This document shows, in pieces, positions 1 through 42,160 of a stretch of 42,160 nt of DNA (position 1 is its first letter; each line of letters opens with the position of its first letter). This DNA comes from a virus. The position numbers were made by a program, and so were the translations under genes. The notes below the pieces were generated by a model. The model saw only the letters and a list, made by a program, of their open reading frames with translations. It searched no databases and was not told the DNA's origin. The DNA is taken from positions 1 to 42,160 of the IMG/VR virus record IMGVR_UViG_3300033141_001078. The stretch is one strand, 5' to 3'.

Positions 1-12
1 ACCCCCTTAAAC

Positions 13-56
13 AAAAAGCCCGTCGCAATTCTGGTTTTACCAGAACTATGACGGGC
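13..56 (-). terminator. Strong nested intrinsic terminator
   Basis: On the minus strand an outer stem GCCCGTC/GACGGGC (18-24 with 50-56) encloses a second perfect stem TTCTGGT/ACCAGAA (29-35 with 39-45). The structure is followed by TTTTT (complement of 13-17). It sits between the 119-313 gene and the fibre gene at 41105-42040, and only about 30 bases downstream of the predicted transcription start of the promoter at 94-122. Confidence 0.85.
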
Positions 57-87
57 CTTAGATTTACAAATCTTCTAGCCGTTCCTT
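13..87 (-). ncRNA. Predicted short RNA or attenuator leader
   Basis: A promoter (94-122) would start RNA near base 87. The RNA then meets a hairpin AGATTT-AC-AAATCT (60-73) and the nested terminator at 13-56, ending after about 75 nt. No ORF with a start signal lies inside. It would be either a stand-alone small RNA or an attenuated leader for the fibre gene at 41105-42040 across the circle junction, whose own SD follows the terminator. Inferred from sequence only. Confidence 0.5.
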
Positions 88-93
88 TTCTTG

Positions 94-122
94 ATTAAAA
101 CACAATCACTGCGGCTTGTCAA
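94..122 (-). promoter_or_regulatory. Sigma-70 type promoter P1
   Basis: On the minus strand: -35 TTGACA (117-122), 17-bp spacer, -10 TTTAAT (94-99). The spacer ends in GATTGTGT, a word also found in front of the -10 of the promoter at 16235-16262. TTGACAAGC is shared as well. It fires into the terminator at 13-56. Confidence 0.7.
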
Positions 123-313
123 CCTTGCCTCCGCTTTAACCGCCCGACAGAGGATTGTAGAACCACTGAGAATGTCCCATCATCCCTGGCTTTGAAGGCG
201 GGTGTAACAACTAAATTGAACCCGTAGTCCTCACACAAAGCCCGATATTTTGCTATAAACTCATCAGCTCGTTCCTGTTCCGTTTTTATGGGTTCCCCCT
301 TAGTTTTTGCCAT
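119..313 (-). CDS. Small hypothetical phage protein, 64 aa
   Basis: Starts at ATG with a good SD (AAAGGTGGTGA) about 6 nt upstream. Mixed-charge protein with no recognised domain; the N-terminal half (EQERADEFIAKYRALCEDYG) should be helical, and the C-terminus is basic (GRLKRRQG). It is the last gene of the fibre operon before promoter P1 and the strong terminator. The -35 box of P1 overlaps its stop. Function unknown. Confidence 0.7.
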   Translation of the reverse strand: MAKTKGEPIKTEQERADEFIAKYRALCEDYGFNLVVTPAFKARDDGTFSVVLQSSVGRLKRRQG

Positions 314-395
314 ATTATTTCACCACCTTTGATGTTTCCACTCTAACATTTCTAGTATTTAATTGCCAGATGGTTGTCCTTGTTATTACTATCTC

Positions 396-409
396 GTTTG
401 TTAACAAAC
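396..409. promoter_or_regulatory. 14-bp perfect palindrome
   Basis: GTTTGTTAACAAAC is perfectly symmetrical and lies just past the stop of the 417-2558 fibre gene. It could be a protein-binding site or simply a small hairpin. There is no T run on either side. The remaining 314-416 interval holds only the SD of the next gene. Confidence 0.35.
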
Positions 410-416
410 CAATGTC

Positions 417-2558
417 CTAGCTAGATAGAAGCCATATAGAAAACGCCGTATCGTTTACCAAGTCACAATTATTGTTACCAACGTGTGCCTTAGCATACAT
501 CTTTATTTCTTGCCCCGCAGTCAAATATAAAACATCAGATAGTGTCGCTTGGATAGATGCTGACGAAAGCCCGCCACAATGGGCATAAACATTGGCAAGG
601 AAGTTTGCCCCCTCCTTTATGGCCACACCGTACCTTTTGTCAGCGGTCATTCCCTTAAAGCCCACACAAGCGTTTACTAAGTAATACCCCGTGGTGGGTA
701 CTAAGAAAAGGTGCGTAGTGGTATTAAAGTCTCCCCCAGTATCATAGTCTTCTGTGTCAAGATTAACTAAGGTCCAAGTATCATTAGTTAGGTTATTTTG
801 AGCAGCACCTAGGTGTACACGAATCTTAACATCGCCAAAGTTACCAATGCTACCAAGATCCGCCCAAGAACCACCGCTATTCTTATATTGAATTGTCCCC
901 CCGTTGTCCTTTAATCCATATCCCGAAGACCCGTCTGTACTACCGAAGTTAAGATAGCCACCTGCCGCGATTCCAATGTTGCCATTAACATCAAGTTTGT
1001 GGCTTGGACCCGGCGTCCCGATGCCGACACGCCCTGTATCACCTTCTACCACCAACTTATCCGTATCAATCGTAAAGTCATCCCCTGCGGCTGAACCTAG
1101 GGCGATGTTAAACACCCCACCCGTGTCTACGGTCAGAGACCTTGTGGCAAGGACAGAAGCCCCCACATCAACGCTGGTGAAGGATGGTGTTCCTGTCGTA
1201 GTTACATCTTGGTCAATATAAGTATGGTCTGTGCCACTACTTGAAACATGGGTATAAGCGGCATCCCACTCGGCCTGAGTACAGGTAGCTCCTATGGCCA
1301 CCCCATCTAAAGTTCCTCCGTTTATATCAGCCGTATCGGCTACCAAGGAGTCTATATTCGCTGTCCCATCAATATACAAGTTCCTCCACTCCTTTGCGGC
1401 AGAACCTAAGTCGTCTGTGTTATCGGTATCGGATATAAGAGAAGTGTTTATGGCAACAGAAGCAAGGTTGTCAAGCGCAGTAGTTGCCCCCCCTCCACCA
1501 CCTGCGGTATCATCTACATACTTCTTATTAGCAATATCAGCATCGTTGGTAGGAGCAGCACTCGAAGCAAGCTTAGAACCATCTCCCAGAGTAGTTACCC
1601 CAAAGGTGGGTGTTCCTGTCGTGGTTACATCTTGGTTTATATAAGTATGAGAAGCCCCTGATTCTCCTATGTGAGTATAGGCAGCATCCCAATTGCTAAT
1701 ATTCAGGTTGTTCCCAGTTATATCGCCAGTAGTTGTTAAGTCATAGCTACCCAAATCAACATTGCTCACTGCTCCAGAGTAAGGAACGAAGATGTTTTGA
1801 AAAATCTCATTGTTGGCTGGTATTTCCCAATGGCTATCAAGATTGCCATTATAATAAATGGTTATTTCTGGGTCAGAACCGCCGCTGGTCACACTAGCAT
1901 AGAGCTTGCCAACAATCCTTGAGCCCGAATCTGGTTCGTAATCCCCAGACAGCACTATCACAGGATGGAAAACCGCCTTATTTGTTATCAAATCAGAGTA
2001 AGAAGAGGTGGCAACGACCACCTCGCTGTCGTCTGACTTTCTTTCTACCAGTTTCCAGTAAACTCGTAGGTCTTTTGTTCCCCCTGTTTTTTCAGCGGTA
2101 ATCTGAAAGTCATAAACACCCTCAAGGAGTTTATCGGGAGCTTCACCAGTAGCACTAATCCAACCCATAATGTATTCATCATCGGTTAAACTAGAAGCAA
2201 CATAACTTTCCTCACCGCCACTAGGAGCACTAAGAGAACAGAGCTTATACCCAGAAGCGTCGTCATCATCAGTCATATAATATCGGACACCAAGAGAGGT
2301 AACAGCCACATCCACATACTCTTTATCAACCAGGTGGTGGGTATCGCTAATGGTTCTGCTTGCTTCTAAAAGGGGAATTCCATTGACAAGGGTCTGCTCG
2401 CTTGTTTGGTCAATCTTGAGGTAATGGGTATCTAGGGTAGTCCCCGCTCCAATTTCCTGTAAAGCTGTTTCTACCTCTGTACCAACAAAGTAATCACCGC
2501 TGTCGGTTATTGGAACTTGTTTAGCACTCTGGTGTTTATGAAAATCTATCTTGCTCAT
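417..2558 (-). CDS. Tail fibre with C1q-like C-terminal domain, 713 aa
   Basis: Long beta-rich virion protein, probably a receptor-binding fibre. The N-terminal part has fibre-type text (YLKIDQTSEQTLVNG). Two diverged copies of one module occur around residues 285-315 and 425-455 (WDAAYTHI.../WDAAYTHV... followed by DQDVTTTGTP). Near residues 500-560 is GRVGIGTPGPSHKLDVNG, the common fibre 'LDVNG' segment. The last ~140 residues (FLVPTTGYYLVNACVGF, then ...YAHCGGL...LTAGQEIKMYA) read like a C1q/TNF-type jelly roll that would trimerise the tip. ATG overlaps the stop of the preceding gene (ATGA at 2555-2558). Receptor unknown. Confidence 0.85.
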   Translation of the reverse strand: MSKIDFHKHQSAKQVPITDSGDYFVGTEVETALQEIGAGTTLDTHYLKIDQTSEQTLVNGIPLLEASRTISDTHHLVDKEYVDVAVTSLGVRYYMTDDDDASGYKLCSLSAPSGGEESYVASSLTDDEYIMGWISATGEAPDKLLEGVYDFQITAEKTGGTKDLRVYWKLVERKSDDSEVVVATSSYSDLITNKAVFHPVIVLSGDYEPDSGSRIVGKLYASVTSGGSDPEITIYYNGNLDSHWEIPANNEIFQNIFVPYSGAVSNVDLGSYDLTTTGDITGNNLNISNWDAAYTHIGESGASHTYINQDVTTTGTPTFGVTTLGDGSKLASSAAPTNDADIANKKYVDDTAGGGGGATTALDNLASVAINTSLISDTDNTDDLGSAAKEWRNLYIDGTANIDSLVADTADINGGTLDGVAIGATCTQAEWDAAYTHVSSSGTDHTYIDQDVTTTGTPSFTSVDVGASVLATRSLTVDTGGVFNIALGSAAGDDFTIDTDKLVVEGDTGRVGIGTPGPSHKLDVNGNIGIAAGGYLNFGSTDGSSGYGLKDNGGTIQYKNSGGSWADLGSIGNFGDVKIRVHLGAAQNNLTNDTWTLVNLDTEDYDTGGDFNTTTHLFLVPTTGYYLVNACVGFKGMTADKRYGVAIKEGANFLANVYAHCGGLSSASIQATLSDVLYLTAGQEIKMYAKAHVGNNNCDLVNDTAFSIWLLSS

Positions 2559-3124
2559 AGCAAAGCCATCTTGAAAACCTTTTGGGAGGCGGCGTCTGAA
2601 ACAACATATACGGGATTGCTTGAGTCATCCATATCAAAACTAATAGCCTCCCCAGCATCTAATCTAGCTGTTGCGTTCGCGCCAGTTAAATCTACCGTCG
2701 CCTTTCCAACCCAAATGTTTCCTGTGTTGTCGTGGTCTGCCTGAATGAAGATTGTCTTCGTGGTTCCGGAGAATGTTACCTCGACCGCCGTTGTCCCAAC
2801 AGAAATCGGCGCACCCTCAAAATCAGTCGCCGAGGCAACCTCTAATGAGCCAGATTGTGTTACGGTCGCTAGGGATTTTAGTTCATTAGCAACCGAGATT
2901 GTAGCGCCAGAAAGCCAATCAACCGTTTGCGTTGCTGGGAAATTAACAACCGTTGCTAAACTCTGCCACGGTGCGCCGCCTTGATAAACAGTTGTTACAC
3001 CACCGCCACCGCCGTTGGTTACAGCGTAAACAGTAGGCGCTGAAATAACATCTACCCTTTTAGCAAGGTTAGCTTCATCGTGTTCGTCTCTTTGAATTAG
3101 TAACGATGGCTTAGTTGTTGGCAT
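2555..3124 (-). CDS. Virion decoration or fibre-associated protein, 189 aa
   Basis: I chose the ATG at 3124 (MPTTKPS) because GAGGA lies 5 nt upstream; a TTG at 3136 would add four residues. The protein has a Gly run (residues ~39-43) and then a beta-rich C-terminal half (TKTIFIQADHDNTGNIWVGK... SNPVYVVSDAASQKVF), a pattern seen in small phage decoration and head-fibre proteins. It overlaps its upstream neighbour by 14 nt and is ATGA-coupled to the fibre at 417-2558. The exact virion position is not known. Confidence 0.65.
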   Translation of the reverse strand: MPTTKPSLLIQRDEHDEANLAKRVDVISAPTVYAVTNGGGGGVTTVYQGGAPWQSLATVVNFPATQTVDWLSGATISVANELKSLATVTQSGSLEVASATDFEGAPISVGTTAVEVTFSGTTKTIFIQADHDNTGNIWVGKATVDLTGANATARLDAGEAISFDMDDSSNPVYVVSDAASQKVFKMALL

Positions 3125-3557
3125 TGCTTTCCTCAATACTTGCGGTTACAGTATTCTTGATACGTTCCTTAATCTCCTTTCGGATACGCCTTTCTACTGG
3201 CCTCATCGCTTTCTCAATGCTCTCTGTTACAATATCTGGCTTGGCTCTAACTGGTTTGTGTTTGGTAAACTTCGGTTTGGGGCTTGTTGAGTCTAATCTA
3301 ATTTGTTTGTGTAAAAGGTCTATAAGCGGTTTTCCAACCGTAGTCGTCCCAAGATTATGCTGTAAGTTATTCACCGCCCGCATAATTGTATCCGGATCAT
3401 CTCGGCCTACCTGCTCTTTGGCCCAGTCGTAGATAAAAGAAACCTTCTTTGCCAATTCATAGTTCTCGCGACTAAACTTGTTTAAGCCAAGAAATTCAGC
3501 AAACTTGTGAAAATTTGGATTATATTTGTAGTTGTTCTTATCGAAAGACTCCTCCAT
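3111..3557 (-). CDS. Hypothetical phage protein, 148 aa
   Basis: First gene after the terminator at 3561-3589. No clear SD precedes the ATG; the upstream bases are the T run of that terminator (TTTTTTATTATGG). The C-terminal third is highly basic and helical (ERRIRKEIKERIKNTVTASI). The middle has helical text (DWAKEQVGRDDPDTIMRAVN), as in small structural proteins. No recognised family. It heads the fibre operon. Confidence 0.65.
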   Translation of the reverse strand: MEESFDKNNYKYNPNFHKFAEFLGLNKFSRENYELAKKVSFIYDWAKEQVGRDDPDTIMRAVNNLQHNLGTTTVGKPLIDLLHKQIRLDSTSPKPKFTKHKPVRAKPDIVTESIEKAMRPVERRIRKEIKERIKNTVTASIEESNANN

Positions 3558-3560
3558 AAT

Positions 3561-3589
3561 AAAAAACCCGCCTCAATTAAGATGCGGGT
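3561..3589 (-). terminator. Intrinsic terminator at the end of the glycan island
   Basis: Minus-strand stem ACCCGC/GCGGGT (3584-3589 with 3566-3571) followed by six T. The left arm of the stem overlaps the last codons of the glycosyltransferase gene that stops at 3573. It separates the glycan genes from the fibre genes and should reduce read-through. Confidence 0.8.
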
Positions 3590-4310
3590 GCTCCTTTTCA
3601 GATACTCCCTGTAAGAAGTTTAGCACTGGCCAAGTGCCGTTGTCAATCAACTCCCGCTTCCTTTGTACATATCCACCGTGGATTAGATTGTTATTTTCCC
3701 AGCCTCCTATCCGATCGTGGGTAGTTGAGAAAGACTTGTTAGATTGGTCAATCTTGAAATCATAACCGCCCAAATCAAATATCCTCTCATTGACAGAGTA
3801 TCCGTCCATTCCAAACCCAAGAAAGTCCAACCGCTCATCAAAACCGCCAACATCGTAAATTGCCTGCTTTGGCACAGCACAGAAGTTCCACTCTATATCG
3901 CTAAAATCACACTGGTAGAAACTTCCCTGGTCTACACGCTCTCTGGGGTCTTGCCACACCTTCGCCACCCAATTCGTGTCCGTGTACTTATTCCCTACAC
4001 CAGTTACTAGCGTTTTTGGCTCGTTGTTAAAATGAAACAAAAACTTCTCCAGCGCCTGTGGTGTGGCCGAGGTAAAGTCTTGCCACGAGACAATCAAATC
4101 CCCACTAGCCGCCTTAATCAGCTTGTTATATATTCGGTTAAGCGACCAAAAACCACCCCCAAAGTCGTCCTCGACCCATTTAGCGCCCTCTATTTTGGGG
4201 TTGAATGGCGAACCAATCAACCACTCAAACTCTACCGTTTGCCGCCTTAGAGCGCGGCTAACGAGCTCTAAACCACCCTCACGGATTGTTGGTGTGATAA
4301 CAGAAATCAC
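3573..4310 (-). CDS. GT2-type glycosyltransferase, 245 aa
   Basis: Short single-domain enzyme of the GT-A (family 2) type. The N-terminus MISVITPTIREGGLELVSRAL is the usual nucleotide-binding beta1-alpha1. Instead of a plain DxD there is SWQDFTSAT near residue 95, at the place of the metal-binding turn. The end of the domain has FCAVPKQAIYDVGGFDERLD followed by FGMDGYSVNERIFDLGG, the acceptor-side pattern of GT2 enzymes. ATGA-coupled to the zinc-finger gene at 4307. The sugar and acceptor cannot be read; a virion protein made by the same operon is the likely acceptor. Confidence 0.8.
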   Translation of the reverse strand: MISVITPTIREGGLELVSRALRRQTVEFEWLIGSPFNPKIEGAKWVEDDFGGGFWSLNRIYNKLIKAASGDLIVSWQDFTSATPQALEKFLFHFNNEPKTLVTGVGNKYTDTNWVAKVWQDPRERVDQGSFYQCDFSDIEWNFCAVPKQAIYDVGGFDERLDFLGFGMDGYSVNERIFDLGGYDFKIDQSNKSFSTTHDRIGGWENNNLIHGGYVQRKRELIDNGTWPVLNFLQGVSEKEHPHLN

Positions 4311-4570
4311 TTGTGCTTTCTCTGATGAGCTTTTAGTCCAGCAGCACTCTTAGCAACGAAACCGCAAACAGAACAGATAAGTTCACTATCGCCTTGATAG
4401 GTAGTTCCAGAATTATCCAGCCCTTCATCAACCGTTCCCTCAGTGGTAGACTTCTCAGCAAGAACAACCTTCCCTTCTCTGAGAAGTGTCTCGGGATTAG
4501 TCATATCAACTACATCGCCGACTTGCCAGCCCTCAGCGCTATAGAAATCCTCAACAATTTTAACAATCAC
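4307..4570 (-). CDS. C2H2 zinc-finger protein, 87 aa
   Basis: GTG start with a strong SD (GGAGGTGA, 5 nt spacing). The N-terminal 40 residues (EGWQVGDVVDMTNPETLLRE) are a small beta domain seen at the start of some phage proteins. After a Ser/Thr/Gly linker the last 24 residues form a textbook C2H2 finger: CSVC, 12 residues, H, 3 residues, H (CX2CX12HX3H). Classical fingers of this kind are rare in phages. The gene sits inside the glycan island, between the epimerase-like gene and a glycosyltransferase, so a structural or scaffolding role is as likely as DNA binding. Confidence 0.75.
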   Translation of the reverse strand: MIVKIVEDFYSAEGWQVGDVVDMTNPETLLREGKVVLAEKSTTEGTVDEGLDNSGTTYQGDSELICSVCGFVAKSAAGLKAHQRKHK

Positions 4571-4575
4571 TTATA

Positions 4576-5211
4576 TCACCTCCCTTGATACAAATCCCTG
4601 GAAACTTCAACCGAGCATCCAGGATCAGCAGCATTGAACCACCTAAAACCACCGTCCATTTCTAAAGCGTGCGCAAACGCCTTCCCTAAATTCTCTATTG
4701 AAATTCTCCAGGGAACCTCAGCGGGCGCCCCAATACCTCCCAAGCGTAAGGAGATAATGGTCATCCCTTTAATCTTCCTAAAGTACGCCTCAGTCATTAG
4801 TTTATACTTAGCATAAGGATGTAGTACTTTTAGGGGTGGTGTTTTGGTTTTCCTTGTGATTGGGTACTTTGGGGTTATCCCCACCGAATAACCATAAATA
4901 TCGTTAGAAGACGCAAAGACTAGCCGTTTAATCCCCACCTTGCTGGCAGTATCTACCACCGATTTAGACCCCTCGTAGTTAATATGCCGATAGTCTTCTT
5001 CAGTCTTTCCTCGTAGCGGTCCGTGAATCCCTGCTAAGTGTATTACCGCCGAACACCCACGCATTTCCTTTGCTAAGGTCTTGGTATCAAATATATCTTG
5101 CCCACTAGCCAAATCGTAATTCACACACGTATAACCACGCCTTCCCAGATCGGGGATTAGCATGCTCCCAATCCAACCCGAGCCACCAGTAACTAAAATA
5201 GATTTATCCAT
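4576..5211 (-). CDS. NAD-dependent epimerase/dehydratase-like (extended SDR), 211 aa
   Basis: Rossmann motif GGSGWIG at residues 9-15, VIHLAGIHGP near 56-65, VFASSNDIYG near 97-106 and the catalytic YAKYK near 132-136 are all present. The family acts on nucleotide sugars. At 211 residues it lacks much of the usual C-terminal substrate-binding part (typical length about 300), so it may be a minimal or C-terminally shortened enzyme. GGAGG lies 10 nt upstream of the ATG. The start overlaps the end of the GT75-like gene by 19 nt. Confidence 0.85.
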   Translation of the reverse strand: MDKSILVTGGSGWIGSMLIPDLGRRGYTCVNYDLASGQDIFDTKTLAKEMRGCSAVIHLAGIHGPLRGKTEEDYRHINYEGSKSVVDTASKVGIKRLVFASSNDIYGYSVGITPKYPITRKTKTPPLKVLHPYAKYKLMTEAYFRKIKGMTIISLRLGGIGAPAEVPWRISIENLGKAFAHALEMDGGFRWFNAADPGCSVEVSRDLYQGR

Positions 5212-6122
5212 ATTCTCATTGCCTCCTTTACTTTATCCCAATACTCGCCTTCAAGTGGTAGTTTCCTTGCCACTTCTCGATAACAGGTGAGTATTGTCAT
5301 CTCGGTAAGTTTGATATTGTCTATCGTTTCCCAAAGTGTCTCATTGACCTCAAGACCCGCCTGTTCCTTTTTCAAATTAACCCACACATTAGAAGCCCGC
5401 TCGTGCTTAACGGCTGGTACTCCGGCGGTTATCCCCAACCCCAAATGGTCGCAAATCTTTTTAGCAAACAACCCACACCAGATATCACCGAACCTATCAT
5501 ACTCGTAATCCCTACCCATTAACAACCAATACATCATCGGGGCGGCGTAAGTCTTAAAAGAAAGGTTCATCCCGCACATAGGAAAATAAGTATCAGGTGA
5601 AACAGGCCGCAACAACTGCGGCTCTAAATCCCTCGGCCCCAGAACAAGCTGAGTCGGAGCATCCAAATCCGCCGCCCCTCGCCAAAAGCCCATATTGATA
5701 ACCGTTTCGCGCATTCCTAAATTCCTAAAAGGAACACCGCGGGACTTTATCCTCCGAGTTGTCCACACCCACCTAGAGGTTGGTGTGTTCAGATGAGCAA
5801 GGTGGGTATCAACAAAATCCTTATCTAGTGGGTAGCAATCGTCATCAAGTGTTAAGGTGTTATCCACACCCATCTGGTACGCCTTGTAAATCCCATAAGA
5901 ACGGATACAATCCGTCCTCCGTGGAATGATCCAGCTATCCTTACCCAAATCGTTGTCAATATCATCCCAAGCATAGTGCGTAAGATTGGGTTGGTTAATC
6001 TTAAATGTTTTCTTAGGGTTGTCCTCTACTACAATAATCTGGTGGTTGGCAAACTCACTTTCCCACGCCTTTAGGAACCTCTTAATACTCTCTTCGCGGA
6101 TTGTTGGAACAACGATAATCAT
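5193..6122 (-). CDS. Reversibly glycosylated polypeptide-like protein (GT75), 309 aa
   Basis: Resembles plant RGP/UDP-arabinopyranose mutase proteins. It has LTLDDDCYP at residues ~90-98 (the DDD metal/nucleotide motif), RNLG at ~133-136, and the hallmark stretch FGDIWCGLFAKKICDHLGLG at 211-230, followed by KHERASN and VNLKKEQ. These match the RGP signature in order and spacing as I remember it. Known relatives interconvert UDP-arabinopyranose and furanose or self-glycosylate. In a phage it would supply or transfer a pentose-type sugar. ATGA overlap with the gene at 6119. Length is close to the plant enzymes, which are somewhat longer. Confidence 0.75.
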   Translation of the reverse strand: MIIVVPTIREESIKRFLKAWESEFANHQIIVVEDNPKKTFKINQPNLTHYAWDDIDNDLGKDSWIIPRRTDCIRSYGIYKAYQMGVDNTLTLDDDCYPLDKDFVDTHLAHLNTPTSRWVWTTRRIKSRGVPFRNLGMRETVINMGFWRGAADLDAPTQLVLGPRDLEPQLLRPVSPDTYFPMCGMNLSFKTYAAPMMYWLLMGRDYEYDRFGDIWCGLFAKKICDHLGLGITAGVPAVKHERASNVWVNLKKEQAGLEVNETLWETIDNIKLTEMTILTCYREVARKLPLEGEYWDKVKEAMRIWINLF

Positions 6123-6814
6123 TTGTAATTCTCAAATGTCTCTGACATCGGCTCCCAGTATTTCCACCACCGCTTAAATAATTCTACCTCTTCTTCCCGT
6201 GTTGGCATAACAGGCGCCCCAGTTTGGGTTACCAAATGGCGCAGGGGCGCTAGTGTGGAAATCATCTTCGCTTTATATCCGGAGGTTTTAACTCCCAAAC
6301 TCACATCGACATCATCAAGGTTTACCATCAAATTCCAATCGGGTATTGGCTTGTATGCCTTCTTGCGAAAGGCAATAGCAAAGCCAACAAACCAGTCAAC
6401 ATTTCGGTCAGGCAGAAACTGGCCAGGCATTTCCCACGGGGCCTCTGGATTGAACGGATTGACCACCCGCCGCCCTTCAATTCCAACAATTCCTGTTTTC
6501 TCATTCTCAAGTTCTGTCAAAAACGGCTTGTACCAACCAGCATCAACATAAGTATCATTGTCTAACCAAAAAACAATGTCGCCTGTTGCGACTTCCATAC
6601 TGGGGTTTCTAGTCGCAGGACAGCCAATATTTTTCTCGTGGCGTATTAGCTTGACATCGGGATAAAACTCCCTTACAAGGTCGCTAATCGGCTCTTCTGA
6701 CCCGTTATCAGTAAACACCAGCTCGTAATCAATATCGGTAAACTTCTTCAACCTCTGTAAAAATTCTTTGGTGAGGTCGTACTTGTTCCAAGCCAAACTA
6801 ACTATTGAGACCAT
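6119..6814 (-). CDS. GT2-family glycosyltransferase, 231 aa
   Basis: Classic family 2 layout: VSIVSLAWNKYDLTKEFLQR at the start, ELVFTDNGSEEP, then EKNIGCPATRNPSMEVATGD and WLDNDTYVD, where the DND is the metal-binding DxD. The ATG at 6814 is preferred because GGAGG lies 9 nt upstream; a TTG at 6820 is the alternative. Overlaps the previous glycosyltransferase by 17 nt and the GT75-like gene by 4 nt (ATGA). Probably transfers a nucleotide sugar to a virion protein or glycan. Confidence 0.85.
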   Translation of the reverse strand: MVSIVSLAWNKYDLTKEFLQRLKKFTDIDYELVFTDNGSEEPISDLVREFYPDVKLIRHEKNIGCPATRNPSMEVATGDIVFWLDNDTYVDAGWYKPFLTELENEKTGIVGIEGRRVVNPFNPEAPWEMPGQFLPDRNVDWFVGFAIAFRKKAYKPIPDWNLMVNLDDVDVSLGVKTSGYKAKMISTLAPLRHLVTQTGAPVMPTREEEVELFKRWWKYWEPMSETFENYK

Positions 6815-7586
6815 GTTCAATTCCCTCCTTCAGCGCTTTGGCGTAATCACTCTCAGTCCACAATTTCTTTTTATTCTCCGCCAAAAGCTCTACAAGTTTT
6901 GGGTTGTCCTTTTCTACCCGTACATCAAGCCCGCAAGCCAAACCCTCTAGCACCGCCCGTTCCCCGCCACCCCAAATATCCGATGTAATGTGTACCCGTT
7001 TAGAAGCGTTGTAGAGCCAAACCAAAACCTCTGGTGTTACCATCGGGAGCACCGTTACCCCATTCTCTAAACAAACCTCAACGCACTCGTACTCCCACCC
7101 ATTAGGTTGGATATATCCTACTGCCAAACCCTGCCGACCGTACTTCTTAGCAAATATCTGATGACGCTTCCACCTAGCAAATGCCGCTGGATAAATCGCC
7201 CTAAATGCCTTTTTTTGCTCCGGAATGGGAACAAATAGCGCTGTGTTTGTTCCAAAAGCTAGTTTAGCATCAATACCAATCTTTCTAAATTCCCTGATGT
7301 GCCACAGGGTTTCAACAAAAACCACATCAAACTTATGAACATCGGGATGTACTTGCCCGCCAGCCACACAAATTCCCTTCTTACAGTCTAGTTGAGCCAC
7401 ATAGGAAACCTGCGGGCTGCCAAACGCCCCCCAAACAAGGGTGAAATTACTTTTGGGAACGGATACAGCACTATTAAAAAAGTTATAATACTCAATGTCC
7501 CAATCCTTTTCCAATATACTTAGAGCTGCCCGTAACCCGTCCCGCCAATACCGACCGCTCCCACTGTACACAAATGATAGTTTCAC
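6798..7586 (-). CDS. Glycosyltransferase, GT4/GT-B like, 262 aa
   Basis: The C-terminal part (DIWGGGERAVLEGLACGLDVRVEKDNPKL) is the donor-binding Rossmann half of GT-B enzymes, with the E-x7-E type signature (ERAVLEGLACG). The N-terminal half is short, so the whole is smaller than most GT4 proteins (350+). GTG start at 7586 overlaps the stop of the small zinc protein (GTGA); the SD AAAGGAGGT is 10 nt upstream. Confidence 0.8.
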   Translation of the reverse strand: MKLSFVYSGSGRYWRDGLRAALSILEKDWDIEYYNFFNSAVSVPKSNFTLVWGAFGSPQVSYVAQLDCKKGICVAGGQVHPDVHKFDVVFVETLWHIREFRKIGIDAKLAFGTNTALFVPIPEQKKAFRAIYPAAFARWKRHQIFAKKYGRQGLAVGYIQPNGWEYECVEVCLENGVTVLPMVTPEVLVWLYNASKRVHITSDIWGGGERAVLEGLACGLDVRVEKDNPKLVELLAENKKKLWTESDYAKALKEGIEHGLNS

Positions 7587-7762
7587 AGCTTCCGAACCTC
7601 CTTTGGCGTAGGTATTTTGCCAGTCAGGGGGTCCATGTGCGCCATTCGATACTTATGGTTAACCACACACATCCTCCGTCCGCAGGTCTCTGGCTCATTC
7701 CGAATATCAATATACTCAAATGTCCGCCCACACTCTGGGCACTTCTTCGTTAATTTCTTCAT
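7583..7762 (-). CDS. Small zinc-binding protein, 59 aa
   Basis: Too short for common ORF limits but clearly set in the operon: its ATG overlaps the stop of the methyltransferase (ATGA at 7759-7762) and its stop overlaps the GTG of the next glycosyltransferase (GTGA). It contains CPEC near residue 8 and two more Cys (ETCGRRMC), enough for one zinc site. Function unknown. Confidence 0.7.
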   Translation of the reverse strand: MKKLTKKCPECGRTFEYIDIRNEPETCGRRMCVVNHKYRMAHMDPLTGKIPTPKEVRKL

Positions 7763-8538
7763 TTCACCCCCTTTCTGAACTTAGCAAATAATAAACCACC
7801 ATCTATTCCGATGGTCGTCTCACAGCCACAGCTCTTGATAAGTCCCTCCAAAGTTTTGTGAGTAAACACCCGAACATGCCCCCGCGTATGCTCACCATCG
7901 TACTCCCAATGACCCAAATTTCCCGCACCGTTACCGTATGGACCATCTGGTGTCGAGATGTAGCACCAGCCACCTTTGTTTACCAAAGATAGCAAATGTT
8001 TAATAAATAACTCTGGGTCGGGAACATGCTCGATAACCTCGAAGGCAACAACCGTGTCTGCCTTGCCTTTGTAATCCATCAAGTCAGAACAAACGAACTT
8101 AGCATCCACCGAGAGGCGCTTAGCTCGCTCCTGAGCGACTTTGATTGCTTTAGCGGTCATATCTACTCCAGTAGCTTTAATGCCCCTGTCAGCGGCGGTC
8201 AGAACCAAACTACCTACATAACAAGCAAGGTCGATTAGAGATTTAGACCTCTCCTTTTCCATTTCCTCCAAGACCCAAGCGTAGCGGGGATAAATCATTT
8301 CAGCGTGGAGAGCTTTACTTTCCGGTTCGATTTTCTCGTAGCTCAAGCAGCTGTCGTTCGCATAAATCTTCTTGTAAAGCTCGGGTTCAAAAAGGTGTCG
8401 CACCATCCCGTATGTCTTATCCAAGTCTTCTTTTAACTCAGGAATGTCTAGCTCTTTTAAGAGATAGTACGCCTTTAGCGGCTCGTCCATTATCAAAAGT
8501 TCCCGCCGAATTATTTTGACAGCGTCAATAAGTTTCAT
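7759..8538 (-). CDS. SAM-dependent methyltransferase, class I, 259 aa
   Basis: The Rossmann core is visible: LIDLACYVGSLVLTAADRG (motif I, D-x-A/G-x-x-x-G), TGVDMTAKAIKVAQERA (motif II), FVCSDLMDY, then VVAFEVIEHVPDPELFIKHL, the EVIEHV box of small-molecule and sugar methyltransferases, and GGWCYISTPDG. Such enzymes often methylate sugars in glycan clusters, which fits the neighbours. A long N-terminal segment (about 80 residues) precedes the core. The ATG overlaps the end of the large glycosyltransferase by 14 nt. Confidence 0.85.
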   Translation of the reverse strand: MKLIDAVKIIRRELLIMDEPLKAYYLLKELDIPELKEDLDKTYGMVRHLFEPELYKKIYANDSCLSYEKIEPESKALHAEMIYPRYAWVLEEMEKERSKSLIDLACYVGSLVLTAADRGIKATGVDMTAKAIKVAQERAKRLSVDAKFVCSDLMDYKGKADTVVAFEVIEHVPDPELFIKHLLSLVNKGGWCYISTPDGPYGNGAGNLGHWEYDGEHTRGHVRVFTHKTLEGLIKSCGCETTIGIDGGLLFAKFRKGVK

Positions 8539-11047
8539 TTTCTTGGAGACTAACCGGTAAATACTTATCTAGTGTCTTATTGTGCTTTAGGATTGTATCT
8601 GCTGCCTCTCTCAACTCATCCCGCTTAAATTCCTTTGTCCACTGCTCAGCCACGGAGTTCCACCCAAACTTCTTCCTAGCCCACGGCATCATCTTTTCCC
8701 TCTGCTCCGTTTGCCACTTATGGTCTTTCAGGGCGGTGATTAAAGCGTTCTTGAATTCCTCAAGGGTCTCTTCATCATAAATATCACCCTTAACCTTCTT
8801 ACCGTATTGGACAGTAGTCTTGAGTGCCGCAAAATCAGTACAGACAGGAACACAACCCCACAGCTGGGATTTGATGGCGGAGATACAGTTTATTTCAAAA
8901 AAGTGCGTTGGGTAGGCCCAAATACCGCATCTCTTGTGCCACTTTTCAATCTCTGGTTGCGGAACACGTCCGTGGTGAGTTACCCCGTCCTGCTCCATCA
9001 GCTTGTTAATCTTTTCCATCCACGCCATCCGTTCTGGATTATCACCATAGAATTTCTTAAACAGCTGCCAGCCGTAGAAGACGTGTAGTTCGGCTTTTGG
9101 TACGGCTTTCTTAACATCTCCCCAAATCTTGAGTAAATGCTCCAAACCCCTATCATACGAAGAGCTCCAAATAATTTTGTAGGGGTCATTCTTTGGCTTT
9201 ATCTTAGGAAAATGCTCACTAAATCCGTTAGTCGATATCAAAATCTTATTGTCGGGAACATTGGGAATTGTGTCTCGATGTGCCTGAGAAAGCACGATTA
9301 TCTTAGCAATCTTATCTAACCGCTCTTGGGTGTGTTCTAGTGGGTTCAAAACATCGTGAGACCAGATGTAAATCTTCTTAGCATCAAAGTTCCCGTCGAC
9401 AAAGGCAACATTCCGCCACCCCACCAAGATGTTGAATTTATCGTTGCGATTGAATTTGTAGTAAGGCAACCATTTAACGCCGTTGTAGTCTCCCTCATCC
9501 TCTCCTGGATCGCCATAAACAGTAACTTTCCACCCAAGTCTAGACAACTCCTCAGAAAGATAAATAACGGCTTCCTCACTCCCACCAAGAAAGCTGCCTT
9601 TAGGGTTTGTAATCCGTTTCGGAGACCAAGATGTAAACCCAGCCCCGCAGTAGATAGCAACCTCATTCTCTTTCCAAACGCGCGGCGGTGTTATCTTCTT
9701 GACCAAATCCTGTATAAACGGATTGCCGATAATAGAATTCGGAATTGAAGCTACAAGAGTCTTGAGCTTGCCCCGTTGTCCCGTGTTGTGAAGGTGCCTT
9801 GCTAATGCGAGAACAATCTGCGTAAGTTCCCGCTGTTGGCGCATAGACTCTGTAAACTTCACCCGATCCTGTATCTCCTTTGCCTCCGGGAAGAATTCTA
9901 GGAGCTTGACAGCAGCCGCCCACGCCTCATCAAGGTGCGATGTTTCTAAACTAGCAAAGTAAATAACCTCCAATGCCCGTGCCGCCAAATCCCGTGGGTT
10001 TCTAACTAATGTTGTTTCAGGATCAGGAATTTTAGCAGCGAGTTTGACCCAGTGTAATGCCTTATCCCATTCTTCCTTTAGAAGGTACGACATTGCCAAA
10101 CTCAAATAAATAGAGGGGAACTTCGGGTCTTCTGACAAAGCGTTCATACAACACTTGATACTGTTGTTGTGTTCTTTCTTTATACGATAAGCTTCTGCCA
10201 TATATTCCCACGCCTGAGAGCGCTCCTCAGCCCAACCAGACATTCTTAGATAGCGGTTTAACAGATTTATACAACTCTCGAGGTATTTGGGATTATGGAG
10301 GTCGTAATATGCTTTTCCAAGATAGTAAATGGGGCGTGGGTCTTTTGCCTTAGTATCATAAATGCTTAATTCCAGCGTCTTGATATTTCGTTTGATTGCC
10401 TTACCCATCCGCTTAGAATCGGATAGATGTAAAACATCCATACTATCGTCTTGAGTTTTTACGGTGGGGCGCTGTTCAATCAGCGTTTCGTGGATCGGAG
10501 CAACCCATTTGTATGCGTTGTTATTTCGCACAAGCCTTTCCCTGAGGTGCTCGATTAGAACATTTCTAACTTTGCCATCAACAATCTCGGCTTGGTAAAT
10601 ATAATTCAGAAACACAGAATCGGCAGATTTTGGTTTAGTCGACTCTGCTCTTGTTACGACTTCACGAAGATGCTCACCACCACGTAAGATATCGTCCGCA
10701 TCAATCCACAAGAACCACTCAAACTCCTTAGGTATTTGGGCTAAAGCGTGGTTGCGTGCTTTATCAAACTGAAATACCCTATCCTTAGTTGTAACCGACG
10801 GCTTTCGTCCAAGAAATTCTGTTAGCCACTTTATCTCTTTCTTTTTTGGTTTGCGGTGGAACTTATACGAGGCAATGTCAACAACGCCGCCGTAGCGTTC
10901 AATGGTAGTCTTGAGGTGATTCTTATCTGGGGTGGTAATTGTTATAAAAATACCGTCAACATACGGTCTGACAGAATTAAGACATCGGGTGATGGTCTCG
11001 ACAGGCTCATCACCTTTGATTATCATCGAAAGAGCTATCTTGCTCAT
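8525..11047 (-). CDS. Bifunctional glycosyltransferase (GT2 - TPR - GT4), 840 aa
   Basis: Residues 1-220 are a GT2 domain (LSMIIKGDEPVETITRCLNS, WIDADD at 114-119). Residues ~235-400 are helical TPR-like repeats (YYLGKAYYDL, AWEYMAEAY, IYLSLAMSYLLKEEWDKAL). Residues ~460-800 are a GT4/GT-B domain (CGAGFTSWSPKRI, GGSEEAVIYLSEELSRLGW, IWSSSYDRGLEHLLKIW, GIWAYPTHFFEINCISA). It would add two different sugars, or extend and cap one glycan. ATGA overlap with the gene at 11044-11421. It is the largest gene of the genome and opens the glycan island. Confidence 0.9.
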   Translation of the reverse strand: MSKIALSMIIKGDEPVETITRCLNSVRPYVDGIFITITTPDKNHLKTTIERYGGVVDIASYKFHRKPKKKEIKWLTEFLGRKPSVTTKDRVFQFDKARNHALAQIPKEFEWFLWIDADDILRGGEHLREVVTRAESTKPKSADSVFLNYIYQAEIVDGKVRNVLIEHLRERLVRNNNAYKWVAPIHETLIEQRPTVKTQDDSMDVLHLSDSKRMGKAIKRNIKTLELSIYDTKAKDPRPIYYLGKAYYDLHNPKYLESCINLLNRYLRMSGWAEERSQAWEYMAEAYRIKKEHNNSIKCCMNALSEDPKFPSIYLSLAMSYLLKEEWDKALHWVKLAAKIPDPETTLVRNPRDLAARALEVIYFASLETSHLDEAWAAAVKLLEFFPEAKEIQDRVKFTESMRQQRELTQIVLALARHLHNTGQRGKLKTLVASIPNSIIGNPFIQDLVKKITPPRVWKENEVAIYCGAGFTSWSPKRITNPKGSFLGGSEEAVIYLSEELSRLGWKVTVYGDPGEDEGDYNGVKWLPYYKFNRNDKFNILVGWRNVAFVDGNFDAKKIYIWSHDVLNPLEHTQERLDKIAKIIVLSQAHRDTIPNVPDNKILISTNGFSEHFPKIKPKNDPYKIIWSSSYDRGLEHLLKIWGDVKKAVPKAELHVFYGWQLFKKFYGDNPERMAWMEKINKLMEQDGVTHHGRVPQPEIEKWHKRCGIWAYPTHFFEINCISAIKSQLWGCVPVCTDFAALKTTVQYGKKVKGDIYDEETLEEFKNALITALKDHKWQTEQREKMMPWARKKFGWNSVAEQWTKEFKRDELREAADTILKHNKTLDKYLPVSLQENETY

Positions 11048-11421
11048 ATTTTCTCCGCTACGGAAAAGGCCGGAAACCTTTTAGCAAACTCTCGCCAAAA
11101 TTCTTTGTTCATCGGCAGCTCCTCAGCTGAGTACAACATCCGTAGCATCATCACAACTTGCTCAGGAACATCGACTGTATATCGTAAGTACCCACCCGTT
11201 TCTTTGTCTTTTGTCGAGGCGTACTCATCTTTGCGGGTCTGGCGCAAGTCTTTTACTGTTATCACGTGTGCTTTCCAAACCTTCGGGTTCCTCTTTTTCC
11301 AAACCTCTAATACTTCCCCAACGACCTCCCAAAGATTAGCAGTCTTTTTTAATTTTATCAAACGGTCGGCGGCTTGGACAATGTCTGCCTTAACAACACG
11401 ACCATTAACCACAGCATCCAT
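11044..11421 (-). CDS. Hypothetical protein downstream of capsid gene, 125 aa
   Basis: No recognised family. Basic, mainly helical; residues 30-60 contain LWEVVGEVLEVWKKRNPKVW. The only SD-like bases (GGGAGGA) lie in the loop of a GGCGGG/CCCGCC hairpin 15-25 nt upstream of the ATG, so translation may depend on the upstream frame. It lies between capsid and glycan genes; a completion or maturation role is possible but unsupported. Confidence 0.65.
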   Translation of the reverse strand: MDAVVNGRVVKADIVQAADRLIKLKKTANLWEVVGEVLEVWKKRNPKVWKAHVITVKDLRQTRKDEYASTKDKETGGYLRYTVDVPEQVVMMLRMLYSAEELPMNKEFWREFAKRFPAFSVAEKI

Positions 11422-11545
11422 AGTATCGGCGGGCTATCCTCCCGCCTTGGATAATTGAGTTATAGAGCTTATCTAACTCCTGTTCATCAGCCAGTAGAGG
11501 CGTATCCGGTTCGCTGAACGCTATTTCGCTCTGCGAGAATCTCAA
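11405..11545 (-). CDS. Possible +1-frame extension of the capsid gene, 46 codons
   Basis: In the +1 frame relative to the capsid gene there is an open stretch that crosses the capsid stop and ends just inside the next gene. Its text (AFSEPDTPLLADEQELDKLY, then NSIIQGGRIARRYYG) looks protein-like and would fill the otherwise non-coding 11422-11486. It could be a small gene from the TTG at 11545 or a frameshift-made tail on some capsid subunits. No clear slippery site was seen. Tentative. Confidence 0.3.
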   Translation of the reverse strand: MRFSQSEIAFSEPDTPLLADEQELDKLYNSIIQGGRIARRYYGCCG

Positions 11546-12395
11546 GGGTCATCTCACCAACGATTTGACCATTATCACGGTCACCATCCTTGGCTAGAAT
11601 TTCCCTCTTCGGTTCACGCAAGTACGCAATGCGGAACTTATCCTCCTTGAGTCCCAAGAAGGCAACCGTCCCAGCAGCGCTGTTAACGTCCTTGTGTGCG
11701 AAGATTCGATGTACTCCACCGTCCGACTCGTACACCATCACAGGCCGAGTCAACCGCTTGTCAGATGCGTCTACGTACCGAGTAGCCCCAGCAGTAAAGG
11801 TAGAAATCTTCTGCCGCAGACCCATTGGTACAAGAACCATGTCGAACACATCACTCTGCCCAACATCTTCCCAGACATCTTTGACCATTGCGTTGAACTC
11901 CGTCTCAGAAAGTGAGGTTCCAGAGTTTCGAGCTGTCCAGTGAGACGTTACCGCCGCCTGAATCCCCGCCATCTGGCGAGCAACACCCGAAGAACCAGAA
12001 GCTCGTACACCACGAATTAGGGCGTACTCCTGCTTGTTCTTCCACTCTCGAAGCGCTTTAGCCGCCTGATAATCGAGAGGATTGCCCATACCACCAACGG
12101 AAACCGCCTGCTCAGTACCACTGACCCGATAGGTCTGGGTGATAATCTGAGTTATGTTGGTTCGCCTTGAAGGCTGGGTAAGGTCGCTGTAAGTAGCGGT
12201 CGCACCCTCAGCTGCTGCCGAGACCGATGTTGGTCGGGAAATATAATCCTCCAACCATTCATGCAATGTCTGGCTCGCAGTTGTCCTCGCTAGCATAGTG
12301 GAGAGAGGATTATCATCCGGACTGACGTCAGTTATAACGTCGATCAAGTCCTCTCGCCGCGCAGAATCCTGATAGGTATCTAATCCAAAAGCCAT
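11487..12395 (-). CDS. Major capsid protein, SU10/DUF5309 type, 302 aa
   Basis: The N-terminus (REDLIDVITDVSPDDNPLST, then TASQTLHEWLEDYI) and the TQIITQTYRVSGTEQAV segment are typical of the SU10-like HK97-fold capsid family (DUF5309). Length about 300 fits. The position directly after the scaffold gene agrees. A strong SD (AAGGAGGTGA) precedes the ATG with a longer than usual AT-rich spacer, consistent with heavy translation. A GC-rich hairpin (GCGGGG/CCCCGC) lies in the 12396-12464 gap. Confidence 0.9.
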   Translation of the reverse strand: MAFGLDTYQDSARREDLIDVITDVSPDDNPLSTMLARTTASQTLHEWLEDYISRPTSVSAAAEGATATYSDLTQPSRRTNITQIITQTYRVSGTEQAVSVGGMGNPLDYQAAKALREWKNKQEYALIRGVRASGSSGVARQMAGIQAAVTSHWTARNSGTSLSETEFNAMVKDVWEDVGQSDVFDMVLVPMGLRQKISTFTAGATRYVDASDKRLTRPVMVYESDGGVHRIFAHKDVNSAAGTVAFLGLKEDKFRIAYLREPKREILAKDGDRDNGQIVGEMTLEILAERNSVQRTGYASTG

Positions 12396-12464
12396 TTTTT
12401 AAGTTTTCACCTCCTTATGTCCCACGCCTACTAGTCATCCAGGCGGGGGACATGGGAAGCCCCG

Positions 12465-13289
12465 CTAGGATTTTAATGGAATCCCTTGAAGCCGCTCATA
12501 CGCAGCTTTCAAACCCGCTGTGCCACCCTTTCGGGTTTCACGCGAGAGGTCTTCCAAGCTCCGGCCCTCTTGCCTTCTATCACTCCGGCCGGTTGCTTCT
12601 AAAGATGCTTGCTCTTTTGGAGTCAGGCTTGTAACCGCCTCCTCTGCGCCCTTCTGTTTCGCAGCCTCAACGACCTTGGTGTTTCCCACATTTGCTCGGT
12701 CTGCTGCCTCCTTAAAAGAAAGTACCTTACCACCGTAATCCTGTGGGTTAACCATTGAGTCCATTAAGAACGCACGAGTCCGCTGATGGAAATCCTTATC
12801 GAAGTTGTCCGCCTTCGGGTCGAGCTGAGGGTAGCTTTTAAGTGCCTCCTTCGTTTGCTGCTGTTCGATATAACTCTGAACAGTGCTCTCCGCCCGTGCC
12901 GCCCGCTTCTCAGCTGTAGCAATAGCCCTGTTAAGACCAGCTATATCTACAATCCCTGTTTCGGGGTCAATATACTGGTCAGCTGTGGGCATTCCCTGCG
13001 GCTGCTGCTTAGGCTTAATCGACTCAAATACAGATTCAGATTTCGCCAAGCGCTCGCGTGCATCTCTGAGTTGCGCCTTTAGCTTCTCAAATTGCTGCTT
13101 GGTTCGCTCAGAGGAATCCTCCGGTAGCTTAGCATCTTTAGTTGTCTCTCCATCTGGGCTGGTTTCTCCAGTTTCCCGCGTTTCCTGGCCAGCCACCCCA
13201 GCTGGTGATTCTGGCAGTTTTTGTTCTTCGGTAGGCATTGCCGATTGCTGAGTCTGCTCCTCAGCGTCATTTGCCCTGGTGTCCGCCAT
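12465..13289 (-). CDS. Capsid scaffolding protein, 274 aa
   Basis: Highly charged and helical: a Glu/Gln/Pro-rich N-terminus, then a coiled coil (RTKQQFEKLKAQLRDARERL), a second coil (ATAEKRAARAESTVQSYIEQ) and a basic C-terminus. This is the usual make-up of phage scaffolds, which fold the prohead and leave or are cut. Located between portal-side genes and capsid, as expected. The ATG at 13289 has GGAGGTG 6 nt upstream. The gap 13290-13384 holds a CCAGC/GCTGG hairpin without a T run. Confidence 0.8.
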   Translation of the reverse strand: MADTRANDAEEQTQQSAMPTEEQKLPESPAGVAGQETRETGETSPDGETTKDAKLPEDSSERTKQQFEKLKAQLRDARERLAKSESVFESIKPKQQPQGMPTADQYIDPETGIVDIAGLNRAIATAEKRAARAESTVQSYIEQQQTKEALKSYPQLDPKADNFDKDFHQRTRAFLMDSMVNPQDYGGKVLSFKEAADRANVGNTKVVEAAKQKGAEEAVTSLTPKEQASLEATGRSDRRQEGRSLEDLSRETRKGGTAGLKAAYERLQGIPLKS

Positions 13290-13384
13290 TAAATACACCT
13301 CCTTTCGGTTAGAATTAATAAATGCCTGTAAAGTAGGACATTACTAATGGCTTCCAGCTAATAAGCTGGGGAATGATCCATTCC

Positions 13385-13606
13385 TCAGATTACTAGCGTC
13401 TCGTTATGGTAAATGTGCCCATCCTTAACGTGTTCCTTAGGTCCAAGAAAGAACCCAATATGGCATTTCTGACATTCTGCTTGTCTACCGGATACCATCT
13501 CAAAGTAGTGCTCACAAACTACCTCTTTTGGCTTAGACAGCGTCTTGTCTGCGCCATCCCAAAACTTATCAGTGCTTTCTGGTAGCGGTTTTAGTCTTGA
13601 TTTCAC
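13385..13606 (-). CDS. Small zinc-binding phage protein, 73 aa
   Basis: GTG start at 13606. Residues 30-52 carry C-E-H ... CQKC, a single zinc site (VCEHYFEMVSGRQAECQKCH). Similar short CxxC proteins often lie between portal and scaffold genes. The start overlaps the previous gene by 38 nt, so a later start is possible. Function unknown. Confidence 0.6.
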   Translation of the reverse strand: MKSRLKPLPESTDKFWDGADKTLSKPKEVVCEHYFEMVSGRQAECQKCHIGFFLGPKEHVKDGHIYHNETLVI

Positions 13607-13733
13607 CTAGATAAGATTTTCCTTTCAGAAAGCAAACATGCCGATACTGACCCTTACTACAACCGTATTTCTTTCCCTTAACGGTCCTTACACGCCCCCC
13701 AGCGGCTACACAGGCCTCAAATGCTACTGGCAT
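13569..13733 (-). CDS. Small basic protein, 54 aa
   Basis: ATG overlaps the previous stop (TAATG at 13731-13735). The reading (MPVAFEACVAAGGRVRTVKG ... CFLKGKSYLGEIKT) is compact, basic and has three Cys. It fills the space between two structural-region genes. A typical small phage ORF with 'ACVAAGGRVRTV' text; no known function. Confidence 0.6.
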   Translation of the reverse strand: MPVAFEACVAAGGRVRTVKGKKYGCSKGQYRHVCFLKGKSYLGEIKTKTATRKH

Positions 13734-13978
13734 TATGTTCTCGCCTCCTCTGTTACTGGATGAATCAAACCACTACCGCTGTTATCCTCAACAACAGTGG
13801 TATCGGAATCAATCACATTACCAGCGTGGCCATCACCAACACCAGCATCAGGAACTACTTTCCTTTCGCCTGGCCCCCAGTGGTAAGACTGGCCATCAAA
13901 CTCCGTTGTACAACCAACGGGGTCTTCAAGCTCAGGAACATTTGTTTGTCTATTAGCGTGAATTAATCTTAAACCCAT
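13733..13978 (-). CDS. Hypothetical structural-region protein, 81 aa
   Basis: The ATG at 13978 is chosen because GGGAGGTGA lies 7 nt upstream (a GTG at 13987 is inside the SD). Acidic protein with Gly-rich stretches (GVGDGHAGNVIDSDTTVVED) and EFDGQSYHWGPGERKVV in the middle. Small virion or head-completion protein is a guess from position only. Confidence 0.6.
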   Translation of the reverse strand: MGLRLIHANRQTNVPELEDPVGCTTEFDGQSYHWGPGERKVVPDAGVGDGHAGNVIDSDTTVVEDNSGSGLIHPVTEEART

Positions 13979-13983
13979 ATATA

Positions 13984-14301
13984 TCACCTCCCAATCCCAA
14001 ACGGGCCTTTACTAACCTCTCCCCGTTCTTTTCCTTGTAACTGCTTTACTCTCGGTTCAGCCCCATCAATATAATCAATAATCTCCTGCGCACCACGGGC
14101 AAAACCCCACGCCGTTACGTAGCGATATTGAAAATCCTCAGAAGACTTTGCTTCCCTAGGATCAACCCACGAATTGTGTATTTTGCTCTCTAGCCACGGG
14201 CGGAGTACTTCGAGCCATCCCTTGCTGTGGGATAACTCCAGCACCAAGAGGAGTTGGTCCAGCTCCTCCTGCTCCCCCGGCGAGAGCTTGTTCTTGGCCA
14301 T
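13984..14301 (-). CDS. Hypothetical protein overlapping the portal 3' end, 105 aa
   Basis: Starts inside the portal gene and shares 140 nt with it in another frame. The text is protein-like throughout: LSPGEQEELDQLLLVLELSH, then WLEVLRPWLESKIHNS and a helical QYRYVTAWGFARGAQEIIDY. Its stop (TGA) forms part of the SD of the next gene. Similar 100-residue proteins follow portal genes in other phages; role unknown. Confidence 0.7.
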   Translation of the reverse strand: MAKNKLSPGEQEELDQLLLVLELSHSKGWLEVLRPWLESKIHNSWVDPREAKSSEDFQYRYVTAWGFARGAQEIIDYIDGAEPRVKQLQGKERGEVSKGPFGIGR

Positions 14302-16168
14302 TAGCTCTCAACCGCTCAAAGTATCTATCAGCATCCTTAATTCCCAATTGCTCGTAAAAATCTTCTAGTAGCTCTTTTAACTTTAATCTGTACCCCTCAG
14401 CACCAAGAGCCGTTATAATGTTCGGGTCTTTTGCCAACTCGACAATCTGCCTTCTTGCCGCAACAATCTGGCGATCATCTGGCAAGCTCATACTCTCGAT
14501 ATCGGGAATATAATCATACTTCCCCGATATATCGTCCGGCTCTATCACCAGTTTACCAGTTTCTTTGGTTTCGTCAACCGAGAATTTAGGCAACCGCTCG
14601 CCCTTTACGTTAACTAACTCCTCAGGCGAAGAGAATAGCTCGGCTGGGATATCAAGGCCTGCCAGTTCGGGTGAGGTGAGTAGCCCAAACACCTCGTCGC
14701 TTATCCGCTCCGCTGCCAATGGGGATTTCTCAAAGTACTTAATAGCGTCTTTACCGACAATACGAATTACTTTCGCCTTATCATCGGAAAGCAAAAACTG
14801 CTGGTTCATTTGATGCCAAAACATCATCTGCTTTTTCAGCGCCGCCGCAAGAAAGATTTGATTGAAGTTATCCCTAGCATTCCGCTGTAAAGCGAGGTCT
14901 TGTATTTCCGTTGCTGTCTTTTTACTACCACCAGGAACAAGGTTTGATGTTGCCGCGCTTGTCTCACCCAATGCCTCCATCATCGCCCCTACAATAAACT
15001 TATATGTCGTCGAGAATTCAGCTACTCCAGTCGGTGAGTGCTGCAGTAACTCCACATTGTTCAAATCATCCATCAACCACTTAGCTCCTGGCCCCCACTC
15101 CAGCGTGTGCATCCTTACCCCGGATGTCTTTACCTTCAGGGGTGTGTATAGCCCCGTGTTGATAGCATCAAGATACTGACAAAGTAAAGCATTGTCTGCT
15201 TTCTGTAGTTTCTCTATTGGCTCAAGCTCTGACAAACCATAAAGATCATCATCAACGGGGTAATACTTCAGCATAACCACAGGAATTTGCTGGTGCTTAT
15301 AAGGATTAGGAATATCGCGAAGAATAATCCCGTGTTTCGGGGCAAAGGTAATCCACCTCGTCGGGCGGTACTCAGTTACGACCTCGATTATCTTAAAAGA
15401 GGGATCACGGCCAAGTTGGTCAGTCAGCCCCTTGAGAGAAAGGTTCTTTGATGTCCAGTTAGTAGCTCTTGTGTCCCCTCCCGCTTTCGCTTCCTTATCC
15501 ACTGCATCCCTGAGAATGTCCAAATTTTTATAAATCGGCTTCCCTCTGGCAACATCATTAACACTCTGGAGTTCGTCTATTGTTAGGTAATCTCGGTGTT
15601 GAAACCAATTTTTGATTGAGGAATAAGAGGGGTTAGGCAAACAATCTCGGTTAATAAGAGGTTTGAAGTCGGGGCCGTCAAACCACGGCACACTCTTTGC
15701 ACCGTCCTCACCTTTTTCGATCCGCCGTTCAAAATGCCATTTAGCCAATCCAAACGAGGCACCGTACTTCCGAGCGTTCATATCCATAAACGCCCACTTA
15801 GACAACATTGTGGTGTTGGAAATGCGCTCGTTGTCATCCCATTGAAAGGATAAAACCTCGTTGTTTATATGCGCACCGAGAGAATCTCCCCCCTCACGAG
15901 GAACCAACCGGCCACGGGGCTTTCTAGCAAGTAACCTTGATGTTTTCTCAAAAACAGCGGTAAAGACTCGAGGATCAAAAACTTGCGCTCTATATGGCCA
16001 GTTACTCTCGTCTATATGAGAACGGAACAACTCATCGACGGTATCAAAACTCTTCTTTCGCACGTCCAAATCCTGAGTCGCCATCTCATAATGCCGAATG
16101 ACCTCAGAAAATGATTTTCTTTCCTTTTTATTTCCTCTGACAGCATCAACCATAAGAGAATCAACCAT
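14162..16168 (-). CDS. Portal protein, 668 aa
   Basis: Forms the DNA entry ring. Placed directly after the terminase genes; length fits podovirus-like portals. Recognisable parts are the N-terminal FEKTSRLLARKPRGRLVPRE, a central GLSELEPIEKLQKADNALLC, and ALGETSAATSNLVPGGSKKTATEIQ, typical of portal clip/stem regions. The C-terminal 45 residues are Gly/Ala/Pro-rich. The start is uncertain: the ATG at 16168 (MVDSLMVDAV) is taken because the promoter -10 box lies at 16235-16240; a TTG at 16246 would lie inside the promoter. A later ATG at 16153 is possible. Confidence 0.85.
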   Translation of the reverse strand: MVDSLMVDAVRGNKKERKSFSEVIRHYEMATQDLDVRKKSFDTVDELFRSHIDESNWPYRAQVFDPRVFTAVFEKTSRLLARKPRGRLVPREGGDSLGAHINNEVLSFQWDDNERISNTTMLSKWAFMDMNARKYGASFGLAKWHFERRIEKGEDGAKSVPWFDGPDFKPLINRDCLPNPSYSSIKNWFQHRDYLTIDELQSVNDVARGKPIYKNLDILRDAVDKEAKAGGDTRATNWTSKNLSLKGLTDQLGRDPSFKIIEVVTEYRPTRWITFAPKHGIILRDIPNPYKHQQIPVVMLKYYPVDDDLYGLSELEPIEKLQKADNALLCQYLDAINTGLYTPLKVKTSGVRMHTLEWGPGAKWLMDDLNNVELLQHSPTGVAEFSTTYKFIVGAMMEALGETSAATSNLVPGGSKKTATEIQDLALQRNARDNFNQIFLAAALKKQMMFWHQMNQQFLLSDDKAKVIRIVGKDAIKYFEKSPLAAERISDEVFGLLTSPELAGLDIPAELFSSPEELVNVKGERLPKFSVDETKETGKLVIEPDDISGKYDYIPDIESMSLPDDRQIVAARRQIVELAKDPNIITALGAEGYRLKLKELLEDFYEQLGIKDADRYFERLRANGQEQALAGGAGGAGPTPLGAGVIPQQGMARSTPPVAREQNTQFVG

Positions 16169-16234
16169 ATTAAAAAGAAGCGCCAGCCACAGAAGATCTG
16201 CAACTAGCGTCTTTTTCAGATCGCGAGCGATTTC

Positions 16235-16262
16235 ATTGTAACACAATCCTACCGCTTGTCAA
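16235..16262 (-). promoter_or_regulatory. Sigma-70 type promoter P2 before portal gene
   Basis: Minus strand: TTGACA (16257-16262), 16-bp spacer, TACAAT (16235-16240). The spacer ends GGATTGTGT, giving an extended TG -10 and the same GATTGTG word as P1. RNA would start near 16228 and carry a 60-nt leader with an ATCGC/GCGAT hairpin before the portal ATG. It would drive portal, scaffold and capsid independently of the terminase genes. Confidence 0.75.
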
Positions 16263-16548
16263 CAATTGTAGGTTCATCTATCTTATCGCTCTCCTCTGGT
16301 TTGATCTGAGTTATCATTCCACCCTGCATAAATATCTGGATTTTGCCAAACCCCGTCCCATACGCTAGGTTAGCCAGGGCCCTGATAACCCGTGGGATTA
16401 TGGTTGGATTAACCCCAGTCTCAGCCAGCGCAATCTTGATTAAATACAATTCAGGATCAAGAGAGCGAACAACCTTCCAATACGCCGCAAGATTGCTTTC
16501 CTCTATTGTGGGCAAGGATACCTCAGTTCTGGTGTATTCTACATCCAT
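16249..16548 (-). CDS. Hypothetical protein between terminase and portal, 99 aa
   Basis: Open from ATG (MDVEYTRTEV) with no obvious SD. Helical text LAAYWKVVRSLDPELYLIKI, then GVNPTIIPRVIRALANLAYG. The stop overlaps the -35 region of promoter P2. The position suggests a packaging- or portal-associated accessory protein, but no family is recognised. Confidence 0.65.
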   Translation of the reverse strand: MDVEYTRTEVSLPTIEESNLAAYWKVVRSLDPELYLIKIALAETGVNPTIIPRVIRALANLAYGTGFGKIQIFMQGGMITQIKPEESDKIDEPTIVDKR

Positions 16549-16569
16549 TATAGGTTGGTTGGCTTTTTT

Positions 16570-16641
16570 CTATCTCGCCGGTATGGCATCCGCATATTTT
16601 GCCGTCACCACAGGATTGATTTTTTCAGCTTTTATGCTCAT
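16570..16641 (-). CDS. Possible micro-ORF, 23 aa
   Basis: MSIKAEKINPVVTAKYADAI plus three residues, with an AGGTGG SD 5 nt upstream of the ATG. It sits in the gap between the large terminase stop and the next gene. Too short to judge; it may serve as a translated spacer. Confidence 0.35.
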   Translation of the reverse strand: MSIKAEKINPVVTAKYADAIPAR

Positions 16642-16656
16642 TTTACCACCTATAAG

Positions 16657-17973
16657 CTACTTAAAGCTCCAATCTTTCTTACTTATATCGTTAGCAGGTA
16701 AAATCTGGTCCACTGGGCTGGCTGGTTTATAGCTTACCGCTAAGTACCGCAACGCCGCAACCAAATCAAAATGCCCATCTTCAGTAGCGTCCTCATCTAA
16801 CACTGGTACGATTGTACCATACCTAGTCTCTCGCCAGCTCAGAGTCTCCATTTCCCGCACCAGTTGCTTATTCTCCGCCGTGTTAAAAACAAACAATCGA
16901 GGTGCGTTCTCGAACTTTCGCTCGTCTGGTAACCTTACCGTGTGCCCAGGAATCGGTTTCAACATTTGATTAACACTCTCAACACAGTATTCTACCCAGC
17001 CACGGGCTCCCTGACCTATTTCCTTGTTCGCCGGTTGGATGTGAAGGTTATGCTGGTCAAACTCAGTAAACCACTGCCCACCAGAAGGGTCACCCCAAAT
17101 TGGTACAAACATTCCATAATCTTGCGCCCTGATAGCATCAGCGTGTTCTTTTATCGTCCGCCCAGAGTCCCTGTAGGATTTATCAACAAACCAGTTACCA
17201 TCGTAGTCTATTCGTACCCTCACAGAGGCCGTAGGATGCGCGCTACCGTAGTCTATCCCCCTTGCCGCTACCCATGTATCCGGAACATCAAAAGGCGAAA
17301 TTAGGTGTATCCTACGGTCCCAGGATTTGAATGCTAACCCAGTCGCCTTTCTAAAATCTGCCAAGTACTCCTGGGCAAAAGTATCTTCAGTTAACTCCCC
17401 TCTTGCTCTCTCTATTTCTCCCCGTGGTATCCTGGGATTGTCGTAGGTTGTGAATTGCCAAGACTTGTATGATCCCGTGCCACGTTGCCCCAACTCATAC
17501 AGATCGTGGAAATGATTATAACCTTTCGGTGTGGAAATAAAGATTGCCGGCGCCTCATAATCAGTTAGCGTGGGCCTTAGAACCTCGCCCCACAGCCACT
17601 CCCAGCCCCTGATACTAGCAATCTCGTCAATCACCAATCCTCGGAGTTTAACACCACGCAAAGCGTCGGGGTTCTCAGCCCCCTTTAGCTCCATCTTGCT
17701 ACCGTTTTTCAGTAACACTGACAGCTCTTGTTCGTTTTTCTTAGCAATCCAACTCTTTGGGATCTCTTTGTCTAGCTCGGCCCAGTGGATCATCTTGCTT
17801 TGTCTATAAGTAGGGGAGACAATCCAATAAAGCCCCGTGTTTTCAGTAGCCCATTTCAGGGCAATCATCCTACTGAGCACGGATTTGCCAGCTCTTCGAC
17901 CAGCACAGACAACACGGAAACGATGCGGATCTTTAGCTACCTCTGATTGCCACGGTAAGAGTTTAACTTTCAT
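16657..17973 (-). CDS. terL: Terminase large subunit, 438 aa
   Basis: ATP-driven DNA packaging motor and nuclease. Walker A CAGRRAGKS at residues 23-31, Walker B LVIDE at 113-117, coupling motif STP at ~147-149. The RNase H-like nuclease has acidic residues in GIDYGS (~239-244), WGDPSG (~293-298) and GHFDLVAALRYL near the C-terminus. Length is normal. The start overlaps the small terminase by 11 nt. Confidence 0.95.
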   Translation of the reverse strand: MKVKLLPWQSEVAKDPHRFRVVCAGRRAGKSVLSRMIALKWATENTGLYWIVSPTYRQSKMIHWAELDKEIPKSWIAKKNEQELSVLLKNGSKMELKGAENPDALRGVKLRGLVIDEIASIRGWEWLWGEVLRPTLTDYEAPAIFISTPKGYNHFHDLYELGQRGTGSYKSWQFTTYDNPRIPRGEIERARGELTEDTFAQEYLADFRKATGLAFKSWDRRIHLISPFDVPDTWVAARGIDYGSAHPTASVRVRIDYDGNWFVDKSYRDSGRTIKEHADAIRAQDYGMFVPIWGDPSGGQWFTEFDQHNLHIQPANKEIGQGARGWVEYCVESVNQMLKPIPGHTVRLPDERKFENAPRLFVFNTAENKQLVREMETLSWRETRYGTIVPVLDEDATEDGHFDLVAALRYLAVSYKPASPVDQILPANDISKKDWSFK

Positions 17974-18361
17974 CCTCGATGAACTCTACCTTCATATTCT
18001 TAGCGGCAAATTGGAAATTTGTATCTGGTTCACTCTTATAACCCAAAAACTTAGCACTAGTTTTGATATAACTCTCTTTGGCTCTCCAGTCTCGGTTTGA
18101 CTTTAGCTCCAATAAAGTTTCACCAATTGATTCTTCATCTACACCTTGCTTTCTTAGCGCCCGTTGTAAAGCATTTTGAACATTAGGTTTACTTAGGAGC
18201 TGACTAGCATTTACACTAGCTACCTGTCCCTTAGCATCGTAAACCTCACTATATGCTCTTGTGGCACTCTTGCCCTCTGCTATCTTTTTAATCACCATAG
18301 CTTGTCTAGGATTTAACTTGGGGGTTTTCTTAGAGACTTTCTTAGGAGTTTTCTTTGACAT
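17963..18361 (-). CDS. terS: Terminase small subunit, 132 aa
   Basis: DNA-recognition subunit. Lys-rich N-terminal tail, then LNPRQAMVIKKIAEGKSATR ... VNASQLLSKPNVQNAL, the helix-turn-helix of the terminase_2 type, then a coil and SAKFLGYKSE, the family's usual end pattern. Acidic C-terminus. Overlaps the upstream small gene by 20 nt and the large subunit by 11 nt. Confidence 0.9.
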   Translation of the reverse strand: MSKKTPKKVSKKTPKLNPRQAMVIKKIAEGKSATRAYSEVYDAKGQVASVNASQLLSKPNVQNALQRALRKQGVDEESIGETLLELKSNRDWRAKESYIKTSAKFLGYKSEPDTNFQFAAKNMKVEFIEDES

Positions 18362-18503
18362 TTATTTCTAGCTCCTTTCCTTGTAAAGTAGGAAGCTCCT
18401 TGATCTTATTATACTCCGATTCGGGGACCTCGAAGGTCACTCTCCATCCTCTATCCACTCTTAGTTGTTTAATGAATGGATCAAATGCTAGAAATTTAAT
18501 CAT
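18342..18503 (-). CDS. Small hypothetical protein, 53 aa
   Basis: Fills the apparent gap between the zinc protein and the small terminase. ATG overlaps the upstream stop by 8 nt and the stop lies 20 nt inside terS. The text RGWRVTFEVPESEYNKIKEL, then LQGKELEINV, has the beta-alpha-beta flavour of small phage proteins that bind DNA or another protein. No clear SD; translational coupling is likely. Confidence 0.65.
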   Translation of the reverse strand: MIKFLAFDPFIKQLRVDRGWRVTFEVPESEYNKIKELPTLQGKELEINVKENS

Positions 18504-18708
18504 GGGCCCGGTGATACGTATCTTCTTTCCACCATTTTATATCTTGATCGGGTTTTGGTAGGTCTTTTGGTGTTTTGGCTCCTTTGACTATATTATAACA
18601 ATCCATACATAACCAGTATTTTTTGCTTTGGAATCTTTTTTGGCGGCAATCTTCGGAATAGTATCCTTTCTTTCCTACTCTTATACCACAACGAGCGCAG
18701 TACCGCAT
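18496..18708 (-). CDS. Zinc-ribbon (HNH-neighbour type) protein, 70 aa
   Basis: First gene of the packaging operon. Two knuckles are visible: YCARCG at residues 3-8 with SEDC, and LCMDC at 33-37, followed by HRAH at the end. It resembles the Cys-rich N-terminal half of phage HNH proteins, but I do not see a full H-N-H. No SD; its ATG lies 6 nt after a TAGTAT box, so a leaderless message is predicted. Confidence 0.65.
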   Translation of the reverse strand: MRYCARCGIRVGKKGYYSEDCRQKRFQSKKYWLCMDCYNIVKGAKTPKDLPKPDQDIKWWKEDTYHRAHD

Positions 18709-18714
18709 ATTTTT

Positions 18715-18743
18715 ATACTACACTATTGAGTTTTGGGTTACAA
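18715..18743 (-). promoter_or_regulatory. Promoter P3 for the packaging operon
   Basis: Minus strand: -35 TTGTAA (18738-18743, 5 of 6 match TTGACA only in part), 17-bp spacer ending AGTG, -10 TAGTAT (18715-18720). The ATG of the 18496-18708 gene begins 6 nt later. It stands back to back with the plus-strand promoter at 18766-18794. Confidence 0.55.
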
Positions 18744-18765
18744 GTTATGTGTTACTTGCTACCAC

Positions 18766-18794
18766 TTGACACGGGTTTAGGGTTGTGCTAGGAT
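18766..18794 (+). promoter_or_regulatory. Promoter P4 for the plus-strand micro-gene block
   Basis: TTGACA (18766-18771), exact 17-bp spacer, TAGGAT (18789-18794). The spacer ends GGTTGTGC, matching the GRTTGTG word of the other promoters. The first ATG is at 18802, 7 nt past the -10, with no SD. Divergent from P3 by about 20 bp between their -35 boxes, so one bound protein could control both. Confidence 0.8.
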
Positions 18795-18801
18795 TATGGT
18801 G

Positions 18802-18933
18802 ATGAAGAACCTAGTATTGATTATCCTTATTATCACAGCGTTATTCCTTGCGGCTTCCAAGCCGGTCGAACGATACGATACTACTTGGACACCATCACGG
18901 ATTTATAAATTGGAAGTGGGGGGGAGGCAATGA
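18802..18933 (+). CDS. Small exported or membrane peptide, 43 aa
   Basis: Starts MKNLVLIILIITALFLAASK: a short basic N-terminus, a strong hydrophobic core and an AAS cleavage-like end, so a signal peptide or single anchor. The remainder is short and polar with WTPSRIY. First gene after P4, predicted leaderless. Its stop overlaps the next ATG (ATGA at 18930-18933). Confidence 0.7.
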   Translation: MKNLVLIILIITALFLAASKPVERYDTTWTPSRIYKLEVGGRQ

Positions 18934-19070
18934 AACGGACCCAAGCCGAGTTACGCGTGGAGTGGAAACGCAAAAGGAAAGCGTGGCTAGCAACAAGGGG
19001 AAAACCCAAAAAGCAAAAGAAGTTGCTAGACCTGTTGAACGAGATTGCCGAGAAGGAGTTAGAGCAATGA
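18930..19070 (+). CDS. Small highly basic protein, 46 aa
   Basis: Lys/Arg-rich helix (ELRVEWKRKRKAWLATRGKP) followed by a Leu/Glu-rich amphipathic helix (LLDLLNEIAEKELEQ). Likely binds nucleic acid or a protein partner. Linked by ATGA overlaps on both sides (18930-18933 and 19067-19070), so the three genes should be made in fixed ratio. Confidence 0.7.
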   Translation: MKRTQAELRVEWKRKRKAWLATRGKPKKQKKLLDLLNEIAEKELEQ

Positions 19071-19288
19071 GGGCGGAGAAGTTACTAGAGAACGAGACAA
19101 GCCTACAAGACCCCACCAAAGAGGCCGCAATGCCAGGGGATAAAATGAAATCAACAATCGGAGCAATTATAGAGGCACACGCCAACGGGAAGCTAACAAC
19201 AGCACAAGCTGTAAAACTGATTGCGGCCTGTCGGCCCGAGACAATGATTATCAGGGACGCATTCAAGACCAAAGGACGCAAGAGCTGA
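19067..19288 (+). CDS. Small protein of the coupled trio, 73 aa
   Basis: The true start is the ATG at 19067 in the ATGA overlap; the frame is open further upstream, but that part is a shadow of the two preceding genes. Residues 29-55 (STIGAIIEAHANGKLTTAQA then VKLIAACRP) look like a short helical hairpin. The C-terminus is basic. Function unknown. Confidence 0.7.
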   Translation: MRAEKLLENETSLQDPTKEAAMPGDKMKSTIGAIIEAHANGKLTTAQAVKLIAACRPETMIIRDAFKTKGRKS

Positions 19289-19313
19289 GGCTCGCGCTAT
19301 CCTGCGGACGGGA

Positions 19314-19372
19314 GGGGCGCTAGCTAAAATATAAGGCCCGATGGCCACTTTATAACCTAGCCCAAGCGCCCC
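19314..19372 (+). ncRNA. 59-nt structured RNA element
   Basis: A long near-continuous hairpin: GGGGCGCT/AGCGCCCC (19314-19321 with 19365-19372), GCTA/TAGC (19323-19326 with 19358-19361), TATAA/TTATA (19330-19334 with 19350-19354), GGCC/GGCC (19335-19338 with 19343-19346), loop CGAT. There is no T run, so it is not a standard terminator. It lies in the 119-nt gap between two small genes. It could stabilise or process the message, act in trans, or be a protein-binding site. Confidence 0.6.
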
Positions 19373-19407
19373 ACCCAATACATTAGATTAGATTGGGGGT
19401 GTTGGAT

Positions 19408-19578
19408 ATGAGATACCAAATTAACAGCGTTTACATTACAGCTAAGAACCTACCAGAGGCATTAGATTATACCGATTACTACATTAGGGGGTTGTTAGAT
19501 TGGCGGGATATCATCAAAAGAGGAATTAGGGTCGGGAGGGAACCAAAGAGACCTATTATTGTTGAATTACCATTCTAA
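19408..19578 (+). CDS. Small hypothetical protein, 56 aa
   Basis: ATG at 19408 with GGGGGTG 7 nt upstream; a TTG at 19393 lies within that SD and is not used. The text (MRYQINSVYITAKNLPEALD, YYIRGLLDWRDIIKRGI, RPIIVELPF) suggests a small alpha/beta fold. No known family. Confidence 0.7.
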   Translation: MRYQINSVYITAKNLPEALDYTDYYIRGLLDWRDIIKRGIRVGREPKRPIIVELPF

Positions 19579-19591
19579 GGAGGTGATAGCA

Positions 19592-19753
19592 ATGGACCCA
19601 GAAGTCAGACAAGACGATGATAGAGGATATGATGAGTGGAAAGACAGTGTGCTAGAACAAGCCCACGAGCTGAAAGACGAGGGGCTGATTACCCCAGAAC
19701 AACAGAGGAATTGGATAGGTTGTGCGCTCATTGTATTAAATTACGAGCGTTGA
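19592..19753 (+). CDS. Small acidic protein, 53 aa (possibly frameshifted)
   Basis: Perfect SD AAGGAGGTGAT (19578-19588) before the ATG at 19592. Acidic, helical, with ELKDEGLITPEQQ, the turn seen in SHOCT-like helical pairs. After codon 38 the text becomes odd (RNWIGCALIVLNYER), while the -1 frame continues sensibly (see 19705-19824). Either the frame ends here or a 77-residue protein is made by a -1 shift. Confidence 0.6.
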   Translation: MDPEVRQDDDRGYDEWKDSVLEQAHELKDEGLITPEQQRNWIGCALIVLNYER

Positions 19754-19824
19754 AGGAGCAAGCCAACGAGAGGCAAGGGTACTTTGATGCTTCGATGGAA
19801 GGAACAGAGCACCCAGATTTGTGA
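19705..19824 (+). CDS. Candidate -1-frame continuation of the 19592 gene
   Basis: Moving back one base after CAG (19703-19705) gives PEQQ-EELDRLCAHCIKLRAL and a normal polar end, total 77 residues with a CxxC. Its stop (19822-19824) overlaps the GTG of the next tiny gene (GTGA), the same coupling used elsewhere in this block, which argues that the frame is real. No classic slippery heptamer is present, so a mutation or an assembly error is as likely as programmed shifting. Confidence 0.4.
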   Translation, partial: EELDRLCAHCIKLRALKEQANERQGYFDASMEGTEHPDL

Positions 19825-19886
19825 TAAAGCTAATTTGGTTACTAGTTACAATCGTAATCGGTATCCTGATTACCATAAAAGATTAG
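19821..19886 (+). CDS. Tiny membrane peptide, 21 aa
   Basis: GTG start overlapping the upstream stop (GTGA at 19821-19824). The product MIKLIWLLVTIVIGILITIK plus Asp is essentially one transmembrane helix with a basic end. Comparable peptides act as holin-like or inhibitor peptides; here that is only a suggestion. Confidence 0.5.
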   Translation: MIKLIWLLVTIVIGILITIKD

Positions 19887-19901
19887 GCCACTTAGGCCAC
19901 T
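19884..19901. repeat. Tandem 9-mer TAGGCCACT x2
   Basis: TAGGCCACT occurs twice in tandem at 19884-19892 and 19893-19901, and a third time at 20086-20094 inside the terminator stem, so the three copies flank the two-TM gene at 19918-20076. Possible slippage product or binding sites. Confidence 0.5.
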
Positions 19902-19917
19902 AAGGGGGTGATAATTT

Positions 19918-20076
19918 ATGATAATAGACAAGATATTTGCGGTAATTTCGACACTGTGCTATGGCTACTGTTTTTACTTTATCTCTGCTACACCACCCCA
20001 CCCAGGAAAGATAGCCATAGGGATTGGGTTCGGCCTGTGCTACGGAGCAGCAATGGTTGCCTGGCTATCAAACTAA
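19918..20076 (+). CDS. Small two-helix membrane protein, 52 aa (holin candidate)
   Basis: AAGGGGGTGAT SD 7 nt before the ATG at 19918. Two hydrophobic segments (residues ~5-23, IFAVISTLCYGYCFYFISA; ~31-49, IAIGIGFGLCYGAAMVAWL) joined by a Pro/His/Lys turn. The size and topology fit a small class II holin or a membrane-acting host-takeover peptide. Last gene of the plus-strand block, 11 nt before a terminator. No homology recognised. Confidence 0.65.
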   Translation: MIIDKIFAVISTLCYGYCFYFISATPPHPGKIAIGIGFGLCYGAAMVAWLSN

Positions 20077-20087
20077 TCCAAAAAGTA

Positions 20088-20111
20088 GGCCACTCTCGAT
20101 TGAGGGTGGCC
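20088..20111. terminator. Bidirectional terminator between convergent units
   Basis: Stem GGCCACTCTC/GAGGGTGGCC (20088-20097 with 20102-20111, one G-U pair), loop GATT. Plus strand is followed by TTT; minus strand is followed by TACTTTTTGG. It ends both the plus-strand block and the minus-strand early operon that stops at 20117. Confidence 0.75.
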
Positions 20112-20116
20112 TTTGG

Positions 20117-21142
20117 TTACAGACTCAGCGCATAGCGAGCCGTCAACCCGTACTTCGGGTGGACGAAAAAGAGCGTTTGCTCTGGTACGCTAGCGACTCC
20201 CAGCCTCTCTTCTGCGTACGTGTCTGAATCTATCCAGGCCCCGTTCATTATCGCAACTATCTGGTTGAACCGGAAAATCCCAGCGCTGTGAAAATGCCCG
20301 AAGCAGAAGTAGTCCAGCTTTATCCTATCCCGATAGGCGGTCTGCCAGCGCATACTCTGCCTAGTGATTCCGTATATTGGGGTCGAATAATAGGACCTAA
20401 TTTGCGCACCGTGTGTCAAAAGTACACCTCGTCCCGCAATGCGGAACAGCGACTTCCAGTCATCAGGACCCGTTTTAAGGTGCCACTTCATCCTATCCTG
20501 CTTCCTCGTAGCATTCTCCAACGCCTTGTACAGAACATAGTCCCAGTTCGTACTCGTTGATGCCGTCCACTTGGCCGCCGGTGTGCGCCCGTGATTGCCC
20601 TTTGCGCACTGTACCTCCACCGACTCAAAGTTCTCCAGACAGAAGTAGAGAAACTTGGTGAACTCGGGCAACCCGATAGAGAACACCTGGTCCAAAACAG
20701 GGACATTTATCAACTCGAACTGGCCCGGGAACAGACTTTCCCCGTCCACCAAATCGCCACCAAACATCACGACCAGCTTCTTGATAGGCCGAATACTACG
20801 CAAGGCGCTAACTATGCTTAGAATCGACCTCTCGAGCTTACGCAGGCGTTTGGCGAAGACTTTCGGGTTGTACGTTCTGGTCCTCTTGCCGATGTGGGAA
20901 TCCGAGATGAAGATAACCGCCACCTCTTCCGTCTCGGACATCTTTGGAGCCGGGAAGCTCGGTATCTCGATTGGCGGTAGTGATAGCACCGAGTCCCTGA
21001 CGACATCGACAATGCGGTCTGCGACCTCAATCTCTTTTTCCTGCGACCTGAGCAACCTGTTGACCCTGCGGACACTAGCCTTGAGGCTCTTGCGTTCCTT
21101 CGCCCATTCCCTTTTGAGCTTCTTGACATCTTTCTCCTCCAC
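20117..21142 (-). CDS. Calcineurin-like metallophosphoesterase, 341 aa
   Basis: All family motifs are present in order: ISDSHIGK (D-x-H), GGDLVDGE (GD), KGNHGR (GNH), LLTHGAQ, FGHFHSAG (GHxH). Residues 1-60 form a basic coiled coil (REWAKERKSLKASVRRVNRL), an added oligomerisation part. Phage relatives include Mre11/SbcD-like nucleases and phosphodiesterases. GTG start with SD GGAGGTG, overlapping the preceding gene by 68 nt. By eye this gene is richer in G+C than the nearby early genes, which may point to transfer. Confidence 0.85.
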   Translation of the reverse strand: MEEKDVKKLKREWAKERKSLKASVRRVNRLLRSQEKEIEVADRIVDVVRDSVLSLPPIEIPSFPAPKMSETEEVAVIFISDSHIGKRTRTYNPKVFAKRLRKLERSILSIVSALRSIRPIKKLVVMFGGDLVDGESLFPGQFELINVPVLDQVFSIGLPEFTKFLYFCLENFESVEVQCAKGNHGRTPAAKWTASTSTNWDYVLYKALENATRKQDRMKWHLKTGPDDWKSLFRIAGRGVLLTHGAQIRSYYSTPIYGITRQSMRWQTAYRDRIKLDYFCFGHFHSAGIFRFNQIVAIMNGAWIDSDTYAEERLGVASVPEQTLFFVHPKYGLTARYALSL

Positions 21143-21293
21143 TGGACACCTCCTCTATGGCTTCTCGAAGTTCTTTCTCTACCGCCCTGATTGTATCTTC
21201 GATATCTTGCGAGCCATCCCGCAAACGATACAGGCGGTAAAGTTCGTTCTTTAACCGGCCGACCTTGGGTCCTAGATACACTCTTACTGACAT
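21075..21293 (-). CDS. Small helical protein, 72 aa
   Basis: SD TAGGAGGAAGAG directly before ATG. Residues 1-50 (VGRLKNELYRLYRLRDGSQD, then TIRAVEKELREAIEEV) form a coiled-coil-like helix pair. The last 22 residues overlap the phosphoesterase start in another frame and are Gly/Gln-rich, so only the first part may matter. Confidence 0.6.
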   Translation of the reverse strand: MSVRVYLGPKVGRLKNELYRLYRLRDGSQDIEDTIRAVEKELREAIEEVSSGGERCQEAQKGMGEGTQEPQG

Positions 21294-21302
21294 CTCTTCC
21301 TC

Positions 21303-21443
21303 CTATCTTTTTCTGAACCTACCGCATTCGCCACACTTCCAACGCTTATAGCGTTCGATGTAAACGTGTAGCGTTACCTTGCGGCAGTGCGGACACTTGA
21401 GCCGTTTCGTTACCGCCCGCTTCTTAAATCTCGCTATCCCCAT
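21303..21443 (-). CDS. Zinc-ribbon protein, 46 aa
   Basis: Two knuckles CPHC (residues 17-20) and CGEC (37-40) with a basic surround (ARFKKRAVTKRLK; RFRKR end): a minimal nucleic-acid-binding zinc ribbon. SD CTAGGAGGAAGAG identical to that of the 21293 gene. Confidence 0.7.
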   Translation of the reverse strand: MGIARFKKRAVTKRLKCPHCRKVTLHVYIERYKRWKCGECGRFRKR

Positions 21444-21452
21444 CTCTTCCTC

Positions 21453-21575
21453 CTAGTACCAGGTTACGTGTGGTTGGTCATCGGGTTCCGTATCCTTGTC
21501 ACGCCGTCCCAACAAAATGAACGGGAGCAACGCTACCAGGAACAATCCTACCACGGCCAAGAGTTGCTTTATCAT
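21453..21575 (-). CDS. Small single-pass membrane protein, 40 aa
   Basis: MIKQLLAVVGLFLVALLPFI then LLG is one hydrophobic helix, followed by RRDKDT and an acidic tail. It follows the positive-inside rule reversed or a signal anchor. SD AAAGGAGGAGGAG before ATG. Unknown function. Confidence 0.65.
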   Translation of the reverse strand: MIKQLLAVVGLFLVALLPFILLGRRDKDTEPDDQPHVTWY

Positions 21576-21609
21576 CTCCTCCTCCTTTATTTTAATGTGC
21601 CAATCTTTT

Positions 21610-21678
21610 GGCTGGGAGCTAGGAGCGATGGCGTTTTTGAAACATCGCCCTAACCCACTGGTTTCCCAGCTCCCAACC
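21610..21678. other. Large inverted-repeat hairpin
   Basis: GGCTGGGAGCT (21610-21620) pairs with AGCTCCCAACC (21668-21678), and inside it GCGATG (21625-21630) pairs with CATCGC (21643-21648). It lies between the HNH gene stop and the next small gene, with no T run directly after the stem. Could protect the 3' end of the HNH message or be a processing site. Confidence 0.5.
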
Positions 21679-21684
21679 GATTAT

Positions 21685-22056
21685 CTATTTTTTTCGTGCG
21701 TTATGTAGCAGCTTATGACAAGACCTACATAAAAAGACCACTTCCAGAGGCTTGTTGTAATCTTCGTGATGTGCCTCCCCTAAATCTTTCCCACACTCTT
21801 GGCAGACTAATCTTTCTAACTTTCCAGTTTCAATTGCATACCACACCTTACTCTTAGCATTGTGTGCTAATTTATCCCGCTCTGTCTTCCTCTCGTACTC
21901 ACGATAGTATTCCTTTCTGTCTCTGTGCCTAGTCCGCTCATACGCACGGGCACAGTCTTTACACCTCGACCCAACTCCCCCAGTTCGGGTCTTGTCCTTA
22001 AAAAACTCGGTGGGTGGCTTTCTTTTTCCACAGAGGTAACATCTATAGAGCTCCAT
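21685..22056 (-). CDS. HNH endonuclease, 123 aa
   Basis: CYLCGKRKPP with SRCKDC near the N-terminus, then CQECG, AHHEDYNKP (the first HH of the HNH motif, with N in NKP) and CRSCHKLLH. Typical small phage HNH nuclease with two CxxC zinc pairs. It has its own promoter (22066-22093) and no SD; the ATG is 9 nt past the -10, so a near-leaderless message is expected. Confidence 0.85.
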   Translation of the reverse strand: MELYRCYLCGKRKPPTEFFKDKTRTGGVGSRCKDCARAYERTRHRDRKEYYREYERKTERDKLAHNAKSKVWYAIETGKLERLVCQECGKDLGEAHHEDYNKPLEVVFLCRSCHKLLHNARKK

Positions 22057-22065
22057 ACTAGATGA

Positions 22066-22093
22066 AGTGTATCACAACCCACCCATTTGTCAA
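22066..22093 (-). promoter_or_regulatory. Promoter P5 before the HNH gene
   Basis: Minus strand: TTGACA (22088-22093), 16-bp spacer ending GGGTTGTGA, TACACT (22066-22071). The spacer word matches P1, P2 and P4. The start codon follows 9 nt after the -10. Confidence 0.75.
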
Positions 22094-22105
22094 TCCCCAC
22101 CCACC

Positions 22106-22333
22106 CTACCCTGATTTCTGTAATGGATTATCATCCATTTCGTTCAGCATAGCATCACCTCCCATCTCTTTCACCACTCCGCCCACCACCTTGTCGCTAC
22201 CACAGAAAGCTATCGACTTCTTTGGGGTTTCAATCATTATACAGACATCATCAAAATCAGAGAGCTTCCAGATTTCCTTAGCCAGCGCCAAAGCCGTCTT
22301 AGTATTTTTTACCTCAAACCACATCTTAACCAT
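22106..22333 (-). CDS. Hypothetical protein, 75 aa
   Basis: ATG overlaps the upstream stop (TAATG). An alpha/beta-like text (WFEVKNTKTALALAKEIWKL ... DDVCIMIETPKKSIAFCGSD) suggests a small ferredoxin-like fold. Last gene before promoter P5. Function unknown. Confidence 0.6.
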   Translation of the reverse strand: MVKMWFEVKNTKTALALAKEIWKLSDFDDVCIMIETPKKSIAFCGSDKVVGGVVKEMGGDAMLNEMDDNPLQKSG

Positions 22334-22647
22334 TATTTATCGCTCTCATCTTCTCGCTTTCGTACCATGCCCAAATGATGCTTAACAATCTGGGGGTGGG
22401 TCACACCAATTAACTGACCTATCTCCAACAGAGTCATCTTGTCAATATCCACACCAGATTCAATCAAATCCCGTATCTTCCGCTGCGTTGGGTGTATGGG
22501 CATCCGATAATTCTTAGTAGGAACCAGCTTCTCAAAAACCAACAACGCCGCCGCCTTGGCACTCTTAACAGGATACTTCTCTACCCTACCATCATCTTCA
22601 AAAAGAACTGACATTGGCTCACTCAAATTGACTATTATTTTATTCAT
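22333..22647 (-). CDS. LexA-type winged-helix DNA-binding protein, 104 aa
   Basis: Residues ~50-95 (PTQRKIRDLIESGVDIDKMT, then LLEIGQLIGVTHPQIVKHHL) are the DNA-binding domain seen in LexA and related repressors. No S24 peptidase part follows, so it cannot self-cleave. Strong SD (GAGGGGGTG). Candidate regulator of the phage promoters. Confidence 0.75.
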   Translation of the reverse strand: MNKIIVNLSEPMSVLFEDDGRVEKYPVKSAKAAALLVFEKLVPTKNYRMPIHPTQRKIRDLIESGVDIDKMTLLEIGQLIGVTHPQIVKHHLGMVRKREDESDK

Positions 22648-22660
22648 TGCCCACCCCCTC

Positions 22661-22840
22661 TCAACCGAAGATAAACTCGTAAATATACTTAACTAACGTC
22701 CCAAAGACACCACTAGCGTCTTTAGTTTCTGTTCCCCCCTCACCACTATCAGAACCAATTACGGAGTAAGTATAACGCCCTCCAGCGAATTTACGCACCT
22801 CAATATCTATTTTCTCAACTGGTGTTTTTATATCAGCCAT
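22661..22840 (-). CDS. Small hypothetical protein, 59 aa
   Basis: ATG overlaps the stop of the 18-codon gene upstream (TAATG at 22838-22842), which supplies GGAGGTGATA as SD. Polar protein with VEKIDIEVRKFAGGRYTYSV and a hydrophobic/aromatic end (GTLVKYIYEFIFG). Unknown. Confidence 0.65.
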   Translation of the reverse strand: MADIKTPVEKIDIEVRKFAGGRYTYSVIGSDSGEGGTETKDASGVFGTLVKYIYEFIFG

Positions 22841-22896
22841 TATCTATCACCTCCAAACCTCGCTATCTTCACTTTAATCTCTTCAATCATCTCCAT
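22840..22896 (-). CDS. 18-codon gene made from a copy of the RusA 3' end
   Basis: MEMIEEIKVKIARFGGDR: its last 14 residues repeat the C-terminus of the RusA gene (EEIKVKIARFGGDN). ATG overlaps the previous stop (TAATG) and its stop overlaps the next ATG, so it is placed in the coupled operon. It may mainly carry the SD for the next gene. Confidence 0.55.
   Translation of the reverse strand: MEMIEEIKVKIARFGGDR
22845..22884. repeat. 40-bp direct repeat of 23366-23405
   Basis: 37 of 40 positions match by eye. The copy at 23366-23405 is the 3' end of the RusA gene; this copy lies behind the second coiled-coil gene. The two copies bracket the paralogous pair at 22896-23361, a footprint of local duplication. 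Confidence 0.8.
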
Positions 22897-23129
22897 TAAA
22901 GCTCTATCCTGCCAAGCAAGGACTCGAGGCTACCTAGTATCTCCGCCAACTTAGAGTTCAATACGGTCTTCTCACCAGTACGCTCTGGATTCGACTCCTC
23001 CTCAGCAAGAATCGGACTCAGAACCTCACGCAACTCAATAGCAACTCCCCCAAGCTCTTGTAGTAAGGTGTTCGTCCTGGACTCTGGTTTTTCTTGCGCT
23101 TCAACTTTTGGCGTTTCCGTAAAGGCCAT
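22896..23129 (-). CDS. Coiled-coil protein, paralogue 2, 77 aa
   Basis: Pairs with the gene at 23146: both have ESRTN-x-LL near the start and a final LNSKLAEILGSLESLLGRIEL-type helix. ATG at 23129 with GGAGGTGA 9 nt upstream. Charged, helical, no known domain. Tandem copies suggest a two-subunit coil or recent duplication. Confidence 0.65.
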   Translation of the reverse strand: MAFTETPKVEAQEKPESRTNTLLQELGGVAIELREVLSPILAEEESNPERTGEKTVLNSKLAEILGSLESLLGRIEL

Positions 23130-23145
23130 CAATTATCACCTCCAA

Positions 23146-23361
23146 TCAAAGAGAGATTCTCTTATAAAGGTCTTCAAGTTGGTCTAATATACCTCGGAGC
23201 CTTGAGTTTAGGTCTGTTGCTTCTGCTGCCCGCTCTTCTTCAGTAGGAGCTTCTGAAATAAGTACCGATTTCAAGCTCGCACTAATTGTGACAATGCTTT
23301 CATCAATCTTCGCAAGCAAGTCGTTCGTTCTTGATTCTCCTTTTGAGATTTGTTCCTCCAT
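23146..23361 (-). CDS. Coiled-coil protein, paralogue 1, 71 aa
   Basis: Starts in a TGATG overlap with the RusA stop. Text GESRTNDLLAKIDESIVTIS and LNSRLRGILDQLEDLYKRIS parallels its neighbour at 22896-23129. Predicted two-helix protein; function unknown. Confidence 0.65.
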   Translation of the reverse strand: MEEQISKGESRTNDLLAKIDESIVTISASLKSVLISEAPTEEERAAEATDLNSRLRGILDQLEDLYKRISL

Positions 23362-23756
23362 CAGTTATCACCCCCAAACCTCGCTATCTTTACCTTAATC
23401 TCTTCTACCGTCAGCACCAACCTCGGGTTCTCTCTGTCCAAGTGTCCCCGGATGTGACCAAATTCTACCACTTTCCAGTTATCGTCCTCAACAACCCCCG
23501 ACTGAACGAGAGAATCCATTGCGCACTTTAGCAAGTTGTCTAAGTCCCGTCTCCGCAGGTTGGGGAAGTACGCATCCAACCCTACCCTAGCCCGCTCGAC
23601 AGGTTCAATAGCCGCCTTTATCTTCCAAGCTGATTCCTCAATCCACGCCTTGCCCAACTTAGTCTTGTAGACTCCACGGGATGTGTACCTGTAGAGCTGG
23701 TTGACACTAGGCGGTAGTGTCAGAATTACTTTATTCTTTATCTTTGGTTTCTTCAT
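23361..23756 (-). CDS. rusA: RusA-family Holliday junction resolvase, 131 aa
   Basis: The family text is clear: LPPSVNQLYRYTSRGVYKTK at the start, AYFPNLRRRDLDNLLKCAMD in the middle (the DLDN acidic residues bind metal) and VVEDDNWKVVEFGHIRG, the second acidic cluster. Cuts branched DNA from replication or recombination before packaging. Length is normal. ATGA-coupled to the 40-aa gene upstream. Confidence 0.9.
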   Translation of the reverse strand: MKKPKIKNKVILTLPPSVNQLYRYTSRGVYKTKLGKAWIEESAWKIKAAIEPVERARVGLDAYFPNLRRRDLDNLLKCAMDSLVQSGVVEDDNWKVVEFGHIRGHLDRENPRLVLTVEEIKVKIARFGGDN

Positions 23757-23875
23757 CTAACCCTGTAAATATAAAACACGGACTCATCGGAATTGGTCTC
23801 TGCCTCGTAACCAAATCTAACTAAGACACCACCAAACAGCTTCCAAACAACTCTCCGCAAATAATGGCTATTCAT
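23753..23875 (-). CDS. Small hypothetical protein, 40 aa
   Basis: ATG in a TAATG overlap with the upstream zinc protein, stop in an ATGA overlap with rusA. Text RRVVWKLFGGVLVRFGYEAE ... DESVFYIYRVR. Its position between two coupled genes is the main support. Confidence 0.6.
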   Translation of the reverse strand: MNSHYLRRVVWKLFGGVLVRFGYEAETNSDESVFYIYRVR

Positions 23876-24081
23876 TATTTATCACCCCCTTGGTTGGTTT
23901 TCTCATTACCCTCCTGCCAGAGCCGATACGCAGAACACTTTTTATTCTCGCAATAGTAAGCTGATGTTCCTGTGAGCGATAGCGGAACCTGCTTTAGTTG
24001 CGCACCGCATTTGAAACAGAACAACGAGCTAGTGAGCTTGTCCCAAGCCTCTCTGCTGATTGTATCCGACTTACCAATCAT
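23875..24081 (-). CDS. Zinc-ribbon protein, 68 aa
   Basis: CFKCG (residues ~21-25) and CENKKC (~44-49) with Ser/Tyr-rich linker, a rubredoxin-like zinc knuckle pair. Ends NEKTNQGGDK, almost the same as the next upstream gene (ends DEKANQGGDK); the repeated end encodes the SD of the following gene. Confidence 0.65.
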   Translation of the reverse strand: MIGKSDTISREAWDKLTSSLFCFKCGAQLKQVPLSLTGTSAYYCENKKCSAYRLWQEGNEKTNQGGDK

Positions 24082-24275
24082 TACTTATCACCACCTTGGT
24101 TGGCTTTTTCATCTAGCCACACCCCAATCTCTTTCAAACTGTTAAACATCCAAACCTCATCGCCTTTTCCCACAAGGTATTTCCCCTTTCCAGTCCAGTC
24201 AAGTCCTGGTTCTCCCCGCTCGTGGGGTTCGTAGCCAAGCTCCCTTAGCTTTCTACCAATCTGTATCTTGTTCAT
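24081..24275 (-). CDS. Hypothetical protein, 64 aa
   Basis: GGAGGTGAAGT before ATG. Text KLRELGYEPHERGEPGLDWT ... YLVGKGDEVWMFNSLKEIGV suggests a small alpha/beta protein. Its 3' end and the 3' end of the 23875 gene share about 36 bp (24078-24113 vs 23872-23907). Confidence 0.6.
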   Translation of the reverse strand: MNKIQIGRKLRELGYEPHERGEPGLDWTGKGKYLVGKGDEVWMFNSLKEIGVWLDEKANQGGDK

Positions 24276-24286
24276 TACTTCACCTC

Positions 24287-24421
24287 CTATTCAAGCCCCC
24301 CCCCACGCTTCCAAATACAAAACCGAATACCAAACAGCTCAACCTTAAAGAGGAGTTCGTAGTACCCCCCGCCTGTCCAGGCATCTAATGTTTCTGTGGA
24401 GCTAAAGCTAGCTTTCTTCAT
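24287..24421 (-). CDS. Small hypothetical protein, 44 aa
   Basis: GGGGGTAAC SD overlaps the end of the methyltransferase gene. Text SSTETLDAWTGGGYYELLFK ... FGIRFCIWKRGGGLE: aromatic, probably beta. Fits exactly between two genes (stop inside the next SD). Confidence 0.6.
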   Translation of the reverse strand: MKKASFSSTETLDAWTGGGYYELLFKVELFGIRFCIWKRGGGLE

Positions 24422-24424
24422 TTG

Positions 24425-25354
24425 TTACCCCCACACTCTGCCGATAGCTGTGATTACATTCGTTGTTACGGCGTTTCCTAAGCATTTATATCTTTGGGTA
24501 TCACTTATCCCCCCTGTCCAACCATCAGGAAAGCCTTGTAGCCTCTCACATTCGGTTGGGGTTAGCCTTCTAATACTGGTTGGTGTGCCACGCTCACCGC
24601 GTGTACTATCCCCTTCTTCTTTGTGATATGCGTCCCCTGTACACTGCTCCTTTTCCTGTCCATCCTCGCCCTGTGATACCCATCCTTTGTGTACCTCGTG
24701 AAGTCCCCTTGCCGTAGCATCTTTGACACCGCCCCCCCCGATAGGAAATACTTGGGGTCTACTTCTTCCTCTAAGATGTCCGATAATGAACACTCTTTCC
24801 CTGTTTTGGGGAACCCCGAAGTTTTTGCTGTTAAGCACCTGCCACTGGCAGTCATACCCCAATTCATCCAGCGATTCAAGGATGACGCTGAAGGTCTGTC
24901 CTTTATTGTGATTGAGGAGTCCTTTGACGTTCTCAAGGAGTAGATAAGGGGTTCGGTGAAACCGTGCGATTCGGCATATTTCATAAAATAGCGTACCCCT
25001 TGTATCATTGAATCCTTTTCTTTTGCCAGCAATTGAGAAACTTTGGCAAGGAAATCCCGCAGTGATGAGGTCGTGGGCTGGGATTTCACTAGGTTCAACT
25101 GTTCTGATGTCTCTGGTGTCAATTTCTCCATAGTGCTTTCGGTAGATTTGGGCAGCGTATTTGTCCCATTCGTTCGCCCAGACACAACTAAAACACTGTG
25201 CCTCTTGAGTGGCGGACACTTGCTCCTCTTTGTGTAAATCCTCCTCGCCTCCCCCGTGTGCGGGTCGTGAACCCCTATCCCCTTGTATCCTGTTTGCTCT
25301 TTCAAGCCCATACCTAAACCCCCCTATACCTGCGAATAGCTCTATAAATTTCAT
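24425..25354 (-). CDS. DNA cytosine-5 methyltransferase, 309 aa
   Basis: Motif I ELFAGIGGFRYGLE, PCQ catalytic loop GFPCQSFS (residues ~100-107), ENVKGLL (141-147), QNRERVFIIGH (183-193) and the C-terminal TPTECERLQGFPDGW and LGNAVTTNV are all present. Two inserts look unusual: residues ~22-56 (between motif I and the WANEWD strand) and ~205-255 in the target-recognition part, both Gly/Glu/Lys-rich. It probably masks phage DNA from host restriction. The TGATG-type overlap joins it to the 25351-25509 gene. A second long frame runs through it (24562-25311). Confidence 0.9.
   Translation of the reverse strand: MKFIELFAGIGGFRYGLERANRIQGDRGSRPAHGGGEEDLHKEEQVSATQEAQCFSCVWANEWDKYAAQIYRKHYGEIDTRDIRTVEPSEIPAHDLITAGFPCQSFSIAGKRKGFNDTRGTLFYEICRIARFHRTPYLLLENVKGLLNHNKGQTFSVILESLDELGYDCQWQVLNSKNFGVPQNRERVFIIGHLRGRSRPQVFPIGGGGVKDATARGLHEVHKGWVSQGEDGQEKEQCTGDAYHKEEGDSTRGERGTPTSIRRLTPTECERLQGFPDGWTGGISDTQRYKCLGNAVTTNVITAIGRVWG
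24562..25311 (-). CDS. Overlapping second frame in the methyltransferase gene, 249 codons
   Basis: The frame next to the methyltransferase is open for 249 codons. Near 24715-24900 it reads RWMNWGMTASGRCLTAKTSG, then CSLSDILEEEVDPKYFLSGG, which resembles a C-terminal domain I recall from phage methyltransferase proteins (CSLSDILE...KYFLS). The same bases read RVFIIGHLRGRS in the main frame. It may be a real overprinted protein, a frameshift product, or a by-product of constrained codons. No start signal is evident. Confidence 0.3.
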   Translation of the reverse strand: MGLKEQTGYKGIGVHDPHTGEARRIYTKRSKCPPLKRHSVLVVSGRTNGTNTLPKSTESTMEKLTPETSEQLNLVKSQPTTSSLRDFLAKVSQLLAKEKDSMIQGVRYFMKYAESHGFTEPLIYSLRTSKDSSITIKDRPSASSLNRWMNWGMTASGRCLTAKTSGFPKTGKECSLSDILEEEVDPKYFLSGGAVSKMLRQGDFTRYTKDGYHRARMDRKRSSVQGTHITKKKGIVHAVSVAHQPVLEG

Positions 25355-25509
25355 TTAGTTCCATGCTCAATCCAATCCCTAAAATGTAAGATAGTCGTTG
25401 TTGTGTGCGGTTGGTAGTTCCTGAACTCGGTCTCAAAGTCCCTTAGGAACTCAAGAACCCTCTTTGCCTGTAATGGTGTTAGAAATATCGGTATCTTCTT
25501 TTTATTCAT
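25351..25509 (-). CDS. Small hypothetical protein, 52 aa
   Basis: GTGGGGGT SD inside the upstream gene, 8-nt overlap at the start and ATGA-type overlap with the methyltransferase at the end. Helical text FLTPLQAKRVLEFLRDFETE. Possibly a partner of the methyltransferase, from coupling only. Confidence 0.6.
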   Translation of the reverse strand: MNKKKIPIFLTPLQAKRVLEFLRDFETEFRNYQPHTTTTILHFRDWIEHGTK

Positions 25510-25831
25510 TACCCCCACACTCTAAAACCTCTTTGACGGCTTCCCAGAGGCAATCGCAGAGTTCAACGTGTAATTTCCCATACCCACCATTAAAAAGTTG
25601 AACCGACCAGTGGGGCTGACCAGGAGAATCTCCTATATGGTCTACGAGACAGCAGTTTATGTTGTTTATGTCCAGAAACTCAATCATCTGGCCGATGGAG
25701 GGGCAGTAGTCAGGAATAACCATAAACTTGTCGTCTCTTACATACTTCTTCGTAACAATCCAATCCTTAAAACGATGCTTCCCCCCCTCACTAAGCTCAT
25801 TAAACTGTGTCTTATCAATATGTTGTTTCAT
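25502..25831 (-). CDS. Hypothetical phage protein, 109 aa
   Basis: Text FKDWIVTKKYVRDDKFMVIP, then CPSIGQMIEFLDINNINCCL and a WEAVKEVLECGG end resembles a widespread small phage protein of unknown function. ATGA overlap with the secreted protein gene upstream. Confidence 0.65.
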   Translation of the reverse strand: MKQHIDKTQFNELSEGGKHRFKDWIVTKKYVRDDKFMVIPDYCPSIGQMIEFLDINNINCCLVDHIGDSPGQPHWSVQLFNGGYGKLHVELCDCLWEAVKEVLECGGNE

Positions 25832-26259
25832 CTACATTCCCAATGCGAAGCCAAGCCCATATCGTACATCTTCTTAGCACAGAGGATTTGGTCTAGCGCC
25901 CTCTCGATATCCCCCTCGCAATAAGCACTAAAAGTGCTGCGACAGTATTGAAAAACACCGTAGCAACACGACCCATTGAAAAGAACAGTATTAGTATCAG
26001 AATCAAATTGACGAAAGGAAGACTCACACGAAGCCACCCTATTACCCCACGCATTAGACTCCCCAGTGAAGACCAAATCGATAACTTCTTTGATTTCCTC
26101 TTCAGTGACCGGGCTATAATCGATTCCACAAGTCTCTTCCTCATAGTTTCCTTCGTAGACTGTGATTTCGGCTTGGTAGGCATTTTTAGTTATTGTAGGC
26201 AAGAGTAAGAGCAAGAGTAATGCTAGTAAGAAAGCTCTTACAAGTTTACAGACTATCAT
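25828..26259 (-). CDS. Secreted Cys-rich lytic transglycosylase-like protein, 143 aa
   Basis: Strong N-terminal signal (LVRAFLLALLLLLLLPTITK). The mature part has ASCESSFRQ (catalytic Glu of SLT enzymes), CCYGVFQYCRSTF (the YGxFQ motif) and a C-terminal MYDMGLASHWEC. Eight or so Cys suggest disulfides outside the cytoplasm. It lies in the early region, away from the lysis genes at 30.9-32.7 kb, so a role in wall remodelling or superinfection control is possible. No good SD. Confidence 0.75.
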   Translation of the reverse strand: MIVCKLVRAFLLALLLLLLLPTITKNAYQAEITVYEGNYEEETCGIDYSPVTEEEIKEVIDLVFTGESNAWGNRVASCESSFRQFDSDTNTVLFNGSCCYGVFQYCRSTFSAYCEGDIERALDQILCAKKMYDMGLASHWECR

Positions 26260-26401
26260 TTTCCAGCTCTATTGGCTGGGTGCCGGAAGCAAGGAGTTTC
26301 ACCTTGAACGGCTGCTCGGTTTAGACATATTGCCCGCCGAATAGGGAATTGAACCCGACAGTCCTCTTCCAGCACTCAACCAACGAACCTATTATAGCTC
26401 A
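26260..26401. other. Non-coding gap of 142 bases
   Basis: No ORF with a start signal on either strand. It holds CAAGG/CCTTG and CCAGC/GCTGG hairpins with 7-nt loops and a tRNA T-arm-like GGGTTCAATTCCC on the minus strand, but no full cloverleaf can be drawn. May contain a weak promoter for the secreted protein. Confidence 0.4.
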
Positions 26402-26719
26402 TTATTCATCCTTAGGTCTGTTCTCCCATAGGTATTCTATGCGGTCTTCTGCTAGGACTAATTGTTGGGCGTGCCATCCCCATTTGGGGCCATCCCACGA
26501 AATTGGGCCAGAGAACGGTTCATCTAAAAGATTGTTCTTCCCAGCAACTATTCTTTCCTCACCAAAATAAGCCTTTAGGAAGTCGTGGGAGAAGATAAAC
26601 TCTTCCGGCATATGGCACATATCCTTGATCCAAAAACTATTCTCATAATCAAACCAACACTCCCAGCCCCGCCCTACAGCAATCTCGATTATCTTTTTTA
26701 TCTTTTTTTCTTTAGTCAT
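26402..26719 (-). CDS. Hypothetical phage protein, 105 aa
   Basis: Lys-rich start, then CWFDYENSFWIKDMCHMPEE and FSHDFLKAYFGEE, aromatic alpha/beta text typical of small early phage proteins. TAATG overlap with the YopX gene upstream. Unknown function. Confidence 0.65.
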   Translation of the reverse strand: MTKEKKIKKIIEIAVGRGWECWFDYENSFWIKDMCHMPEEFIFSHDFLKAYFGEERIVAGKNNLLDEPFSGPISWDGPKWGWHAQQLVLAEDRIEYLWENRPKDE

Positions 26720-27105
26720 TATACCTTCTTAGTCCCCAACAGTTCTGGATTCTCGTAGATATTGCCGATTACTTCATAATTCTCTGGACAAATTTGGATA
26801 TCTCTAAGGAGAACGTAATCCCAGCCAACCCCAAAAACAGAATAAGACGGAGGAATCTCCGGAGGCGTGTAACAATGCCTTACAACATCCCCCTCATATA
26901 TTCTTACACCAAACTTATCCTTCAACCCCGTATACTGCATCAACTCCAAATCCTTAATAGAGGAGTGTTTACAGTGACTCCCGCTACTACAGCTTATGAT
27001 TGATTCTTCATGCCAAACTGGACTACCGCCATCCAATGGAAGCACCTCTACAGTTAGCATTTTCTTTGAGTTTTTATGCCATGCACGGAATTTAATTTCT
27101 CTCAT
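26719..27105 (-). CDS. YopX-family protein A, 128 aa
   Basis: MREIKFRAWHKNSKKML at the start, MQYTGLKDKFGVRIYEGDVV in the middle and YEVIGNIYENPELL at the end are the YopX hallmarks. Function of the family is unknown. ATG at 27105 is preferred (AAGGA 5 nt upstream); an ATG at 27111 is too near the SD. A longer paralogue is at 28466-28942. Confidence 0.9.
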   Translation of the reverse strand: MREIKFRAWHKNSKKMLTVEVLPLDGGSPVWHEESIISCSSGSHCKHSSIKDLELMQYTGLKDKFGVRIYEGDVVRHCYTPPEIPPSYSVFGVGWDYVLLRDIQICPENYEVIGNIYENPELLGTKKV

Positions 27106-27132
27106 ATACATCCTTAGTTAGTCCCAACCTGT

Positions 27133-27345
27133 TCATTCTTTACTTTCTAACCTCTCCAAAAAGTCAGCACAATAAAAATAAGGGTTACCACATTCCCAAT
27201 CAAAGAGCGAACACCTACCATCTTTATAGCTCTCACAATTTTTACAAGCCATTTTCCCAGAAGCCAACTGAGCGACTTGATGAAGATGCGACTCTAACTC
27301 AGGTGCGTCTAACTTCCTCTTTTGGATATATTTAATTTCACTCAT
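27133..27345 (-). CDS. Cys-rich small protein, 70 aa
   Basis: GGAGGTAAAG before ATG. Cys pattern MACKNCESYKDGRCSLFDWE then C, YFYCADF gives five or six Cys, likely a metal site. Found among small early zinc proteins. Unknown. Confidence 0.65.
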   Translation of the reverse strand: MSEIKYIQKRKLDAPELESHLHQVAQLASGKMACKNCESYKDGRCSLFDWECGNPYFYCADFLERLESKE

Positions 27346-27556
27346 CTTTACCTCCTAACCTCTCCTGACGCTTCAATTCGGTATTTATCGCCTTAGACAA
27401 GCACTCCAAACAAAGTTCGCCACTATTCCACGTATCGTGTGTAGCTATTATAATTGCGAACGTATTCTTACCAACCTTAAATTCAAATCTATCGCTCACA
27501 TAGTTTCTCTTTGTTTCTTTTCCGCAAGAGTCGCAAAAGTATTTAATCACTCTCAT
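27338..27556 (-). CDS. Zinc-binding protein, 72 aa
   Basis: FCDSCGKET near the start and LCLEC near residue 50 give a four-Cys zinc site around a beta region (FEFKVGKNTFAIIIATHDTW). Start may be ATG 27556 or GTG 27550; the latter has better SD spacing. Similar to small phage zinc proteins of unknown role. Confidence 0.65.
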   Translation of the reverse strand: MRVIKYFCDSCGKETKRNYVSDRFEFKVGKNTFAIIIATHDTWNSGELCLECLSKAINTELKRQERLGGKDE

Positions 27557-27860
27557 CACCCCCTAGTCCCTTTAGTTCGGTGTCCAGCTTCTCTTTCACA
27601 TGATATAGCAAATCCTCTATTTCCCCCTTATTAAATAATTTGTCGTCATCCTCTTTTGCTAATTCATCGCAGATGGCAAAATAAAACCGAGATAATACTG
27701 GGCGGAAACTCTCTCGGAGATGGGATTGGAGAGCCTGGTCAACTATCTTCAACACCAAGCCTCGGCCATCTTCCAAGACAACCCTGCCACCGACCCCAAT
27801 CTCAACCGTCTGAAAGTTGATGCCCATTACCATCTTTTCTATTTCCTCTCTAATAGTCAT
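27543..27860 (-). CDS. Hypothetical helical protein, 105 aa
   Basis: Helical, charged (FRPVLSRFYFAICDELAKED, LYHVKEKLDTELKGLG). GGTGAG SD directly behind the structured element at 27873-27930, so its translation may be controlled by that hairpin. Confidence 0.65.
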   Translation of the reverse strand: MTIREEIEKMVMGINFQTVEIGVGGRVVLEDGRGLVLKIVDQALQSHLRESFRPVLSRFYFAICDELAKEDDDKLFNKGEIEDLLYHVKEKLDTELKGLGGDESD

Positions 27861-27872
27861 CTTATTCTCACC

Positions 27873-27930
27873 GATTAGTCCCTAAACGCAGGAGGCTCCT
27901 GCCCAGGCCCCCTGCGCCCAAGAACTAATC
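27873..27930 (-). promoter_or_regulatory. 58-nt structured mRNA element before the 27543 gene
   Basis: Outer stem GATTAGT/ACTAATC (27873-27879 with 27924-27930), inner stem CGCAGG/CCTGCG (27887-27892 with 27911-27916), and an alternative CAGGAG-G-CTCCTG palindrome (27889-27901). The outer arm holds the stop codon of the upstream gene; the SD of the next gene follows 2 nt later. Ribosomes finishing the upstream gene would open it: a likely coupling switch. Confidence 0.55.
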
Positions 27931-28107
27931 TTGGACCACCACATAACGAGAGGTGATTTGGTCTACTCTCGTGCTCGTTATATGGTACTTTATTGAACAG
28001 TCTAACCTTGACATACCATTGATTAGACGGTCGGTAGCCACCTCATCGTTACGTTTTACTTTCTCGCCAATATCTTGGCGATATGGTGTTATCTTCTTGA
28101 CTTTCAT
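27925..28107 (-). CDS. Small hypothetical protein, 60 aa
   Basis: TGATG overlap with the SSB-like gene. Basic N-terminus; NDEVATDRLINGMSRLDCSI then STRVDQITSRYVVV has a helix-turn-helix feel but is too short to assign. Confidence 0.6.
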   Translation of the reverse strand: MKVKKITPYRQDIGEKVKRNDEVATDRLINGMSRLDCSIKYHITSTRVDQITSRYVVVQD

Positions 28108-28466
28108 CAGAATGGCATCTCCTTGTCAGCAGCACTCAAATCACTAGGAACCTCATCAGCATCCACTTTCTCTGACCTAGAAAACACATCGTAGTTACGA
28201 TATTCCCTTCCAGTCTTTTCACTTTTTACCTTACCTAGATACTCAACCTTGATTTCATCACCGAGTTCTACAGCCCCTAAGCGGTCGTCTAACAACGTTG
28301 ACCCCCAAAAGGAATACAACTTACCATCCATAGATTTAACCGTGTAGATGGTGCTCTCATTCGGTCCTACATCGTGTTTAACCTTAGTCAAGACTCCCGA
28401 AAGCGTTTTGGCTTTCTCGAAGTCCCACATATCAGTTTGTGTCGGTTCTATTTTCTTCCAATCCAT
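28107..28466 (-). CDS. SSB-like OB-fold protein, 119 aa
   Basis: Middle part (IYTVKSMDGKLYSFWGSTLL, then GDEIKVEYLGKVKSEKTGRE) fits an OB fold for single-stranded DNA. The very end ADKEMPF copies the acidic-Pro-Phe tail (like DDDIPF) by which SSB recruits host replication proteins. That fits a phage that relies on host replication. Overlaps neighbours by 1-3 nt. Confidence 0.75.
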   Translation of the reverse strand: MDWKKIEPTQTDMWDFEKAKTLSGVLTKVKHDVGPNESTIYTVKSMDGKLYSFWGSTLLDDRLGAVELGDEIKVEYLGKVKSEKTGREYRNYDVFSRSEKVDADEVPSDLSAADKEMPF

Positions 28467-28942
28467 TAGGTATCACTTCCTTCCAAGAGTTCCTTATCCT
28501 CGTAGATGTTACCGATTACTTCTACCTCACCGTCGGTCAGCAGCACCCTCGCATGGTTGAGGTACTTAGTTACCTCGGGGTCGCTGCCATCATATTTGGT
28601 AGGCATATCCAGCTCCCAGCCTCCCAGGTCATCTCCCCACTTAACAGGGAATACATCCTCCTCGCCGAAAATCCAGCCATTGGGCAGCCACCCGAGAGAG
28701 TTGTCTGCGGTCATGTTACCTGCCAGACTCACAACATCCCCCTCGTATATCTCCTTGCCATTTTTGTCGTGAAGTCCAGTGTATTGCATTAAGGAGTAGT
28801 TTCTAAATGTATCATACTCAATAACCTCACAATCGCTATACTCCATCAAAACTCCGTTGAGGTCCATGTAGATGGGATTTGCGTCGCCGCCTAACATCTT
28901 CCCGCTTCCATGGTCAAAAGCTCTAAACTTAATTTCCCTCAT
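28466..28942 (-). CDS. YopX-family protein B, 158 aa
   Basis: ATG at 28942 with GGAGGGTG 1-5 nt upstream; the frame is open further up but that is a shadow of the membrane gene. MREIKFRAFDHGSGKMLGG, MQYTGLHDKNGKEIYEGDVV and VIGNIYEDKELL mark the family. About 30 residues longer than paralogue A because of an insert in the middle. Confidence 0.9.
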   Translation of the reverse strand: MREIKFRAFDHGSGKMLGGDANPIYMDLNGVLMEYSDCEVIEYDTFRNYSLMQYTGLHDKNGKEIYEGDVVSLAGNMTADNSLGWLPNGWIFGEEDVFPVKWGDDLGGWELDMPTKYDGSDPEVTKYLNHARVLLTDGEVEVIGNIYEDKELLEGSDT

Positions 28943-29099
28943 CACCCTCCTTAGCCATTTCCTCATCGGCCATCCTTTCTCCCCACTCCGCGTCTGAAAC
29001 GCACGTCTTGTAACCTCTGAGGAACCCAATCTCGTAGGTGAGACCTGCAATACCAATTATCGGAAGCACCCACATTAAAAACGTCATAAAATCAATCAT
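28929..29099 (-). CDS. Small membrane protein, 56 aa
   Basis: ATGA overlap with the upstream gene at 29096-29099. One TM helix (TFLMWVLPIIGIAGLTYEIG) and a charged tail (ERMADEEMAKEGDEG). The 3' end encodes the SD of YopX B. Unknown function. Confidence 0.65.
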   Translation of the reverse strand: MIDFMTFLMWVLPIIGIAGLTYEIGFLRGYKTCVSDAEWGERMADEEMAKEGDEGN

Positions 29100-29311
29100 C
29101 TTTTAACCACGCCTTCCCATTTTTCTAACTTTGCTTTACTACCTTTGTACCCCATATCTTGATTACAGGCTGGACAGATGACACCCTTGACAAGAACATA
29201 AGTAACTTCTCCCGTTATCGGGGACTTGCGCTCCTGCTCTACCTCGGCCTGATAAGCCAGAGATAGTGGCACTGATTTTCCACAGACTAGGCACCTCTTT
29301 ATGCGCTTCAT
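29096..29311 (-). CDS. Zinc-finger protein, 71 aa
   Basis: CLVCGKSVP (residues ~7-10) and CPACNQD (~48-51) form a CxxC pair around a beta hairpin (PITGEVTYVLVKGVI). Basic ends. ATGA-linked to the membrane gene. Likely binds nucleic acid or protein. Confidence 0.7.
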   Translation of the reverse strand: MKRIKRCLVCGKSVPLSLAYQAEVEQERKSPITGEVTYVLVKGVICPACNQDMGYKGSKAKLEKWEGVVKR

Positions 29312-29580
29312 TTAATCACCTCCATCTTTTCCTGCTTAGGCGTTTTGATAGTTGTCTTAAAATAATTCTGGTACTCTCTAGTGTTCATCCATTCGGGTTC
29401 TATGTGGCCGGTCTGGATACTCAGTTGGTGGTTTACAGTATCCCAAGCAGCGGCCCAATCAGGTTTCTCTCCGTCATCTACAGAGACAGTCATATAAGCA
29501 GAAGCGGTGATGTTGCTGTAGTTCGGGAGACCGACTTTGATTTCCTTATGAACAGTGAATTCAGTGATACGGTTCTTCAT
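29308..29580 (-). CDS. First gene of the early operon, 90 aa
   Basis: Start ATG 29580 (MKNRITEFTVHKEIKVGLPN). Beta-rich first half (SNITASAYMTVSVDDGEKP), helical second half. No SD; promoter P6 places its -10 box 7 nt upstream, so it should be leaderless. An upstream open part of the frame (to 29691) overlaps the promoter and the previous gene and is not used. Function unknown. Confidence 0.7.
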   Translation of the reverse strand: MKNRITEFTVHKEIKVGLPNYSNITASAYMTVSVDDGEKPDWAAAWDTVNHQLSIQTGHIEPEWMNTREYQNYFKTTIKTPKQEKMEVIK

Positions 29581-29587
29581 TGGGGCT

Positions 29588-29616
29588 ATATTACCACAGG
29601 TAGCAAGAGGTGTCAA
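29588..29616 (-). promoter_or_regulatory. Promoter P6, main early promoter
   Basis: Minus strand: TTGACA (29611-29616), 17-bp spacer ending CTGTGG, TAATAT (29588-29593). ATG begins 7 nt later. About 9 kb of tightly packed minus-strand genes follow. Confidence 0.8.
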
Positions 29617-29624
29617 GCACCAAT

Positions 29625-30053
29625 TTAGTGGGTGCAGATTTCGGAGAGTTGTTCGGGGGTCAATCCCCATTTTTGATGTTTGTCGCACCAATAAAACCGC
29701 GGCTGTGGCGGTCTGGCCTCCTTAGGTTCTGGTAAGAGCTGGTTACAAATCTTATGCCAGGAGGTGTTCTTACCATCAGGAAGTAAATCAAGTCTGGGGT
29801 ACTTCTTAGCAAACCGGATAGCGTTCTGGATTGTTCTGGGCGACCTACCCAAAGATTTGGAAACGCGTTGCGCAATCTTTTCTCCATAAATCTCTGCCCG
29901 CGCAAAATTTTTATTCTCTTGAAGAAGCCGCTCACCAAGAAGATGATACCCCTCTATTAAAACCCAACGAGAGTTGAAAGTCGCCTCAGTAATAATATCG
30001 CGACAGTCCTCAATCAACTCCCGATACCAGTCTTGCGAAGTCAAACTAAGCAT
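29625..30053 (-). CDS. Origin-adjacent DNA-binding-like protein, 142 aa
   Basis: Residues ~50-90 (IYGEKIAQRVSKSLGRSPRT, IQNAIRFAKKYP) look like a helix-turn-helix of the kind in phage replication or partition proteins. The first half is helical (DIITEATFNSRWVLIEGYHL). It is transcribed away from the DnaA-box cluster and an inverted repeat sits over its upstream region. May mark the origin or regulate the early operon. The ATG has no clear SD. Confidence 0.7.
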   Translation of the reverse strand: MLSLTSQDWYRELIEDCRDIITEATFNSRWVLIEGYHLLGERLLQENKNFARAEIYGEKIAQRVSKSLGRSPRTIQNAIRFAKKYPRLDLLPDGKNTSWHKICNQLLPEPKEARPPQPRFYWCDKHQKWGLTPEQLSEICTH

Positions 30054-30057
30054 AGTT

Positions 30058-30113
30058 GGTATGGGCGGTAGGATGAAGAACCAATTACGAGGTAAGAGGA
30101 ACTACCGCCTACC
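30058..30113. promoter_or_regulatory. Inverted repeat upstream of the origin-adjacent gene
   Basis: GGTATGGGCGGTAG (30058-30071) faces CTACCGCCTACC (30102-30113): 8 bp perfect plus GGTA/TACC with a 2-nt offset. Between them a weak TTGGTT (30079-30084) lies 17 bp from TACCAA (30056-30061) on the minus strand, a poor promoter match. Could be an operator bound by the 29625-30053 protein. Confidence 0.5.
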
Positions 30114-30152
30114 ACAGTGTAGCAGGTAACAGAGTTCTAGGTCAAATAAAAG

Positions 30153-30320
30153 TTATCCACAATTTGGCGGAAAAATCTCTTCTAAAAATAGGTAGTCCTA
30201 GTATGGGAAACACCGAAAGTTATCCACATTTCTTAAAAGTTATCCACAATTAAGGAGGATAAACCCCTCCCATATTTACTACTAATTCGCTTCGCTAAAT
30301 CCTTTATATAATAGGATTTA
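30153..30320. other. Probable replication origin with three DnaA boxes
   Basis: Perfect DnaA boxes TTATCCACA occur at 30153-30161, 30220-30228 and 30240-30248, all in the same direction and each preceded by RAAAG. The last two are 20 bp apart (two helical turns). Right after them is an AT-rich part with TAAATCCT-TTATATAAT-AGGATTTA (30296-30320), a likely unwinding site. The whole 30054-30478 stretch is non-coding. The phage appears to recruit host DnaA. Confidence 0.8.
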
Positions 30321-30344
30321 AAAAAACAAAGAGTAAAACCAAAA

Positions 30345-30440
30345 TGGCACAGGTGTTCCGTTGTATCTCGGCTGTGCCAACCTTAGAAGGTCTCTATGCG
30401 TACAGCGTTTGGTGCTACCAGAGGCATAGACGGCTCTCAG
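30345..30440. other. Hairpin-rich non-coding part of the origin region
   Basis: TGGCACAG/CTGTGCCA (30345-30352 with 30372-30379) is perfect with a 19-nt loop. A second hairpin follows (TCTATGC... GCATAGA around 30392-30432, with TGGT-GCT-ACCA inside). No ORF. May form priming hairpins or a small RNA. Confidence 0.45.
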
Positions 30441-30456
30441 ACTCTAAGGATTTAAC

Positions 30457-30478
30457 AAAAAAACCACCCTCTCGGTGG
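30457..30478 (-). terminator. Intrinsic terminator after the zinc-finger gene
   Basis: Minus strand CCACC/GGTGG (30474-30478 with 30464-30468), loop GAGAG, then TTTTTTT (30457-30463). It directly follows the stop codon of the 30479-30802 gene and shields the origin from transcription coming from the lysis side. Confidence 0.85.
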
Positions 30479-30802
30479 CTACTGTGGCGCATACCTCTCC
30501 AGTTTCTGTTTAGCGATAGCTAGTTTTCTAGTATGAATCTCAACACTCTTACTAGCACTGAGTCTTTTAGCCTCGGCAAGATTACGACATGTTTCACAAC
30601 AGTAAACCTTCTTAACCCTAGTTGTCTCAAACTCCTTGCCACACAGCAAGCAGTTCTTTACAAGAACTTTCTTGAGACCAAAATTATCTCGGTACCTCTT
30701 CTTCTCCCGCTCGTTCTTAGCCCTTTTGTAGCACTCCCTAGAGCAGTAGCGACTCATCGCGTTTACTGGAACAAACTCCGTACCGCAAAGCAGACAGTTC
30801 AT
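30479..30802 (-). CDS. Double zinc-finger protein, 107 aa
   Basis: Two repeats of a CLLCGxEF ... YCxxxC unit: CLLCGTEF with YCSRECYKRA (residues ~3-27) and CLLCGKEF with YCCETCRNLA (~50-75), FCS/MYM-like fingers joined by a basic linker. Start ATG 30802, 9 nt past the -10 of P7, no useful SD. A longer frame to 30847 would contain the promoter. Likely nucleic-acid binding; sits beside the origin. Confidence 0.7.
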   Translation of the reverse strand: MNCLLCGTEFVPVNAMSRYCSRECYKRAKNEREKKRYRDNFGLKKVLVKNCLLCGKEFETTRVKKVYCCETCRNLAEAKRLSASKSVEIHTRKLAIAKQKLERYAPQ

Positions 30803-30811
30803 ACCAGAATC

Positions 30812-30840
30812 ATGGTACCTCGAGATGTTTTGTTTGTCAA
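30812..30840 (-). promoter_or_regulatory. Promoter P7 before the double zinc-finger gene
   Basis: Minus strand: TTGACA (30835-30840), 17-bp spacer, TACCAT (30812-30817). No GATTGTG word here. The message would run only to the terminator at 30457, a single-gene unit. Confidence 0.7.
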
Positions 30841-30864
30841 CGACCAACTTCCCCCGTTCCCACG

Positions 30865-31827
30865 CTATTTCCTTGCGTCGAGCCGTTTCTTGCTTTCCTT
30901 CAAAAACACAAGAAGGATGTTAACGATACCAGTTCCGAGTCCCGAATTGAACTCACGACCAGATAATTCCTGAACCGCTAACTGAATAAGGAACGATAAA
31001 ACAACATACGCCGAGACCTTTACCTCTTGCGGAAGCCCGTCGTAAAAACTGACCACACCAGCTAATTTTTTCTTCAATAGACTCACCCCCTCTCCGAAGT
31101 TGTTCACTATCCTTCTGAGTTCTTCGTTCTGCTCTATCGCTGTGCATAACTTAGCGTTAGACGCAATGAGAGCTTCTCTAGCGCCATCTCTTTCACGAGT
31201 TAATAGTTCGTTATACTCTTTAGATAAACTTAGCTCTTGCCGTAACTCAGACGATGCTTTCTTTTCCTCTGACCACTTCTTCTCATAATCATCACGAAGC
31301 TCCTCCATTGTTTTAATCTCCTCGTTTAAGAGGGAGTTTCTCCGGAGCTGGGTTTGGTAGAGCTGTGCTTGTTCTTTAGTCTTTTCTCGCTCTTGCTCCA
31401 GAGTCTCCTCGGTGTTCCAAAGCCATCGCCAGACTTCGGGGTCGTGGTAATTGGAATAACCACCGACTGTCCGGTTCTTAATGCGTATTCCGAAATGGAG
31501 GTGTGGTCCAGTGGAGTTTCCTGTATTACCAGATCGACCGATGACTTCCCCTTCTTTAAGTCGCTGTCCTTTGTGGACGAGGATTTCGGAGAGGTGAGCA
31601 CATATACTTGTTCCCCAGGAGTGCCGCATCCGGACATAAAGACCGTAACCATCGGGGTCGTTTCCTGTTCGGCTAACAGTTCCATCCGAGCAAGCTCTAA
31701 TTTCAGTACCAATAGGGAGTCCGTAGTCTCTTCCGTTGTGTCCACACAATCCATACTTCTCATAGGATTTCCTGTTTACCCCCCATACCTGAGTACAGCG
31801 TGGTTTACCATCAAAGGGTATTCTCAT
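30865..31827 (-). CDS. M23 peptidase with coiled coil and holin-like tail, 320 aa
   Basis: Residues 1-140 form an M23 (lysostaphin-type) endopeptidase: GHNGRDYGLP (H-x3-D), and GNSTGPHLHFGI (HxH). Residues ~150-255 are a long coiled coil. Residues 269-310 contain two hydrophobic helices (VSAYVVLSFLIQLAVQEL; GLGTGIVNILLVFLK) with a basic end, like a phage holin. The true start is the ATG at 31827, which overlaps the upstream stop (ATGA). It cuts peptide cross-links of the wall; the membrane tail is unusual for an endolysin. Confidence 0.85.
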   Translation of the reverse strand: MRIPFDGKPRCTQVWGVNRKSYEKYGLCGHNGRDYGLPIGTEIRACSDGTVSRTGNDPDGYGLYVRMRHSWGTSICAHLSEILVHKGQRLKEGEVIGRSGNTGNSTGPHLHFGIRIKNRTVGGYSNYHDPEVWRWLWNTEETLEQEREKTKEQAQLYQTQLRRNSLLNEEIKTMEELRDDYEKKWSEEKKASSELRQELSLSKEYNELLTRERDGAREALIASNAKLCTAIEQNEELRRIVNNFGEGVSLLKKKLAGVVSFYDGLPQEVKVSAYVVLSFLIQLAVQELSGREFNSGLGTGIVNILLVFLKESKKRLDARK

Positions 31828-32534
31828 TGTTTTCCTCGCAGACTCGCTGGAGCCGCGAACCACGCTCCCCATCCTTGGTGGTCGTAAATTATCTTTGCCA
31901 TCTTCATATTTTTAACTGGATCTAGCATATCGTCCCAATTGGTAATATCGGCCTGCTTTAGAAGTGCGGGCATTCTTCTCAGGTAATCATAAAACGTCCC
32001 GTTGTTTATTCTAAAAAGTCCCCGATCAACAGAGTCTTCCTTCTCTCCTGTAAAAGGATTTATAATTTTCACGATTGGCGCCTTATCATCCCACTTGCCA
32101 GTCTTGGGATTTATCCTGTTGGGGATGTCTGCCTCTTTACCATACTTGTACTGTGTGTTTTCCCCAACTATTTTGCCATTTTCTTCCCGCCGCAAAACTG
32201 AGTGTGCGTCCTCTGCTAAATCTCCCCACACCTCCCGCATTTCTGCTTCAAACGGTCTTTTACCGGCAGTATCTCTCTGTGTTGGCTCCTTTGCTTGGGG
32301 AACTTCGGGGGCGGGTTCGCGCTCCGGCACTGCTGGTGCCATCGTTGACTTTATTGTTGGCGCAAATACCGGCTTAGGTCTTAAAAGCTGCGGTATGTTT
32401 ATCTGCGCAATACGGCTCCTGATCTTGGACATGTCAAACAGCGGCTCTGATGTCACGGTGTGTTCCTTGCTAGGGAACGGACTCAGTATTGGTGGCTCGC
32501 GCAAATATGACGACAAGATATCAGATATTCTCAT
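31824..32534 (-). CDS. Lytic transglycosylase/lysozyme-like protein, 236 aa
   Basis: The C-terminal 130 residues follow the SLT/goose-lysozyme pattern: SVLRREENGK (candidate catalytic Glu), DRGLFRINNGTF (GLFxIN motif), then NWDDMLDPVKNMKMAKIIYD and QGWGAWFA. The first 100 residues are Pro-rich and extended (APAVPEREPAPEVPQAKEP), perhaps a virion or wall anchor. ATGA-coupled at both ends in the lysis cassette. Confidence 0.75.
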   Translation of the reverse strand: MRISDILSSYLREPPILSPFPSKEHTVTSEPLFDMSKIRSRIAQINIPQLLRPKPVFAPTIKSTMAPAVPEREPAPEVPQAKEPTQRDTAGKRPFEAEMREVWGDLAEDAHSVLRREENGKIVGENTQYKYGKEADIPNRINPKTGKWDDKAPIVKIINPFTGEKEDSVDRGLFRINNGTFYDYLRRMPALLKQADITNWDDMLDPVKNMKMAKIIYDHQGWGAWFAAPASLRGKQ

Positions 32535-32752
32535 CGAATGATTACATGTATCGCACTGCCTAAGACAGCTAATAACACGGCTGTGACCATACCATAGACG
32601 ATAGATTTAACGGGCTTGAATTCGTGTTGGGAAACAAACTCATCCTTCATAGAGTCTAGTTTCTTCTCAATCCCGGCAAAACCATCATCTACCTTTTGGC
32701 ATAAATCTTCCACTTTTTGTTCCATTTTAGACAACCTGCTTTCTGTACTCAT
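32531..32752 (-). CDS. XhlA-like coiled-coil membrane protein, 73 aa
   Basis: N-terminal coiled coil (RLSKMEQKVEDLCQKVDDGF), then FVSQHEFKPVKSIVYGMVTA and one TM helix to the end. This is the layout of XhlA/haemolysin-type holin accessory proteins. Forms the lysis set with the two wall enzymes downstream. Confidence 0.75.
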   Translation of the reverse strand: MSTESRLSKMEQKVEDLCQKVDDGFAGIEKKLDSMKDEFVSQHEFKPVKSIVYGMVTAVLLAVLGSAIHVIIR

Positions 32753-32754
32753 AA

Positions 32755-32871
32755 TTATACACCACCAATCAACTTGCCAGCAATCGGTTTGATGACATTC
32801 CTATACGCCAGGCGATTTCCAAATACTGGTGTTCTTTTCTCATTTTTGTAGTTGCCGTTATTATTTTTCAT
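32755..32871 (-). CDS. Small basic protein, 38 aa
   Basis: CAAGGAA before the ATG at 32871. Text NYKNEKRTPVFGNRLAYRNV, IKPIAGKLIGGV: basic with a small hydrophobic end. Directly upstream of the XhlA-like gene (2 bp apart). The remaining 32872-32961 holds nothing I can support. Confidence 0.5.
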   Translation of the reverse strand: MKNNNGNYKNEKRTPVFGNRLAYRNVIKPIAGKLIGGV

Positions 32872-32961
32872 TTCCTTGTAGCATCAGGACCACCGTGTGC
32901 TAACACTCTCGATCCCTCCTGTGCCGAGTACTACGCTGGTGAGGAGTGGCGCAATCGGTAG

Positions 32962-35319
32962 TCATTTTACTCGTAATTTCTTTATCTGCTCTTGAGCTTT
33001 TAATCTAATCTTTTTCCTCTGTTCAGGCGAAACGCCCTTTTTACGAAGTCGCTTTGTCCGTACTGCTTTTACCTCCTGAATGGCCCGTTTCTTTTCGTAT
33101 CTTCTCCACTTTCGCTGTTCACCGATATCAAATGGGTAACTCTTGACTCCAAAAATAACATCTAGCAATGTTTGCGGAACCCCCCGCGTCCTTCCTAGAT
33201 AATCGGGCTCTTTCAATACCGCAGATTTTAGTTTTTTGAATTGATACGTCCCCGGCAAAAGAGGAAACGATGGGGCAAGCTGCTGCCACACATAGGCAGA
33301 AATATCTCTATACTTGTCCGCTGTCGAGTCTGATTCTTCGTAAATCTTTTTACCAAAGTAGTTTTCGTTCTTTTTAATATCGTTGAAGATAGCAATTGCT
33401 GGATGGCTAAATGGTCTAATCCCCGCAAAGCTAAACCACGGTAGGATATAAGAAAGATCAAAATACTGACCCCTTCCGTACTTATCCTTGATTGGTAACC
33501 TTAGAAACTTTCGACCAAACTTTTTCATCCAATCCGGTTGGGCAGCCTCTTCCGCAACACGTGTACTTTCGGGTGTAAAATCTTCTATTGCCTTAAAAAC
33601 TCTCTGGTACTGGGCAAATCTTGTCGGATGCTGTACAGCCGCCTTGCCTAACGCGGGTAGTGCCTTGTAAGCAAATGTAGCGAACGGGAACCCGAGAACT
33701 GATGATCGGAGCGCCTTAATTGATTCTGGTACTTTGGAATAGTCAAATAGTGATTCCTCTGCGATCTTCGCCGCCTGCTCAACAGATTCTCCTAAACTCC
33801 GATGGTATTTGAAAACCGCTAGTTTGAACCACTCCTCTTGAGCTTGATAAAAATCCCCCGCCTTTCTTGCGCCCTTCTTTAGCGCCCCCATAATTCCTTT
33901 ACCCTTTTTCATCCCATCAAGCATATCCTTAATCTCCGCCCCATAGAATGTTTTTCCTAAAAGCCCCACCTTCTTTGCCTCTTGATAGCTGCCACTCTTT
34001 TTGGAAAGATCGCTTAATGCGTCAAGGTAAATATCAACCCTAGTGGGACTTAGCCCCCCGATCGTGTGGGCAAGAATAGCATTAGACATCACGTTCCTAG
34101 CTTGGGTGGCGGGATTGGCAACAACCTTTCCGTATTTCCACCAACCCGTCATCTTGTTCACCAATTTAGTTGCTGGAGACTTGCTAGTAATTATTTGCTG
34201 AATATCGTCGGCAATTATCTGAGGAACATACTTACCTTTGAGCTTCCCAAGCGTTGCCACATTAGGAAGTTTCTCATAACCAGCCTTAGCTACATCACTA
34301 GCCCAATCTGGGTTTTCTGCTACTTTCCTGAAAAACTTGGCTTTGGCAACGGCATCAGAAAGCTGAGCGATTCCTTTGGCTGATGGATAACCGGCCTCGG
34401 TAATTTCTCCCATCATCTTCCGCACGTCTTCGGGAATGTCCATCCGACCCTTAAAGCGAGATACATCTATCCTAATTGGTTTTTTATCAAATCCGATATA
34501 TTTGATTACGTCGGGAAGTTCGTGCTTGCGATACAAACGGGGCATATACTTACCAAAGTTTTTCTTAAACGTCGCTGCGTCAAGTAGTCCCTCATTTACC
34601 GCCTCAGCACCCAAACGGATAAACTCATCCTTTACCGGGTCGGCTATCTTGGCAATACGCGGAGTTCCCCCAGCGCCCGTTAGATACTTACCAACTAGCT
34701 GTTGTTCCTCAATAGGAAGTTTGGAGATGGGTTTGGTTAATTCTACCGCCCGCTCTACCCCCCTCCTAGTTTCTCCGATTGCTTCCTCTGCTAATTTAGC
34801 GTACTTCTTAGGTTGCCCATAGCGATAGGTTGTGATCTGGCCTAGTTTGCGTCCCCAACCTGAAGCGGGTACTGGTAGTTCCCCAGCTGCCTTAAAAGCC
34901 TTACCAACTTTACCGGAAATACCTGTAGCTTTAGCAATTTTACCTAACGGGATTGCGGGGATGGCAAAGGAGAACGGTAGCCCAAGAGCCGTTGCTAATC
35001 CGGGTGATAATCCTACATCCTTTTGTAGATACTGGGGGATTGTGGTTTTTTCTTTAATCCCTGTAGGGATGTGTTTAACACCAGCGATAAACGAGGGTAG
35101 GATGGCACCCACCCCCTGACCAGCACGCTGCTCGGCCTCCCGTCTCGTTCCGGTTAAAAATCCCGCAGCGGCGTATTCTGGACCTTGTAAAACAACATCT
35201 AAAGCTCTGCCAATAGGCGACCCACCGAACCTCTTGTAAGCCGATTTGGCCTGCGTTAGTGCCGTTTGACGTTCAGTCTTGACATACCTACCAGTCTTAG
35301 GATCATAGATAATCGCCAT
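32962..35319 (-). CDS. Large internal virion protein, 785 aa
   Basis: Starts MAIIYDPKTGRYVKTERQTA. Contains hydrophobic/amphipathic stretches (GLATALGLPFSFAIPAIPLG; VLGFPFATFAYKALPALGKA) and long helices, with a very basic C-terminus (KKGVSPEQRKKIRLKAQEQI). Such proteins are carried in the head of podoviruses and ejected to form a DNA channel. ATG at 35319 has GGAGGT 5 nt upstream. Also resembles large MuF/LPD-type phage proteins; no enzyme motif seen. Confidence 0.7.
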   Translation of the reverse strand: MAIIYDPKTGRYVKTERQTALTQAKSAYKRFGGSPIGRALDVVLQGPEYAAAGFLTGTRREAEQRAGQGVGAILPSFIAGVKHIPTGIKEKTTIPQYLQKDVGLSPGLATALGLPFSFAIPAIPLGKIAKATGISGKVGKAFKAAGELPVPASGWGRKLGQITTYRYGQPKKYAKLAEEAIGETRRGVERAVELTKPISKLPIEEQQLVGKYLTGAGGTPRIAKIADPVKDEFIRLGAEAVNEGLLDAATFKKNFGKYMPRLYRKHELPDVIKYIGFDKKPIRIDVSRFKGRMDIPEDVRKMMGEITEAGYPSAKGIAQLSDAVAKAKFFRKVAENPDWASDVAKAGYEKLPNVATLGKLKGKYVPQIIADDIQQIITSKSPATKLVNKMTGWWKYGKVVANPATQARNVMSNAILAHTIGGLSPTRVDIYLDALSDLSKKSGSYQEAKKVGLLGKTFYGAEIKDMLDGMKKGKGIMGALKKGARKAGDFYQAQEEWFKLAVFKYHRSLGESVEQAAKIAEESLFDYSKVPESIKALRSSVLGFPFATFAYKALPALGKAAVQHPTRFAQYQRVFKAIEDFTPESTRVAEEAAQPDWMKKFGRKFLRLPIKDKYGRGQYFDLSYILPWFSFAGIRPFSHPAIAIFNDIKKNENYFGKKIYEESDSTADKYRDISAYVWQQLAPSFPLLPGTYQFKKLKSAVLKEPDYLGRTRGVPQTLLDVIFGVKSYPFDIGEQRKWRRYEKKRAIQEVKAVRTKRLRKKGVSPEQRKKIRLKAQEQIKKLRVK

Positions 35320-35321
35320 CA

Positions 35322-36602
35322 CTACCTCCCTGCTTGCTGTAGTGCCCCAATCACCGCATCCTGATACTCATCTGGGACTTCGTCTATTCCATACTCCCCA
35401 TCAGAAACTTTGGTTGCCCAATAAGATACAACTGTAGGATCTATCGTTTGTGTTTCCATACCCGCAGGAACTGCCCCAGTAGGAACCTCTCCCCCGCGCG
35501 TTACATACTGGTAACCACCCCCTGGAGTTTGGAATAGGTCGTAGGTTGGCTTGTAGGTCTTATTCTGGAACGACAGCATTGCTTGCTCGCGCATTTTTGC
35601 TAGGGCCTGCTCAGCTGACTGCTGTTGTAGATACAGGTTCTGGGCGAACTGCGCATTACTCGCATCAATTTGCGCAATCATATTTCTAGCATCTTGTAAT
35701 GCCTGTAACCGTGCCTCGCCTTTACGACTCTCTAACTCACCCTTTTGTAGGTTAATTTGAGCAAGAGTTTTCATCAGCTCATTTCTCGCGGCTTCTTTAG
35801 CAAGCTCTGCTCGCTCTTTTTCTGATGCTATACGAGAAGCTGTTTGCCTACGCACATTCCCGATTGCCAAACCAATGTCAGCCAAGGTTCCTTGTAGCGC
35901 TTGTCTAGTTTTCCCAATAGAGCGCATTGTTTCCCGACCCATCAGTTCTGTAGCAAACGCACCTGTCCCAGTCGTTCGACCGTAAAGTGATTGGAGACCA
36001 CGCTGGATTTCACTAAATCCCCTACGGGCTTCCGAAACGGCACTCTCCGCCGCCTCCTTTGCAGTTCTTCTCTGGCGGCCGTATTCCTGCTCTCTACGGA
36101 TAGCTTCCTCACTCAGACCAGTTTGGATTGCTCGACTCCCGCGTTCAATTTCTGCCTCGCGTGTCGGAAACGCCTCTTCAAGAGTATTCTGAAACGCCGT
36201 AAGAGACTCAATCGCCGGTGCTACCAGTTCCTCATAAGGAAAGTTCTCAACTGCGGCTTGTGCTTCAGCTAGGTTAGGAGAAACAGTCTGGTAGGGTGGT
36301 GTTGTAGTTCCTGTGGTTTGTGTGACGCCCGGAGTCGGGCCTGCTACCGGACCCGTGTAGGCTGGTCCTTGTACTGGCCCGCTATAGACTGGTCCTATCG
36401 GAGCGCCGCCACCACCACCACCAGTTCCCACTCCCAAACCACCTGTATCAAACTGCCCAATACGAAACTCCATCTCAGACCCTGGTTTTGCTAATGACGG
36501 CGTGTGTACACCAAGAGCTTCCGAAATCCCAAGTTCTGGTAGATTCAATCTGTGTCCAGCTCGTTCAAATAAACTTCCTAAACCTGTTATTAGATTAGCC
36601 AT
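35322..36602 (-). CDS. Coiled-coil internal virion/ejection protein, 426 aa
   Basis: Gly/Pro-rich N-terminal third (GPVYSGPVQGPAYTGPVAGP), then about 200 residues of coiled coil (QALQDARNMIAQIDASNAQF, NLYLQQQSAEQALAKMREQA) and a C-terminus with TPGGGYQYV. Placed between the nozzle/fibre genes and the large internal protein, as ejection proteins usually are. Confidence 0.7.
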   Translation of the reverse strand: MANLITGLGSLFERAGHRLNLPELGISEALGVHTPSLAKPGSEMEFRIGQFDTGGLGVGTGGGGGGAPIGPVYSGPVQGPAYTGPVAGPTPGVTQTTGTTTPPYQTVSPNLAEAQAAVENFPYEELVAPAIESLTAFQNTLEEAFPTREAEIERGSRAIQTGLSEEAIRREQEYGRQRRTAKEAAESAVSEARRGFSEIQRGLQSLYGRTTGTGAFATELMGRETMRSIGKTRQALQGTLADIGLAIGNVRRQTASRIASEKERAELAKEAARNELMKTLAQINLQKGELESRKGEARLQALQDARNMIAQIDASNAQFAQNLYLQQQSAEQALAKMREQAMLSFQNKTYKPTYDLFQTPGGGYQYVTRGGEVPTGAVPAGMETQTIDPTVVSYWATKVSDGEYGIDEVPDEYQDAVIGALQQAGR

Positions 36603-36655
36603 CTAATCACCTCCCTCATAACGTTCCAATCGCTATCCAAGTATATCCGTGATAA

Positions 36656-37393
36656 TTACTTGTTGACATATTTCCTCACAATAGGAACAGTACTAAAGGT
36701 AACTCCAAAACTCACGGTCTCAGCCATGAAGTTGGCAACCTCGCCCTGCTTAACGCCCCACCCTGTTAAGATAACCTGATTACCACTTTGAACATTAGTC
36801 GTGTCATTCTGCCGTAGCATTTTGACGCGGGTATAGTAGCCACTAGCCGCACTAGCGCCCAGTGTTAGGTGGTGCCCCGCTGCGGGCTCTACTTGGTTGG
36901 ATACAAGATTTGTAATTGTACCTGATGTATTTGTTAATGTAGCAATGTTTGCCGTAGCGATAGTTGCCGTACCCGTAATCACAGGGCTAGCAATGGTTTT
37001 AGCATTTAGCGTCCCGGTAATTGTAGCGTTGCTGACATGAACATTTGCCCCGTCAGAACTAAGGGCCGCATTCACACCATCCCGCAAATCATTCCACATA
37101 CCGACTGTTGGGCACGCTTCCACAATTGCCCCGTTGCTATGCGCCCTCTTAGTTGAATTCTCAGCTCCACGGGTACAACCTGTTAAATCGCTACCGCTAA
37201 TACCAGTGTAAGAGATAACCTCTCTTTTCGTTGGTGTAGCCGTCCCATCGCTATCTTCTCTATCCACAATGATAACGCCAGGATATTGAAGCCCCGTAAC
37301 CGAACTCAATGTAATTGTTGTTTGGGAGCTATCAATAGCCCCGTTTAATGTTGTTGACCAATAATTGCTTGTTGGCGCCCTAAAGTAACTCAT
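36656..37393 (-). CDS. Tail/fibre protein with lectin-like end, 245 aa
   Basis: N-terminal virion segment ITLSSVTGLQYPGVIIVDRE ... REVISYTGISGSDLTGCTRG is found in many phage tail proteins. The middle is an Ala/Thr repeat (TGTATIATANIATLTNTSGT) forming a beta shaft. The C-terminus (FMAETVSFGVTFSTVPIVRK) resembles H-type lectin strands. Probably a short adhesin. Confidence 0.7.
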   Translation of the reverse strand: MSYFRAPTSNYWSTTLNGAIDSSQTTITLSSVTGLQYPGVIIVDREDSDGTATPTKREVISYTGISGSDLTGCTRGAENSTKRAHSNGAIVEACPTVGMWNDLRDGVNAALSSDGANVHVSNATITGTLNAKTIASPVITGTATIATANIATLTNTSGTITNLVSNQVEPAAGHHLTLGASAASGYYTRVKMLRQNDTTNVQSGNQVILTGWGVKQGEVANFMAETVSFGVTFSTVPIVRKYVNK

Positions 37394-37419
37394 TTTTTAA
37401 TCAACTCCTCTCATAATCA

Positions 37420-39360
37420 TCAAACTTGCCAATCTGGTTTCCGATGCCCTTTGCCGCGCTCTCTAGCCGTTCCCCTAACTCCGAGCAATTCATAGTTAGC
37501 TATCGCATCCGTTGTTCTGATATCTAATTGTATATTTCTTGCCACCTTCCCGCTCCCGAATTTTGCCCATCTAACAACATCATCAATTTCTCCGGTTCCT
37601 CTTGTTTCTGCCGAGTCTCCCCACTGCGCATCTGCCCACATACTCGCTCCCCATCCAGAATTTCCTGAAGTGCTTTGGGCTGTAAAGCTCTTGGCTGATG
37701 TTGTTCTTCCCGACCTGTTTTCAAGGTTGATATCTACAAAAACCCGACCCGCCAAGTTCCTAAAGTGTAAAAGGACATCTTTGATAATTTTGAAAACCGA
37801 CCAGTTACCGAAATCAAACTTCTTAGTTCTCAACCTTGTCTCAATCACCGACCCCTGATCATTTATTTCTGTATCATCGAATTCGATAACGTTCGGATCG
37901 CTATCACTTCCGTAAAGTAAGTGATACTCATTGCTTGAATCTTTATAAACCTCGTAAACACGTGCGTCTGTTGTCCACGGCCCTGTCCATGCCTGTCGTT
38001 CCCTATCAAAGACCATCGTTTGATTGGTCCCTGGAAAGGAGATCAGGTATTTGAAGTCGTAGTAAGCCGCCGCTGCTCCCGCTTTACTGGAAGTCGAAAT
38101 ACCGGCAAATGTTGGTCTTACCTTTACCGATAGTTCGTTGGTTCTTAAAACATCAATAGCGATGTTTGGCTCGTAACCTAGCACATAAACACCCTTACTA
38201 CTTAGGAAAAATAAATCATTCTCTACAGGAACGATTGACCTCGGCGCGATACACCCGTGCGATCCAGTAATCATTGTTGCCGTCGGGATTGTTACAAAGA
38301 AATTTCCAATCCTTACTTGGCTTAATGTTACCTGCCAAATAGATCGTTCCTTGAAAACAATGATCTTATCTCGATAAATCCCCAAGCCAGTTATAGCATC
38401 CCCAGCGTCGGGCTCAATCCGAATATAATTGCCTCCAAAGGAGATATCTGCCTTTTCCTGGTGGGGCTCTTTACCAGAGATAATGACTTGCGACGGATCA
38501 TCGTCTATCCCCGCGAATACCAACCTATCCTCAAACCGAATAACAAACTTCGCATTGATACCACCAGTTGAGTCCGATGTCGGCGGAAAAGTGAATTCAT
38601 ACGGTATTGCTGTTCCGTCATCAATAAATGCGGTACTCGTGGCGTCCACACCTCCAAGAAACCTCTCATCTCCTAGTGTCCGACCGTAAACATTGTACCC
38701 ACTGAGTATCCCGCTAGCTGTAGAGACAGCTGTCCAGCTTACTTTTACCGCCCCATCTAGCAAATCTTGGGGACAGTTATCAGCTAATACTGCCTCCGCT
38801 GCTAGTGTTTCGCCGACATTAGATACTGCTGAGACGCGATAACTGTAGGAATTTTCCCCACTCACGCCAGACATTTGCGTCGCAAATACTCCCGTCGGTA
38901 TGCCAATTGTAGGAAAACCTACTAGAGTTGGATTAGAATACCGCACCATCTCCCGTTGCCCGTTGACAATGTATGTCTTGTCTCCGAGCTGTGCCATATA
39001 GGCATCGTATCCACTAGCCCAAGACGCCCCAGTAATCATCGTGTAGCTCGCCCCAGACCTTCTGGTGAGATATCCTTGATCAGTAATACTAAGTAACTGG
39101 TTTGTACCGTCGGCTTGGTAGAAGCCCGCTAAGCCCCTCACAGACCCCGTTGCGTTAGATAAATAGTAAAGTGCCGTCCCCCACCGTTTTGTGGGCACTC
39201 CCTTTCCTACTAATAAGATGTTTGATGCTTGCGATAACTCGTCGTCTCCAATCTCTGACTCTCGTAAAAGTGTGTTCAGCCCCCCACGAAAGTTATCCCA
39301 AGAGAATTCAAGTTCCTTTGTTTTTTCAAACTGGTAACTATAATCTCTAAAGATTGCCAT
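37420..39360 (-). CDS. Tail nozzle-like beta-propeller protein, 646 aa
   Basis: Starts YQFEKTKELEFSWDNFRGGL, NTLLRESEIGDDELSQASN, the pattern of podovirus 'stabilisation'/nozzle proteins (T7 gp12- or P22 gp10-like role). Many beta repeats (DGTNQLLSITDQGYLTRRSG, PIVENDLFFLSSKGVYVLGY). A fibronectin-like segment (SYSYRVSAVSNVGETLAAEA) lies near residue 180. Gene order after the adaptors fits. Confidence 0.75.
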   Translation of the reverse strand: MAIFRDYSYQFEKTKELEFSWDNFRGGLNTLLRESEIGDDELSQASNILLVGKGVPTKRWGTALYYLSNATGSVRGLAGFYQADGTNQLLSITDQGYLTRRSGASYTMITGASWASGYDAYMAQLGDKTYIVNGQREMVRYSNPTLVGFPTIGIPTGVFATQMSGVSGENSYSYRVSAVSNVGETLAAEAVLADNCPQDLLDGAVKVSWTAVSTASGILSGYNVYGRTLGDERFLGGVDATSTAFIDDGTAIPYEFTFPPTSDSTGGINAKFVIRFEDRLVFAGIDDDPSQVIISGKEPHQEKADISFGGNYIRIEPDAGDAITGLGIYRDKIIVFKERSIWQVTLSQVRIGNFFVTIPTATMITGSHGCIAPRSIVPVENDLFFLSSKGVYVLGYEPNIAIDVLRTNELSVKVRPTFAGISTSSKAGAAAAYYDFKYLISFPGTNQTMVFDRERQAWTGPWTTDARVYEVYKDSSNEYHLLYGSDSDPNVIEFDDTEINDQGSVIETRLRTKKFDFGNWSVFKIIKDVLLHFRNLAGRVFVDINLENRSGRTTSAKSFTAQSTSGNSGWGASMWADAQWGDSAETRGTGEIDDVVRWAKFGSGKVARNIQLDIRTTDAIANYELLGVRGTARERGKGHRKPDWQV

Positions 39361-40029
39361 TCAATTTCGGCCCCACCTAAAGTTGTAGCGCCGCTCCTCT
39401 ACAGTCTTCACTCGATCCTGATAACCTTCGCCTTTAGTATTTTCTGATTCAAGCATCCGCTTCAGTATGCTGTCCGCCTCCCGTTGAGCTAGCACTGTTC
39501 GCTGATCTTCGTCAATCGCAAACAACTTAGCCGCCGCAGCTTGAATGAGGTAATTAGGATCAGGTATCGGCGATACATCTGTAACAGTCGCCAAATCCGT
39601 AGGTGTCGAGTAATAAGAATAAAAGATTGACGCACCCGAAATTAAGGAAGCGGGATGAACCACTAACGTGTAATCTCCGCTACTTCCCAAGAAATAACAG
39701 TACTTATCGGTACTAGAATACTGCTGCCGTGTTCTCGGATTTACAATTGGGTACTCGTCAGTCGTTGTCCCATCCGCAGTAATCACTGGAGATCCAGCAA
39801 ACTTCCTGAAATCGGATGGTAAAGCGATCGACGCATTCCCAGTTGCTTGTGAGGTTAGGGTATTAACCTCTTTGTAAAGTGCTTCCCAATCATTGCTCTC
39901 TGCCCAGTCCCGTTGAGCAAGGTTAATGAGCCCCAAACGGAGCTCCCAATCCCCACTCCCCGGAACTGGGGCATTTTCTTCCGCATCAACTAACGATGCT
40001 ATTCTTTTTTGTAGCGTAGTAAGATCCAT
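39361..40029 (-). CDS. Adaptor-like protein, paralogue 2, 222 aa
   Basis: MDLTTLQKRIASLVDAEENA, then SGDWELRLGLINLAQRDWAE at the start mirrors the gene at 40031-40726. The helical N-terminus, beta middle and QAAAAKLFAIDEDQRTVLAQ helix fit podovirus head-tail adaptors (T7 gp11/P22 gp4 role). SD AGGAGTGAT before ATG. Confidence 0.7.
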   Translation of the reverse strand: MDLTTLQKRIASLVDAEENAPVPGSGDWELRLGLINLAQRDWAESNDWEALYKEVNTLTSQATGNASIALPSDFRKFAGSPVITADGTTTDEYPIVNPRTRQQYSSTDKYCYFLGSSGDYTLVVHPASLISGASIFYSYYSTPTDLATVTDVSPIPDPNYLIQAAAAKLFAIDEDQRTVLAQREADSILKRMLESENTKGEGYQDRVKTVEERRYNFRWGRN

Positions 40030-40030
40030 A

Positions 40031-40726
40031 TCACTCCTGTCTTGGTACCTTGTTTATAGAACCAGATGTTTTTCTAATCATCTCTGCCATCTGCTGGCGT
40101 GTTTTTATCCTCCGTCGCTCCTTCAATGAAGGAATACGGCTCATATACTCGTTCTCAAGCATTTGCATCAGAATTCCCTCCGCCTCTGCCTTTGCTGCTG
40201 GGAACCGCTGGTCTTCGTCAAGCTCCAACAGACGTGCGTATGCCGACTGGACAAGGAAGAATGGATTGCTTATCGGACTTACTGATGACGCATTCGATAG
40301 ATTCGCTGGGTACGTGTAATACGAATATGTCATTGTCGTCGGTCCAGATGTCGGCGTTGGGTTTAGATTAAGAGCATACCCATCCTCCGGATTACCAGTA
40401 ACATAGAAATACTGGTTAGAATTGCTACCAAAATACGCCGCTTCAATCGGTTCGACCTCGTGGTAGTTGGTTCCCCCGACAACAACAGCTCGCTCCATTC
40501 GCCTAAATGTCGCTGGGAGGGCATAGGAAGCATTACCAGAAACCACACTTGTACTGGTAGTTTTACGCAAAACTTCCCAATCATACCGCTCCGCCCAGTC
40601 TCGCTGTGCCTCGTTTAATAATGCCCAACGCAGATTCCAATCATCGCTACCTACTGTTGGAGCAGTAGCCTCACCGTCCAATTTGGCAGCAAGCTGCTTT
40701 TGTAAGTCAGATAGATCCATTGACAT
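40031..40726 (-). CDS. Adaptor-like protein, paralogue 1, 231 aa
   Basis: MDLSDLQKQLAAKLDGEATA, SDDWNLRWALLNEAQRDWAE, and QSAYARLLELDEDQRFPAAK match paralogue 2 along the whole length. Basic C-terminus. AGGAGAG SD 6 nt before ATG. Two tandem adaptors could form a mixed ring or two stacked rings between portal and nozzle. Confidence 0.7.
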   Translation of the reverse strand: MSMDLSDLQKQLAAKLDGEATAPTVGSDDWNLRWALLNEAQRDWAERYDWEVLRKTTSTSVVSGNASYALPATFRRMERAVVVGGTNYHEVEPIEAAYFGSNSNQYFYVTGNPEDGYALNLNPTPTSGPTTMTYSYYTYPANLSNASSVSPISNPFFLVQSAYARLLELDEDQRFPAAKAEAEGILMQMLENEYMSRIPSLKERRRIKTRQQMAEMIRKTSGSINKVPRQE

Positions 40727-40737
40727 TACTTTCTCTC

Positions 40738-41079
40738 CTAAGCATCAATTTCCGCAAATACAGGAATCCAACCATAAACATCCCCAAATTTAGCTCTAAT
40801 TCCAAACGCTACTGTAGCCCCCGCAGAAGCAGAAGATACGACCGCAGAACCAAAGGCCTCGAACGCAGGAGCACTAGCAGTTGACGCACCAACACGCAAA
40901 ACAGCGACAGTTGGAGCACCGCCAGACTTAGCTGAAAAATCCCCAACCGAGTTTGCGGTAGCTTTTGCTACCAGCTTTAACGCCTTCCCAGTTGACGAGT
41001 TTTCAAGGGTCAACGTTGGTGTAGAGTCGTCTCCGATAATGTTTCTGTCGCTTTCTGCCGCAAGATTTATTGTATCCAT
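40738..41079 (-). CDS. Small beta-rich virion protein, 113 aa
   Basis: Ser/Thr/Ala/Gly-rich (PTLTLENSSTGKALKLVAKA; SSASAGATVAFGIRAKFGDV). Reads like a decoration or fibre-shaft domain. Strong SD (GGAGGTGA). Placed between a fibre and the adaptors. Confidence 0.65.
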   Translation of the reverse strand: MDTINLAAESDRNIIGDDSTPTLTLENSSTGKALKLVAKATANSVGDFSAKSGGAPTVAVLRVGASTASAPAFEAFGSAVVSSASAGATVAFGIRAKFGDVYGWIPVFAEIDA

Positions 41080-41104
41080 TTAGTTATCACCTCCTTAGGC
41101 ACTA

Positions 41105-42040
41105 TTAACTGGCATCATAAATAATATGAGTATGAGCTGTTTCGTGGGTATGACTTCCGTTCGTACTATCGTTGTCTACCTCGAAGCAAAATAAAACAAT
41201 ATCCGAACTTGCAGCACCCGATGGTAAGTTGGCTGTGTGGGTTGCTTTCAAAACCCCGTCTACATAGAATTTAATATCGACTCCTGCAGTAAACACCGCC
41301 CTAAAAACATGTTCGGCCCCCACCGCAATCGAAATCCCCGAGGAGATGTCAGTCGTCTCTACATTGGTACCGTCCGCATGATACGCGTAAAGAGTCTGCG
41401 TAGCTCCGTCGTAGTCTAAGTGAAACCCATACATCTTATTAGTGTAGGTTCCATCAGCAAACCCGACGACCATATAGACATTGCCGTTATCTCCAGCATC
41501 CGTATCCACTACCGCCCCATACCACCCAGTGCTAAACTCGCTATTTCGGTCAAAGAAATTACCACCGGCCTCCATTGTTCTGTCTCGCCACTGGATTCGG
41601 GCGCGGGATGGGTTAGTATCCCCAGTTGCACACCTCACAGCCCCAGTCGTTTCCGAGATCGCACCAGAACCACCCGTGTCCCTATTGTAGATTATCGACG
41701 CATCACACCCTATCCAAGGGATAAACACCTGAACCCGACTAGTGTCTGGATCTGATGCCACAGAAGCCCAAGACGGCACACCGCTAGCCAGCACAAGCGC
41801 CTCACCGTCACTTCCCTTTGCTAATCTAGTAGCCACGCCACCAGCACCGCCGTAGATAACATCCCCAGCAGTAGTCATTGGGTTAGTCATCCCACCACCA
41901 GAGCCTGCGTGAAGGGTGGCAATCGAAGCCGACCCAGTAATGGTTAAACCAGCGAACACAGGCGACCTGCCCGATGCTGGTTTATGCCACAAATCACTAC
42001 TGTATTTATCTGTCGCCCATAAATCTGATGGTCTTGCCAT
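41105..42040 (-). CDS. Tail fibre with LamG/lectin-like domain, 311 aa
   Basis: N-terminal tail-attachment text with Gly repeats (VFAGLTITGSASIATLHAGS, TTAGDVIYGGAGGVATRLAK). Residues ~150-300 form a jelly-roll like laminin-G/concanavalin domains (FSTGWYGAVVDTDAG, VYMVVGFADGTYTNKMYGFH, HVFRAVFTAGVDIKFYVDGV). Ends with His-rich THETAHTHII, a possible metal site. SD AAGGGGGTGA lies right after the terminator copy at 42059-42102, so expression depends on read-through or P1 leader control. Confidence 0.8.
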   Translation of the reverse strand: MARPSDLWATDKYSSDLWHKPASGRSPVFAGLTITGSASIATLHAGSGGGMTNPMTTAGDVIYGGAGGVATRLAKGSDGEALVLASGVPSWASVASDPDTSRVQVFIPWIGCDASIIYNRDTGGSGAISETTGAVRCATGDTNPSRARIQWRDRTMEAGGNFFDRNSEFSTGWYGAVVDTDAGDNGNVYMVVGFADGTYTNKMYGFHLDYDGATQTLYAYHADGTNVETTDISSGISIAVGAEHVFRAVFTAGVDIKFYVDGVLKATHTANLPSGAASSDIVLFCFEVDNDSTNGSHTHETAHTHIIYDAS

Positions 42041-42160
42041 AAAATCACCCCCTTAAACAAAAAGCCCGTCGCAATTCTGGTTTTACCAGAACTATGACGG
42101 GCCTTAGATTTACAAATCTTCTAGCCGTTCCTTTTCTTGATTAAAACACAATCACTGCGG

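Follow-up and report, generated by a model that had tools for sequence, protein, structure and literature searches.

A plus-strand block of small coupled genes, a candidate accessory cassette in a variable slot of a phage genome

The block at 18802-20076 of the phage genome described here consists of seven or eight small real genes, designated p1 to p8 (Table 1), and we favour, at a probability of roughly 0.55, the reading that it is an accessory cassette in a variable slot, transcribed early by the host polymerase and encoding micro-proteins that act on the host. The window, that is, the whole record of 42,160 bases, has a 114-bp direct repeat at both ends and thus represents a complete, circularly assembled phage genome. 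A gene caller based on codon usage and ribosome sites assigned about 66 genes to the minus strand and confined plus-strand genes to 18817-20076. The skew agrees, with a GC skew of +0.137 at 19-20 kb (bin 19001-20000), negative values in all other 1-kb bins, and an AT skew of +0.227 at 19-20 kb, so that the preliminary description of the micro-genes as the only plus-strand genes of the genome is confirmed. Because four-base overlaps also occur in 10 of the 65 minus-strand gene pairs and the early genes of this phage have a median length of only 77 codons, small coupled genes are its normal style, and the strand is the unusual part. GC content and codon scores of the block resemble those of the remainder of the genome, without atypical composition, and there is thus no compositional sign of a recent import.

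Table 1. Features of the block and its flanks, with positions in the window
Feature	Position	Strand	Evidence or remark
70-aa Zn-ribbon-like gene, divergent from the block	18496-18708	-	sequence
Flanking 53-aa gene, left anchor	18342-18503	-	65% aa identity in related phage
Sigma70-type promoter TTGACA-N17-TAGGAT, extended -10 (TGc)	18766-18794	+	sequence evidence only
p1, 43 aa, N-terminal signal/anchor helix	18802-18933	+	ORF and codon score; predicted leaderless ATG
p2, 46 aa, very basic helix	18930-19070	+	ATGA overlap with p1; SD GGGGGGAGG
p3, 73 aa, predicted helical	19067-19288	+	ATGA overlap with p2
Structured RNA (long hairpin) in the p3-p4 interval	19314-19372	+	z -4.85
Predicted hairpin sequestering the p4 SD (GGGGGUG 19395-19401)	19374-19403	+	folding
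p4, 56 aa	19408-19578	+	ORF and codon score; SD GGGGGUG 19395-19401
p5, 53 aa, acidic	19592-19753	+	perfect SD AAGGAGGTGAT
p6, 24 aa from TTG 19750	19750-19824	+	TTGA overlap with p5
p7, 21 aa, single transmembrane peptide	19821-19886	+	GTG start; GTGA overlap
Two tandem TAGGCCACT copies	19884-19901	+	third copy in terminator stem 20086-20094
p8, 52 aa, two hydrophobic segments	19918-20076	+	SD GGGGGTGAT
Stem-loop, putative bidirectional terminator between convergent genes	20087-20112	.	z -4.05
Flanking calcineurin-like phosphoesterase, last early-operon gene, right anchor	20117-21142	-	DNA comparison

The plus-strand gene score summed over 18781-20120 was 39.4, compared with 3.4 ± 3.3 (maximum 12.3) in 100 dinucleotide shuffles, and for each of p1-p8 the codon score of the proposed frame exceeded those of all five alternative frames of the same stretch. 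Relative to base-shuffled sequence, codon z values were 2.3-3.5 for p1-p4 and the short form of p6, 1.8 for p5, 1.3 for p7 and 1.1 for p8. Alternative starts of p6 give forms of up to 62 aa (GTG 19636) that overlap p5, and the codon score gave z 3.2 for the short form and z 1.8 for the 62-aa form. The ATGA, ATGA and GTGA overlaps noted earlier are present at 18930-18933, 19067-19070 and 19821-19824, with a possible fourth overlap, TTGA, at 19750-19753 between p5 and p6; the product sizes, previously given as 21-77 residues, have to be corrected to 21-73 aa according to the ORF list. Given their low codon z, the main evidence for p7 is the GTGA overlap, and that for p8 a good SD. These two values, the length of p7 (just 21 residues) and the z of only -1.95 for the 121-nt RNA region as a whole could be taken to mean that the block is only partly real, p1-p6 being genes and p7, p8 and the RNA structure chance features of a spacer. 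However, p8 combines a strong SD with 52 codons, p7 is joined by its overlap, hydrophobic genes fare poorly under a codon model whose training set was soluble proteins, and the central hairpin alone reaches the z listed in Table 1, a value to be read in the light of borders picked after folding. We consider a partly spurious block very unlikely.

Of the structured RNA proposed in the preliminary description, a good hairpin stands, with no match in Rfam: the search gave no gathering match in the window and, in the block, only a chance-level match even at a permissive threshold. The second predicted hairpin, which would hide the p4 SD, competes with 3 further pairs that would extend the 19314-19372 stem, and the predicted closed state (-48.5) is the ground state, with the open state (-45.5) lying 3 kcal/mol above it. 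We hypothesise that a bistable RNA may gate the second half of the block. This arrangement resembles SD-sequestering RNA thermometers and riboswitch-like leaders in that the predicted ground state masks the p4 SD and an alternative of near energy frees it; it differs from them in having no Rfam match, homologues or covariation, and no known ligand or trigger. A more elaborate version, in which the block would be a new counter-defence or host-interaction operon in two halves, with p1-p3 made immediately from a leaderless message and p4-p8 only once the bistable p3/p4 RNA switch exposes the hidden ribosome-binding site, seems improbable to us. Elsewhere in the genome, a near-perfect long hairpin (27873-27930, minus strand) sits immediately in front of the gene whose start is at 27860 and is preceded by a second hairpin; both together give z -6.7, stronger than the hairpin of the block. 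The hairpin at 27873-27930 has no Rfam match and could be a mobile or regulatory element.

The near-perfect promoter claimed for the start of the block is borne out, as far as sequence can tell, by the strong site TTGACA-17-TGcTAGGAT, which ranks among the best three of the genome. TTGACA-N16-18-TANNNT sites number six in the genome (1.2 expected), five on the minus strand and one, at 18766-18794, on the plus strand. ATG 18802 sits 7 nt past the -10 hexamer, and since transcription would start about 7 bases after the -10, at this very ATG, p1 is predicted to be leaderless. A 45-aa form of p1 from 18796 was rejected because its start would precede the expected +1. The layout TTGACA-N16-18-TANNNT-N5-10-ATG occurs four times in the genome (0.12 expected), in front of the genes at 18802(+), 22056(-), 29580(-) and 30802(-), all of them outside the structural modules and all starting 7-9 bases past the promoter; the genes at 18802 and 29580 have the 7-base distance in common, and both begin with the ten bases ATGAAGAACC. 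In G012, the record of a related phage, two TTGACA sites are followed by an ATG gene start (28310 and 45939) 6-7 bases past the -10. A weaker promoter of the predicted leaderless kind, TTGTAA-17-TAGTAT, lies 6 nt from the ATG of the 70-aa gene that diverges from the block. The four promoter-proximal starts suggest leaderless early mRNAs, and the layout, which recurs in a second phage whose early region is related, hints at the identity of the host. An intergenic stretch (30153-30248) contains three exact copies of the DnaA box TTATCCACA, at 30153, 30220 and 30240, and is likely to be a replication origin using host DnaA.

At the 3' end of the block, the strong terminator described earlier needs qualification: the stem-loop itself is strong, and the U-run is poor on the side of the plus-strand block, whose tail reads only UUUGGUU, with UUUUU found on the minus-strand side instead. 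The element is therefore better termed a bidirectional terminator of convergent operons, and it probably ends both of them. The genome contains three copies of the 9-mer TAGGCCACT (0.28 expected), each of them within the block.

The site of the block was compared with those of other phages. The phosphoesterase query retrieved two contigs, L109 and L110, whose versions of the protein are 90% identical to it. DNA similarity to them (84.8% over 21154 to 20114) ends three bases past the phosphoesterase stop and returns at 18455-18382, within the 53-aa gene that lies upstream of the terminase gene. In the interval bounded by these anchors, the window carries the block and the 70-aa Zn-ribbon-like gene, and L110 carries an opposite-strand 201-aa HNH gene (HNH_3, E 4.5e-13), a 126-aa gene and a 465-aa glycosyltransferase/methyltransferase. 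Different genes between the same two anchors imply that the block occupies a variable slot with exchangeable contents, as seen in one comparison lineage, L109 and L110 being near copies. The remainder of the L109/L110-type phage, including its structural genes, is largely unrelated to the window phage, and a phosphoesterase 90% identical in otherwise largely unrelated phages points to recent exchange and probably to a shared host.

Other relatives were reached through the structural and packaging genes. The capsid query gave seven contigs at 53-82% identity, and the portal alignment 80 loci at 34-62%, with some contigs in common. Terminase comparisons were uninformative for the block: the terminase (16657-17973) is 65% identical in L002 and L003, which share little else with the window, so that the terminase itself is mosaic. 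The portal (14162-16246) defines a group of at least 85 IMG/VR contigs and gave, among genome contigs, just one fragment and one full-length distant match, the latter at 37% and located in a metagenome-assembled bin; the group therefore appears to be uncultured. The position of the block identifies, within this large and apparently uncultured phage group, a slot whose genes can be swapped. The genes upstream of the terminase are wholly divergent in some relatives (L031, L037, L043, L054 and L105) and wholly co-directional in others (e.g. L040, L050, L055 and L059), and the window genome belongs to the co-directional type except for a small divergent island. From this distribution the block might be viewed as the remnant or short form of a divergent early operon, ancestrally linked to lysogeny, of which the promoter-proximal micro-genes stayed divergent and most of the remainder came to lie on the other strand. 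Minus-strand gene runs upstream of the terminase in L031, L037/L021, L043/L023, L054 and L105 speak for such an origin; the run of L037/L021 opens with overlapping 44-aa and 80-aa genes followed by a larger gene (222-228 aa) whose product looks like an ERF-type recombinase, and L023 carries a Phage_integrase gene (E 9e-25). Yet the block proteins have no sequence similarity to the small genes of these relatives and match no repressor or integrase family, and neither an integrase, sought by reading the ORF list, nor a repressor was recognised in the window. We regard a remnant of this kind as unlikely and retain the accessory cassette as the preferred reading.

The contents of the block have no known relatives. 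Pfam, NCBIfam and PADLOC gave no convincing match for any product, and matches below 0.01 were limited to two PHROGs without assigned function (E about 3e-4) and one partial PADLOC match, in agreement with the earlier statement that no product belongs to a known family. The candidates rejected were PHROG 26162 for p1 (E 3e-4) and PHROG 17539 for p5 (E 3e-4, over 18 residues), both unconvincing matches to families of unknown function, and the sub-threshold matches of p5 to SHOCT (E 0.044) and, partially, to a PADLOC type I specificity profile (E 0.003), and of p3 to FadD8 (E 0.016). Among cultured phages, p1, p3 and p8 found nothing, and p4 and p5 found only chance-level matches. No homologues of the block products were detected in IMG/VR, no homologous frame in about 200 fetched loci (2.3 Mb), and none of p3 in 13 whole records; the products are absent from all of about 90 relatives sharing the portal, terminase or capsid, and from the 78 further loci (about 27-33% identity) of a wider phosphoesterase scan. 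In the relatives, counterparts are likewise lacking for most of the early genes at 21-30 kb. Single-sequence AlphaFold models were only partly confident for p3, with C-terminal helices at 23-39, 45-55 and 57-69 (pLDDT at most 88), and unreliable for p4.

Short hydrophobic or signal-anchor peptides make up three of the eight products (p1, p7 and p8), and the block could accordingly be pictured as mainly a superinfection-exclusion or envelope module in which these three block re-infection or modulate lysis. The main lysis genes are located elsewhere (an M23 peptidase at 30865-31872, E 3.5e-25), no endolysin was found within the block, and p1, p7 and p8 would thus not be needed for standard lysis. 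However, none of them matches a known superinfection-exclusion or holin family, and the other five products are soluble; a dedicated exclusion or envelope module is, in our view, distinctly unlikely.

The accessory cassette reading can be set beside two known kinds of locus. Like phage accessory ('moron') loci, the block is a small opposite-strand unit that has a predicted promoter of its own, is followed by a candidate stem-loop terminator and is missing from the same site in relatives. Such loci of temperate phages are described as often highly expressed in lysogeny (PMC7067206). The block differs from them in having eight coupled genes rather than one or two and no compositional shift, and there is no sign that the window phage is temperate. 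Virulent phages, for their part, possess early host-takeover gene clusters, such as the T7 0.3-0.7 region and the SPP1 early units. In SPP1, uncharacterised polypeptides are interspersed among the early replication genes (PMC6316719). Strong host-type promoters and tiny unrelated ORFs are common to these clusters and the block, whose host-type promoter and leaderless layout recur at the genes starting at 22056, 29580 and 30802; unlike them, the block is detached from the early operon and encoded on the opposite strand, and its products are without known relatives. The block is built like a phage accessory cassette, a familiar kind of locus, here with contents that lack known relatives.

Based on these comparisons, we propose the following hypothetical scenario, in which (i) the cassette is seated where the early operon ends and the packaging operon begins; (ii) host RNA polymerase would transcribe it early from the strong extended -10 promoter, a type that precedes other non-structural genes of the phage; (iii) translation would begin on the leaderless message and proceed by coupling down the chain; (iv) the stem-loop common to the convergent early operon would terminate the transcript; and (v) the membrane peptides p1, p7 and p8 and the small soluble or basic p2-p6 would act on the host, at the envelope, nucleic acids or defence. 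An accessory, probably early-expressed role is supported by the variability of the site and by the promoter class shared with other non-structural genes. Coding capacity, strand, promoter class and variability of the slot are established here, and early timing, operon structure, coupling, leaderless translation and host targets are inferred. Phage accessory ORFans commonly act on the host cell. Since ORFans like those of the block are common in the early region of this phage, host interaction is the default guess, and a host-takeover or immunity function is plausible. In the preliminary description the block was called a possibly undescribed host-interaction cassette, which is reasonable as a working hypothesis; 'undescribed' holds, given the lack of convincing relatives and the other genes in the slot of a related phage, and host interaction is the part we continue to infer. 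The products p1-p8 provide a short candidate list of host-acting or counter-defence micro-proteins.

Two further observations concern other gene groups of the genome. Between the capsid and tail genes (3573-11047), several genes, some of them common to relatives, appear to encode glycosyltransferases, methyltransferases and a nucleotide-sugar epimerase, and perhaps serve glycan decoration of the virion or the host surface. In the ORF list, two pairs of similar adjacent genes were noticed, at 22896-23361 and 39361-40726, which suggests tandem duplications.
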